Assembly (NCBI GenBank): GCA_902778565.1 | Contig: CACYYH010000010.1 | Location: forward strand, 1-44,110 | DNA length: 44,110 bases | From: an uncultured Eubacteriales bacterium | GTDB taxonomy: Bacteria; Bacillota; Clostridia; Peptostreptococcales; Anaerovoracaceae | Direction of reading: 5' to 3' | Shown here: positions 1-44,110 of the stretch, in pieces | Layout of the letters: each line of letters begins with the position of its first letter | Numbering within the stretch: the stretch's first letter is position 1 | Made by a program: the position numbers and the translations under genes | The notes under the pieces: generated by a model | The model's database searches: none | What the model was told of the DNA's origin: nothing | Seen by the model: the letters and a program-made list of their open reading frames with translations, nothing else

Positions 1-35
1 TGATGTAAATCCGCAAAAAATAGGAGGAGCAGAAC

Positions 36-425
36 ATGCTGAACGGTGAACTTCTTGAATTTCCCAAGGCCAATTATACGGAAGAGGATCTGGCCCGCTT
101 CAGGCAGGAAGCCTGGGACTGGGCTGTGTCTGAGAAAGACCGTTTTTATCCGGAAACAAAGAACATAAATCTGAAGTCTCTGGAGCGTCATCCTCATAAA
201 TACGGCGCTCATCTGGCGATCTTCGCAGATCCTAAAAACGACAGCGAGGCTCTTCTCAGAGTCTTCTGGCCTTATGATTCCAAGCTTATATACCATAGGC
301 TCTGCAATCTCAAAGAGATCAGATCGGAGCATCCGGAGCTGGCTTATCACTATATTTTAAACGGCGTTTACGCCTATCTGAAGACGGTGAAGCCCACTAT
401 ATGCAAAGCCGTTTTCAACGATTGA
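36..425 (+). CDS. Uncharacterised 129-residue protein
   Basis: I do not recognise this family. The protein is soluble, charged and rich in aromatic residues, with a mixed helix/strand appearance and no signal peptide, membrane segment or cysteine cluster. Tryptophans cluster near residues 27-29 (AWDW), and the C-terminal half contains a His/Tyr-rich stretch (YHRLCN, AYHYIL). The start is supported by a strong Shine-Dalgarno, AGGAGG, about eight bases before the ATG. The gene converges on the gatD-like gene and the two share a bidirectional terminator. That it is a real gene is well supported by the ribosome binding site, terminator and normal codon use. Its function is unknown. Confidence 0.75.
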   Translation: MLNGELLEFPKANYTEEDLARFRQEAWDWAVSEKDRFYPETKNINLKSLERHPHKYGAHLAIFADPKNDSEALLRVFWPYDSKLIYHRLCNLKEIRSEHPELAYHYILNGVYAYLKTVKPTICKAVFND

Positions 426-446
426 ATCAAATAAGCAAATACAAAA

Positions 447-478
447 CCTCCCGCATTGCTGCGGGAGGTTATTTTTTC
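447..478. terminator. Bidirectional intrinsic terminator
   Basis: CCTCCCGCA (447-455) and TGCGGGAGG (460-468) form a perfect 9-bp stem with a TTGC loop. A T-rich run follows on the plus strand, and an A-run on the other side serves the minus strand. It ends both the small plus-strand gene and the tdh-to-gatD unit. Confidence 0.9.
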
Positions 479-1235
479 AGAGTGTGTAATTTATCTTGTC
501 GTTTCTGAATTCCATTAGCCTCTGTTCGTAGGCAGCCATGGCGGCTCCCATGTGAGGCGGATTTATCTGGGTCTCCCCGCATTCCAGCAGGAACCTTATC
601 ATGAACTTGGGATTCAGCACCATCAGAGGTCCTGTCAGATAGGTGGCCATGAAGTTCCTGTAGTGGATGCCCTCGCCCATTTTGCTGTTGTCAAGGCCGG
701 GGCCTTTCACCGTCTCAAATAGAGGAGGCAGCACCGCATTGGGTTCCGCATAGGTGAAGATGCTTTTGAAGCCCACCACGTCCAGGTCACCGTATTTTCC
801 GAGATACAGTGAATTCAGTCTGTGCATGACTTTCCTCTTCACGTTGATATCGAAGAGTCCCAGGCATCTGGTGGTCTTCGTCTCAACGTTCACGCGCTCG
901 GGAAAGCGGTTTATGGGCATGTCGTCCAGGTCCGTGATATCTTTGCAGAATATCTCAAAGGCGTTGCCGGTCATCAGGAAGCGCTGTCCGGTCTCTATGG
1001 CTTTCCAGATCTCGTCCTTATATGGTTCCAGATGGTCCATGGCGATGAGCTGCGCATTCTCAGTCATAGTCCCCATGTAGACAAGATCGATGTCGTCAGA
1101 TGTGAGGAAGGCGGGCTTCGTGTTCAGATCTGTTCCGATGATCTTACAGTTGGGGACCGAAGCCATCATGTATTTGATATTAGCCAGATCTCCGAAGAGG
1201 TTTGCTATCTCAGGATAAAGTATCTCTATTTTCAT
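477..1235 (-). CDS. gatD: GatD-like glutamine amidotransferase subunit, catalytic residues apparently lost
   Basis: This is the partner of the MurT-like ligase; the two genes overlap by four bases. In known MurT/GatD complexes GatD hydrolyses glutamine and hands ammonia to MurT, which amidates the D-Glu of lipid II. The family fold is recognisable from the N-terminal ILYPEIANLFGDLANI and from the C-terminal ATYLTGPLMVLNP, which matches the family pattern TYLHGPLLPKNP. The nucleophile elbow, normally ICGGYQ, reads MTGNAF at residues 88-93, so Thr89 sits where the catalytic Cys should be. The catalytic His is replaced by Thr201 (YLTGPL). The protein is therefore probably not an active glutaminase. 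It may be a structural subunit, may deliver free ammonia, or may serve a different reaction. Assignment to the family is firm; the activity loss comes from an alignment by eye. Confidence 0.8.
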   Translation of the reverse strand: MKIEILYPEIANLFGDLANIKYMMASVPNCKIIGTDLNTKPAFLTSDDIDLVYMGTMTENAQLIAMDHLEPYKDEIWKAIETGQRFLMTGNAFEIFCKDITDLDDMPINRFPERVNVETKTTRCLGLFDINVKRKVMHRLNSLYLGKYGDLDVVGFKSIFTYAEPNAVLPPLFETVKGPGLDNSKMGEGIHYRNFMATYLTGPLMVLNPKFMIRFLLECGETQINPPHMGAAMAAYEQRLMEFRNDKINYTL

Positions 1236-2626
1236 GCCTTGACCTCCTCTCCGCCTGTCATCGCTTTCAGTCTCTTCACCAGTTCTTTTGCCTGTTTATT
1301 GCCAAGTGCAAAGGATCCCGGATCGGCTCCGTATACCACGTAGTAATTCATATCCGGCAAAACATCCACAGCGTAGATGGCGTCCTCCGGCTTGGATACG
1401 TGCTCGATCCTTTCCTGAGGGATGCCTGCGAAGAGCATCCTCAGCTGATAATCCAGTCCGCGGTCTCCGAAGACCACGATCTTTTTAACGGAATCCACGT
1501 TCAGCGTTTCGAAATCCGTATCGTATATCCAGCTGACGTTCTCCGACCAGTCCGCTGCAAGGCTCAGATCGTTTATAAGCATTATGAGTTCCTTGTCGCC
1601 GGGCTGCTCAACTATCGTCTCGTAAACTCTGGATTCTGCATAGGCGTTCAGGCCCTTGCCCAGCACGTTGTAAACCTTCATGCTGCCCACGGTCTCATGG
1701 TTGAATCTGGTCTTGGTGACCTCAGCTGTCTTGATATGCTGTTTGATATCGTCGATTGTATATCCCAGCTGAAGGATCAGTGTGATGAGACCCATCTCGT
1801 TATAGAGGTTTACAAGCCTTTCATCTATGATGGGAAGCTCAGTCTCAAAGCCGGGGCCGCGGTATGTGAACTTCATGTTTTCATAGTCCACGTTGGCAGC
1901 CGCATAATCGTATTCCGGCGAACCGAAATCGCAGTTCACGCAATGAGCTCTTCCTATGTTGCTGTATCTTCTGTACTCATATTTAAGCTTATGATCGCAC
2001 TTTGGACAGATCTGAAGATCGTCTATCAGGTTATGGCATTTCACCGTATCCGTAGGCAGCTTCTCGATACCGAAGTATACTCTCTCATTTTCCGGAAGCA
2101 TGTAGCATGATGTGAGGTCGTCTGCGTTCAGCACCAGCTTGGTGGTCTTCGGCACGTACTTTTCCAGAAGCCATCTGATGAACTCAGGGTGAGCGTTTCT
2201 CATGATGGAGTCTCTGGAAAGGTTGGTTACCAGCATATAGTCAGGCTTCACGTATGGGAAAAGCCTGGCGGCTGATCTTTCATCCATCTCCAGAACAGCT
2301 GTGTCATATTTCTCTTTATTTAAGATGGTGACGCCGTTCAGAAGAGCCGAAGAGATGCCGCTGTTGATATTGGAACCCCTGCTGTTGTTCAGGGTCTCCA
2401 CTCCCAGAGCCTTCAGCATGTCGATCACCAGGTTCGCAGTACTGGTCTTGCCGTTGGTACCGGTGACTGCGATGATCCTTGCGGGCTTGGCAACGTACTT
2501 CAGGAAATCCGGGCAGATCTTCAGCGCCAGGCTTCCGGGGAAGTCCGTGGCGTTATGCCCGGTGATCTTCAAAGCCGGTATGGATAATTTTGCGAGTATC
2601 AGAGCAATGTAAAATCTGATTTTCAT
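1232..2626 (-). CDS. murT: MurT-like Mur ligase (lipid II isoglutaminyl synthase type)
   Basis: Mur-ligase family ATPase. In Staphylococcus and Streptococcus MurT amidates the alpha-carboxyl of D-Glu in lipid II using ammonia from GatD. The sequence shows the ATP loop VTGTNGKTS (residues 54-62), the central domain, and the MurT-specific four-cysteine zinc ribbon (C207, C210, C229, C232). The C-terminal DUF1727-like domain contains the segment ending VSWIYDTDFE (364-373). The family segment normally reads close to ADGxDVSW. Here it is altered to ADWSENVSW, so the Asp that completes the GatD triad in S. aureus appears to be Asn363. Length (464) is slightly above the usual 430-450. Only 3 bases separate it from the LURP gene upstream, and it overlaps gatD, so the three are co-transcribed. 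Confidence 0.88.
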   Translation of the reverse strand: MKIRFYIALILAKLSIPALKITGHNATDFPGSLALKICPDFLKYVAKPARIIAVTGTNGKTSTANLVIDMLKALGVETLNNSRGSNINSGISSALLNGVTILNKEKYDTAVLEMDERSAARLFPYVKPDYMLVTNLSRDSIMRNAHPEFIRWLLEKYVPKTTKLVLNADDLTSCYMLPENERVYFGIEKLPTDTVKCHNLIDDLQICPKCDHKLKYEYRRYSNIGRAHCVNCDFGSPEYDYAAANVDYENMKFTYRGPGFETELPIIDERLVNLYNEMGLITLILQLGYTIDDIKQHIKTAEVTKTRFNHETVGSMKVYNVLGKGLNAYAESRVYETIVEQPGDKELIMLINDLSLAADWSENVSWIYDTDFETLNVDSVKKIVVFGDRGLDYQLRMLFAGIPQERIEHVSKPEDAIYAVDVLPDMNYYVVYGADPGSFALGNKQAKELVKRLKAMTGGEEVKA

Positions 2627-2629
2627 GCT

Positions 2630-3118
2630 TTATTTCTCCTCTGCATTTTCGGGTTTGTTTTCTGCGTCCAGCTGGCTCACCAGAAGTAAAGCCACCGCAG
2701 GAAGGGCTTCAGCTTCGTTCCTTACGTCCATCTTCAGGGTCTCCCCAAAGGATAATGCCTTGGGTTTGATATGAGCCACCGTGTGCAGGCCTTCCGTTAT
2801 CTTCAGGTCTTTTCTGCCGAAGTCTCCCTTGAGAGTCCAGCCCAGTTCTTTGGCTCTGTATTCCGGCACCTTTCTCATGGTGTCGATCCTGAATACGTCA
2901 ACGTCGCCGGCCTTCATGGAAATGACATACTTGTCCCTGACAGCGATCTTTTTCTTATAGACCGACGCCAGTTCCCTTCCGGAGGCATCGTCTATGCGAA
3001 GCCTTTTCCCAATGGAGATCAGTTCGCCCTTCACGTTGAAAAGAACGTTCCCCTTATTATCAGTTACTTCGTATTTGTCCAGAACGGTGATCTTAGCTTT
3101 TTTAATGAGTAAATCCAT
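2630..3118 (-). CDS. LURP-one-related (tubby-like barrel) protein
   Basis: A 162-residue protein of the LURP-one-related family (DUF567/PF04525 type), a 12-stranded beta-barrel around a central helix. Bacterial members have no established biochemical role. Characteristic features are the alternating YEVTDNKGNVLFNVKGE and GRELASVYKKKIAVRDKYVI strand pairs. I chose the ATG at 3118 because AAAGGTG lies six bases upstream. A GTG at 3127 in the same frame would place the ribosome binding site inside the gene. It sits between kbl and murT with 23 and 3 bases of spacing, so it probably belongs to the tdh-kbl-murT-gatD transcript. Why a LURP protein accompanies MurT/GatD is not clear. The acidic C-terminal tail (ENKPENAEEK) looks disordered. 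Confidence 0.8.
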   Translation of the reverse strand: MDLLIKKAKITVLDKYEVTDNKGNVLFNVKGELISIGKRLRIDDASGRELASVYKKKIAVRDKYVISMKAGDVDVFRIDTMRKVPEYRAKELGWTLKGDFGRKDLKITEGLHTVAHIKPKALSFGETLKMDVRNEAEALPAVALLLVSQLDAENKPENAEEK

Positions 3119-3141
3119 GTGTTTCACCTTTCAGTAAAATA

Positions 3142-4329
3142 TCAAAGGCCCATTTCTTCCTTAACTGCCTTGAAGCAGGATACTGCAAAATCAAGGTCGT
3201 CCTTGGTGTGTCCTGCAGATACCTGAGTCCTGATCCTTGCCTTTCCCTTGGGAACTACAGGATAGGTGAAGCTGGTGACGTAAACGCCCTTCTTAAGCAT
3301 TCTGTCAGCGAACTCTGCAGCCACCTTTGCATCGTAGAGCATTACAGCTACGATGGGGTGATATCCGGGAAGAAGGTCGAAGCCTACTTTTTCCATCTCC
3401 GCTCTGAAGTATGCGGTATTTTCATGAACCTTATCTCTCAGGGCAGTGGACTCAGTCAGCATCTCAAAGGTCTTAAGAGATGCTGCGCAGATAGCGGGAG
3501 CAAGGGTGTTGGAGAAAAGATACGGACGGCTTCTCTGACGAAGAAGATCGATGATCTCCTGACGTGCAGCTGTATATCCGCCGGAAGCTCCTCCCAGAGC
3601 CTTGCCCAGGGTTCCGGTGATGATGTCGACTCTTCCTTCAACTCCGCAGAACTCTGCGGTGCCTCTTCCGTGCTCTCCCATGAAACCTACGGAGTGGCTG
3701 TCGTCAACCATTACCAGAGCGTCATACTCTTCTGCCAGATCACAGATCTCGTTGAGCTTGGCAACGTATCCGTCCATGGAGAAAACTCCGTCGGTGGCGA
3801 TGAGCATGTTCTCAGCTCCGTTTGCCTTTGCCTCTTCAAGCTTGGCCTTCAGGTCTTCCATGTCGCTGTTCTTGTAGCGATATCTCTTTGCCTTGCAAAG
3901 TCTGGTTCCGTCGATGATGGAAGCGTGGTTCAGCTCATCGGAAATTATGGCGTCATCTGCTCCCAGGATGGTCTCAAAGAGACCGCCGTTTGCATCGAAG
4001 CAGGATGAGTAAAGGATAACGTCGTCCATTCCCAGGAAGTCTGCGATCTTTCTTTCCAGATCCTTGTGGATCTGCTGTGTTCCGCAGATGAATCTTACGG
4101 AGCTCAGTCCGAAGCCCCATCTGTCATAGCTGGCCTTTGCAGCTTCGATGAGGTCCTTGTTATCGGACAGTCCAAGATAGTTGTTGGCGCACATGTTTAC
4201 CACGTGGCTTGCCTGGGTGGTATCGATCCTGGATCTCTGAGGAGTGGTAATGATCCTCTCGTTCTTCCAGGTGCCGCTTTCTCTGATCTCATCAAGTGTT
4301 TTTCTGTATTTTAAGATTGCTGATTTCAT
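3142..4329 (-). CDS. kbl: Glycine C-acetyltransferase (2-amino-3-ketobutyrate CoA ligase)
   Basis: PLP enzyme of the alpha-oxoamine synthase group. It cleaves 2-amino-3-ketobutyrate with CoA to glycine and acetyl-CoA, the second step of threonine catabolism. The full-length 395-residue sequence has the family motifs: NNYLGL (49-54), the His of LNHASI (about 135) that stacks on [12 protein letters not shown] (208-216), and the Schiff-base lysine K243 in TLGKALGG. The start has AGGAG upstream with slightly long spacing. It lies 33 bases downstream of tdh, the enzyme that makes its unstable substrate. In fermenters the acetyl-CoA can yield ATP through acetate, and the glycine can feed glycine reductase or cleavage. 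Confidence 0.95.
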
Positions 4330-4362
4330 TTCTCTTTTCTCCTATATGTTTAACTGACTGTA

Positions 4363-5400
4363 TTATTTGGTCCAGTCAAGGACTACCTTTCCTGACATTC
4401 CGCTGTTCATGGCAGCGAAGCCCTTTTCAAAATCCTTGTAATTAAAGCGGTGTGTGATGACCGGAGTCAGATCAAGTCCGCCCTGTACCATGTATGACAT
4501 CTGGTGCCAGTTGTCCATCCTTCTGCCGTAGATGCCCTGAAGAGTAAGGCCTCTTCCGATGATCTCGTTCATGTCTATAGCAACGGGTACGTTGGATATG
4601 CCCAAGAGACTGATCTTGCCGCCGTTTCTCATAACTGAGAACATCTGGTTGAGAGCTGCTCCGTTTCCGGACATCTCAAGACCTACGTCAAAGCCCTCCA
4701 CGATGCTCAGGTCTTTCATTACGTCGTGAAGATCCTCTTTCGAGATGTTTACAGCGCGGTCCACACCCAGCCGTCTTGCCAGATCTAACCTGTATTCATT
4801 TACGTCGGTGATGACCACGCGGCGGGCTCCTGCGTACTTGCAGATGCCTCCTGCGATGATACCTATGGGACCGGCTCCCGTGATGATGACGTCCTCACCT
4901 ACAAGGTCCCATCTGAGAGCGGTGTGTGTAGCGTTTCCGAATGCATCGAAGAAAGCTACAACGTCCTCATCCAGCTGAGGATCTATCTTGATGACATTAT
5001 GTGCGGGTATACATACGTACTCTGCAAAGGCTCCGTCTCTGTCGACTCCAACGCTCACGGTGTCTTTGCACCACTGAATATCTCCATTGTGGCAGTTTCT
5101 GCAGTGACCGCAGGTGATATGGCCTTCACCGCTGACTCTCTGTCCGACTTCAAGTCCTTTGACTCCGGCTCCGAGCTCTGCGATCTCACCCACATATTCA
5201 TGGCCGATGGTCATAGGCGGTTTGATATGCTGGGTCGCCCAGGGATCCCAGTTATATATGTGTACGTCGGTCCCGCAGATCGCTGTCTTGTGGATCTTGA
5301 TAAGGACCTCTCCGGGTCCGGGAACGGGTACAGGCACACGTCTCAGTTCCAGCCCCGGCCCTGCAACGGGCTTTACGATAGCATCCATCATTCTTTCCAT
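4363..5400 (-). CDS. tdh: L-threonine 3-dehydrogenase
   Basis: Zinc-dependent medium-chain dehydrogenase that oxidises L-threonine to 2-amino-3-ketobutyrate with NAD+. Catalytic zinc ligands are C42, H67 and E68 (AICGTDVH; TIGHEYVG). The structural zinc cluster is C97, C100, C103 and C111. The Rossmann motif GAGPIG is near residue 176. Length 345 is typical. The ATG at 5400 is preceded by AAAGG at seven bases. It is the first gene of a unit that continues through kbl, the LURP gene, murT and gatD. A sigma-A promoter and a structured leader of about 120 bases lie upstream, suggesting control at RNA level. Confidence 0.96.
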   Translation of the reverse strand: MERMMDAIVKPVAGPGLELRRVPVPVPGPGEVLIKIHKTAICGTDVHIYNWDPWATQHIKPPMTIGHEYVGEIAELGAGVKGLEVGQRVSGEGHITCGHCRNCHNGDIQWCKDTVSVGVDRDGAFAEYVCIPAHNVIKIDPQLDEDVVAFFDAFGNATHTALRWDLVGEDVIITGAGPIGIIAGGICKYAGARRVVITDVNEYRLDLARRLGVDRAVNISKEDLHDVMKDLSIVEGFDVGLEMSGNGAALNQMFSVMRNGGKISLLGISNVPVAIDMNEIIGRGLTLQGIYGRRMDNWHQMSYMVQGGLDLTPVITHRFNYKDFEKGFAAMNSGMSGKVVLDWTK

Positions 5401-5441
5401 AATAGTACCTTTGATTTACCTTTCCTTATATCCGGTGAACA

Positions 5442-5466
5442 GCTCTTGCGCGGGTTTGCGCAGAGC
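5442..5466 (-). promoter_or_regulatory. Leader hairpin 2 of the tdh transcript
   Basis: GCTCT-T-GCGC pairs with GCGC-AGAGC (5442-5466) around a six-base loop, giving nine pairs with one bulge. It lies about 40 bases before the tdh start codon. No U-run follows, so it is not a terminator. It may control translation or mRNA stability. Confidence 0.45.
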
Positions 5467-5477
5467 CTCACAGGTAT

Positions 5478-5519
5478 GGTCAATAGAGGGAAATCATTTG
5501 CACTTCTTCCATATTGACC
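5478..5519 (-). promoter_or_regulatory. Leader hairpin 1 of the tdh transcript
   Basis: A perfect 8-bp stem, GGTCAATA (5478-5485) with TATTGACC (5512-5519), encloses a second short stem GGAA (5489-5492)/TTCC (5507-5510). It begins only a few bases after the predicted transcription start. The nested form is more than expected of a plain leader. I do not recognise it as a known riboswitch. Confidence 0.45.
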
Positions 5520-5526
5520 CAGTTTA

Positions 5527-5555
5527 ATTATACCTTTCAGTACTGTGATTTACAA
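5527..5555 (-). promoter_or_regulatory. Sigma-A type promoter of tdh-kbl
   Basis: On the minus strand TTGTAA (5550-5555) and TATAAT (5527-5532) are separated by 17 bases. The predicted start near 5520 leaves a leader of about 120 bases before tdh. Confidence 0.7.
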
Positions 5556-5585
5556 GTCATTAAGGAGTATTTCTGCAGTTTATGC

Positions 5586-5619
5586 CAAAACAAAAACCTC
5601 CGGCAATGACTGCCGGAGG
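5586..5619 (-). terminator. Intrinsic terminator of the antiporter-to-ygjP unit
   Basis: CCTCCGGCA (5597-5605) and TGCCGGAGG (5611-5619) form a 9-bp stem followed on the minus strand by TTTTTG and TTTTGG. It lies just after the ygjP-like stop codon. Confidence 0.88.
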
Positions 5620-5633
5620 CTGCATTTTTCTTT

Positions 5634-6182
5634 TTATCCCTGTGCTCTCATAAGGAGCATCCTGCCGTTATCCTTGAGCCATTTGTCCCACTTTCTGTAG
5701 TCCGGAAAAGCTCTCAGCACCTCGCCGTAAAACTTTCTGGAGTGGTTCATTTCCTTTCTGTGACAGAGCTCGTGTACCACCACGCTGTCAATAACTTCAG
5801 GCGGTGTCAGCATAAGCAGGCAGTTGAAGTTAAGGTCTCCTCTTGCACTGCAGCTTCCCCAGCGGGTCTTCTGCTTTCTTATGGTGACCTTTCCGTAGGA
5901 TACGCCGATTATGGGAGCATAGTAAGCCACCCTCTCCGGGATGTATTGTTTGGCTTTTTCCACCAGTTGATTGATCTCATCTTCGGACAAGGGTCTCTCC
6001 AGCGCCTGCCTTTTAGCATCCTTCATTTTGGTGATGCGCTTTTCGATCCAGTCTTTATGGCTGTTCACAAAGGCGTCTATCTCTCTGACCGACGCTCCCT
6101 GCGGAGCGCGCACTATTATCTCCTCGTCCTTGATCTCAAGGGCGATGGTCGTTCTTTTGCTTCTGATTATCCTGAATTTCAT
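5634..6182 (-). CDS. YgjP-like (DUF45/M48-type) zinc metallopeptidase
   Basis: A 182-residue protein with the short zincin core typical of YgjP/DUF45 proteins. The motif VVHELCHRKEMNHSRKFY near residues 135-152 supplies the zinc-binding HExxH-like segment and the downstream His. The preceding TRWGSCS motif (near 106-112) is the family hallmark. Family members are cytosolic putative metal-dependent hydrolases without an agreed substrate. It overlaps the upstream AlkD-like gene by four bases and is the last gene before a terminator. Confidence 0.85.
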   Translation of the reverse strand: MKFRIIRSKRTTIALEIKDEEIIVRAPQGASVREIDAFVNSHKDWIEKRITKMKDAKRQALERPLSEDEINQLVEKAKQYIPERVAYYAPIIGVSYGKVTIRKQKTRWGSCSARGDLNFNCLLMLTPPEVIDSVVVHELCHRKEMNHSRKFYGEVLRAFPDYRKWDKWLKDNGRMLLMRAQG

Positions 6183-6868
6183 TTCTTTATCCTCAAAGTC
6201 CTTAAATATTCCTTCTGTTCCGGGGTGATCCGGTAGCTTTCAATGGCCTTCTGGATGGTCTTGTTGTGGGTCCAGAGGTCCAATCGCCTATTTTCGATAT
6301 GCGGAATGATGGCATCGTACTGCTTGGCAAGGGCTGTCGCAAAATACCATGCGATCATCATGTTCACGTAATACTCGTCGGACCTCAGTCCGGCGACCCT
6401 CTCCGGATACTTCAGATCGAAATCCTCCTCCAGAAAGTGCTCCATCAGCATTCCGATGCCGAAGCGCACAGTATACGTGTGTTCCGAGTCAAGCCACCTG
6501 TCCGCCTGGTTAGCCAGCGCCGGCCTGTGTTTTTTGAACACCTTCGGCGACATCTGGTCGCATGTTGCCCAGTTATCCACAAAGGGAAGGAACCTGCACA
6601 CTCCCTCCATGCATTCTTTGTAGTCTTTCATCCCAGAAAGGATGAATGCGTGAAGCTGATCCTCATCAAAATACTCATGCGGAAGATCAGCCAGAAACTC
6701 ACTGATATCTTCTCTCTTGCCCAATTCCTTTGCCAGTTTCCTCAGCTCCGGTGTCCTGACGCCGATCATCAGTTCAGCAGTCTTGCCGGGAATGAGTTTT
6801 GCCTGAAAGTCTCTGTATTTGATGTCCTGCAAAGAAAACAGTTTTCTTCTTATCTCTTCTTTTATCAT
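6179..6868 (-). CDS. AlkD-like DNA alkylation repair protein (HEAT-repeat glycosylase fold)
   Basis: A 229-residue protein of the DNA alkylation repair family. Members wrap DNA with HEAT-like repeats and excise N3- or N7-alkylated purines without base flipping. Characteristic segments are MIGVRTPELRKLAKEL near residues 35-50, which fits the family start G(V/I)xxPxLRxLAK, and FVDNWATCDQMSPK near 105-118. The latter carries the Trp and Asp that match the AlkD catalytic cleft. Shorter alkylation-family relatives of unknown specificity exist, so the substrate is uncertain. It lies 18 bases downstream of the cyclase-family gene and overlaps the next gene. Confidence 0.85.
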   Translation of the reverse strand: MIKEEIRRKLFSLQDIKYRDFQAKLIPGKTAELMIGVRTPELRKLAKELGKREDISEFLADLPHEYFDEDQLHAFILSGMKDYKECMEGVCRFLPFVDNWATCDQMSPKVFKKHRPALANQADRWLDSEHTYTVRFGIGMLMEHFLEEDFDLKYPERVAGLRSDEYYVNMMIAWYFATALAKQYDAIIPHIENRRLDLWTHNKTIQKAIESYRITPEQKEYLRTLRIKK

Positions 6869-6886
6869 TTTCTTATCCCCTGCAAT

Positions 6887-7531
6887 TTACTCAAACCACG
6901 CCACCGCTCTGATGGGTGCTCCGTCAGAATCTCCGATCTTCAAAGGGAAGCAGCTGAACATAAACAATTCGCTTCCGCACTGCTCCAGGTTGCAGAGATT
7001 TTCGATGTTCACTATGTCCGTCTCTTTGAAAAGTTTGTTATGTCTCACCAGTTTAAGATCTGAGATCGGATCCAGGCCGATGACGTCGAATCCTATGCCT
7101 TTGTAACCGCCCTTCATGATCAGTTCCAGCACCTCGTCGTCCACGCAAGGGTAATCGCCGAAGTATGCATCCGTTCCCCAGCGCTTGTCCCAGCCCAGAT
7201 TGAATAGCAAAAATTCCGCCTTTTCCACCAGGTCTCTGTAGGGCTTAAGCTGCTCCATTGTTATGGCTTCGCCCTCCTTCAGCATCCTGCAGTCTATGAC
7301 CAGAGCCTTGCCGATGAACTGATCCGCAGGGAACTGATCCAGCGTTGTCCTTCCGGCATAAAGATGAGCAGGAGGATCCATGTGCGTGCCCGTGTGAGAG
7401 AACATGGTTATGAGCGTTTCCTTGTAACCATCCTTCTCATAGCTGCTGATGGGCTCCAGCGTGGGCGGTTTCGTACCCGGATATACCGGCGTGTTTTCTG
7501 TGATAGTATGTGTAAGATCGATGACTTTCAT
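6887..7531 (-). CDS. Cyclase-family (kynurenine formamidase-like) metal-dependent hydrolase
   Basis: A 214-residue protein of the cyclase/KynB family (PF04199). The signature HTGTHMDPPAH (residues 46-56) provides the metal ligands, and the start VIDLTHTITENTPVYPG is typical. Known members hydrolyse N-formylkynurenine or isatin, or act in polyketide cyclisation. No tryptophan catabolic genes are nearby, so a kynurenine role is not supported by context. It lies 18 bases after the antiporter gene and 18 before the AlkD-like gene, within one transcript. Confidence 0.85.
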   Translation of the reverse strand: MKVIDLTHTITENTPVYPGTKPPTLEPISSYEKDGYKETLITMFSHTGTHMDPPAHLYAGRTTLDQFPADQFIGKALVIDCRMLKEGEAITMEQLKPYRDLVEKAEFLLFNLGWDKRWGTDAYFGDYPCVDDEVLELIMKGGYKGIGFDVIGLDPISDLKLVRHNKLFKETDIVNIENLCNLEQCGSELFMFSCFPLKIGDSDGAPIRAVAWFE

Positions 7532-7549
7532 TTTAACCTCTGTTTATAG

Positions 7550-9832
7550 TTATTCTTCTGCTTCATCCACATAGTCTGCTATCACGGCTCCTACGTTCTT
7601 GTTGGAACCCATGATCCAAAGGATGTCGTCTTTTTTAAGGAGCAGGTTCGGGTCCGGCATGATTATGGGGAGGCCGCCGGTCTGAAGTCCCAGGATGCCC
7701 ACCTTGTATTTTTCATGTATGCCGCCTTGGCGGATACTCTTATTGCAGTAGGTCTCATCGCCCCTAAGCCTGATAGGGCAGACCGAAAGGGCGTTATTAG
7801 TATCAGGATAGCCGGTCTCCATGAACTTCTTGAGAGTACGGAGAGGCTTGGTCTGTACTATTCCGTAAAGCTTATAGAAGTTGAGCAGAGCCTGCTTTTC
7901 ACCCACAGCAAATATTTTGTCACCCTTCTCAATGACCGTTTCCGGTCCCGGGAGCAATATCTGCCTGTTGTCGGAGGCTTTCCGGATCTTCACCACATAT
8001 ACGTTATAAAGATTTCCCCAGTCCGTCTGTCTCAAGGTCTTTCCGACGTAGTCAGCCTCTTCTGCAATGAAGGACATGATGTGGATCTTCATGTCCAGCC
8101 ATTCCTCATTGCTGTGGCCGTGGGCCTCCTCCTGTTTTATCAGTCTTTCGTTGAAATTCTTAAGAAAAGTGGTTTCAAGATTCAGATACCAGGTGGATAT
8201 GAAATTGGTCCTCAAAAGTATCGGGATCACTGCCAGTATCACCAGCAGGAAAAGCACCGGATTCACCCTGAAGAGAACCCTCAGCGGCACCACAAGAAGC
8301 ACAGCAGTAACTGCGATCTTGATTCCCGAAAGGGCGATCAGCGGCAGCCTGAAGCTGAAATGTTTCAGCCACAGAGCTGTGAATTCATTGCTCCTCAGAT
8401 TTATCAAAGGTCTCATGAACAGCGCTATGATAACGTAGATCAGGACGCAGGTTATCACCTTTGCGCCTGTTATACCTGCCAGATCGATAAGCATGGGATA
8501 AAGCCTCCTGACACCCACCAGGGTCGTCACCAGCATGATCCCTCCGAAGATCAGAAAACGCAGGAAGTAATCCTTAAGATAATCTGCCCACTCGGTTGAC
8601 TTTTCCTCTTCATCCTGCTTTTCTGAAGTCATACGCCTCAGCTTGTCCTTAATTCCGTCGGGAAGTCTTGAATCAAGGAAATCCGCCACCTTCGGCGCAT
8701 TTTTGATGTAGATGGGCGTTGTGAGGATCGTAGCCACGGAAACCGTTACAGCTATGGGATACATGAAGCTGTCCAGCATGCCGAGGCTTATGCCCAGAGA
8801 TGCGATGATAAATGAAAACTCTCCGATCTGCGCGAAGGAGAAGCCTCCCAGCACTGCATTTCTCGGGCTCTGTCCGGAGATAAGCATTCCTATGGTTCCG
8901 AAAATGGGCTGGCCGATGACCGTAACAAAGAATATTATCACGATGGGCAGCCAGTACTTTACTATCATTTCAGGATCCACCATCATTCCCACGGAAATGA
9001 AGAAGATGGCTCCGAACATATCCTTTATGCCCTTGGTGAGGCGCTCCACCCTTTCAACGTGAACGGTTCCTGCCAGAAGCGATCCGGAAAGGAAAGCTCC
9101 CAGAGCTGTGCTGAAGCCCAGCCAGCTGGCCAGCATTACCATGCCGAAGCAGATGCCGAGAGACGTCACTATGAGCATTTCGTCATTCATGTATCTTATG
9201 GTCTTGTCCAGGAAGGTAGGCAGGAAAAAGATACCCAGAACAAGCCAGATCACCAGATAGAGCAGCATCATTCCCAGCTGTCCCACGACTTCCATGCCGG
9301 ACACGTTCTTCGACACAGAAAGTGTGGACAGGATGACCATGAAGAAGATCCCCACGATATCCTCTACCACCAGGGTTCCCATGACGTTATCCACATGCTT
9401 GCCTTTGATGCCCATCTCTTCATAGACTTTTATGATGACCATGGTGGAACTCATGGCCAGCATACCTCCCAGCACCACTGAATCCATCTCGCTGAATCCA
9501 AGAGCCGACCCTGCCAGATATCCCAGCACCATCATGCCCATGACCTCCATGAGGCAGGTGATGATGGCGGTAGAGCCTATCCTGGCCATCTTGTGCAGGT
9601 TGAACTCCAGTCCAAGATGGAACATGATGAAGATGATGCCTATCTCGGACCAGGTCTCTATGCTGGCTTCGTCGGAAATGGTGCTGAACCACGGAAAATG
9701 AGGCGAGATCAAAAAGCCTGCGAGAATGTATCCGAGCACCAGTGGCTGCTTTATTCTTTTGAACACTATGGCGATTATCCCCGCCGTCAGAAGTATGATG
9801 GCAAGGTCGCTTATCAGCGCGGGTATGTGCAT
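7550..9832 (-). CDS. CPA2-family cation:proton antiporter with two C-terminal TrkA-C domains
   Basis: A 760-residue membrane protein related to KefB/NhaS/YjbQ-type antiporters that exchange K+ or Na+ for protons. The first ~390 residues are the 12-13 helix exchanger core. A second block of about four helices lies near 425-560. The cytosolic tail carries two RCK/TrkA-C-like domains, near 605-670 (VGKTLRQTDWGNLYNVYVVKI) and 690-755 (SIRQGGIHEKYKVGILGL). A Rossmann TrkA-N domain is absent. TrkA-C domains generally bind nucleotides such as c-di-AMP, so nucleotide gating is plausible but inferred. The start MHIPALISDLAIILL is typical of the family. Its ribosome binding site is set 33 bases away behind a hairpin (see separate entry). 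Confidence 0.88.
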   Translation of the reverse strand: MHIPALISDLAIILLTAGIIAIVFKRIKQPLVLGYILAGFLISPHFPWFSTISDEASIETWSEIGIIFIMFHLGLEFNLHKMARIGSTAIITCLMEVMGMMVLGYLAGSALGFSEMDSVVLGGMLAMSSTMVIIKVYEEMGIKGKHVDNVMGTLVVEDIVGIFFMVILSTLSVSKNVSGMEVVGQLGMMLLYLVIWLVLGIFFLPTFLDKTIRYMNDEMLIVTSLGICFGMVMLASWLGFSTALGAFLSGSLLAGTVHVERVERLTKGIKDMFGAIFFISVGMMVDPEMIVKYWLPIVIIFFVTVIGQPIFGTIGMLISGQSPRNAVLGGFSFAQIGEFSFIIASLGISLGMLDSFMYPIAVTVSVATILTTPIYIKNAPKVADFLDSRLPDGIKDKLRRMTSEKQDEEEKSTEWADYLKDYFLRFLIFGGIMLVTTLVGVRRLYPMLIDLAGITGAKVITCVLIYVIIALFMRPLINLRSNEFTALWLKHFSFRLPLIALSGIKIAVTAVLLVVPLRVLFRVNPVLFLLVILAVIPILLRTNFISTWYLNLETTFLKNFNERLIKQEEAHGHSNEEWLDMKIHIMSFIAEEADYVGKTLRQTDWGNLYNVYVVKIRKASDNRQILLPGPETVIEKGDKIFAVGEKQALLNFYKLYGIVQTKPLRTLKKFMETGYPDTNNALSVCPIRLRGDETYCNKSIRQGGIHEKYKVGILGLQTGGLPIIMPDPNLLLKKDDILWIMGSNKNVGAVIADYVDEAEE

Positions 9833-9840
9833 TCCAGAAT

Positions 9841-9872
9841 GTCCGGCACTTCCGGTGCCGGACGACCTCCTT
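9841..9872 (-). promoter_or_regulatory. Hairpin between Shine-Dalgarno and start codon of the antiporter gene
   Basis: The strong Shine-Dalgarno AAGGAGG is at 9866-9872. Between it and the ATG (9830-9832) lies a perfect 9-bp hairpin, GTCCGGCAC/GTGCCGGAC (9841-9863), with a five-base loop. If the hairpin folds, the effective spacing is about 10 bases. If it does not, it is 33. No alternative start codon lies between in frame. Confidence 0.65.
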
Positions 9873-9961
9873 ATATCAGTCTAACATATATCAAAAGCAA
9901 ATAGTTGTATTTTTTTCGCTAATTATGTGATTCTTTCTTCCCTACCCTGAAGGATTTAAAG

Positions 9962-9967
9962 TATAAT
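9962..9967 (+). promoter_or_regulatory. -10 element of the alpha/beta hydrolase gene (near-leaderless)
   Basis: TATAAT ends only six bases before the ATG at 9974, so transcription is expected to start at or next to the start codon. No convincing -35 is seen at 17 bases, and no ribosome binding site lies within range. The purine-rich GAAGGA at 9949-9954 is about 19 bases away. Confidence 0.5.
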
Positions 9968-9973
9968 ATAGCC

Positions 9974-10984
9974 ATGAAAAAGAGTACCATAGCCACAATT
10001 ATCATATCAGCCGCAGCAGCATCGCTTCCGGCAGCCGCCTTCGCGGAATACAGAAAGAACTTCTTCGTCCGCATGTCAGAACCCACAGGTTTTATCGATC
10101 ACTATTTCGAGGAACATCCGAACCTGCATCATGAAGCTTTCAGTTGTTTCTCCGACAAAGGTCCTCTGATCAAGGGGCTCATCCTGCGCCCTGCAGGAGA
10201 TCCAAAAGCTCTCATAGTCATGACCCACGGATATAACATGTCCTGCGAAGACTACATGCCGCTGGCCCATCGCTTCGCGGAAGCCGGCTTCACGGTGCTG
10301 ATGTTCGACGGACTTGGAATAGGCCTGAGCGAAGGAGACCGCATCTATGGCCTTCCCCAGCACATTCTGGATATGGACTCAGTACTGAGTGCAGTTCAGG
10401 CCGACCCTGAACTCAGCAGTCTGCCCCTGCTCCTCTTCGGTCACTCCTGGGGAGGCTACGCAGCCTGCTGCATCTCCGCACTTTCGGAATATCCCATCAA
10501 GGGTATACTTACCTGCGGAGCCTTCAGGAAGTCTTCATCCTCCATGATACCAACTATCCGGAAGAGATATCCACACGCAGCGCCATTCCTGATAGCGTCC
10601 ATCGAAAGCCTGGAAAAGGTCCTTTTCGGAAAGCCCGCTTCTATTACGTCCTCTGAAGGACTGAGAAAAGCGGACTGTCCCGCCCGGCTTTACCACAGCA
10701 TGGATGACGCAGTGGTAAGCTACGATGAATCCTTCCTCAAGATGCGGCGGGAGCTGGCAGGCAAGGACAATGTGGAATTCATCACCATGGACGGCCGCAA
10801 CCATGACCTCTACCTTCCGCCGGAAAACGACAGAAGCCGCAGAGCCATAAGAAAAGAACTGGCCGCTACCCGGGACATCGAACTTCGCAAAGAACTGACC
10901 GCCCGCCTTTGGGCTCTGATGTCAGAGACCGACGAGCCCCTGGCAGCAGAATTCATCACCTTCTTCAACCACTGTTTAGAGTAA
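9974..10984 (+). CDS. Membrane-anchored or secreted alpha/beta hydrolase (serine aminopeptidase/lipase-like)
   Basis: A 336-residue alpha/beta hydrolase of the S33/monoacylglycerol-lipase-like group. The N-terminal 25 residues (MKKSTIATIIISAAAAS then PAAAFA) form a signal peptide or membrane anchor with a possible AFA cleavage site. The fold shows MTHGYNMSCEDY (oxyanion region), the nucleophile elbow FGHSWGGY near residues 155-162, SMDDAVV carrying the acid, and GRNHDLY with the catalytic His near 276. It stands alone, divergent from the antiporter gene and followed by a repeat element. The substrate is probably a lipid or ester but is not shown by the sequence. The near-leaderless promoter and the lack of a nearby ribosome binding site are unusual. 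Confidence 0.85.
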   Translation: MKKSTIATIIISAAAASLPAAAFAEYRKNFFVRMSEPTGFIDHYFEEHPNLHHEAFSCFSDKGPLIKGLILRPAGDPKALIVMTHGYNMSCEDYMPLAHRFAEAGFTVLMFDGLGIGLSEGDRIYGLPQHILDMDSVLSAVQADPELSSLPLLLFGHSWGGYAACCISALSEYPIKGILTCGAFRKSSSSMIPTIRKRYPHAAPFLIASIESLEKVLFGKPASITSSEGLRKADCPARLYHSMDDAVVSYDESFLKMRRELAGKDNVEFITMDGRNHDLYLPPENDRSRRAIRKELAATRDIELRKELTARLWALMSETDEPLAAEFITFFNHCLE

Positions 10985-11068
10985 ATACAACAAAAAAGCA
11001 CCTGCTTGCTTAAAATACAACTAAAAAAGCGCCTGCTTGCTTAAAATACAACTAAAAAAGCACCTGCT
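10983..11068. repeat. Tandem repeat, about 31 bases, 2.8 copies
   Basis: Units at 10983-11012, 11013-11043 and 11044-11068 read AAATACAAC(T)AAAAAAGC(A/G)CCTGCT followed by TGCTTA. The first begins inside the hydrolase stop codon. Each unit contains the outer left end of the inverted-repeat element that follows, so the element end seems to have been duplicated in tandem. Confidence 0.85.
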
Positions 11069-11322
11069 ATATCAGACGCTGACTTTCCGCAGCGCCGGTA
11101 CTTAGCGACCGGCAAGCAGTAATATGTGACCGCCGCCGAAAGGCGGTATACGGCAAAAAAAATACTGCGACCCAAATTCATTTGGGATCGCAGTTTTTTG
11201 TTTGTCGGATAGTACTTGCGAAGCAAGCGGTCACATATCACGTTCAGCGCAGCCGGAGCTTAGAACCGCTGCGCGAGGACTGAACGCAAGTGCTCAGCGT
11301 TGATATACGCAGGTGCTTTTTC
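11053..11322. repeat. Nested inverted-repeat (foldback) element A
   Basis: Gene-free interval. Outer arms at 11060-11082 and 11294-11316 match over 23 bases with small indels. The left arm is preceded by A6 and the right is followed by T5. Inside lie a CCGGTACTTAGC/GCTTAGAACCG pair (11095-11106, 11258-11268), a perfect 12-bp pair ATATGTGACCGC/GCGGTCACATAT (11122-11133, 11227-11238), a GAAA-loop hairpin (11133-11146) and a central terminator hairpin. No open reading frame of note. It shares GAGCTTAGAACCGCTG with element B at 19861-19876. It resembles a MITE or REP-type repeat and also serves as a termination region for the converging genes. Confidence 0.75.
11154..11199. terminator. Bidirectional terminator inside foldback element A
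   Basis: ACTGCGA-CCCAAA pairs with TTTGGG-A-TCGCAGT (11164-11194) with one bulged base. An A-run lies before it and a T6 run after it, so it can work on both strands between the converging hydrolase and STAS-kinase genes. Confidence 0.8.
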
Positions 11323-12504
11323 TCAGAATTCCAGCGTATCTACCCTGTCCAGAATATCCAGGATGTGCGCCTTTGCATTTTCTATCTCAGCTCTGCCCTC
11401 TTCAGTATCGAAGCCGTTTCTTCTGATCCTGCGCCTCATGATCCTGGTGTAACCGATGAGCTGAGCCTTTTCCTCAACTTCTTTGAAACGCTCCTCATCA
11501 GGATCTCCCAGATAAAGCCTCAGGGATTCTTTCCAGAAGTGAACAGCAGTATCATAAGAAAGACCTATGAATTCCTCCACCTGATGATGATTAGTATCGG
11601 AGAAACCAACATAAGCGTTGTACATGCTGGCCAGCTCGAAGATCGGATATCCGTGGCAAAGAGTATCCATGTCGATGAGAAGAGCTTCTCCGTTCTGGAG
11701 CATGACGTTCTTGATATGATAGTCGCCGTGCATCATGTGCATGTCATCAGGTACAGCAGCTACGAGATCGTGAAGCTTCTTATATTTGTCCTCAGGGAGA
11801 TAATCTTTGAGGAAATCCGCCCAGTCGAGAGCAACGGCCTTCATATCGGGCATGGTGCCGGGTTTGATCTTTGTGGAATGGATGAGCTTCAGAAGTTCTA
11901 TGCTCATCGCGGCCACTTCGTCCGCATCCTTTTCACCGTTGATGATCAGCTTTGCAAAACTGGTTGCGTTCAGAAGCTCGAACACAGAACCATAACCCTC
12001 ACCGACTCTTACCACGTCGTAGGGGATAGCCGTGGGGATGCCCAGAACGAATGCTGCTCTTGCCAGCTCACGTTCTCTGTGGATCTCAGGAAGAGAATCG
12101 GGGTTCAGGTACACCTTGACGATGGTGTCCGGATCGATCCTGTAGACCTTACCGTTGGCTCCCTGTCCTATCACTTCACAGCCTTCCACTGAGATCACTC
12201 TGTATGCCTTCTGGATGTCCACCATCTCAGTGAATCCGGTCATATCGAAGATCTCATACACTTCAGGCTGAACGTTTATGATCTTAAGGTCCTTCATCTC
12301 TTTTCTGAGTCTCAGGATTATTCTTAAACCTGCACTGGAAATGTATTTCAAATCTGTTGCATCAAGGGTGAGCTGTGCCGGAGCCTCGCGGTCCATGGTC
12401 TCATTGATCTCCTTCTCCACTGCCGCAGCATTGGCGGAATCGATATGGCCCATGAGGTCTATGATCAGATGATCTCCATCCATCTTATAGTTTATATACT
12501 CCAT
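11323..12504 (-). CDS. STAS domain fused to an APH-like small-molecule/protein kinase
   Basis: Two-domain protein of 393 residues. Residues 1-105 form a STAS (SpoIIAA/RsbV-like) domain with the phosphorylation loop YISSAGL, in which Ser57 corresponds to the regulatory Ser of SpoIIAA. Residues 110-393 form an aminoglycoside-phosphotransferase-fold kinase: glycine-rich loop IGQGANGKVY, lysine in TIVKVY, catalytic loop MHGDYHIKNVM and metal-binding LIDMDT. The kinase part resembles the TIGR02172 group, whose substrate is unknown. As the last gene of the partner-switching operon, one base after the SpoIIE-like gene, it is the likely output: the STAS domain would be gated by the operon's kinase and phosphatase. 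Antibiotic resistance is not suggested by this context. Confidence 0.85.
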   Translation of the reverse strand: MEYINYKMDGDHLIIDLMGHIDSANAAAVEKEINETMDREAPAQLTLDATDLKYISSAGLRIILRLRKEMKDLKIINVQPEVYEIFDMTGFTEMVDIQKAYRVISVEGCEVIGQGANGKVYRIDPDTIVKVYLNPDSLPEIHRERELARAAFVLGIPTAIPYDVVRVGEGYGSVFELLNATSFAKLIINGEKDADEVAAMSIELLKLIHSTKIKPGTMPDMKAVALDWADFLKDYLPEDKYKKLHDLVAAVPDDMHMMHGDYHIKNVMLQNGEALLIDMDTLCHGYPIFELASMYNAYVGFSDTNHHQVEEFIGLSYDTAVHFWKESLRLYLGDPDEERFKEVEEKAQLIGYTRIMRRRIRRNGFDTEEGRAEIENAKAHILDILDRVDTLEF

Positions 12505-12505
12505 T

Positions 12506-14677
12506 TTACCCCTCCTGCATGTTCTTACGGATCTTCAGGATGTTCTGTCCGTTCTTGTATTCATACGTGATCTCGTCCATGGTCTTCTTCACCAGGAACA
12601 CGCCAAGACCGCCGACTTCTCTGTCTTCCGCATTAAGGGTGATGTCGGGTTCTTTTCCTGCCAAAGGATCGTAAGGTTTGCCGTGATCAATGAAAGTGAT
12701 AATTACCGCCATGGGATCGTCATCCACTTCAACTCTCACCGTCGCAGGTCCTGTCAGCGGATCGTAAGCATATTGTGCGATGTTTCCAAACAATTCATCG
12801 ACTGCTATATCGATCTGCATCTGAGCCTTCATCGGACATTCCAATGCTTCTAATTCCGTATTAATGAAATCTGTAACTATGGGAATATTGCCAACAGTTG
12901 CCTCAAGGGTCATTTCCTTCATGTATCTTCCCTCCCTTTGCTCTTCGCTGCTATCGGTGGCATCAGCCCCTGCATAGTATAAGCAAAGCATAGTTATATC
13001 GTCAAATTGCGGTGCGTCTCCAACAAAGACATCGACCGCATCGTTTACTCGTTCAAGTACGCCTTTAAGTTCAGGCGCCAGTCCGCTGTTCAAAGATTCC
13101 AGCAATCTTTTTGTACCGAACTGCTCGTTTTTTTCGTTGGCCGCTTCAGTAACTCCGTCGGTATACAGGAATACCTCTGATCCCGGTTTAAGCAGGACCT
13201 CATATTCCTTATACTCCATGCCTTCCATTCCTCCCATGACAAAGCCATGTCTGTCCCTGTAGAGTTCATATCTGCCGCCATGCTGCCTGATTATGGGATA
13301 CTCGTGTCCGGCATTTGCAGCGGTAAGCTTGCCGGTGCTCAGTTCCAGTATTCCAAGCCATGCGGTGACGAACATCTCCAGACTGTTGTTGTTACAGATC
13401 TGGTTATTCACCCTGGCAAGGATCTTGCCCGGTTCCGGGATGGCCATAGCAGTGGTCTTCAGGAGGATCTTGGAAGCCATCATAAACAGTGCCGCAGGAA
13501 TGCCTTTGCCGCTTACGTCGGCCATGATAATGCACAGATGATCGTCATCTATGAGGAAATAGTCATAGAAATCTCCTCCCACCTCTTTGGCAGGGATCAT
13601 GGATGCATAGACGTCGAAGTCCTTCCTTTCAGGGAACGGCGGGAAAATGGTGGGCAGCATATCTTCCTGGATGCGCTTTGCCAGATCCAGCTCGGTGCCG
13701 ATCCTTTGCTGCTCCTGAATGGCCTTGGTGAGATCCTCTTCGTAGGCGTTGAGATCCTTTTCCATGTCTGAAAGGGTGAAATAAAGATTCTCTATTTCAT
13801 CTCCTGTATCGATCCCCAGCCCTTTGAAATGGTTCTCTGAAAGTGTTCCTCCATCCTTCTTATCCTTTACGTAAGCCTCCGCGGCTTCTGCGATCATATT
13901 GATGGGCTCCACCATGTTCTTTCTTATATGACGTGACAGCAGGAAACCCAGAAGCAATACAGTCAGTACCGTAGCGATGGTATAAAGGATCGTAAAGCTT
14001 TGCATGCCGTGAAGCAGTTCTTCCAGAGACACGTCAGCAAGTATGAACGATGCGATACTTCCGTCATCGTTCATGATCGGAACGCCGGTGGTGCAAAGCC
14101 ATCCGTATTTGTCCGTGTAAGATATGTTGTATATCTCTGTCGAACCGTCGGAGTTAAGGAACTGGCTTATCTCTTTCGCCGTTTCTGCCTCCCAGGCTCC
14201 GGTACGGAGAGGTCTCTTGTCATCCGGATCTGCCACGTAGACCAGCGCCTGTGTTTCCTCATCGTACATGGCGATAAAGATATCATTCACGTCGCTGGAA
14301 GCGTAGTATTCCAGAAGGAAATCGATGACACGGGGATATACCTCTGACTTAGTCACGGTATCAAATCTGGCAAAATACTCGTCATCCTGCACAGCTCTTT
14401 CTTCATCTGAAAGGCTGTGATAAATGTCCAGAGTCTCGTTGCAGATATCTCTGACGTCTCCTACGTTTTCGATGACGCCTTCGGCATTCTTTGTGAGCTC
14501 AAAGGCCTCGTTTATATACTGGTTTCCCAGTGAATACACGTAAAGACCCAGGCCCAGTATCAGTGACATCACGCCCAGGATAAGCGAACCCATCAAGACT
14601 GCATGGAAGGTCTTGGCTTCAAGAGAATGACGTCTTCTCTCAAGCTCCGACATTTCCTTTATAGTCTTTTTAGGCAT
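12506..14677 (-). CDS. Membrane SpoIIE/RsbU-type phosphatase fused to an RsbW-like HATPase kinase
   Basis: A 723-residue signalling protein. A transmembrane helix at about 25-49, an extracytoplasmic Cache-like sensor (50-228), a second helix (229-248) and a HAMP plus coiled coil (249-340) lead to a PP2C SpoIIE domain (about 345-570). Its metal residues are visible: GGDFYD (D369), ADVSGKG (D387), YTDG (D507) and FDD (559-560). A C-terminal RsbW/SpoIIAB-like HATPase (590-720) keeps the N-box (E628, N632), IDHGKP (D664) and VGGLG (688-692). Phosphatase and kinase acting on STAS proteins are thus in one chain. STAS genes lie directly on both sides (10 bases and 1 base), which names the probable substrates. 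It likely sets STAS phosphorylation in response to an external ligand. Confidence 0.9.
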   Translation of the reverse strand: MPKKTIKEMSELERRRHSLEAKTFHAVLMGSLILGVMSLILGLGLYVYSLGNQYINEAFELTKNAEGVIENVGDVRDICNETLDIYHSLSDEERAVQDDEYFARFDTVTKSEVYPRVIDFLLEYYASSDVNDIFIAMYDEETQALVYVADPDDKRPLRTGAWEAETAKEISQFLNSDGSTEIYNISYTDKYGWLCTTGVPIMNDDGSIASFILADVSLEELLHGMQSFTILYTIATVLTVLLLGFLLSRHIRKNMVEPINMIAEAAEAYVKDKKDGGTLSENHFKGLGIDTGDEIENLYFTLSDMEKDLNAYEEDLTKAIQEQQRIGTELDLAKRIQEDMLPTIFPPFPERKDFDVYASMIPAKEVGGDFYDYFLIDDDHLCIIMADVSGKGIPAALFMMASKILLKTTAMAIPEPGKILARVNNQICNNNSLEMFVTAWLGILELSTGKLTAANAGHEYPIIRQHGGRYELYRDRHGFVMGGMEGMEYKEYEVLLKPGSEVFLYTDGVTEAANEKNEQFGTKRLLESLNSGLAPELKGVLERVNDAVDVFVGDAPQFDDITMLCLYYAGADATDSSEEQREGRYMKEMTLEATVGNIPIVTDFINTELEALECPMKAQMQIDIAVDELFGNIAQYAYDPLTGPATVRVEVDDDPMAVIITFIDHGKPYDPLAGKEPDITLNAEDREVGGLGVFLVKKTMDEITYEYKNGQNILKIRKNMQEG

Positions 14678-14687
14678 GTCGCCCTCC

Positions 14688-14984
14688 TTATTCGATGGTA
14701 AGAATATCGCTGAATCCTGTGATGTCGAAGATCTCCTTAATGACGTCGTTTACGTTTACGACCTTCATTCCGCCCTTCTGCGCCATCTTCTTCTGAGTGG
14801 CGAGGAGGATCCTGAGTCCTGCGGAAGACATGTATTCAAGTCCTTCGAGATCGAATACCAGCTCTTCAGCTTCATCCATGACTTCTGCCAGCTCTTCTTC
14901 AAGCGCGGGAGCTGTAGCGGTGTCAAGTCTTCCTTCTACCTTTACGTTAAGTACTTTCTCTTCCAATGTTTTAGTAACAGTCAT
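14688..14984 (-). CDS. Anti-sigma factor antagonist (STAS, SpoIIAA/RsbV-like)
   Basis: A 98-residue single STAS domain. The regulatory loop reads YMSSAGLRIL, with Ser54 matching the phosphorylated Ser of SpoIIAA. Such proteins bind HATPase kinases or their client regulators when unphosphorylated. AAAGGAG precedes the ATG. It sits between the SDF-like membrane protein and the phosphatase-kinase. No sigma factor gene is nearby, so the downstream client is not evident. The partner could be the HATPase domain of either neighbour. Confidence 0.93.
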   Translation of the reverse strand: MTVTKTLEEKVLNVKVEGRLDTATAPALEEELAEVMDEAEELVFDLEGLEYMSSAGLRILLATQKKMAQKGGMKVVNVNDVIKEIFDITGFSDILTIE

Positions 14985-15016
14985 AGTTTTACTCCTTTTG
15001 TTGATCTATAAAACAA

Positions 15017-16636
15017 TTACTTTCGCAATACATTAGTATCCAATGAATTCAGTCTGCTGGCTTCTCCGATCAGATCCAGCTGAAGCATGGCCTGATTCAA
15101 AGCAGATGAAGCGAAGCAGAAAATGATGTCGCATATGATGGCCATGATAAGAGCCTCCGACGGGATACCCAATCTGGAGAAAATGGCCACATATGCCAGG
15201 GTATCCACTCCGGACACCGGCGGGCTGGCTGCCTGAAGGGCAACTACCAGGATAACTGCCATGATGAGCCAGAGAGTGGAAATGGTTATGTTATAGCACT
15301 TCACCGCATAGAGGGTGCTTGCCATAAGGCTTACCGTGCTTACGGGCATGTAGATGACCAGTCCGAGAGGCAGTCCGTAATCTGCAAGCTTGCCGCTGAT
15401 GCCCAGCTTTCTCTCGCAGCAGAGACGGTTTTCACCGAAAGCCGCATCTACGCTGGCATTCTTGAAAGCGATGAGGAAAGAGGGTTTGATCTTTTCCCAT
15501 ACCTTCTTCGGCGATACCTCGTGTCTTCTGGAGGTGATCACCAGCTTGATCGCAAAATATATCGCCACAAATACGTGGAAGGTCAGAAGCGGGATCCATA
15601 TGGCCCTGAACCTTACGATGGTCCCATCCAGGATCCTGAAAGCCAGAAGGATCGCCACGAAGACCGGAATGATCCTGCTGATCCATTCAGCCACCAGAAG
15701 TCCCACCGAGTTGGCCTGGTTCGCTATCTTCACCAGACGGTCAGCCTGGTTTCCCAGTATGAGCAATGCGTTTCCTATGATTATCGCCAGAATGATCAGC
15801 TGAGGTGAATCAGTATTCAGGAAGGGCGATACCACGTCCCCGGGCACAAAGCCAAGGAAAGCTTCAAACAGGGAGATCACAGTATGTCTGACAGGAGAAT
15901 TTGTGAAATCAGCCCTGATCAGCAGCTGCATGATGATCGCAAAGACCACCGTCATGACCGTGCTGGAAAGAATAAATCTTCCGATGAGGCGCTTGCCGCT
16001 CTTGTTCATCAGAGTAGCGTTTCCGATACCGCATATGGCAGTCAGCACAGTGAAGAAAATTACCGGTCCTGCCGTTGCCTTCAGCAGTCTGAAGAATACA
16101 GCCTGCACAGGTTCGAAGAATGAGGTGGTCAATAAAGCTATTCCTTCGGTCGGCAGAACTCCTTTGGCGATAAAGCCCAGGAGAAGGCCTGCCACGATAC
16201 CCAGCAGCAGTCGTACGCCGGGGTTGATGTGAGGTCTTTCCAGTCTCAGATGAAGGATATTGACCCCTTTGATATAGTTATATCTGGGGCTGAGGCCTAT
16301 GTTGGCCATTACGGTGCCGATCCAGTCTCCTGCATCCAGCTCGCTGTCAGCTGACTGCAGAGGATCTACCTCTTCGCCCTTCAGTTCTATGTTTATTACC
16401 GGCCTGAAGAAAGTCTTGCCGGAATAGAAACTGACCTTGGGTTCCTCTCCCTTGGCAGAGAAGTGGTCGTACCACCTGAGCAGCGCCTCTTCCATGGAGA
16501 GTCTGATGCCCAGAACGTTTGCTCTGTCCATTCCCAGGGAATACAAAAACTCTTCCACTTTGGCGGCCATAAGGTCGATGGATTCTCCATTGAGTATGTA
16601 TTCACCGCTGAAATTTTCGTACTTCCTTACTGCCAT
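15017..16636 (-). CDS. SDF (dicarboxylate symporter)-like membrane protein with N-terminal degenerate HATPase domain
   Basis: A 539-residue fusion. Residues 1-135 look like an RsbW-type HATPase: SMEEALLRWYDHF aligns with the N-box but has Arg54 in place of Asn, and LKGEEVDPL aligns with DxGxPxDPL but lacks the Asp. ATP binding is therefore doubtful. Residues 138-525 have the SDF/GltPh fold with about eight helices and the matched stretch LGISGKLADYGLPLG. The NMDGT motif of the family reads YMPVS (429-433). In helix 8, by eye, GltPh D394 aligns with C507, R397 with S510, N401 with N514 and D405 with L518. Substrate carboxylate and sodium ligands appear lost, so it may be a receptor rather than a glutamate transporter. 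It is the first gene of the partner-switching operon. GGAGG precedes the ATG. Confidence 0.85.
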   Translation of the reverse strand: MAVRKYENFSGEYILNGESIDLMAAKVEEFLYSLGMDRANVLGIRLSMEEALLRWYDHFSAKGEEPKVSFYSGKTFFRPVINIELKGEEVDPLQSADSELDAGDWIGTVMANIGLSPRYNYIKGVNILHLRLERPHINPGVRLLLGIVAGLLLGFIAKGVLPTEGIALLTTSFFEPVQAVFFRLLKATAGPVIFFTVLTAICGIGNATLMNKSGKRLIGRFILSSTVMTVVFAIIMQLLIRADFTNSPVRHTVISLFEAFLGFVPGDVVSPFLNTDSPQLIILAIIIGNALLILGNQADRLVKIANQANSVGLLVAEWISRIIPVFVAILLAFRILDGTIVRFRAIWIPLLTFHVFVAIYFAIKLVITSRRHEVSPKKVWEKIKPSFLIAFKNASVDAAFGENRLCCERKLGISGKLADYGLPLGLVIYMPVSTVSLMASTLYAVKCYNITISTLWLIMAVILVVALQAASPPVSGVDTLAYVAIFSRLGIPSEALIMAIICDIIFCFASSALNQAMLQLDLIGEASRLNSLDTNVLRK

Positions 16637-16674
16637 TTTGCCTCCGAATGGACATACTAAGCCATTATGTATAT

Positions 16675-16683
16675 ACTATAACA
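16675..16683 (-). promoter_or_regulatory. Extended -10 promoter of the partner-switching operon
   Basis: On the minus strand TGT-TATAGT (extended -10) lies about 40 bases before the first ATG. No good -35 is visible, as is common for extended -10 promoters. Confidence 0.5.
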
Positions 16684-16753
16684 TATTTAAGTTAAAAATT
16701 CCACTGAAAACTGCTTATTCGCTCTGCTGAGTCAAAGTGCAGAAATAATAAAA

Positions 16754-16782
16754 GACCCGGCGGTCATTATCATCGCCGGGTC
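16754..16782 (-). terminator. Terminator of the ornithine fermentation operon
   Basis: GACCCGGCG (16754-16762) and CGCCGGGTC (16774-16782) form a 9-bp stem, followed on the minus strand by TTTTATTATTT. It comes 20 bases after the orr stop codon. Confidence 0.85.
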
Positions 16783-16802
16783 GTTATTTTTTCTTTATCC
16801 GT

Positions 16803-17894
16803 TTATTTTACGTATACCTTCTCAACGTAAGGAGATGTGGCCAGTTTCAGAACTGCGCCGTACTCAAGTTTGAAGCTTACCACGTCGCCCACCTTGTATT
16901 CCTTGTCTGACTTGGTCACGTCCAGGATGGTGTGGTCTGAAGATCCTCCCAGGATATCAACCTTAGGATCCAAAGGTATCATGCCGCCAAGATCGGTGTC
17001 CTGTTTACCCACTGCGATGATGGCGCGCTTGATGATCCCGCGGTCCTCATATTCGGGTTTTTCGCCGAATGCATCAACGCCAACTTCTCCGATGGGAAGA
17101 GAGGGCTTCTCTTTAAGTTCAACGATCTGTGCTTCCAGGATCAATGCATCGTCAACAGTTCCGGGAAGCTTGGTGAGGTATGCGGTATCGTTTCCCAGAA
17201 GGAAGGATTCCCCCAGTCTCAGGTTTGTGATGCCTTCCGGCAGCTCCTTCTTTTCTGCAAGATAGATGGATGAGGAGTTTCCTCCGGAGACCATCTTAAG
17301 CTTGATGCCGAATTTCTCTTCGATCTTGCGGGCAATGGCCACCAGTCCGCCCAGGTTGTCGGCCTTGGGGATGATGGCGCCGTAGCATGTAAGATTCACG
17401 CCTACGCCGTAAAGTTCGATGTTTGACATGCCGAGCACTTCAGCCACGGTGTTCATAATGGTGTCTTCGTTCTTAAAGAAGATGCCTTCTCTGAGGTCAC
17501 CCATGTCGATCATGAGGAGAACCTTGTGCACCTTGCCTGCCTTTGCAGCCTCTTCATTGAGAAGTCTTAAGGTGCTGAGTTCGGAGTTGAAGCTCAGGTC
17601 CACGTACTTGATCACGTCTGCCACTTCGCAGTGCATGGGTATCCTGAGAAGCACGGTCTCCTTCAGGTTCTCATGTGCCATTTCGTTAAACTTGGCTATA
17701 TTGGAAACTCTGGAGTCAGCCATGAAGTCAACCATGGGATGCTCTGCGATCATGCGGCTCACCACCGGATCCGCACAGAGGCTCTTGGTAACGATCATCA
17801 GGCTGTCGCACTTGCCGCCTTCCTTGGTGATCTTGGCCACGGCGTCAATGTTCGCTCTGAGTTTAGTCATATTCATCACAAGTCTGGGGTACAT
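16803..17894 (-). CDS. orr: Ornithine racemase (PLP-dependent, alanine racemase N-domain family)
   Basis: A 363-residue PLP enzyme with the alanine-racemase-type N-terminal barrel. It converts L- to D-ornithine, the substrate of ornithine aminomutase. The PLP lysine is in MIVTKSL (K37), and SGGNSSS provides phosphate contacts. The ATG at 17894 was chosen because AGGAG lies eight bases upstream. A longer in-frame reading to 17966 would run back through the end of the mutL-like gene and lacks a ribosome binding site. It is the last gene of the operon before the terminator, as expected for the C. sticklandii pathway. Closely related alanine/serine racemases exist, but the operon context makes ornithine very likely. 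Confidence 0.9.
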   Translation of the reverse strand: MYPRLVMNMTKLRANIDAVAKITKEGGKCDSLMIVTKSLCADPVVSRMIAEHPMVDFMADSRVSNIAKFNEMAHENLKETVLLRIPMHCEVADVIKYVDLSFNSELSTLRLLNEEAAKAGKVHKVLLMIDMGDLREGIFFKNEDTIMNTVAEVLGMSNIELYGVGVNLTCYGAIIPKADNLGGLVAIARKIEEKFGIKLKMVSGGNSSSIYLAEKKELPEGITNLRLGESFLLGNDTAYLTKLPGTVDDALILEAQIVELKEKPSLPIGEVGVDAFGEKPEYEDRGIIKRAIIAVGKQDTDLGGMIPLDPKVDILGGSSDHTILDVTKSDKEYKVGDVVSFKLEYGAVLKLATSPYVEKVYVK

Positions 17895-17908
17895 TTCTAT
17901 TTCTCCTC

Positions 17909-19759
17909 TCAATCCTCGTAGTTTGTGTTTCTCCATCTGCAGTGAGTGCGGTAGCAAAGCTTGCACTTGTGATCACATCCCGGCTTTGTAACGTTGGGAT
18001 CGTAATCCAGTTCTTCATCGCTGCCGGCTCCTTCATGATGTCTGTCGATACCGCTGGCTGCCTCCTGCGCAGCCTTGTACGCCTGCGACGGTGTCATGCC
18101 TGCGGTATCGGGCACAGCCACGCTTTCTGCCATGGCGTCCTTTGCGGTCCTCATGGAGCGGTCGTTCATCAGGGCTTCTCTCTTGGCAGCCTCCACCTCT
18201 TCTCTGGTAGCACCGCCGATGTTGCCCTTGAGAGACTCCTTGTACTCCGTCAGGTCGTAGCCCATGTCTTCCATCTCTTTGATGTGTTGCTGGAGTTCTT
18301 CCTGCTTTTCCTTGGAAGCCTTGGCCATGGACTGGAGTTCCTTGATGAACTTATCCTTCTGGATCTCCTCGTGACGCTCCTGAAGTTCCATTCCGAGGGA
18401 CTGACCGAGAAGCTTGATGGCTCCCTGTCTGTGAGTCTTGGAAAGAACTCCCAGAGATGCCATGATGTAGAAATTATCCACCAGTATCTTTGCTGCGTCT
18501 GAAGGATAGAGCTTCATGCCGGTCTCGTTGTCCTTGGCGATCATTTCCATGATCTCGACTCTATGAGGCAGTCTGGTAAGGGCTCCGCCGGTTCCAACTA
18601 TGTACTTGATCTGCGTAAGGTCCTTACCTTCAGCTACCGTGGTCCTTCCGGAAGGTCCGTATACGTATCTGATGGATCCTGCGTGTCTTTCCACGGCCTT
18701 TAATGTGGCCTCCTGGCAGAGTCTCTCAACCAGTTTGAACTCGTTTTCCTTCTTGGGGATGGCCACATAAGTGCTGAGTGTATCATCCAGATCGATGTGG
18801 AGCTTCTCATCACATTCTTTTCTGAGCTTTTCCTCACCTATGGATTCGATAACCTTATATCTGTTGACATAGAGTCCCAGGTCGCCTTCCACGGTACGCT
18901 TGGCTTTGGGCTCCGGCGCTATCAGAACTCTTGCGATGGCCTCGCTGTCCTCGGATACCGCGTGAACGTCAGTGGTGGCTCCGCCAACGTCTATGGTCAT
19001 TACCTCTCCCAGGCAGTCATAAAGCAGCTTCGTACATTCCATTACAGCACCGGGTGTGGGAATGATGGGACCGTTTACCATGTCTCTCACGTGCTCCATG
19101 CCGGGAGCCTTGGTGATGTTGTCCTCAAAGGCATCCTGAATGACTTTGCGGCAGGGTTCCACGTTAAGAGTGTCTATCTTCGGATAAACATTATCCACCA
19201 GGTAAAGTCTCTGACCGCTCTCCTCGTCGAAGATCAGCTTCATCTCCTCCTGGTTCTCTATGTTTCCGGCATATACAACGGGGGTCTTAAGGCCCATGGA
19301 ACGGATCATCTCCGCATTATATATCGCCGTATCTCTTTCTCCAAAATCAACGCCGCCGGCGATGAGGATCAGGTTGGGATTGATCTCTTTGATCTTGGCG
19401 AGATCCGTCCTTCTGAGTCTTCCGACGGTTATATTGTGAATGATGCCGCCTGCGCCCAAAGCCGCTTCTCTGGCAGCCTTGGCAGTCATATCATATACCA
19501 GACCGTGGACCGTCATCTTGAGTCCGCCGGCAGCTGATGACGTGGCAAGCATCTCATCGTATTCAAGTTCATCAATGCCCATTTTCGCTTTCAGGTCGTC
19601 GATGGCTCCCTGAAGGCCGATCCTGACGTCTCCCTCCAGAACTGAAGTCGGCGCCTGGCCCTGGGCCCAGAACTCCGGAGTGTCGGAATCCAGCCCTATA
19701 AAGGCATTTACTACGGTTGTTGTCGAGCCGATCTCGGCTACAAGTACGTCTACTTTCAT
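17909..19759 (-). CDS. MutL/GlmL-type accessory ATPase for the B12-dependent aminomutase
   Basis: A 616-residue protein of the GlmL/MutL family, an actin-fold ATPase group found with adenosylcobalamin mutases. The phosphate-1 motif VAEIGSTTT is at the N-terminus and a second, IDVGGATTDV, lies near 257-266. A helical, charged segment spans about 460-560. The C-terminal tail carries CDHKCKLCYRTHC, a Cys/His cluster that may bind metal. Position directly after oraE and before orr suggests it reactivates or loads ornithine 4,5-aminomutase, as glutamate mutase GlmL is thought to do. This role is inferred from context. The name glmL would imply glutamate mutase, which is not encoded here. Confidence 0.85.
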   Translation of the reverse strand: MKVDVLVAEIGSTTTVVNAFIGLDSDTPEFWAQGQAPTSVLEGDVRIGLQGAIDDLKAKMGIDELEYDEMLATSSAAGGLKMTVHGLVYDMTAKAAREAALGAGGIIHNITVGRLRRTDLAKIKEINPNLILIAGGVDFGERDTAIYNAEMIRSMGLKTPVVYAGNIENQEEMKLIFDEESGQRLYLVDNVYPKIDTLNVEPCRKVIQDAFEDNITKAPGMEHVRDMVNGPIIPTPGAVMECTKLLYDCLGEVMTIDVGGATTDVHAVSEDSEAIARVLIAPEPKAKRTVEGDLGLYVNRYKVIESIGEEKLRKECDEKLHIDLDDTLSTYVAIPKKENEFKLVERLCQEATLKAVERHAGSIRYVYGPSGRTTVAEGKDLTQIKYIVGTGGALTRLPHRVEIMEMIAKDNETGMKLYPSDAAKILVDNFYIMASLGVLSKTHRQGAIKLLGQSLGMELQERHEEIQKDKFIKELQSMAKASKEKQEELQQHIKEMEDMGYDLTEYKESLKGNIGGATREEVEAAKREALMNDRSMRTAKDAMAESVAVPDTAGMTPSQAYKAAQEAASGIDRHHEGAGSDEELDYDPNVTKPGCDHKCKLCYRTHCRWRNTNYED

Positions 19760-19785
19760 ATTCTTACCTATTATTTACTATAAAA

Positions 19786-19923
19786 TAAACAATAAGTATC
19801 GCTCAGGGCACTTTGGGATACCGGTTCTTAGCAATAGGCAAGGGGGTTCGCCCCTTGCCTGAGCTTAGAACCGCTGTTGGGCTCCCAAGTAGCGAGAGCG
19901 GCCAAGAGCGATACTTCATAGTT
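19786..19923. repeat. Nested inverted-repeat (foldback) element B
   Basis: Located between oraE and the mutL-like gene. Outer arms AAGTATCGCTC (19794-19804) and GAGCGATACTT (19906-19916) are perfect and extend imperfectly through AAAC/GTTT. Inside are CTTTGGGA/TCCCAAG, CGGTTCTTAGC/GCTTAGAACCG (19822-19832, 19863-19873, one mismatch) and a central 9-bp hairpin GGCAAGGGG/CCCCTTGCC (19837-19859). It shares GAGCTTAGAACCGCTG and CCGGTnCTTAGC, in the same order, with element A near 11.1 kb. No T-run follows on the minus strand, so transcription can pass. Confidence 0.75.
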
Positions 19924-19927
19924 TGTT

Positions 19928-22180
19928 TTAATCTTCCGGGTTAAGATCTTCCGGTCTGAATCCGTGAGGAACTTCTCCTCTTCTTCTCTGTCTCTCCTGT
20001 GCAAGGAAGGTAGCTACGTCGATACCGTGTGAGTTTCTGCCGAATCCCATGTCGATACCGGTCTTAACTGCTTCTTCAGGAATTACCTGAGTTCCGCCTG
20101 CGCAGATGATGATCTTGTCTCTGATACCCTTTTCGATAGCGAGATCGTTGATCCTCTTCATGTTCTTATAGTGAATGTTGTCGTGAGAGATGATGGTGGA
20201 AGCGAGGATTGCCTGAGCGTTCTCTTCGATGCAGGCGTCTACTATTTTTTCAACAGGAACGGAAGTTCCGAGGTATACGCACTCGATACCCCACTTCTCG
20301 ATTCCGCCGTGCTTGATGTTGATGATCTCGCGCATACCTACGGAGTGCTCGTCATCGCCTACGGTTCCGCAAACGACCTTCATGTGCTCATGTCCTTCGA
20401 ACTCTTCATAGAGTTCCTTGTCGGACATTACGTACGGTTCAGGAGGTACGTCGAGTGTGGTAAGGTCGATATCGAAATCAACTCTGCCCTTCAGCTCGAT
20501 TCTGGTACCTTCAGCTTCCTGCATAACTTCTGCATTGATAACTTCGGGGTTGACCAGCCCGAGTTTCTTACCGAGTTCTACAGCTGCAGCTTCAGCTACA
20601 CGCTTTTCAGCAGGGAGCATCATGGTGAGCATGATGACTCTGTCGCCGCACCACTCAACTTCAGGAGTGATGCACTCGCCTGTTCTGTACTTAGCAACCT
20701 TTTCAAGTCTCTTCTCTACGCAATCTTCAGGGTCAAGCTCGTCGATGAAGACGATCTTGGAGTGATCCTCGAAGGTGCAGCCGCCGATAAGGGCTGACGG
20801 ATTCTCAGGGTCTCCGCCGTACTGCTCAACGTTGTTATATCCGTAGTGAGCTGTAACAGGAGCCATATAGTCTTCGTCTCTAGGGAAGATGAAGCCTGCG
20901 CCGAATCCTCCGTCGATCTTACGGGCGATACCATCGCCGTTTCTTTCGGGATATTTTCCTGAGTCTACGAAGAAGCCTTCCTGAACGGCGTTGAAGTATC
21001 CGCCTACTTCAAGGATCTCTTCTACGTAAAGAACTGCTCTTTCCTTAAGTTCACGGGCGTTCTCTCTTAAAGGACCGTCCTTCTTAAGTTCGATCATGTC
21101 CATGATACCGTCTAAGCCGATCAGAGTCTGCTTAGCTGTATCGGTAGCTTCGATGTTGTAGATGTGCCAAGGTACGTTTCTTCCTTCGTCCGGTGTGATG
21201 GTGGACTGGATGTCTGCAGAAGTCAGCTTGGAAATGAACATGTTCATTACGTGAGTTACTGTAGCTTCACGAGTTGAGCTCTGGATGTACTTGGTGTTCA
21301 TCTGTGCTCTCATCTTGTACTTTCTCAGGAAGTCACGAAGGGCTACTGCATAAGGCAGGTCGAGATACATACAAGGAGCGGGAGTTGCTGAAGGAGGTAC
21401 TGTTGAAAGTGAGATCAGGTCAGGGCTGATACCAACTCTTTCTGAGAAGTAGGAGTTGATAGCGTGCTGTACGATGAGCTCGGGCATTACCTTCCAAGCG
21501 TCTCTTGCTGTAGCGTTGGCATTGTGAGCTCCGTCGATCTGGAGCATGCCGGACCAAGCCATGATCTTCTTGGATTCGCAGGCGTCTACGAAGGATCTTA
21601 CCATGTTAACGTCTCTGTAAAGTACGTTGTACTGAGGATCCTGGTGAGCACCGTTGATACCTTCTTCTGCGAACATTACAGCGATATCAGGTCCTGCAAC
21701 ACCGGAAATGTATGAATGGTAGTTGATAGGACGGCCGACTTCGTCCTCGATGAGGTCGATAGCCTTACGCTGTGCTCTTACCTGTTTACGTGTTACAGGA
21801 ACTCCGCCGATACCCTGAGGGGTACCTTCCATGAGTCCGTCGATGTGGGACTGACCCATGTGACGAATTACCATGAGGTGGTCAGCGCCGTGCCATGCTG
21901 CCATTCTCATACGGCGGATATCGTCTTCGAATCTTCCGGAAGCGATCTCAGTTGTGATGGTCTGCATCGGCTGAGGGTCGATATTGTCCAGGAATTTTGC
22001 GGGAGGAAGAGGAACGCTCTGCTTCAGAGGTTCTGACAGTTCATGATATTCGAACTGATACATATGCTGATCTTCAGCTCTCTTTCTCCATACCCAATTT
22101 CTTCTTCTGGGTTCATATTTGTCGAGGTCCTTGAGGATTTCAACGACATCGAGCTTTTTATTCTTCTTTAAAGGCTCCAT
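19928..22180 (-). CDS. oraE: D-ornithine 4,5-aminomutase, large subunit
   Basis: A 750-residue adenosylcobalamin- and PLP-dependent enzyme that converts D-ornithine to 2,4-diaminopentanoate. The C-terminal Rossmann-like B12 domain has the DxHxxG motif as DEHSVG (610-615), with H612 as cobalt ligand. K623 in NIKHGG lies 11 residues later, the spacing known for the PLP-binding lysine of this enzyme and of lysine 5,6-aminomutase. The TIM-barrel body precedes it. It is two bases downstream of oraS, its small-subunit partner. Full length, no sign of damage. Confidence 0.97.
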   Translation of the reverse strand: MEPLKKNKKLDVVEILKDLDKYEPRRRNWVWRKRAEDQHMYQFEYHELSEPLKQSVPLPPAKFLDNIDPQPMQTITTEIASGRFEDDIRRMRMAAWHGADHLMVIRHMGQSHIDGLMEGTPQGIGGVPVTRKQVRAQRKAIDLIEDEVGRPINYHSYISGVAGPDIAVMFAEEGINGAHQDPQYNVLYRDVNMVRSFVDACESKKIMAWSGMLQIDGAHNANATARDAWKVMPELIVQHAINSYFSERVGISPDLISLSTVPPSATPAPCMYLDLPYAVALRDFLRKYKMRAQMNTKYIQSSTREATVTHVMNMFISKLTSADIQSTITPDEGRNVPWHIYNIEATDTAKQTLIGLDGIMDMIELKKDGPLRENARELKERAVLYVEEILEVGGYFNAVQEGFFVDSGKYPERNGDGIARKIDGGFGAGFIFPRDEDYMAPVTAHYGYNNVEQYGGDPENPSALIGGCTFEDHSKIVFIDELDPEDCVEKRLEKVAKYRTGECITPEVEWCGDRVIMLTMMLPAEKRVAEAAAVELGKKLGLVNPEVINAEVMQEAEGTRIELKGRVDFDIDLTTLDVPPEPYVMSDKELYEEFEGHEHMKVVCGTVGDDEHSVGMREIINIKHGGIEKWGIECVYLGTSVPVEKIVDACIEENAQAILASTIISHDNIHYKNMKRINDLAIEKGIRDKIIICAGGTQVIPEEAVKTGIDMGFGRNSHGIDVATFLAQERQRRRGEVPHGFRPEDLNPED

Positions 22181-22182
22181 CT

Positions 22183-22545
22183 TTACTTTCCTCCTTTGAA
22201 CGCTGCGACTACCTTATCCCAACCTTCGCCCTTTGCGAGCTTAATGGATGCTTCGCGGATAGAGATGTCTTCTAATTTTGATAACTTATATACGCAGTGT
22301 CCTGCGCCTTTTCCCATGAGGCCGTGATCCATGCAGTGGTTAACGATGGGCTGTGTATCAAGGGAGGATACGCCCATTCTTAAGAGAACTGCACGCTCTA
22401 CGGATGGAGTGGTATTCTTGTAACCTAATTCAAGCATGGGTTCGTCTACCTGCCTGATCAGGTCCCAGAATCTGTCGTAAAGTTCTTCGTCGGTAAGATT
22501 TTTGAGATGTTCTCTTCTTACTTCGAAATCGTCTTCTCTTTTCAT
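22183..22545 (-). CDS. oraS: D-ornithine 4,5-aminomutase, small subunit
   Basis: A 120-residue subunit that forms a heterodimer or heterotetramer with OraE and lines the active site. The family pattern is seen in DDFEVRREHLKNLTDEEL and LDTQPIVNHCMDHGLMGKGAGHCVYK. AAGGAG precedes the ATG. An intercistronic hairpin at 22570-22596 separates it from ortB. Confidence 0.96.
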   Translation of the reverse strand: MKREDDFEVRREHLKNLTDEELYDRFWDLIRQVDEPMLELGYKNTTPSVERAVLLRMGVSSLDTQPIVNHCMDHGLMGKGAGHCVYKLSKLEDISIREASIKLAKGEGWDKVVAAFKGGK

Positions 22546-22569
22546 CCTTTTTCTCCTTACTACAGTCCT

Positions 22570-22596
22570 GCGTACGGAGTTCTCCCCTCCGTACGC
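22570..22596 (-). promoter_or_regulatory. Intercistronic hairpin between ortB and oraS
   Basis: GCGTACGGAG (22570-22579) and CTCCGTACGC (22587-22596) form a perfect 10-bp stem with a seven-base loop. It is followed on the transcript by the oraS ribosome binding site, not by a U-run. It is therefore more likely an mRNA processing or stability element than a terminator. Confidence 0.7.
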
Positions 22597-22619
22597 AAAA
22601 CCTGAAAATCATTTTTTAA

Positions 22620-24026
22620 TTAAAGACCAAGTGTCTCTTTTACGAAAGCAACGTCTTCCTTAACTTCTTCTGCAAGGTAAACGAGGTCTGCTTCGTTAGG
22701 TTCGCAGCCAGCCTTCTTAACAGCCTTCTTGATTCTGGACTGCTTGAAGTGCTTGAGGTCAGCAACTTTGTGCTTGATGAAGCTGGGATCCTTAGGCAGG
22801 ATCAGGTTGGTACCGGGCTTATCCTCTTCCTGAGGGTTGCCGAATCTTACGTCGATACCGTTTTCCTTAGCAAATGCCAGCTGAGGCTGGATGTGCTTGC
22901 CGGCTCCGGTGTATTCTGTTTCGGATACAACCAGAACTGCGTCTTCAGGAAGTTCCTGAGCAAGTGAGAATGCGCATGCAAGAGCAGTGTTGCCTGCAGG
23001 GCCTCTCTCAAGTCCTTCAAGGTTAGCCAGCATTTCAGTCATGTACATAACTTCGCCCTGAGTTGTGGTTACATATTCATCCATGTATCTCAGAGGACGA
23101 GCTGCTGAACGAGGAACGTCTGAGTGGTCGGGGTCAGTAGCATAAGGAACGCCGAATCCGGTATGTCCTGTTGTGCAGGACTTACGGTTGAAGTCAACGT
23201 CGGATGCCATTGAAAGTCCTGTCAGGTCGATGGAAGCAGCGACAACCTTGGTGTCCTTGCATCCGGCCTTAATAAGACCTCTTGCGGTACCTGTTACCAT
23301 TCCGCCGCCGGCGTTGGTGCAAACTACCATGTCAGGATCCTTGCCGATCTTTTCTCTGCACTGCATTGCGATCTCATATCCGAGAGTCTCAATACCTGCG
23401 ATGCCATAAGGTGAGTAAAGGGATGCGTTGAAGTATCCTGTATCCTCAATTACGGAAAGTGTGGTGTAGAAGAGCTCAGGTCCTACTGTGAGCTGGATAA
23501 CTTCAGCTCCGAGAGCCTCGCACTTTCTTGCCTTCTCAACGATCTCCGGCTGGCCTACGCCCTTGGAGTCGTAGCATTCCTGAACGATGATGCACTCAAG
23601 TCCCTGCATTGCTGCCTGGGAAGCAACTGCTGCACCGTAGTTTCCGGAAGTAGCTGCAACTACGCCCTTGTATCCGAGCTTCTTAGCGTGTGCTACTGCA
23701 CATGCTGCACGTCTGTCCTTGAAGGAACCGGAAGCGTTTGCTGCCTCGTCCTTTACAAAGATCCTTGCGCCATAGCCGGGCTTAGCGTACTTACGAGCGA
23801 AAGCGGTGATGTTTCTTAATTCAAGGAGCGGAGTGCTGCCCACGCCGGTCCTGGACTGGATTCTGTTGATCTCGTCGATAGTGTAGTTGGTAGCCTTCAT
23901 GAGGGCTTCGTAATCGAAAGCGACTGAACCTGATTCGAAAGGTGCATAGTCAAGTCCGAGAGCTTCTTTCATGATCTCATTGGATCTTCCCATTACGGAA
24001 TCATAATCTTTTGCAAGCTGTGCCAT
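22620..24026 (-). CDS. ortB: 2-amino-4-oxopentanoate thiolase, PLP beta subunit
   Basis: A 468-residue fold-type II PLP protein. It is the larger subunit of the thiolase that cleaves 2-amino-4-ketopentanoate with CoA to alanine and acetyl-CoA. The PLP lysine is K103 in ASGSFKDRRA, and TNAGGGMVTG resembles the phosphate-binding loop of threonine-synthase relatives. Its ATG overlaps the ortA stop by one base (TAATG), indicating translational coupling of the two subunits. Confidence 0.95.
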   Translation of the reverse strand: MAQLAKDYDSVMGRSNEIMKEALGLDYAPFESGSVAFDYEALMKATNYTIDEINRIQSRTGVGSTPLLELRNITAFARKYAKPGYGARIFVKDEAANASGSFKDRRAACAVAHAKKLGYKGVVAATSGNYGAAVASQAAMQGLECIIVQECYDSKGVGQPEIVEKARKCEALGAEVIQLTVGPELFYTTLSVIEDTGYFNASLYSPYGIAGIETLGYEIAMQCREKIGKDPDMVVCTNAGGGMVTGTARGLIKAGCKDTKVVAASIDLTGLSMASDVDFNRKSCTTGHTGFGVPYATDPDHSDVPRSAARPLRYMDEYVTTTQGEVMYMTEMLANLEGLERGPAGNTALACAFSLAQELPEDAVLVVSETEYTGAGKHIQPQLAFAKENGIDVRFGNPQEEDKPGTNLILPKDPSFIKHKVADLKHFKQSRIKKAVKKAGCEPNEADLVYLAEEVKEDVAFVKETLGL

Positions 24027-24328
24027 TACTTGTCACCTCCGCGTAAAATTTCTCTCAGTGTTCTGTCGATCTCAATGATCTCGGGAACGAACTCACCATA
24101 GCTGTGAGTGTAGTGAGGATTCTCCTCATAAAGAGTACCCTTTTCGATACGGCCGCAAGCAGTTTCAACGGTAACTTCGTCGCCTACTTCAGCGGATTCT
24201 TCCTGAAGGAAGCCCTTGGTCCACATCTGAAGATCTGAATTCTTGGTGTCCTCAGGGAGCTTTCCGGTTCTCTGCTCTGCTTTGAGTACGATGTTGTGGA
24301 TACGTACCCAGTCACCTTTTTTTGCCAT
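24026..24328 (-). CDS. ortA: 2-amino-4-oxopentanoate thiolase, alpha subunit
   Basis: A 100-residue partner of OrtB with the family pattern AKKGDWVRIHNIVLKAEQR and a C-terminal half containing ENPHYTHSYGEFVPE. The ATG at 24328 has AAGGAGG eight bases upstream. Starting earlier (24382) would translate the intercistronic hairpin. The subunit has no catalytic motif that I recognise and probably forms part of the active complex with OrtB. Confidence 0.94.
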   Translation of the reverse strand: MAKKGDWVRIHNIVLKAEQRTGKLPEDTKNSDLQMWTKGFLQEESAEVGDEVTVETACGRIEKGTLYEENPHYTHSYGEFVPEIIEIDRTLREILRGGDK

Positions 24329-24351
24329 TATTATTTCCTCCTTAGACATCC

Positions 24352-24375
24352 TGAGGCGGCATCTCTGCCGCCTCA
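24352..24375 (-). promoter_or_regulatory. Intercistronic hairpin between ord and ortA
   Basis: TGAGGCGGC (24352-24360) and GCCGCCTCA (24367-24375) form a 9-bp stem with a six-base loop. The ortA Shine-Dalgarno comes soon after and no U-run follows, so this looks like a processing or stabilising structure. Confidence 0.65.
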
Positions 24376-24401
24376 CGGACAATAGTTTTGATCTCTTCTG
24401 A

Positions 24402-25457
24402 TTATTTTACGATCTTCTTATCTTCGGAAATGAAGTTTCTGAAGTCACCCATGATAGCACGAGGAATAGGAAGGTCGATCATGGTCTTGAGACCGGGATC
24501 TGCGTTGATTACGAAAGGAATCATGTTTACGCACATAGCGATGGTTCCGAGTCCTCCCTCGATCTCAGGGGAGTTCTTCATGTTTACGTTAGGAGTTCCC
24601 TTGATGATTACATAGTCACCTGTCTGGATGCCAACCTGCTCGGGTTCGATCTGCTGAGGGTGATCCATGTGAACGGGGATGTTTCCGGTGAGCTTAGCTT
24701 CTGCTGTCATGGCAACGCCTGCGCAGGAACCTGCTGCTGCAAATCCGTAAGGGGACTTTCTGTCAACGTCAGTTGTGATAGGGTTCATATCCTGTGAGAA
24801 CTCTTCAACTTCAAGTCCCATACCTGCTGCCATCATGCCAACGGATTCTGCGAATCCAACGTGGCCGGACATTGTGTGGTTAGCCTTTCTCTCAAGGAAT
24901 TCCTCAACGGGGATGCCGATGCCCTGCTCATGCATTACGAGCGGTCCGAAAGGTGAAAGGGAGTTAACTCTTCTGGAAGTGATCTCTTCAACGTCTGTGA
25001 GAACGCCAGTCCAAACGAGAACAAGGAGGTCCATGATGTGACCGGGGTTAACGCCTGTTCCGAGGATGGAAACGCCGTTTTCCTTAGCGATCTTATCAAG
25101 TTCAGCTGCGAGTTCAGGATTCTGAGCTGCAGGGAATGCCATTTCTTCAGCGGAGGTGATGCAGTTGATCTTCTGCTCGAGGATGTATTTCATCTTCGGG
25201 AATGCTTCCTTTGTGAAGGAGTCTGTGCAAAGCAGAACGATGTCAGCAGCGCCGGGCTTGATGATGGATTCGTCCTGGATGATGACGTCAGGTCTGTCGC
25301 CTCTCTCGGTCTTGATGTAGTCATACATGGAAGTACCGATCTTCTTGTTTCTTCCAACTACTCCTACGATCTCAACGCCTTTCTTGTGAAGAAGCATGTC
25401 AGCCATGCCGCCGCCCATTGAGCCTAAACCCCAGATGATTACTTTTACGTTTTCCAT
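24402..25457 (-). CDS. ord: 2,4-diaminopentanoate dehydrogenase
   Basis: A 351-residue NAD(P)-dependent amine dehydrogenase that converts 2,4-diaminopentanoate to 2-amino-4-oxopentanoate and ammonia. The Rossmann motif is WGLGSMGGGMAD near the N-terminus, in the pattern of dihydrodipicolinate reductase relatives. The ATG at 25457 is supported by AGGAG eight bases upstream; a longer in-frame reading to 25505 is not. It is the first gene of the ornithine operon, about 100 bases after the predicted sigma-54 start. Confidence 0.95.
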   Translation of the reverse strand: MENVKVIIWGLGSMGGGMADMLLHKKGVEIVGVVGRNKKIGTSMYDYIKTERGDRPDVIIQDESIIKPGAADIVLLCTDSFTKEAFPKMKYILEQKINCITSAEEMAFPAAQNPELAAELDKIAKENGVSILGTGVNPGHIMDLLVLVWTGVLTDVEEITSRRVNSLSPFGPLVMHEQGIGIPVEEFLERKANHTMSGHVGFAESVGMMAAGMGLEVEEFSQDMNPITTDVDRKSPYGFAAAGSCAGVAMTAEAKLTGNIPVHMDHPQQIEPEQVGIQTGDYVIIKGTPNVNMKNSPEIEGGLGTIAMCVNMIPFVINADPGLKTMIDLPIPRAIMGDFRNFISEDKKIVK

Positions 25458-25567
25458 AGTTATTTCTCCTTTTTTAAAAAATGATTTAAAAGACTTGTTT
25501 ATCAAAGTCCGCTCTGCTTCAAAGGCACGTCGGAAACAGAGGGCCGAACTTTCATATTAATTATATG

Positions 25568-25583
25568 TGCAAGACCCGTGCCA
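25568..25583 (-). promoter_or_regulatory. Sigma-54 (-24/-12) promoter of the ornithine operon
   Basis: The minus strand reads TGGCACGGGTCTTGCA, which fits the consensus TGGCACG-N4-TTGCA in every fixed position. The expected start is near 25557. The next gene upstream encodes a sigma-54 activator. I see no plausible sigma-A promoter in its place. Confidence 0.92.
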
Positions 25584-25588
25584 CCATT

Positions 25589-25603
25589 ACATTATAATAA
25601 TGT
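25589..25603. promoter_or_regulatory. Palindrome adjoining the sigma-54 promoter
   Basis: ACATTAT-A-ATAATGT is a perfect 15-base palindrome just upstream of the -24 element. It could be an extra operator, or simply AT-rich DNA. Confidence 0.35.
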
Positions 25604-25727
25604 ATACAAGAAATGGCGTTTTTTGTGAGTTTCAACAAAAAACCGCTGGCAAACAGCCCGTTATTCTTGTTTTGTATTAAATTCTGTACACGGTTTCGGC
25701 AAGGCCGCTCACACCAATCATTATACC

Positions 25728-25765
25728 GCAAATATTTTTGCAATTCAACTGCCAATATATTTGCA
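25728..25765. promoter_or_regulatory. Two candidate enhancer sites for the ornithine operon
   Basis: GCAAATATTTTTGCA (25728-25742) and GCCAATATATTTGCA (25751-25765) are near-palindromes with centres 23 bases apart, about two helical turns. They lie roughly 180-200 bases upstream of the predicted sigma-54 start, the usual distance for activator binding. They resemble the perfect palindrome TGCAAAATATTTTGCA at the activator gene. The 25458-25790 interval otherwise holds only the promoter and leader. Confidence 0.7.
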
Positions 25766-25790
25766 CTTTGCCCCGTTTAAGAGGCGTTTT

Positions 25791-27176
25791 TCAGCGGATA
25801 CCGTACTTTTTCAGCTTGTGCTGAAGGGTCTGTCTTCTGATTTTCAGCGCATCCGCAGCCTTCGATATGTTTCCGTTGGATTTCAGCATCTCGTCGGCTA
25901 TGATCTGCTCCTCCAGATCCTCCAGATACTTGTCCAGAGGCACGCTTTCGTCATATTTCAGAAGCGGCTCCCTGTTTATCCATTTCCCCGGCATGTTGAG
26001 ATGCTTCTGGGTAAGCACGTGCTCGTCATCAGCCATGGAAACAGCCTGCTCAATGATGTTCTCCAGCTCCCTGACGTTGCCCGGATAATCATATGACCGC
26101 AGTTTTTTCAGCGCAGCGTCGGAGATCATCCATAACTGCTTTCCGAAGCGCCTGTTGTATTTATCAAGGAACTTCTCCGCCAGAAGTCCGATGTCGTCAG
26201 GTCTCTCCCTTAAGGGCGGTATGGAAATGTTGATGACGTTCAGTCTGTAATAGAGATCCTTTCTTAAAAGCCCTTTTGCCATCAGTTCCTCAGGAGCTTC
26301 GTTTACGGTGGCGATGATCCTGACGTTGATGGGAATGTCTTTGGTGCCGCCGACCCTTCTGATGTATGACTCCTGAAGTACACGAAGGAGTTTTGACTGC
26401 AGGTCGTAGGGCATGGCGGAAACCTCGTCCAGAAGTACGGTGCCTCCGTTTGCCTGCTCGAAAAGTCCTGCTCTGTCAACGGCTCCGGTGAAAGCTCCCT
26501 TAGATGTGCCGAAGAGTATGCCTTCCAGGAGGCTTTCGGGGATAGCTGCGCAGTTCTGAGCAAGGAAAGGCTTGCCGGACCTTCTTCCCAGGTTGTGGAT
26601 GCTCTGAGCAAAGAGTTCCTTGCCGGTTCCCGTCTCTCCGTAGATGAAGACCGTAGCGTCGTTGGACGCGGCTTTCTTCGCTCTGTCCATTACAGCTTCG
26701 AACTTTTCGTTTTCACCGAAGATATCGTCGAAGGTATATGACCTTATCTGCGGCTTGGGAGCTTCGCCTGCGAAGTTCTTCTCCCTGAGTTCCTGAAGAG
26801 TATCTGTGATGGTCCTGAGCTCGGTGATGTCCTTTGAGACCTCTATGGCTGCCACCACTTCACCCTCCACAATCACCGGTATGGTGGAGTTTTCGGTGGT
26901 TATCTCTTTGCCGTAAATGTTCTTGTAAGTCTGCTGGTTGCCTCTGATGGCGTGCTTCTTTACAAGAGCGCTGTAGATGGTACTTTCGCCCAGGTTGAAG
27001 TCCGGGAAAGCTTCATGGAACTTCTTCCCCAGCACGTCCCCCACCTCCACCTTTTCGGTCTTGGCCATGGCTTTATTATAGTGGATGCCGGTGCCGTCCT
27101 TGTCCACGATGTATACGCCTTCATCCAGCAGCTCGATGAGCTCGTCCACGAGTTTTTTGTACTGTTCCGAATTCAT
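25791..27176 (-). CDS. PAS-AAA-Fis sigma-54-dependent activator, likely regulator of ornithine fermentation
   Basis: A 461-residue enhancer-binding protein. An N-terminal PAS domain (about 1-120) senses a signal. The AAA+ domain has the P-loop GETGTGKE (180-187) and the sigma-54 contact motif GAFTGA (227-232). The C-terminal Fis-type helix-turn-helix (about 420-461) contains NISKAADALKIRRQTLQHKLKKYGI. The domain plan resembles RocR-type regulators of arginine and ornithine use. It lies directly upstream of, and in the same direction as, the sigma-54-controlled ord operon, so it is the probable activator. The palindrome next to its own promoter suggests it also represses itself. AAGAGGT precedes the ATG. 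Confidence 0.92.
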   Translation of the reverse strand: MNSEQYKKLVDELIELLDEGVYIVDKDGTGIHYNKAMAKTEKVEVGDVLGKKFHEAFPDFNLGESTIYSALVKKHAIRGNQQTYKNIYGKEITTENSTIPVIVEGEVVAAIEVSKDITELRTITDTLQELREKNFAGEAPKPQIRSYTFDDIFGENEKFEAVMDRAKKAASNDATVFIYGETGTGKELFAQSIHNLGRRSGKPFLAQNCAAIPESLLEGILFGTSKGAFTGAVDRAGLFEQANGGTVLLDEVSAMPYDLQSKLLRVLQESYIRRVGGTKDIPINVRIIATVNEAPEELMAKGLLRKDLYYRLNVINISIPPLRERPDDIGLLAEKFLDKYNRRFGKQLWMISDAALKKLRSYDYPGNVRELENIIEQAVSMADDEHVLTQKHLNMPGKWINREPLLKYDESVPLDKYLEDLEEQIIADEMLKSNGNISKAADALKIRRQTLQHKLKKYGIR

Positions 27177-27210
27177 GATGGTACCTCTTTTTACTATGTC
27201 CTACACCAAC

Positions 27211-27216
27211 ATTATA
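27211..27216 (-). promoter_or_regulatory. -10 element of the activator gene
   Basis: TATAAT on the minus strand, about 35 bases before the ATG. The 16-base palindrome at 27223-27238 covers the position where a -35 would be. No strong -35 is present. Confidence 0.55.
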
Positions 27217-27222
27217 CCATGA

Positions 27223-27238
27223 TGCAAAATATTTTGCA
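27223..27238. promoter_or_regulatory. Perfect palindrome, probable autoregulatory site of the activator
   Basis: TGCAAAATATTTTGCA is a perfect 16-base palindrome at the -35 position of the activator promoter. It matches the two imperfect sites upstream of ord. Binding here would be expected to block transcription of the activator gene. Confidence 0.7.
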
Positions 27239-27261
27239 CCCTGTTTTTTCTCAGGTCCCTG

Positions 27262-27302
27262 TGTTACAATAGTTGAGGCCGGATCGGTATTAAACGATAC
27301 CG
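27262..27302 (+). promoter_or_regulatory. Promoter and operator-like dyad of the ArsR-type gene
   Basis: TGT-TACAAT (27262-27270) is an extended -10. CGGTAT-N6-ATACCG (27285-27302) is a perfect 6-bp dyad just after the expected start, a typical place for an autoregulatory operator. Confidence 0.5.
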
Positions 27303-27333
27303 GACATATTCTTTATGATCGAAGGACGATGAG

Positions 27334-27657
27334 ATGAGAATCAGAAAAGACAACAAAGATTTAATGGAAAACGAGATCCTACTGATAGCCGACGTGTCAG
27401 ACGCCCTGGCCCATCCTTTAAGAGTCAAGATCCTCAAGTATATCATGACTCAGAACAGAGCCATGAAGACGGTCTGCACCAAGGACCTTGTGGAGGAATT
27501 CGGCTATGCTCAGGCCACCATTTCACAGCATATGAAAAAACTTGTGCTCTCCGGCCTCGTAGAGTCCAAGCACAAGGAAAAGTTCAGCTACTATTACGTC
27601 AATCTCGGTCTCCTGGCCAGATACGTGAACGCAGCCAAGAAATTCAGCGTCGATTAA
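27334..27657 (+). CDS. ArsR-family winged-helix regulator
   Basis: A 107-residue winged-helix protein: LAHPLRVKILKYI, the recognition helix in YAQATISQHMKKLVLSGLV, and the wing KHKEKFSYYYVN. The ELCVCDL-type metal-binding site of classical ArsR is absent (VCTKDL instead), so metal sensing is not supported. GAAGGA lies seven bases before the ATG. It is divergent from the sigma-54 activator and followed by its own terminator. The target is unknown; the dyad at 27285-27302 suggests autoregulation. Confidence 0.9.
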   Translation: MRIRKDNKDLMENEILLIADVSDALAHPLRVKILKYIMTQNRAMKTVCTKDLVEEFGYAQATISQHMKKLVLSGLVESKHKEKFSYYYVNLGLLARYVNAAKKFSVD

Positions 27658-27668
27658 AGATCAAAGAA

Positions 27669-27691
27669 CCCCGCACATGCGGGGCTTTTTT
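27669..27691 (+). terminator. Terminator of the ArsR-type gene
   Basis: CCCCGCA/TGCGGGG (27669-27684) with a two-base centre, followed by a T6 run. On the minus strand it may also end the nuclease-like gene, although the U-run there is weaker. Confidence 0.85.
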
Positions 27692-27695
27692 ATTG

Positions 27696-28490
27696 TTAAA
27701 GAAGATATTGCTTTATTATGTCATCCATCAGCCTTGCATCGAAGGGCTGTCCCTTTGTCTCAAAAGTCAGTATCAGATTCTTTCCGGGGAAATAACCGTT
27801 CCTTTGGTAGGATAACAGCTTTTTTGTATTATTCTCAGCATATTCAGGATCATCCATCATCCCCATGTGCTCATGTATATAAATTTTCCTCAGCCTTACG
27901 TTGAGGAGGGTATAATCCGGATATACCACGCCATAGCCCTTGAGTATCAGCGGCTTCTCATACTTCATGGGGATACTGTACTCGTCATATTTATCCGCAA
28001 TGGAACTTTCGGACTTAGACCTCACCCTGAGTCCGGCGGACGAATAATACTCCTTGCTTCCCTCCTCAAATCCAAGTCCTTCATAGGGATCGTCCAGCCA
28101 CATCTTGATAAACTCATCATCCGGTACCATTACAGGAACGATCAATTTCTTTCTCACATCTGAAAGTCCGTTATACAAATCATCACAAGTCCCGGACTCG
28201 TACTGAGATATGAGCCTGCTAATCGTACATATCTCCCGCTTTGCCTTTTTCAGAATTTTTTCATCGTATTTCTTTTGCGCCAACTGCCTGACAAGGATCA
28301 TGTCACCAGAAGGTATATGGCATTCTTTTTTATTACCGCCTGCTTGTATTTGCTTATATTGCACTTTTCCATGGCTGTAGCTGATCTTGAGCGCTCCGTC
28401 GGGTGCCGATGATAGTGCCTTCTCTTTTTCCTCGATGATCTTTCTGAGATATTCCTCTCTCCCCCTTATGTTGTTTATTGATAATCTCAT
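27696..28490 (-). CDS. Orphan nuclease-like protein, possible PD-(D/E)XK fold
   Basis: A 264-residue protein of unknown function. The N-terminal ~115 residues are helical and charged. The C-terminal half has a motif series like restriction-type nucleases: RSKSE (157-161) before IADKYDEYSIPMKYE, PDYT (191-194), IHEHMGM (205-211), and KKLLSY then GYFPGKNLILTFE (223-244). E161, D192 and E207 are candidate metal ligands. The spacing is compatible with a PD-(D/E)XK core, but the final Lys is not certain. GGGAGG precedes the ATG. No methylase, helicase or transposase is next to it. An array of TTACGCG dyads begins about 33 bases upstream of the start codon. Confidence 0.6.
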   Translation of the reverse strand: MRLSINNIRGREEYLRKIIEEKEKALSSAPDGALKISYSHGKVQYKQIQAGGNKKECHIPSGDMILVRQLAQKKYDEKILKKAKREICTISRLISQYESGTCDDLYNGLSDVRKKLIVPVMVPDDEFIKMWLDDPYEGLGFEEGSKEYYSSAGLRVRSKSESSIADKYDEYSIPMKYEKPLILKGYGVVYPDYTLLNVRLRKIYIHEHMGMMDDPEYAENNTKKLLSYQRNGYFPGKNLILTFETKGQPFDARLMDDIIKQYLL

Positions 28491-28522
28491 TCTCTCTTCC
28501 TCCCTTTAAAATAGTGTAGTCT

Positions 28523-28836
28523 GTTACGCGCAAAATCCTTTTCCTCTTTAATTTACGCGTAGTTTTCTGCATGCGTTACGCGCAAATACTTTGTTTTTCA
28601 AAAAACTCGCGTAGCTCTTTGGCTATAATTACGCGTTTTTTATTCATTTTTGCAAAATACCGCGTAATCTTATCAAGACTTTTTCCCCTTTTTACGCTCA
28701 AAAAATGCAATTATGGTTATATGCGCGTAAAATATGTCCGACTCTTACGCGTCAATTTGCTGCATTTTCAAAAGAGCGCGTAATGCACACGATTATTTAC
28801 GCGTAAAAACCTCCTTTCTAAAAAAATACGCGTAAA
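28523..28836. repeat. Phased array of TTACGCG/CGCGTAA dyads (six units)
   Basis: Twelve copies of an ACGCG-core motif lie in 314 bases. CGCG centres fall near 28528, 28557, 28580, 28609, 28633, 28662, 28696, 28725, 28749, 28778, 28801 and 28830. The spacings are 29, 23, 29, 24, 29, 34, 29, 24, 29, 23 and 29. They form six pairs, each a left TTACGCG and a right CGCGTAA with 29 bases between centres. The sequence between arms is AT-rich and differs in every unit. The rest of the 28491-28927 gap holds only the HAD-gene terminator; I see no credible gene. Confidence 0.9.
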
Positions 28837-28884
28837 ACAGCTTTATCTCGTAAACAATGCCGGTCATAAAAAGGGCAATATATA

Positions 28885-28917
28885 AAAAAGTACCGCATTT
28901 GTATACAATTGCGGTAC
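28885..28917 (-). terminator. Terminator of the HAD hydrolase gene
   Basis: GTACCGCA (28890-28897) and TGCGGTAC (28910-28917) form an 8-bp stem, with a TGTATACA palindrome in the loop. T6 follows on the minus strand. Confidence 0.8.
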
Positions 28918-28927
28918 AAGTCTTATC

Positions 28928-29743
28928 CTATATTTCTTTTTTCTCCTGAAGTTCCGGGAAGTAGTGGAGCAAAGCTTCCGTGAAGCCTTCGCTTCGCTCG
29001 CCCGCTGCCACGTAGGTGGCCCATTCTTTTACGACGGGCACTGCATTTGCTACCGCTACCGACGTGCCTGCAGCCTTAAGGAGCGGCAGGTCGTTGGTGT
29101 TGTCACCGAAGGCGATGATGTCGTCGGTGGACATTCCCAGATATCCGGCCAGGTGTTCAAGGGCGATGCCTTTGTCCACGCCTTCGCTTACCACCTCGAT
29201 GAGGTGAGCGTCGGACTGGGCCATGTAGACCCTATCACCATACAGTTCCTCCAGCGCTGCCTGTTCAAGAGGAACCCTTTCGGGTTCGCAGGCCAGGAGG
29301 ATCTTCGGCGTGTTGAAGAAGGGATATTCCAGGAAGTTGCCGACCTCGCGGTAGTCAGCATATCTCAGGTCCGGATCCGGATGTCTTTCCAGACGAAGCT
29401 TTTCCACCACGATGGTTCCCTCGTCGTACATCTGGATGTAGAGGTCATGCTCGTGGGCATATTCAACTATGCCTCTTACGATGTCCTCATCCAGATAGTT
29501 TTCGTAGATCTTGATGCCGTTTACCGGGTCGATCACCAGGGCGCCGTTATAGCAGATGGCCATATAGGCTGCTCCTATGGATTCGGCAACGCCGCGGGCT
29601 GATTTGATGGATCTTCCTGTGGAAATGGCGAAAAACACTCCGTTTTCAACAGCTCTTCTTATATATTCTTTTGTTTCCTCCGGCACCAGGCCTTCTCTCG
29701 TAAGAAGGGTATGGTCCAGATCAGTGGCTATGAGTTTAAACAT
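28928..29743 (-). CDS. Cof-type HAD-superfamily phosphatase
   Basis: A 271-residue HAD hydrolase of the Cof/IIB type. Motif I is TDLDHTLL (D8 nucleophile, D10), motif II is AISTGRS, and the C-terminal motif is IIAFGDNTNDLPLL, with the inserted C2B cap between. Family members dephosphorylate sugar phosphates, flavin or pyridoxal phosphate; the sequence does not define the substrate. It starts 12 bases after the stop of the membrane-protein gene, so it is probably the last gene of that transcript, possibly extending the atp operon. Confidence 0.92.
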   Translation of the reverse strand: MFKLIATDLDHTLLTREGLVPEETKEYIRRAVENGVFFAISTGRSIKSARGVAESIGAAYMAICYNGALVIDPVNGIKIYENYLDEDIVRGIVEYAHEHDLYIQMYDEGTIVVEKLRLERHPDPDLRYADYREVGNFLEYPFFNTPKILLACEPERVPLEQAALEELYGDRVYMAQSDAHLIEVVSEGVDKGIALEHLAGYLGMSTDDIIAFGDNTNDLPLLKAAGTSVAVANAVPVVKEWATYVAAGERSEGFTEALLHYFPELQEKKEI

Positions 29744-29755
29744 GATATCCTTTGA

Positions 29756-30394
29756 TTAAAACATGAAGTCTACCAGACCGTAAAGGTCTCTGAAGATGAT
29801 TACGGCTACCGAAGTAAGGATAATGATATGGAAGCCGAACACATACTCTCTGGTGCGGGTCTGGCCCCTTCTGGGAATATTGAAGGCAAAAAGCCTGTCA
29901 GAGGATTTGTATTCTTTGTACTTCTCTTCTCCAAGGACAGCTTCAAAAGCTATGGCCTTGTTGCCCTTCTTTCTGGTGGCTTCGCCGTCCTTGATGGCTT
30001 TTTCGTATCTTGCGGTAAACGCTCTCCAGAACGTCACAGCACCCTTCGTATCCATCTCTCCCATAAGGAGTTTTTCCTTCAGGTAGCTCAGGCATTCCGC
30101 AGAAGCCATGAAGGTGTCAAAAGCGGTGTACCATCTGTTGAGCAAAAGCACCGCAAGAAAACCTCCCACCAGAAGTATCATATGGACCAGTACGCCGAAT
30201 GCCACTCCGTGCCTTCCCGAAAAGTCAAAGGCCAGGACTCCGGCAACTACAGCCATATAGATGCCTGTGAAGGTATGGATCTCCGTTTCCACGTGTCTTG
30301 CGTGATTCAGGTTTTCTGTAATGTTCTCGCTGATGAAGGCTTTGAATTCTTCATCATCAGGAGTATTGAATACTACGTTTTTTAATGCTTCCAT
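29756..30394 (-). CDS. Uncharacterised three-helix membrane protein
   Basis: A 212-residue protein. A hydrophilic N-terminus (1-38, acidic and helical) precedes two membrane helices (about 42-60 and 68-88). A cytosolic helical region rich in Lys/Arg/Glu (90-185) follows, then a third helix (about 188-206) near the C-terminus. I do not recognise the family. The two-helix plus helical-domain plan vaguely recalls SLATT-type membrane proteins, but no specific motif supports this. It lies 44 bases downstream of atpC and 12 upstream of the HAD gene. A short hairpin, ATCGCC/GGCGAT, sits in its leader. Confidence 0.7.
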   Translation of the reverse strand: MEALKNVVFNTPDDEEFKAFISENITENLNHARHVETEIHTFTGIYMAVVAGVLAFDFSGRHGVAFGVLVHMILLVGGFLAVLLLNRWYTAFDTFMASAECLSYLKEKLLMGEMDTKGAVTFWRAFTARYEKAIKDGEATRKKGNKAIAFEAVLGEEKYKEYKSSDRLFAFNIPRRGQTRTREYVFGFHIIILTSVAVIIFRDLYGLVDFMF

Positions 30395-30438
30395 GATTTC
30401 TTCGATATCGCCTTTTGGCGATCTGGTCTGATCAGGTC

Positions 30439-30846
30439 CTATTTCTTAAGTTTTGAGACCTTAAGTCTCGACATGGCTCTGGAAAGTTCCATCTGAGCCC
30501 TCATGTATTCCTGACGGCTGCGCTTTCTCAAGATGACTTCCTTTGCTTCGGCTGCGGCTCTCTCCGCACGGTTCACGTCGATCTCCTCAGGACGCTCCAC
30601 CGTGTCCACCAGCACAGTCACCTCGTTGTTTTCAACCTTCACCATGCCTCTGGAGCAGGCTGCATGTTCATCAACTCCTCCGGGTACTCTGTAGGTCAGT
30701 TCTCCGGGAACGATCCCGGCTATCATGTTCAGGTGGTTTGCCTGGATGCCGTACATTCCTACGGTGGTGGGCACGATAAGGGACTCGCAGGGGCCTTCGT
30801 AAAAGCTTCTTTCCGCTGCCAGGATGTGCAGTTCAAAAGTATTCAT
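30439..30846 (-). CDS. atpC: ATP synthase epsilon subunit
   Basis: A 135-residue central-stalk subunit. The N-terminal beta-sandwich starts NTFELHILAAERSFYEGPCESLIVPT, and the C-terminal helical hairpin spans about 90-130. It inhibits or tunes F1 and links gamma to the c-ring. It is the last atp gene, 14 bases after atpD. Length is typical. Confidence 0.95.
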   Translation of the reverse strand: MNTFELHILAAERSFYEGPCESLIVPTTVGMYGIQANHLNMIAGIVPGELTYRVPGGVDEHAACSRGMVKVENNEVTVLVDTVERPEEIDVNRAERAAAEAKEVILRKRSRQEYMRAQMELSRAMSRLKVSKLKK

Positions 30847-30860
30847 AAGATCACCCCTGT

Positions 30861-32249
<1,389 letters not shown>

Positions 32250-33203
32250 TTAATTCAACCCCTCCTCTCTCTCTTCACGTTTCTTTTTGCTCTTTTTCTG
32301 TCCGCGGGAACCCGCCGAGACTTCTGTGATCTCCTGGGTTATGGCGCCTTGTCTCACGTGGTTGTACTCCAGATTGAGTCTGTCCAGAAGCTCTTCCGCA
32401 TTCTGGTTTGCGGCGTCCATGGCGGACATTCTGGCGCTCTGTTCGGAGCAGAAGCTGTCCACCAGCGCGCTGTAGATATATCCGGACAGGTAACTGGGGA
32501 TCACGTTGTTCAGCACCGCGGATACGCTGGGCATATACTCGACGAAGCTTCCCTTGAGTTTCTCCGCCTCTTCAGCGCTGATCTGGAAATCCTCCCTGTT
32601 GAAAGGAAGAAGCTCCGATGATACCACGTCGCCTCCCATGAGGCCGTTTCTGAAGTCCGTATACACTATGTATACCTTGGTGATCTGCCCTTTGCTGTAA
32701 AGTCCGGTCAGCACCTGCGTTATCTCTCTGGCCCTCTCAAGGGTGGGATTTTGCGCGGTGTAGAGGAAACTTTGGTCTATGGACATCCCTCTCGCTTCAA
32801 AATACCTTCTGCCGTACTCTCCCACAACGAAAAGCTTGTAGGAAGGCGTGCCCTTGATGAGCCTCATGGCTTCCTTGATGACGTTCTGGTTATACGCTCC
32901 GGCAAGACCTTTGTCTGCTGTGATCACCAGATATGCCACGGTCTCCTTTTCCTCTGATCCCGGAGGCAAAGGCTCTTCCCCTGCCACGGATCTGTCCTGG
33001 AAATAGTAGTTATCCGCAGACTCCGTCATCTGGATCATGGTGATGATCTGCTTTTTAAGCATCTCAAAGTAAGGTCTGGTATTGTCCAGCTCCTTCTTTG
33101 CCTTGGTCATCTTGGTGGAGGAGATCAGGTACATTGCGTTGGTGATCTTCTGTGTATCCTTGACGCTCTTTATTCGGTTTTTAATTTCTTTGGTCGTAGC
33201 CAT
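32250..33203 (-). CDS. atpG: ATP synthase gamma subunit
   Basis: The rotor shaft of F1. N- and C-terminal helices are visible (TKEIKNRIKSVKDTQKITNAMYLISSTKM and RLNLEYNHVRQGAITQEITEVSAG), with the Rossmann-like middle domain between. At 317 residues it is about 30 longer than usual. The extra is a basic/charged C-terminal tail after the ITQEI helix (GQKKSKKKREEREEGLN). The start overlaps the end of atpA by 23 bases; the family N-terminus MATTKEIKNRIKSV supports it. Confidence 0.95.
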   Translation of the reverse strand: MATTKEIKNRIKSVKDTQKITNAMYLISSTKMTKAKKELDNTRPYFEMLKKQIITMIQMTESADNYYFQDRSVAGEEPLPPGSEEKETVAYLVITADKGLAGAYNQNVIKEAMRLIKGTPSYKLFVVGEYGRRYFEARGMSIDQSFLYTAQNPTLERAREITQVLTGLYSKGQITKVYIVYTDFRNGLMGGDVVSSELLPFNREDFQISAEEAEKLKGSFVEYMPSVSAVLNNVIPSYLSGYIYSALVDSFCSEQSARMSAMDAANQNAEELLDRLNLEYNHVRQGAITQEITEVSAGSRGQKKSKKKREEREEGLN

Positions 33204-34932
33204 CAGCGAACTTCTTTGCTATGGAAATGATTTCTTCTTTTAATTCATCTGAGAGCTTGCCGGTGGATCTGATCTCCTGACCGATCTCCGGATGCTCTTC
33301 CTCGAATACGGCGAGCAGTTTTTTCACGTATGTGGGTATCTCATCGATATCGATGTTCATCATGGTGTGAGCCATGGCGGATACCAGCATTATGACCTGC
33401 TCCTCCTGCTGCCAGGGGTGATACTGAGGCTGTCTCAGCATTCTCATAAGTCCCTGGCCGTATATCAGCTGGTTCTTTGTCTGATCGTCCAGGTCGGATG
33501 CGAACTGGCTGAATACTTCCATCTCTCTGTACTGAGCCAGATCCAGCTTCAAAGTACCTACAGCCTTCTTCATGGCTTTGGTCTGAGCGTCTCCTCCTAC
33601 ACGGGAAACTGAAAGTCCTACGTTTACCGCAGGGCGCTGTCCCGAGAAGAACAGATCGCTTTCAAGGAAGATCTGACCGTCTGTGATGGAAATAATGTTA
33701 GTCGGAATATATGCGCTTACGTCTCCTGCCTGAGTCTCAACGATGGGAAGGGCCGTGATGGAACCTCCTCCGATCTCGTCCGACAGTCTGGCGGCTCTTT
33801 CAAGGAGTCTTGAATGGAGATAGAATACGTCTCCGGGATAAGCCTCACGGCCGGGGGACCTGTCGAGCAGCAAGCTCAGAGTACGGTAAGCTACGGCGTG
33901 CTTTGAAAGGTCATCGTAAACGATGAGCACGTCTCTTCCCTGTCTCATGAAGTACTCTGCCATGGCACAGCCCGCATAAGGAGCGATGTACTGAAGAGGT
34001 GCGCTGTCGGAGGCAGACGCATCAACTATGATGGAATAATCCATGGCACCGTGCTTCTTAAGAGTCTCTGAGATCTGCACGACGGTACTGGTCTTTTGAC
34101 CGATGGCAACGTAAACACAGATACAGTTCTTGCCCTTCTGGTTGATGATGGCGTCGAGGGCGATGGCCGTCTTTCCTGTCTGACGGTCGCCGATGATGAG
34201 CTCACGCTGTCCTCTTCCAATGGGGAACATTGAATCTATGGAAAGTATTCCTGTCTCAAGAGGCGTATCTACCGGCTGTCTTTCAATGATGCCGGGAGCC
34301 GGGCTCTCTACAGGATAATAGTCGTCCTCTTTGATATCGCCTTTGCCGTCGATGGGAACTCCCAGAGGGTCAACGACTCTTCCCAGGAATCCTTCTCCTA
34401 CGGGCACGCCGGCGGTCTTGGCGGTACGGTGAACGGAGCTTCCTTCGGATACGTCCTCATCGCTGTCGAAGAGGATGCAGCCGACTTCGTGCTCTCTGAT
34501 ATCCTGCACCATGCCTCTGGCTCCGCCCTTGAATACCAGGATCTCGCCGTAGGTAGCGTTATCCAGGCCTTCAACTGTTGCGATACCGTCTCCCACGGTG
34601 GTGACCACGCCTACCTCCTGGGCAAGAGCCTCAGGCGTCCAGGATTTGATGGTCTCCTTGATGAGAGGTATGATGTTGCCGTTTCTGGTGGGAACCTTGA
34701 CCAGGGTATCCCTTAACTGCTGGAAACGTCCGCCCACAGACCAGTCGTAGACTTCCTTGCCCACTTCAAGCCTGAAGCCTCCCGGGAAGGCATCGGACTT
34801 TTCCCAGCGGAATTCGTAGCCCTCACCGTAGCGGGTAGCTATGAAGTTCCTGAAACGTCTTTCCTGCTCCTCAGAGGGAGCTTCGAGGGAATAGAGAACG
34901 GCAGTCTTGTTCATTAAGTCGTTACTGTTCAT
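33181..34932 (-). CDS. atpA: ATP synthase alpha subunit with N-terminal delta-like domain (fusion)
   Basis: A 583-residue protein. From about residue 88 onward it is a normal F1 alpha subunit: PLIKETIKSW at the alpha N-terminus, Walker A GDRQTGKTA, and ISITDGQIFLESDLF. The first ~80 residues do not belong to alpha. They resemble the C-terminal domain of the delta/OSCP subunit: a start like VLYSLEAPSEEQERRFRNF, then GGFRLEVGKEVYDWSVGGRF and QQLRDTL, against the delta pattern GGfrixxgdkviDgSvrgrLxxLrxxL. No separate atpH lies between atpF and atpA, which overlap by 11 bases. I found no in-frame ATG, GTG or TTG at the domain junction (about residues 75-95), so separate alpha synthesis is not indicated. 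The delta N-terminal helical domain is missing. Confidence 0.93.
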   Translation of the reverse strand: MNSNDLMNKTAVLYSLEAPSEEQERRFRNFIATRYGEGYEFRWEKSDAFPGGFRLEVGKEVYDWSVGGRFQQLRDTLVKVPTRNGNIIPLIKETIKSWTPEALAQEVGVVTTVGDGIATVEGLDNATYGEILVFKGGARGMVQDIREHEVGCILFDSDEDVSEGSSVHRTAKTAGVPVGEGFLGRVVDPLGVPIDGKGDIKEDDYYPVESPAPGIIERQPVDTPLETGILSIDSMFPIGRGQRELIIGDRQTGKTAIALDAIINQKGKNCICVYVAIGQKTSTVVQISETLKKHGAMDYSIIVDASASDSAPLQYIAPYAGCAMAEYFMRQGRDVLIVYDDLSKHAVAYRTLSLLLDRSPGREAYPGDVFYLHSRLLERAARLSDEIGGGSITALPIVETQAGDVSAYIPTNIISITDGQIFLESDLFFSGQRPAVNVGLSVSRVGGDAQTKAMKKAVGTLKLDLAQYREMEVFSQFASDLDDQTKNQLIYGQGLMRMLRQPQYHPWQQEEQVIMLVSAMAHTMMNIDIDEIPTYVKKLLAVFEEEHPEIGQEIRSTGKLSDELKEEIISIAKKFADGYDQRN

Positions 34933-35434
34933 GCTTTGATCCCCTCTCTTCTGCCAGATCTACAGCATCCAGGAACTGATCGAAAGCTTCTCCTGCAGTT
35001 GCCTTGAGAGCCAGTTTCTCCGTAGCGTCTGTGACCATCTCGGAGATCTCCGCCTGGGCTTCGGAAAGGATCCTCTCCTTTTCCCTTGTGGCTTCGTTCT
35101 TGGCGTCTCTGATGATGCGCTCGGCTTCATCCTTGGCGGCTGCAAGCTGCGTTTCCCTGTTCTTTTCGATCTCCTGACGTGACTTCTGCTTCATCTGGGA
35201 GATCTCGGAATCCGCCTCGGACATCTTTGACTCATACTGAGCCTTGGTCTCTTCGGAGACTCTGAGATTGTCCCTGGCTTCATCGTCCATATCCCTGTAT
35301 GTCTTTTCACGCTTCTCCATGAAGTTCTTTACAGGCTTGTAAAGAAGGAAGTAGAGGATCGCAAAAAGGATCAGGAAGTTCAGGAGATGCAGGAAGATCT
35401 GCGTCAAATTTATATTAAGCGGTAAATTGCTCAT
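34922..35434 (-). CDS. atpF: ATP synthase b subunit
   Basis: A 170-residue peripheral stalk protein: N-terminal membrane helix (about 10-30, LHLLNFLILFAILYFLLYKPV) and a long charged coiled coil (35-140). It holds F1 through delta. Here its partner would be the delta-like domain fused to alpha. It overlaps atpA by 11 bases. Confidence 0.95.
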   Translation of the reverse strand: MSNLPLNINLTQIFLHLLNFLILFAILYFLLYKPVKNFMEKREKTYRDMDDEARDNLRVSEETKAQYESKMSEADSEISQMKQKSRQEIEKNRETQLAAAKDEAERIIRDAKNEATREKERILSEAQAEISEMVTDATEKLALKATAGEAFDQFLDAVDLAEERGSKHEQ

Positions 35435-35446
35435 TTGATCTCTCCT

Positions 35447-35788
35447 TTAAATTACGAAGATAATAAGTATTACAACGAGCAGCGCATAGATGATGGCTGT
35501 TTCGATGAATACAAGACCCAGCATGAATGTGGATCTGATCTTGCCTTCAGCTTCAGGCTGACGGGAGATGGCTTCAGAAGATTTGCCGGTGGCGATACCC
35601 ATGGCAACGGCTCCGCCCATGGCGGCAAGACCGATGGCGATGGCTGATGCCAGTCCTTTGTCAAATCCCTGTGCTGCTTCCGCGGTAGCTTCATCAGCGA
35701 AAGCGAGGCCGGTACCCATCATGAAGAATACTGCGATGATCGCAAATACCATAACTAATGTGAAGATGGATCTTGATTTTTTATTCAT
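35447..35788 (-). CDS. atpE: ATP synthase c subunit with signal-like N-terminal extension
   Basis: The c-ring proteolipid, 113 residues against the usual 70-90. The conserved part starts near residue 42. Helix 1 contains AMGIATGK, the loop is SRQPEA (75-80), and helix 2 carries the ion-binding Glu in FIETAIIYALL (E96). The extra first ~31 residues form a hydrophobic stretch ending GLAFA before DEA, like a cleavable signal peptide. Such extensions occur in some clostridial c subunits. The Gln that helps bind sodium in Ilyobacter c (helix 1) aligns with Met63, so sodium use is less likely, although Thr97 follows the Glu. Confidence 0.93.
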   Translation of the reverse strand: MNKKSRSIFTLVMVFAIIAVFFMMGTGLAFADEATAEAAQGFDKGLASAIAIGLAAMGGAVAMGIATGKSSEAISRQPEAEGKIRSTFMLGLVFIETAIIYALLVVILIIFVI

Positions 35789-35810
35789 TTTAATTTTCCT
35801 CCGAAAAATT

Positions 35811-36668
35811 TTATACAGTTAATTCTTTTGCTTTCTTGACCTTAGGCGCCGTTACCTTTTTCTGCTTAGGCTTGGGCGGCTCTGAGACCTCTCCGTAGAA
35901 CAGGGATACCAGCATGGTCAGTACGTAAGCCTGGATCAGTGCGTGCAGGCAGGTGAACATTACTCCAACCAGCACGGGGACCACGTAGCTGAGGGCGGTA
36001 AAGTAGTAAACCAGCTCGGTTACCAGGGCTCCCGACAGCAGCGCTCCGAATAGACGGAAGCTCATGGAGATAGGAAGCGAATATTCTTTCAGGGTGTTGG
36101 TTATACCTCTCAGTCCGTTGGCTGCGATACCTCCGGTCATTATGAAGAGATATGAGGTGCAGCCCATCATGATGGCTCCGTTTATGTCTGAAAGCGGCGC
36201 CGGCATGGATACTGAATGCCCTGCGGTGGTCACCACCTGGAAGCCGAAGAGCTCCAGCATGGTGCCTGTGAATATGTAGACGCCTGCTGCAAAGATATAC
36301 GCTCCCAGCACCTTGTTGATGTGGGGGCTGTTGGATTTGCTCAGGTTGTCGAAATATCCCACCAGAAGTTCCAGCACCGACTGGAATTTACCGGGCACCA
36401 GTGTGAATTTCGGGATCACGAAGATCCTGATGATCAGGGCTGCAACGGTAAGTATTCCGGTTACGGTAAAGCCTGCAGCCAGTCCCGGGTTGATCTCAAG
36501 ACCGAAGAGGTTCACCTTATACACGTCATGGAGAACAGCGTCTCTCATGACCACCTGTATCGGCTCCTCTTCACCGCCATGCCCTGACGTAAGGAAAATA
36601 CCCGCCAGCAGCACGACTGCGATCACCCCGAAGATGATGAGCATTGTCTTCTTTTGTTTTTTGTCCAT
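35811..36668 (-). CDS. atpB: ATP synthase a subunit
   Basis: A membrane stator subunit of 285 residues that forms the ion half-channels. The essential Arg lies in SMSFRLFGALLSGALV. The last helices (ALIQAYVLTMLVSLFYGEV) are typical. The charged C-terminal tail (EPPKPKQKKVTAPKVKKAKELTV) is longer than usual. The ATG at 36668 has AAGGAG nine bases upstream; the TTG two codons earlier is too close to it. First atp gene; no atpI is present. Confidence 0.94.
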   Translation of the reverse strand: MDKKQKKTMLIIFGVIAVVLLAGIFLTSGHGGEEEPIQVVMRDAVLHDVYKVNLFGLEINPGLAAGFTVTGILTVAALIIRIFVIPKFTLVPGKFQSVLELLVGYFDNLSKSNSPHINKVLGAYIFAAGVYIFTGTMLELFGFQVVTTAGHSVSMPAPLSDINGAIMMGCTSYLFIMTGGIAANGLRGITNTLKEYSLPISMSFRLFGALLSGALVTELVYYFTALSYVVPVLVGVMFTCLHALIQAYVLTMLVSLFYGEVSEPPKPKQKKVTAPKVKKAKELTV

Positions 36669-36681
36669 AAGCAATATCTCC

Positions 36682-37509
36682 TTAAACGGTAAAGAAACCG
36701 GACCTTTCGTCCCTGCTCAGTACCTTTAATTCCAGGTCTTTTCCTACGATGAAGCCCTCTTCTTCAAGGGCGTTCCTCACGGTGATCAGAGCCTGTTCGG
36801 GCGTGTTGTTCTCTTTGCTCAGGTGAGCAAGGAAGACCTTCAGCGCCCCTCCATCCTCTGAAAACCTCTTTCTGATCCTGCGGTATCTCAGCACCTCCGT
36901 CAGGCAGTGAGCGCAGGCTTCGTTTGAAAGATGTCCCACGTCCGACAGGATCCTCAGTTTCAGAGAGTACGGATAGCTTCCGTAAAGCAAAATATTTCTT
37001 TCGTGATTCGATTCCAGAGCCAGAATGTCAGCGTCCTTGATATTGTCGAATATATCGTCGCTGACGTAACCGGTATCCGTCACTACGCATACCTTGGCTC
37101 CGTCCTTTGTAAAAGTGAAGGTCTTGGGTTCCTCCGTATCGTGTGAAAGATCGAAAGGCATAGCCTTGATATCCCCCACGCCGATCTCCTCGTCTGTTAC
37201 GACCTCGATGAGCCTCTCATATGGAAGCGGTGAGATCTTCTCCACCAAAGCTTCCAGAGTGCCCCGGGATGCGTACAGCGGACAGGAGGTCTTCTTAAGG
37301 AGGGTCTTTATACCCTTGATGTGATCGATATGATCGTGGGTTATAAAGATGCCGTCTATGTCCTTAAGGCTGATCCCCAGGGACTCCAGCCCGGCCTGAA
37401 TGGCCTTGCAGCTGATGCCCGCGTCCAGCAGCAGGTTGGTGTTATCAGATTTTATGAGATAGCAGTTACCTGAACTTCCGCTGGCCAGGGAACAAAAGCC
37501 TAGTTTCAT
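36682..37509 (-). CDS. WalJ/YycJ-like metallo-beta-lactamase-fold hydrolase
   Basis: A 275-residue MBL-fold protein with the start FCSLASGSSGNCYLI and the metal motif THDHIDHIKG near residues 57-66, both typical of the YycJ/WalJ group. These are putative DNA exonuclease-type hydrolases linked to cell-wall or DNA-repair phenotypes. The ATG at 37509 has GTAGGAG just upstream; the GTG two codons earlier overlaps that sequence. It lies 13 bases upstream of atpB, so it is probably the first gene of the atp transcript. That placement is unusual. Confidence 0.9.
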   Translation of the reverse strand: MKLGFCSLASGSSGNCYLIKSDNTNLLLDAGISCKAIQAGLESLGISLKDIDGIFITHDHIDHIKGIKTLLKKTSCPLYASRGTLEALVEKISPLPYERLIEVVTDEEIGVGDIKAMPFDLSHDTEEPKTFTFTKDGAKVCVVTDTGYVSDDIFDNIKDADILALESNHERNILLYGSYPYSLKLRILSDVGHLSNEACAHCLTEVLRYRRIRKRFSEDGGALKVFLAHLSKENNTPEQALITVRNALEEEGFIVGKDLELKVLSRDERSGFFTV

Positions 37510-37590
37510 ATTCACTCCTACAAAAACATTTCTACAACCTATTATTATACCATATATTCTTCAAAAGTCCACTTCATAACAATATGCTTT

Positions 37591-37619
37591 TTTAAAAAAG
37601 CGGAGGCTTTATGCCCCCG
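37591..37619 (-). terminator. Terminator overlapping the end of the YhgE/Pip-type gene
   Basis: CGGAGGC (37601-37607) and GCCCCCG (37613-37619) form a 7-bp stem with one G-U pair, followed on the minus strand by T6. The stop codon (37609-37611) lies inside the hairpin loop region. Confidence 0.75.
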
Positions 37620-40143
37620 TTTTGATCTCCTGTATTTTGTTTACAGCATTGTGATTGATCCTCACGATATCTTTCTTAAGAGCGTTGTGGCTCAGTATAA
37701 GTGTCAGTGCCAGGAATACTGCGGTAAATCCGGCAAGCACCAGAGCGCAGTGTCCTGCGTTGGCTCCTGCAGTTCCGCTGATGGCCTCCTTGAAGAGCTG
37801 AGTTGAATAGGTCATGGGAAGGAACTTATTGAGCACCTGGAAGAAACCGCTCTGTGTCTCGATGGGGAAGGTTCCGGCACAGGATGTGAGCTGCAGTATG
37901 AGAAGCAGCATTGCCACGAACTTGCCGATATCTCCCAGATTGATCAGACAGAACTGTACTATAACCATGAAGGTTACCGCTACAAGTATGCAGGATCCAA
38001 AGAGCATTGCCGGGTTGTTGACCGTGATGTGGAGAACGTCCTTAATGACGATCGCCAGGAGAATGGCCTGGGCTGCGCTTATGAGGGTGAATACTCCTGT
38101 CCTCAGAACGATCCTTGAAGAATCCTTGCTGAGAAGTCTGAGCCTTCTCTCATAATCCAGATAAATGCCGAAGTAGATCATGAGGCAGCCTACCCAAAGG
38201 GACAGTCCCATGAAGTAAGGAGCAAATGCTGAACCGTAATTTGCTACGGGCTGTACATATTCCGTATCAGTTTTTACAGGCTCCTCGCCGTATTCAGCAA
38301 GGCCGTCCAGTACCGTGAGCTGATCTTTGGCATCTGTGATGGCGTTCTTTACGCCTGTCTTGGCTGTCGCGGTTCCGTCTGCAAGTTCCCCTGCTCCGTT
38401 ATCAAGAGCAGAAGTTCCATCTGCAAGGCTGCCTGTACCGGCATCCAGTTCTTCTATTCCGTTCTTAAGCTGCAGTGCTCCGCTGTCCAAAGCTGCGGCT
38501 CCGCTTTCAAGGGTCTCCGCACCTTCTTTGGCTGCCGCAGTGCCCGCCTTGAGTTCTGCAGATCCTTCCGAAGCTGCAGTTACACCTGCGGTATATTGGC
38601 CTAAACCGTTCTTAAGTTCTGAACTTCCTTCTTTAAGCGCTTCCGCTCCTGAATTCAGAGCCTCATTGTTAGCAGAAAGAGTGTCCAGACCGCTTGAGAG
38701 AGCGCTTATGCCTCCTGTGAGGGCTTCGTTGTTTCCTGCTATCTGGCCAAGTCCGCCGCTCAAAGCAGCTGCTCCGCCGATAAGCGAATTCGGGTCATCT
38801 GCGCTTCCGAAAGCTCCTTCAAGCTGGGTCAGTCCTTCGGAAAGAGCGTATACGCTGGAGCTCATTTCGCTGATGCCTGAAGTGAGCTGAGATACTCCGC
38901 CTGATACTGCGGAAGCTCCGCCTTCAAGCTGAGGAAGACTTCCTTCCAGCGTGTCGAATCCTTCGACGATGCTTCCGAGAGTAGGATCACCGGTTGCCTG
39001 CTGGTACTGCCTGAGAGCTCCCAGCGCCTGAGAATATCCGCTGCTGAAATTCGCTATGCCGTTTGCCAGGTCTGCTGCGCCGCCTGAAACGGTGTTAAGT
39101 GTATCATCGGAGGGAAGCTGACCTGCTGCCTGACTTACAGCCCCGGACATCTGGGACACGCCCTGACCTGCTGCTGTTATTCCGCCATACAGTTTATCTG
39201 CTCCTGCAGAAGCCTGGCTTACGCCTGCAGTATAGGATTCGATGCCGGTCTGAAGATCTTTTGCGCCGGCTCCTGCCTGATCGACGCCTGCAGTATATGA
39301 ACTGATGCCGCCTGCCAGGTTTCCTGCGCCCTCTTCAAGGCTGCCTGCTCCGGTGTTGAGAGCATCGTTATTTCCCTTAAGGGTATCCAGACCCTGTGAC
39401 AGCTGACCTGCTCCCTGATCCAGCGCGTCCATTCCTGCCGTGAGCGCCGGTGTCTTTTCCTTTAACTGAGATGTGCCGTCCTGAAGCTCGCCTGCACCGG
39501 AAAGCAGCTTGTCTGCTCCAGTGGAAAGTTCCACAGTTCCGTCCTTAAGCTGAGAAGTTCCGTCCTTAAGCTGTGCCGCTCCGTCGTTTATCTGCCCAAG
39601 GCCGTTTTCCAGCTCGCCCAGTTCTCCGGGAACGCTGTTCAGTTTATCTGAAAGAGTTGTGATTATTTGGCCGTCTATCTTGGAATTTACCTTTTCCTTG
39701 ATGGTGGGCATGGCATTTTCCAGGATCTGCGCCGCCAGATAGTTCTTTTTCTGGTTTGCACTGTAAATAATCGAGCTGTGGACCTTCTCGGTATCACCTG
39801 AAACGGTCGATACGTTTTCAGAGAAGTCTTCCGGGATGGTTATGGATGCGTAGTAATCGCTTCCGAGAACGCCCTGTTCCGCATCTTCCTGATCGGTGAA
39901 TACGAACTTAACCGTTCCGTCTTTCTTAAGCTCATCGCAGATCTCATCGCCGAGATTCCTCATCTCGCCGTTTATCTTCGCGCCCTTATCCATGTTCACC
40001 ACCGCTACCGGAACGTCATCCAGCCTTGCGTATGGATCCCAGAAAGCGTTGAGATAGAAATAGGAATACATCAGGGGTATGATTATGACTCCTATTATGA
40101 TCGCCGCTTTTATGATGGGGGAAATCTTCTTTTCTTCTGTCAT
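37609..40143 (-). CDS. YhgE/Pip-type membrane protein with long hydrophobic-glycine heptad region
   Basis: An 844-residue protein. One membrane helix near residues 12-32 is followed by the YhgE/Pip N-terminal domain (DVPVAVVNMDKGAKINGE). An extracytoplasmic region (about 190-600) is built of repeats such as QLKDGTVELSTGADKLLSGAGEL, with Gly-Ala and Leu in register. About five C-terminal membrane helices (from ~655) form an ABC-2-like domain. Relatives include phage infection protein Pip and the EsaA-like T7SS component. A transport or export role is likely, and the cargo is unknown. It is divergent from a TetR gene across a palindrome, so it is probably under that regulator's control. AAGGAG is ten bases before the ATG. 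Confidence 0.85.
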   Translation of the reverse strand: MTEEKKISPIIKAAIIIGVIIIPLMYSYFYLNAFWDPYARLDDVPVAVVNMDKGAKINGEMRNLGDEICDELKKDGTVKFVFTDQEDAEQGVLGSDYYASITIPEDFSENVSTVSGDTEKVHSSIIYSANQKKNYLAAQILENAMPTIKEKVNSKIDGQIITTLSDKLNSVPGELGELENGLGQINDGAAQLKDGTSQLKDGTVELSTGADKLLSGAGELQDGTSQLKEKTPALTAGMDALDQGAGQLSQGLDTLKGNNDALNTGAGSLEEGAGNLAGGISSYTAGVDQAGAGAKDLQTGIESYTAGVSQASAGADKLYGGITAAGQGVSQMSGAVSQAAGQLPSDDTLNTVSGGAADLANGIANFSSGYSQALGALRQYQQATGDPTLGSIVEGFDTLEGSLPQLEGGASAVSGGVSQLTSGISEMSSSVYALSEGLTQLEGAFGSADDPNSLIGGAAALSGGLGQIAGNNEALTGGISALSSGLDTLSANNEALNSGAEALKEGSSELKNGLGQYTAGVTAASEGSAELKAGTAAAKEGAETLESGAAALDSGALQLKNGIEELDAGTGSLADGTSALDNGAGELADGTATAKTGVKNAITDAKDQLTVLDGLAEYGEEPVKTDTEYVQPVANYGSAFAPYFMGLSLWVGCLMIYFGIYLDYERRLRLLSKDSSRIVLRTGVFTLISAAQAILLAIVIKDVLHITVNNPAMLFGSCILVAVTFMVIVQFCLINLGDIGKFVAMLLLILQLTSCAGTFPIETQSGFFQVLNKFLPMTYSTQLFKEAISGTAGANAGHCALVLAGFTAVFLALTLILSHNALKKDIVRINHNAVNKIQEIKTGA

Positions 40144-40276
40144 TTACGGTCATCTCCTTACTGTATATCGTCTTCAGGTTCCGAGCCCCAAATCTCATCA
40201 CCTGTCTAAAATTTACTCCGTTCACAACTATCTATTTTAGTTTGCTTTTCCCAAAAATCATTAATCAATCATAGGC

Positions 40277-40299
40277 AAATGATTAAAATTTAATCATTT
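40277..40299. promoter_or_regulatory. Perfect palindrome between yhgE-like and TetR genes (probable TetR operator)
   Basis: AAATGATTAAA (40277-40287) and TTTAATCATTT (40289-40299) are exact inverted arms around one central A. The site overlaps the -35 of the TetR-gene promoter and lies upstream of the membrane-protein gene. It suits a TetR dimer that controls both directions. Confidence 0.75.
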
Positions 40300-40325
40300 G
40301 TATTAAATTGATGCAACTGTATAAA
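40297..40325 (+). promoter_or_regulatory. Promoter of the TetR gene
   Basis: TTTGTA (40297-40302) and TATAAA (40320-40325) with 17-base spacing. A second TATAAT at 40337-40342 lacks a good -35. Confidence 0.5.
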
Positions 40326-40366
40326 ATGTTTTGTGGTATAATCGTCACAGTGAAGGAGATAGGATC

Positions 40367-40924
40367 ATGTCAAAATATACCAAACTGGCTCTCGGAGAAT
40401 CCCTCAAAAGGCTCCTCCAGAAGAAGCCCCTCAGCAAAATAACCATAACCGAGATCGTGGAGGACTGCGGCCTGAACCGCATGACCTTCTACTATCACTT
40501 CAAGGATATATACGACCTTCTGGAATGGGTCTGTGTGGAAGACGCGGAGAAAGCCCTGGCCGGCAGGAGTTCATATTTAAACTGGCAGGAAGGCCTGGCC
40601 AACATCTTCAAGCTCATTCTGGACAACAGATCTTTTGTAATAAACGCCTATCAGTCCATGCCCAGAGACTATCTGGAAAGGTACATATACCGTCTTACGG
40701 ACGCCCTCTTCATCTCAGTCATAGACGAACTGGACAAGGGGAAGAAGCTCACGCCGGATGATAAGGAATTCATAGCCTCATTCTACAAGTACGCTTTCCT
40801 TGGGATAATGCTCAACTGGATCGACAACGGAATGAAAGAAGACCCTGAGGATATCATCAGCAGGCTGAGCATTCTGGTGGAAGGCGACCTGTCAAGTGCA
40901 GTGGAGCGTTTTTCAGGGGTTTAG
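40367..40924 (+). CDS. TetR-family regulator
   Basis: A 185-residue TetR protein. The N-terminal helix-turn-helix reads ITITEIVEDCGLNRMTFYYHFKDIYDLLEWV (about 21-51), very close to the DhaS-like/TetR_C_8 group. The C-terminal ligand domain is helical and variable. The ATG at 40367 has AAGGAG eight bases upstream. Divergence from the YhgE/Pip-type gene and the intervening palindrome indicate local control. Its terminator follows about 35 bases on. Confidence 0.92.
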   Translation: MSKYTKLALGESLKRLLQKKPLSKITITEIVEDCGLNRMTFYYHFKDIYDLLEWVCVEDAEKALAGRSSYLNWQEGLANIFKLILDNRSFVINAYQSMPRDYLERYIYRLTDALFISVIDELDKGKKLTPDDKEFIASFYKYAFLGIMLNWIDNGMKEDPEDIISRLSILVEGDLSSAVERFSGV

Positions 40925-40957
40925 GCCTTGATATACAAGGATTTGTACTTTATAAAA

Positions 40958-40984
40958 AACATGACCGAAAGGGCGTGTTTTTTT
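40958..40984 (+). terminator. Terminator of the TetR gene
   Basis: AACATG-A-CC and GG-G-CGTGTT pair around a GAAA tetraloop (40958-40979), followed by a T-run. Confidence 0.8.
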
Positions 40985-40985
40985 G

Positions 40986-41015
40986 TTGTAAAAGCATATA
41001 TAAATATGTTAGAAT
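40986..41015 (+). promoter_or_regulatory. Promoter of the hydrogenase-like operon
   Basis: TTGTAA (40986-40991) and TAGAAT (41010-41015) with 18-base spacing. A TG lies just before the -10. Confidence 0.55.
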
Positions 41016-41058
41016 CTAGCGTATGACAAAATATCTACTATAATTTGGAGGGTGTTTG

Positions 41059-41568
41059 ATGACTTGTGAAAAATGTCAGAAAGAACAGGCTGCGCTTCAG
41101 GAAATAATCCTTAAGCACAAGGGCACTCCGGGTGCTCTCATACCTATTCTTCACGAGGCGCAGAATCTTTACGGATATCTGCCTGCCGAAGTGCTCCATG
41201 AGATCTCCAAGGGCCTTGAGATGCCCGAGGCAGAAGTTTATGGAGTTGCTACTTTCTATTCCCAGTTTTCACTTCAGAAAAAGGGAAAATACAGGATCAA
41301 CGTATGTCTCGGTACCGCTTGCTACGTCAAGGGCGCTCAGGACGTCCTGGACAAGTTCAAGCTGAGACTCATGATAGACGTGGGAGAATGCACCGATGAC
41401 GGTCTTTTCTCACTTGAAGCCTGCCGCTGCATCGGCGCGTGCGGTCTGGCTCCCGTAGTCACCGTAAACGGCGAGGTCTACGGAAGGATGACAGTCGACA
41501 AAGTCGACGAGATCCTTGACAAATACGAAGCTCTCGCAGCTTCAGAAAAGGAGGCTGAAGAGGCATGA
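41059..41568 (+). CDS. hydC: NuoE-like [2Fe-2S] subunit of an NAD-linked hydrogenase
   Basis: A 169-residue thioredoxin-like ferredoxin subunit. Four [2Fe-2S] cysteines follow the pattern CLGTAC and CRCIGAC. The helical N-terminus is typical (GALIPILHEAQNLYGYLP, EVYGVATFYSQF). The ATG at 41059 has GGAGG seven bases upstream; the TTG just before it is less likely. It overlaps the NuoF-like gene by four bases. The three-gene order NuoE-, NuoF- and NuoG/HydA-like is that of trimeric NAD-dependent, often electron-bifurcating, [FeFe] hydrogenases. A formate dehydrogenase or other NuoEF-containing enzyme remains possible. Confidence 0.85.
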   Translation: MTCEKCQKEQAALQEIILKHKGTPGALIPILHEAQNLYGYLPAEVLHEISKGLEMPEAEVYGVATFYSQFSLQKKGKYRINVCLGTACYVKGAQDVLDKFKLRLMIDVGECTDDGLFSLEACRCIGACGLAPVVTVNGEVYGRMTVDKVDEILDKYEALAASEKEAEEA

Positions 41569-43385
41569 TTTTAGAGAACAGAAAAGCTCTCAATATCCTG
41601 AGAGATCAGAAGCACAAAGAAATGGCCCTTCGCCTCGGCGAAGATTTCGATCCCAAGGACGGAGGAAGGATGCACATCCTGGTCTGCGGCGTAGCAGGCT
41701 GTCATTCTGCAGGCTCCATGGGCATCTATGAAAACCTTCAGAAAAAAATCGAAGAAAACGGTCTCCAGTCTGAGATAAAGCTTATCTCCACAGGCTGCAT
41801 GGGCCTTTGCGCACAGGGACCTCTCATGGTCACCTATCCCGATGAGATCATGTACACCCACGTGGAGCCGAAAGATGTGGAAGAGATCTGGAACTCCCAC
41901 GTAATGGGCGGACAGCCGGTGGAACGTCTTTTTGCTGCTGAATCAGACGGAACAAAGATTGCTCACGCGCTTAAAGACCACTCCTTCTATTCCAAGCAGA
42001 TGAAGATCGCTCTCAAGAACTGCGGTCTTATCGATCCCATGGACATCGAGGAGTACATCGGAGTCGAAGGATATCAGGCTCTGGCTCTGTGCCTGAACGA
42101 CATGGATCCCGAAGACGTTATCGATACGATGAAAGATGCAGTCCTCCGCGGAAGAGGCGGCGCAGGCTTCCCTCTCGGCATAAAGTGGGAATCCGCTGCC
42201 AGAGAGATGGCTCCCGTGAAATACATCTGCTGCAACGCCGATGAAGGTGACCCGGGCGCATTCATGGACAGATCCATCCTTGAGGGCGACCCTCATTCCA
42301 TCCTGGAAGCCATGGCCATCGCCGGCTATGCCTGCGGCGCTAAGCAGGGATATATCTACGTCCGCGCAGAATACCCCGTGGCTGTTGAACGTCTCGGCAT
42401 TGCCATTAAACAGGCTCACGAATACGGCCTCCTGGGAAAGAACGAAGCTACGGCTCTCATGGCATCCATCGAAGGAAAGCGCGGCGAGCCCCGTCCCAAG
42501 CCGCCCAGATCAACAGAAAAAGGTCTCTTCGACTGTCCTACAGTCCTTAACAACGTTGAGACCTTTGCCAACGTTCCTCAGATCATCCTGAAGGGTACTG
42601 ACTGGTTCAAGGGTATCGGAACTGAAAAGTCCAACGGTACCAAGGTATTTGCTTTAGGCGGAAAGATCGAGAACACCGGTCTTGTGGAAGTTCCCATGGG
42701 AACCACTTTAAGAGACGTGGTATTCGAGATCGGCGGAGGAGTTCCCGGACATCTGGCCTTCAAAGCTGCTCAGACCGGCGGTCCTTCCGGCGGCTGCATC
42801 ACAGCAGAGCATCTGGATACTCCCCTTGATTTCGATTCTCTCACCAAGCTGGGAACCATGATGGGTTCCGGCGGACTCATCGTAATGGCTGAGGATTCCT
42901 GCATGGTAGACATCGCCAAGTTCTTCCTGGATTTCACCGTAGACGAGTCCTGCGGCAAGTGTCCTCCCTGCCGTATAGGCACCAAGAGGATGCTGGACAT
43001 TACCAAGAAGATCACCGAAGGTAAGGGAAACATGGACGACCTGGATGAACTTGAGGATCTTGCTCAGATGATCAAGACCGGAGCGCTTTGCGGTCTCGGT
43101 CAGTCAGCTCCCAACCCCGTAGTCTCCACCCTTCAGTACTTTAAGGATGAATACATCGCCCACGTGCGCGACAAGAAGTGCCCTGCCGGCGTCTGCGTAT
43201 CCATGCTTAAGTACATCATCATGGCGGAGACCTGCAGAAAGTGCGGTATCTGTGCAAAGAACTGCCCTGTGGGCGCTATTTCAGGGGACAAAAATACCCC
43301 TTACGTCATCGATCAGGACAAATGTATCAAGTGCGGCGTCTGCATGAGCAAGTGCCCGTTCAAGTCAATACTGAAGAATGCTTAA
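41565..43385 (+). CDS. hydB: NuoF-like NADH/FMN subunit with ferredoxin-like tail
   Basis: A 606-residue flavoprotein. An N-terminal [2Fe-2S] thioredoxin-like domain (about 25-110; CGVAGCHSAGS, TGCMGLCAQGP) is followed by the NADH/FMN domain (GRGGAGFPLGIKW, CNADEGDPGAFMDRS). The [4Fe-4S] site is CGKCPPCRIGTKRM, and two C-terminal [4Fe-4S] ferredoxin motifs are CRKCGICAKNCPVGA and CIKCGVCMSKCPFK. This plan matches HydB/HndC. The subunit exchanges electrons between NAD(H) and the other clusters, and in bifurcating enzymes is the flavin site. Confidence 0.92.
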   Translation: MILENRKALNILRDQKHKEMALRLGEDFDPKDGGRMHILVCGVAGCHSAGSMGIYENLQKKIEENGLQSEIKLISTGCMGLCAQGPLMVTYPDEIMYTHVEPKDVEEIWNSHVMGGQPVERLFAAESDGTKIAHALKDHSFYSKQMKIALKNCGLIDPMDIEEYIGVEGYQALALCLNDMDPEDVIDTMKDAVLRGRGGAGFPLGIKWESAAREMAPVKYICCNADEGDPGAFMDRSILEGDPHSILEAMAIAGYACGAKQGYIYVRAEYPVAVERLGIAIKQAHEYGLLGKNEATALMASIEGKRGEPRPKPPRSTEKGLFDCPTVLNNVETFANVPQIILKGTDWFKGIGTEKSNGTKVFALGGKIENTGLVEVPMGTTLRDVVFEIGGGVPGHLAFKAAQTGGPSGGCITAEHLDTPLDFDSLTKLGTMMGSGGLIVMAEDSCMVDIAKFFLDFTVDESCGKCPPCRIGTKRMLDITKKITEGKGNMDDLDELEDLAQMIKTGALCGLGQSAPNPVVSTLQYFKDEYIAHVRDKKCPAGVCVSMLKYIIMAETCRKCGICAKNCPVGAISGDKNTPYVIDQDKCIKCGVCMSKCPFKSILKNA

Positions 43386-43400
43386 GGAGGTATATAGATC

Positions 43401-44110
43401 ATGAGCAAAGTACACGTTACTATAGACGGTATTCAGGTCTATGTGCCTGATACCTACACAATACTGGAAGCAGCAAAGGAGATAAACATCCACATCCCCA
43501 CCCTCTGCTTCCTCAAGGAAGTCAGCGAACTGGGCTGCTGCAGAATGTGCCTCGTGGAGATCAAAGGCAGGAAAGAACTTCAAGCAGCCTGCGTTCACCC
43601 GGTAAAGGACGGCATGGAAGTCATCACCCACTCCGCCCGCATCAACAAATACCGCAAAAAGAACCTGGAGCTGATCCTTTCCAACCATCCCGCAAGATGC
43701 CAGTCCTGCACCAGATCCATTTCACAGTGCGAGCTGCAGGTCCTGGCCAACAAGCTGGACGTAGACTCCACCAACTATATCAAATATCAGGATTCCATCA
43801 CCATGAATCCCAAGAGCAAGATCGACGAAGGCATCTCCATTTTCAGAGACCCCAATCGCTGTGTTCTTTGCAGAAGATGCGTATCCATCTGCAATAACAT
43901 CCAGACCGTAGGCGCCATCTCACCTCTCTTCAGAGGAATGTCCACGGTCATCGGAACAGCAGGTCTCGACAACATCGATTCCTCCGTCTGTGTCAACTGC
44001 GGACAGTGCATCTCCGTATGCCCTACCGGCGCGCTTCAGGAGAACCGCACGCTGGATGGAGTCATGGATGACCTTTACGATCCCGATAAGATCGTAATCG
44101 CCCAGACCGC
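43401..44110 (+). CDS. hydA: NuoG/HydA-like iron-sulfur subunit, 3' end outside the window
   Basis: The partial gene gives 236 residues before the edge. The N-terminus has a [2Fe-2S] domain (GCCRMCLVE with flanking cysteines). A His-ligated [4Fe-4S] site follows (NHPARCQSCTRSISQCELQ), then two [4Fe-4S] clusters (DPNRCVLCRRCVSIC and SSVCVNCGQCISVCPTGA). This is the N-terminal electron path of [FeFe] hydrogenase HydA and of NuoG/FdhA. The H-cluster domain would lie beyond the window, so hydrogenase versus formate dehydrogenase is not decided by sequence here. AAGGAGG precedes the ATG, 15 bases after hydB. Confidence 0.8.
   Translation, partial: MSKVHVTIDGIQVYVPDTYTILEAAKEINIHIPTLCFLKEVSELGCCRMCLVEIKGRKELQAACVHPVKDGMEVITHSARINKYRKKNLELILSNHPARCQSCTRSISQCELQVLANKLDVDSTNYIKYQDSITMNPKSKIDEGISIFRDPNRCVLCRRCVSICNNIQTVGAISPLFRGMSTVIGTAGLDNIDSSVCVNCGQCISVCPTGALQENRTLDGVMDDLYDPDKIVIAQT

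Follow-up and report, generated by a model that had tools for sequence, protein, structure and literature searches.

Partner switches are textbook controls of sigma factors. In the RsbU/RsbV/RsbW and SpoIIE/SpoIIAA/SpoIIAB systems of Bacillus, a STAS antagonist acts with an HATPase_c_2 kinase and a SpoIIE-type phosphatase that has a membrane sensor. In SiaABCD of Pseudomonas aeruginosa, as described in passages of two papers (PMC7647112, PMC8457831), SiaC is balanced by the phosphatase SiaA and the kinase SiaB and activates the diguanylate cyclase SiaD. We analysed the window, a 44,110-nucleotide stretch of DNA from an uncultured Eubacteriales bacterium, in which the same partner-switch parts, together with a transporter-fold protein whose kinase fold is apparently dead, seem to be coupled to a kinase of metabolic type. 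The window operon shares the three components of the Bacillus switches, and its pseudo-domain shares the fold of RsbW and SpoIIAB. However, it has no sigma factor, its kinase and phosphatase form one fusion protein, an APH kinase carries a second STAS domain and the degenerate kinase fold is borne by the transporter-fold protein. With SiaABCD, as far as those passages describe it, the operon would share an enzyme output in place of a sigma factor, but it has no GGDEF domain in its four proteins by Pfam, its STAS is fused to an APH effector and its input has a transporter fold; the window phosphatase matches SiaA weakly (64.6 bits against a cut-off of 700).

Composition of the operon

The operon consists of four minus-strand ORFs in the order SDF protein, STAS protein, phosphatase-kinase and STAS-APH, with gaps of 32, 10 and 1 bases (Table 1). 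An earlier note on this DNA had described these genes, their order and spacings, a partner-switch composition and the lack of a sigma factor. The ORF listing bears out the layout, Pfam confirms the composition (SDF; STAS; SpoIIE plus HATPase_c_2; STAS plus APH), and no sigma factor was seen among the ORFs or the Pfam matches of the four proteins. Six Sigma70_r2 matches were found in the genome, all on contigs other than the window's. Because a probable terminator separates the SDF gene from the ornithine cluster, the operon is read as its own transcription unit. The terminator scan has this hairpin stem on the plus strand only, and its total equalled the shuffled mean; in the promoter and terminator scans alike, sites were no commoner than in shuffled sequence. 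A defence system was rejected, as a PADLOC search with the four proteins gave, at E<=0.01, a single weak STAS match (0.0077).

Table 1. Features of the operon and its upstream region, in window coordinates.
Feature	Position	Strand	Basis
SDF-fold membrane protein, N-terminal pseudo-RsbW, 539 aa	15017..16636	-	ORF; Pfam SDF 5.3e-38; AF2 model similar to GltPh/GltTk
Degenerate HATPase (RsbW/SpoIIAB fold), residues 1-137 of SDF protein	16226..16636	-	hhalign; Foldseek; ATP-site residues gone
SDF (SLC1-type) membrane domain, residues 141-514	15095..16216	-	Pfam; YMPVS replaces NMDGT of plain relatives
Single STAS protein, 98 aa, SSAGL phospho-Ser motif	14688..14984	-	Pfam STAS 3e-17; TIGR00377 ant_ant_sig above cut-off
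Membrane phosphatase-kinase fusion, 723 aa	12506..14677	-	ORF; Pfam SpoIIE + HATPase_c_2
N-terminal sensor region, residues 1-330 of phosphatase	13688..14677	-	No Pfam sensor domain
SpoIIE (PP2C/PPM) phosphatase domain, residues 377-566	12980..13549	-	Pfam 1.6e-46
Intact HATPase_c_2 (RsbW-type kinase), residues 592-718	12524..12904	-	Pfam 1.2e-17; N-box Asn, G1 Asp, G2 glycines
STAS-APH fusion kinase, 393 aa	11323..12504	-	ORF; Pfam STAS + APH
STAS domain of STAS-APH	12208..12498	-	Pfam; SSAGL invariant in 15/15 aligned
APH kinase domain	11611..12177	-	Pfam; catalytic residues invariant in 15/15 aligned
GGAGG, ribosome-binding-site-like, ahead of SDF ATG	16641..16645	-	Sequence
GC-rich hairpin (16782-16754) and T-tract, probable terminator	16743..16782	-	Sequence; between ornithine cluster and SDF gene

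The HATPase_c_2 domain of the phosphatase retains the N-box Asn, G1 Asp and G2 glycines in all six aligned relatives. Both STAS domains of the window contain SSAGL, the loop that carries the phosphorylatable Ser in SpoIIAA and RsbV. The Cache-like input named in the earlier note was not confirmed: Pfam detects no Cache domain in the window phosphatase, and we did not keep the Cache assignment for it. Among 11 related phosphatase sensor regions scanned by Pfam, one matched dCache_1. In the APH domain, K130, H259-G-D261-x-H263-x-K265-N266 and D278-x-D280 are invariant in the 15 aligned STAS-APH proteins; we take these to be the ATP Lys, the HGDxHxxN catalytic loop and the metal Asp. The domain matches the APH-like family TIGR02172 of NCBIfam at 99 bits, below the 228-bit cut-off. 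A PDB search with STAS-APH at E<=1e-3 returned 11 matches, all to the STAS part, and gave no solved relative of the APH part at this threshold.

The SDF protein and its N-terminal domain

Pfam gave no match at E<=1 in residues 1-140 of the SDF protein. Comparison with operon-type HATPases by hhalign, in contrast, matched the N-domain at 96.4% (E 1.3e-9), and the AlphaFold2 model (mean pLDDT 87.4) has the RsbW/SpoIIAB fold. All 17 Foldseek matches at E<=1e-3 were RsbW-family anti-sigma chains (RsbW/SpoIIAB/UsfX). The HATPase fold that the earlier note proposed and treated as decisive is thus supported by profile comparison, AlphaFold2 and Foldseek; a working second kinase is not. Among 85 relatives, the N-box Asn is found in 16, the GxG lid in three and the G1 Asp in none, and the window's own N-domain lacks all three, whereas N-box Asn, G1 Asp and glycines are kept in six of six operon-type HATPases. 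With the ATP-binding residues missing, second-kinase activity is not to be expected of the domain, which is probably a STAS-docking pseudokinase. It is extremely unlikely that the domain has an unusual ATP site and remains active as a STAS kinase. The near-invariant N-box Glu pair (E49 in 82/85, E50 in 77/85), the equally near-invariant G87 and N126 and the N-box Asn of the 16 relatives would fit such activity, but the universal loss of the G1 Asp, the missing glycine lid in 82 of 85 and the intact kinase already present in the operon argue against it; an active second kinase was rejected on the lost ATP-site residues.

Foldseek matched the AF2 model of the SDF protein to GltPh/GltTk with a probability of 1.00. 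At the sodium-binding NMDGT motif, however, the window has YMPVS, whereas NMDG[TS] is kept in 18/18 plain SDF loci. The HP1/TM8 positions, presumably substrate residues, differ too. N-M/L-D is absent from this site in 77 of the 94 extended SDF proteins and kept in 17, so that some of these are probably still transporters. It was kept in 1/29 linked and 16/65 unlinked extended SDF proteins (Fisher p 0.018, raw). On the tree, 0/6 independent pairs differed, and loss of NMDGT was dropped as a mark of switch-linked receptors.

Recurrence and exchange of parts

A search for related loci yielded three: two on ruminant-gut MAG contigs of the same genus (L032, L033) and one SDF-only match at 20% (L034). 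The host of the operon is a gut bacterium. All four genes with order and strand preserved were seen in the window and, within the genus, in one further genome (L036); at other loci the components are fused, split or rearranged. Conservation beyond the strain, which the earlier note had made decisive, was borne out. Among the matches listed, the N-domain is matched (E<=1e-12) in 80 of the 349 genomes of the family; 60 of these also have an APH match and 20 do not, and 35 have APH only and 234 neither (Fisher p 1.5e-25, related genomes not being independent). Within the family, 22 of the 105 listed APH matches have an N-domain match no more than 6 kb away, where chance would give about 0.7. Both counts were made from the matches listed and not from chosen loci. 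N-domain-SDF fusions extend to other families and beyond the class, and one locus beyond it (L269) has STAS, SDF and PP2C in a row.

The 94 extended SDF and 58 STAS-APH loci that were mapped were picked as best matches or contrast and are not a random sample. Within 5 kb of the extended SDF proteins, STAS was found in 29, PP2C in 21 and STAS-APH in 18 cases, and 60 of the 94 had none of the four partners, the assemblies being fragmented. Two minimal clusters (L038, L085) consist of STAS, HATPase and SDF, with neither phosphatase nor APH nearby. In one genome (G003), an SDF and STAS pair stands without PP2C and STAS-APH (L035), and a STAS-APH-HATPase protein is encoded on a separate contig (L214).

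Other components are swapped. Ten MatE fusions carry a C-terminal HATPase-type domain, and nine of them, on maps read by eye, have STAS, STAS-APH or PP2C no more than 5 kb away; the transporter, SDF or MATE, is exchangeable while the switch persists. HD_4 genes adjoin 8/58 STAS-APH genes, HD_4-APH fusions occur in five loci and RelA_SpoT is present at two (L045, L177). The HD_4 proteins match HD_4/SpoT families in Pfam and NCBIfam, with HDxxED kept in 13 of 14 sequences. The window's STAS-APH clusters with HD_4-linked ones in the tree (97, SH-aLRT). A U32 peptidase (L209), a B12-dependent methyltransferase (L225) and CWB2 (L216) beside STAS-APH were set aside as ordinary neighbours by Pfam.

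Interpretation and relation to transporter-linked signalling

Our best explanation, whose chances of being right and wrong we consider about equal, is a partner switch that works independently of sigma factors, takes its input from receptors of transporter fold and has a kinase as its output. Sequence or structure prediction shows the folds, the intact sites of the kinase, the phosphatase and APH, the loss of the ATP site in the N-domain and a linkage that recurs; the docking of STAS to the pseudo-domain, the direction of the signal, the control of APH by STAS and the substrate are what we infer. The SDF protein would be a transporter-fold receptor (transceptor), in which the ligand or transport state of the SDF part may alter the hold of the cytoplasmic pseudo-RsbW domain on unphosphorylated STAS. 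Phosphorylation of the STAS serines would fall to the RsbW-type domain on the phosphatase fusion, and the SpoIIE domain, governed by its own membrane sensor, would strip the phosphate. How the two STAS domains are phosphorylated and docked would then determine how active the APH kinase is towards its substrate, a small molecule or a protein. Counting against this reading are the 60 extended SDF proteins with no nearby partner and the 20 N-domain genomes with no APH match listed, although the assemblies are fragmented, as well as the missing tie between NMD loss and linkage on the tree, the two minimal clusters and the arrangement in G003.

The SDF protein, or the MATE exporter of other lineages, may instead be the output, a transporter (for SDF, of amino acids or other substrates) gated by STAS on its HATPase-like domain, with APH as a second output. 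As the minimal clusters lack a nearby phosphatase or APH and thus any other output, SDF as output fits them as well as SDF as input, and the probable transporters among the 17 proteins that retain N-M/L-D are also consistent with it. We nevertheless regard this as rather unlikely, given that the window SDF and 28 of 29 STAS-linked SDF proteins lack N-M/L-D, although the linkage effect is gone on the tree, and that the presumed HP1/TM8 substrate residues differ in the window. An output in alarmone or nucleotide metabolism, through APH with a SpoT-type HD_4 protein and in some units RelA_SpoT, can be combined with the preferred partner switch. On this reading, the window's copy would have lost its nearby HD_4 gene. 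The HD_4 neighbours, fusions and family matches and the tree position of the window's STAS-APH point this way, but most of the 58 mapped STAS-APH genes have no HD_4 nearby, the window's genome yielded nothing beyond a full RSH protein and a single, short HD_4 match (28 bits), and HD_4 proteins can take other phosphate-ester substrates; we consider it unlikely. Action in trans on a sigma factor, the STAS proteins freeing an anti-sigma factor whose gene lies at another site of the genome, is very unlikely. Six sigma factor matches are available, and on contig C3 an HATPase_c_2 (35541-35900) directly precedes a sigma match (35936-36145). However, that sigma factor already has this adjoining HATPase of its own, the most tightly linked STAS is fused to a kinase and the operon itself has no sigma factor.

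More broadly, though this is less likely than not, these loci could represent a general, undescribed receptor class of Bacillota, in which SDF (with an N-terminal RsbW-type domain) and MATE (with a C-terminal one) are plug-in inputs to a sigma-independent switch with a STAS-gated APH effector, joined in several lineages by an HD_4 hydrolase and sometimes by RelA_SpoT. Such a class would link nutrients outside the cell straight to a kinase/hydrolase pair that acts on a nucleotide-like or other messenger. If the partner-switch reading is true, many 'SDF' and 'MATE' proteins of gut Clostridia that are uncharacterised would gain a function, and the output of the STAS-APH kinase and the HD_4-APH fusion would be directly testable using purified proteins.

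Transporter-like domains are joined to related signalling parts elsewhere. In 5TMR-SpoIIE receptors, a SpoIIE phosphatase lies beneath a transporter-derived membrane domain, and the passages of the paper that describe them make no mention of SDF or HATPase fusion (PMC11109136). The linked phosphatase of one locus (L139) is alike in bearing 5TM-5TMR_LYT; the window phosphatase has no 5TMR. SulP/SLC26 transporters carry a STAS domain, according to passages of PMC8256260, and thus the STAS half of the STAS/HATPase pair, whereas the window protein carries the HATPase half. SLC5/STAC histidine kinases such as CbrA are described, in passages of PMC13022988 and PMC7096432, as single polypeptides ('transceptors') that combine a transporter domain with a signalling domain of the GHKL fold. 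The CbrA type couples SLC5 to a histidine kinase and response regulator, whereas the window couples SDF to a pseudokinase and STAS partners and, if our reading is true, would define a class of transceptors apart from two-component systems.

An RsbW-type domain on the SDF protein

The earlier note had proposed that the SDF protein begins with an RsbW-like HATPase fold. Residues 1-140 gave no Pfam match at E<=1. A profile of the N-terminal domain (residues 1-137, the N-domain), built from 18 relatives, could be aligned over 111 columns to the operon-type HATPases, the intact RsbW-type kinase domains as on the operon's phosphatase (96.4% probability, E 1.3e-9). An AlphaFold2 model of the N-domain from 85 relatives had a mean pLDDT of 87.4 and the order strand-helix-helix-strand-strand-helix-strand-strand, and all 17 Foldseek matches at E<=0.001 were RsbW, SpoIIAB or UsfX/anti-sigma-F chains. 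Profile, model and Foldseek matches therefore uphold the proposal, and the predicted RsbW-type fold is well supported. The whole-protein model matched GltPh/GltTk/EAAT transporters with a probability of 1.00.

Across 85 aligned N-domains, the N-box Asn was found in 16, the GxG lid in three and the G1 Asp in none, and the window's N-domain has none of them; all three were kept in 6/6 aligned operon-type HATPases. A Glu pair, one Gly and one Asn were nearly invariant among the 85. The residue pattern gives good support to a pseudo-HATPase with a predicted dead ATP site. PDB entries 6m37, 1tid and 8ih8 are, by their titles, RsbW-type/STAS complexes. Because RsbW-type folds bind STAS proteins, STAS would be the natural partner of the N-domain, whose role may by analogy be protein docking.

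The NMDGT motif of SDF transporters serves sodium binding. The window's SDF protein has YMPVS at this site, compared with NMDG[TS] in 18/18 SDF loci without the N-domain, and therefore probably does not work as a standard sodium-coupled symporter. N-M/L-D was kept in 17 of 94 SDF proteins carrying the domain (extended SDF): 1/29 with STAS within 5 kb compared to 16/65 others. On the tree, 0/6 independent pairs differed, which means that motif loss follows clades rather than STAS linkage.

Operon layout and the STAS-APH kinase

The four ORFs are spaced by 32, 10 and 1 bases, and an ornithine-fermentation cluster ends 166 bases upstream. Between the cluster and the SDF gene, the minus strand carries a GC-rich hairpin with a run of T's after it, and the SDF ATG has GGAGG ahead of it; the operon is thus probably transcribed separately from the cluster. 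Scans for consensus promoters and terminators gave sites no more numerous than in shuffles. In both L035 and L036 (L, mapped loci of related genomes; G, genomes), genes of the same sizes as those of the ornithine cluster likewise stand ahead of SDF. This placement is no more than a hint that the SDF ligand may be an amino acid.

Features of the operon, its surroundings and related loci
Feature	Position	Strand	Domains or remarks
SDF-fold protein, 539 aa	16636-15017	-	Pfam SDF 141-514
STAS protein, 98 aa	14984-14688	-	Pfam STAS
Phosphatase-kinase, 723 aa	14677-12506	-	Pfam SpoIIE 377-566, HATPase_c_2 592-718
STAS-APH fusion, 393 aa	12504-11323	-	Pfam STAS 3-99, APH 110-298
Ornithine-fermentation cluster	16803-25505	-	Orr, GlmL-related protein, OraE, OAM_alpha, OrtB, 2,4-diaminopentanoate dehydrogenase
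PAS-Sigma54_activat-HTH_8 regulator	25791-27176	-	adjoins ornithine cluster
HD_4-APH fusion	L228:7035-8510		
HD_4-APH fusion	L247:7583-9061		
HD_4-APH fusion	L248:7477-8973		
HD_4-APH fusion	L140:11929-13407		
HD_4-APH fusion	L045:4462-6138		
RelA_SpoT	L045:6147-7217		
RelA_SpoT	L177:6348-7433		
Gene row	L053:518-7638		glyoxalase-like, MatE-HATPase, GNAT, dCache-HAMP-SpoIIE, HATPase
Linked phosphatase	L139:1662-4481		5TM-5TMR_LYT fused to HAMP, SpoIIE, HATPase

Both STAS domains scored above the cut-off of NCBIfam TIGR00377 (anti-sigma factor antagonist), and the APH part reached 99 bits against TIGR02172, below the cut-off of 228. An active APH-fold kinase needs the Lys, HGD...H.KN and metal-site Asp motifs. 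The SSAGL loop, Lys130, HGD...H.KN (259-266) and D278-x-D280 were invariant in 15/15 aligned STAS-APH proteins (mean column identity 65%); judged by its sequence, the fusion holds the residues that such a kinase needs. No solved structure resembling the APH part was found, all 11 PDB matches at E<=1e-3 covering the STAS part.

Conservation and exchange of parts

The N-domain profile matched in 123/349 family genomes at E<=1e-3, some matches being ordinary HATPases, and in 80/349 at E<=1e-12 among the matches listed. Counting the window's own genome, matches were found in 17/341 genomes of the class sample (1e-6) and 5/164 of the phylum sample (1e-10). SDF fusions were mapped in nine genomes of six other families (G561, G507, G516, G684, G658, G584, G690, G494, G621) and are present in three genomes outside the class, where L269 has STAS, SDF and SpoIIE phosphatase genes in a row. 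Conservation beyond the window's strain, on which the earlier note's reading hung, is thus seen within the family and well outside it. Co-conservation of all four genes stood in part: the exact gene set, order and strand recur in L036 (G006), from the window's genus, whereas L035 (G003) has only SDF and STAS, with STAS-APH-HATPase elsewhere in G003 (L214).

Within 5 kb of 94 mapped extended SDF genes, STAS was found at 29, PP2C at 21 and STAS-APH at 18; STAS, PP2C, HATPase and STAS-APH were all present at seven, window included, and all absent at 60. Among the matches listed for 349 family genomes, 60 had both N-domain and APH, 20 the N-domain alone, 35 APH alone and 234 neither (Fisher p 1.5e-25, same-genus genomes not being independent). 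Again among the matches listed, 22/105 APH matches had an N-domain match no more than 6 kb away, compared to ~0.7 expected if the matches were placed at random in genomes of 2 Mb; three of the 22 (G047, G200, G221) matched the APH part only or nearly so. The linkage of N-domain and STAS-APH is well supported.

G212 and G200 each have 10-12 N-domain profile matches, a large paralogous set with many members lacking a nearby switch. SDF proteins of 747-760 aa (L095, L098, L104, L105, L112) have an extension of ~220 residues ahead of the pseudo-HATPase domain, without a Pfam match in L098, the single one scanned. Proteins of ~360 aa that match the profile and are neither SDF nor MatE (L114:1981, L175:1820, L273:7637, L275:7892) are perhaps another receptor type.

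A MatE transporter with a C-terminal domain of N-domain type was found at ten loci (L053, L138, L174, L175, L176, L178, L179, L231, L241, L242), nine of which, as read from maps, have STAS, STAS-APH or PP2C within 5 kb. Among seven of these C-termini that were inspected, the N-box Asn was kept in four (L138, L175, L176, L178) and absent in three (L053, L174, L179). L176, L178 and L231 hold a full alternative unit of STAS, PP2C, STAS-APH-HATPase and MatE-HATPase. Same-strand neighbours within 5 kb of 58 STAS-APH genes, chosen partly for absence of SDF, were STAS (37), PP2C (24), SDF (15, with three more on the opposite strand), HD_4 (8) and MatE fusions (5); HATPase was fused or near in 42. The switch is real, conserved and modular.

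HD_4-APH fusions (L045, L140, L228, L247, L248) possibly join kinase and hydrolase in one chain. HDxxED was kept in 13/14 HD_4 sequences, and Pfam confirmed HD_4 in 4/4 scanned (L045, L210, L228, L231). L218 and L228 matched SpoT/RelA NCBIfam models below cut-offs. RelA_SpoT genes adjoin STAS and PP2C-HATPase in L045 and L177; alarmone-type domains thus lie within these clusters, hydrolase plus synthetase in L045 and RelA_SpoT in L177.

Proposed wiring and known systems

The most likely wiring runs from an SDF receptor through a STAS switch to the APH kinase. The ligand- or transport-dependent state of the SDF protein would alter STAS docking on the pseudo-domain; in the second membrane protein, the HATPase would write and SpoIIE erase STAS phosphorylation, and the STAS state would gate the kinase. 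The main rival makes the transporter the output of the switch, and the minimal STAS-HATPase-SDF clusters (L038, L085) fit both readings alike. A switch acting in trans on a sigma factor is a less likely reading, because the HATPase-sigma pair of this genome lies on a different contig.

Within the receptor-to-kinase wiring, the APH substrate may be a nucleotide or an alarmone, a hint taken from the linked HD_4 and RelA_SpoT genes. A quick STAS-APH tree places the window and L036 together with the HD_4-linked L218 and L227 (97 SH-aLRT), some very long branches lying outside this part, and the SDF label changes 8 times compared to 14.9 in shuffles. However, HD_4 is missing from the window's unit, and all that its genome offers is a full RSH protein plus one short match of 28 bits.

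We consider the operon a new form of partner switching. No description of SDF/MatE-HATPase or STAS-APH fusions was found, which is weak evidence because only open-access literature was covered. There, TIGR02172 and MatE with HATPase_c_2 found no mention, APH with a STAS domain gave nothing related, and dicarboxylate symporter with anti-sigma terms gave no 'dicarboxylate symporter' wording among the matches listed; HATPase_c_2, SpoIIE, STAS and transporter together returned, in the excerpts available, only passages listing dCache_1 output domains. Parts of the system have precedents, as far as the accessible portions of the papers go: SiaABCD for a partner switch with enzyme output (PMC7647112, PMC8457831), CbrA for a GHKL domain on a transceptor (PMC13022988), and SpoIIE fused to a 5TMR domain (PMC11109136).
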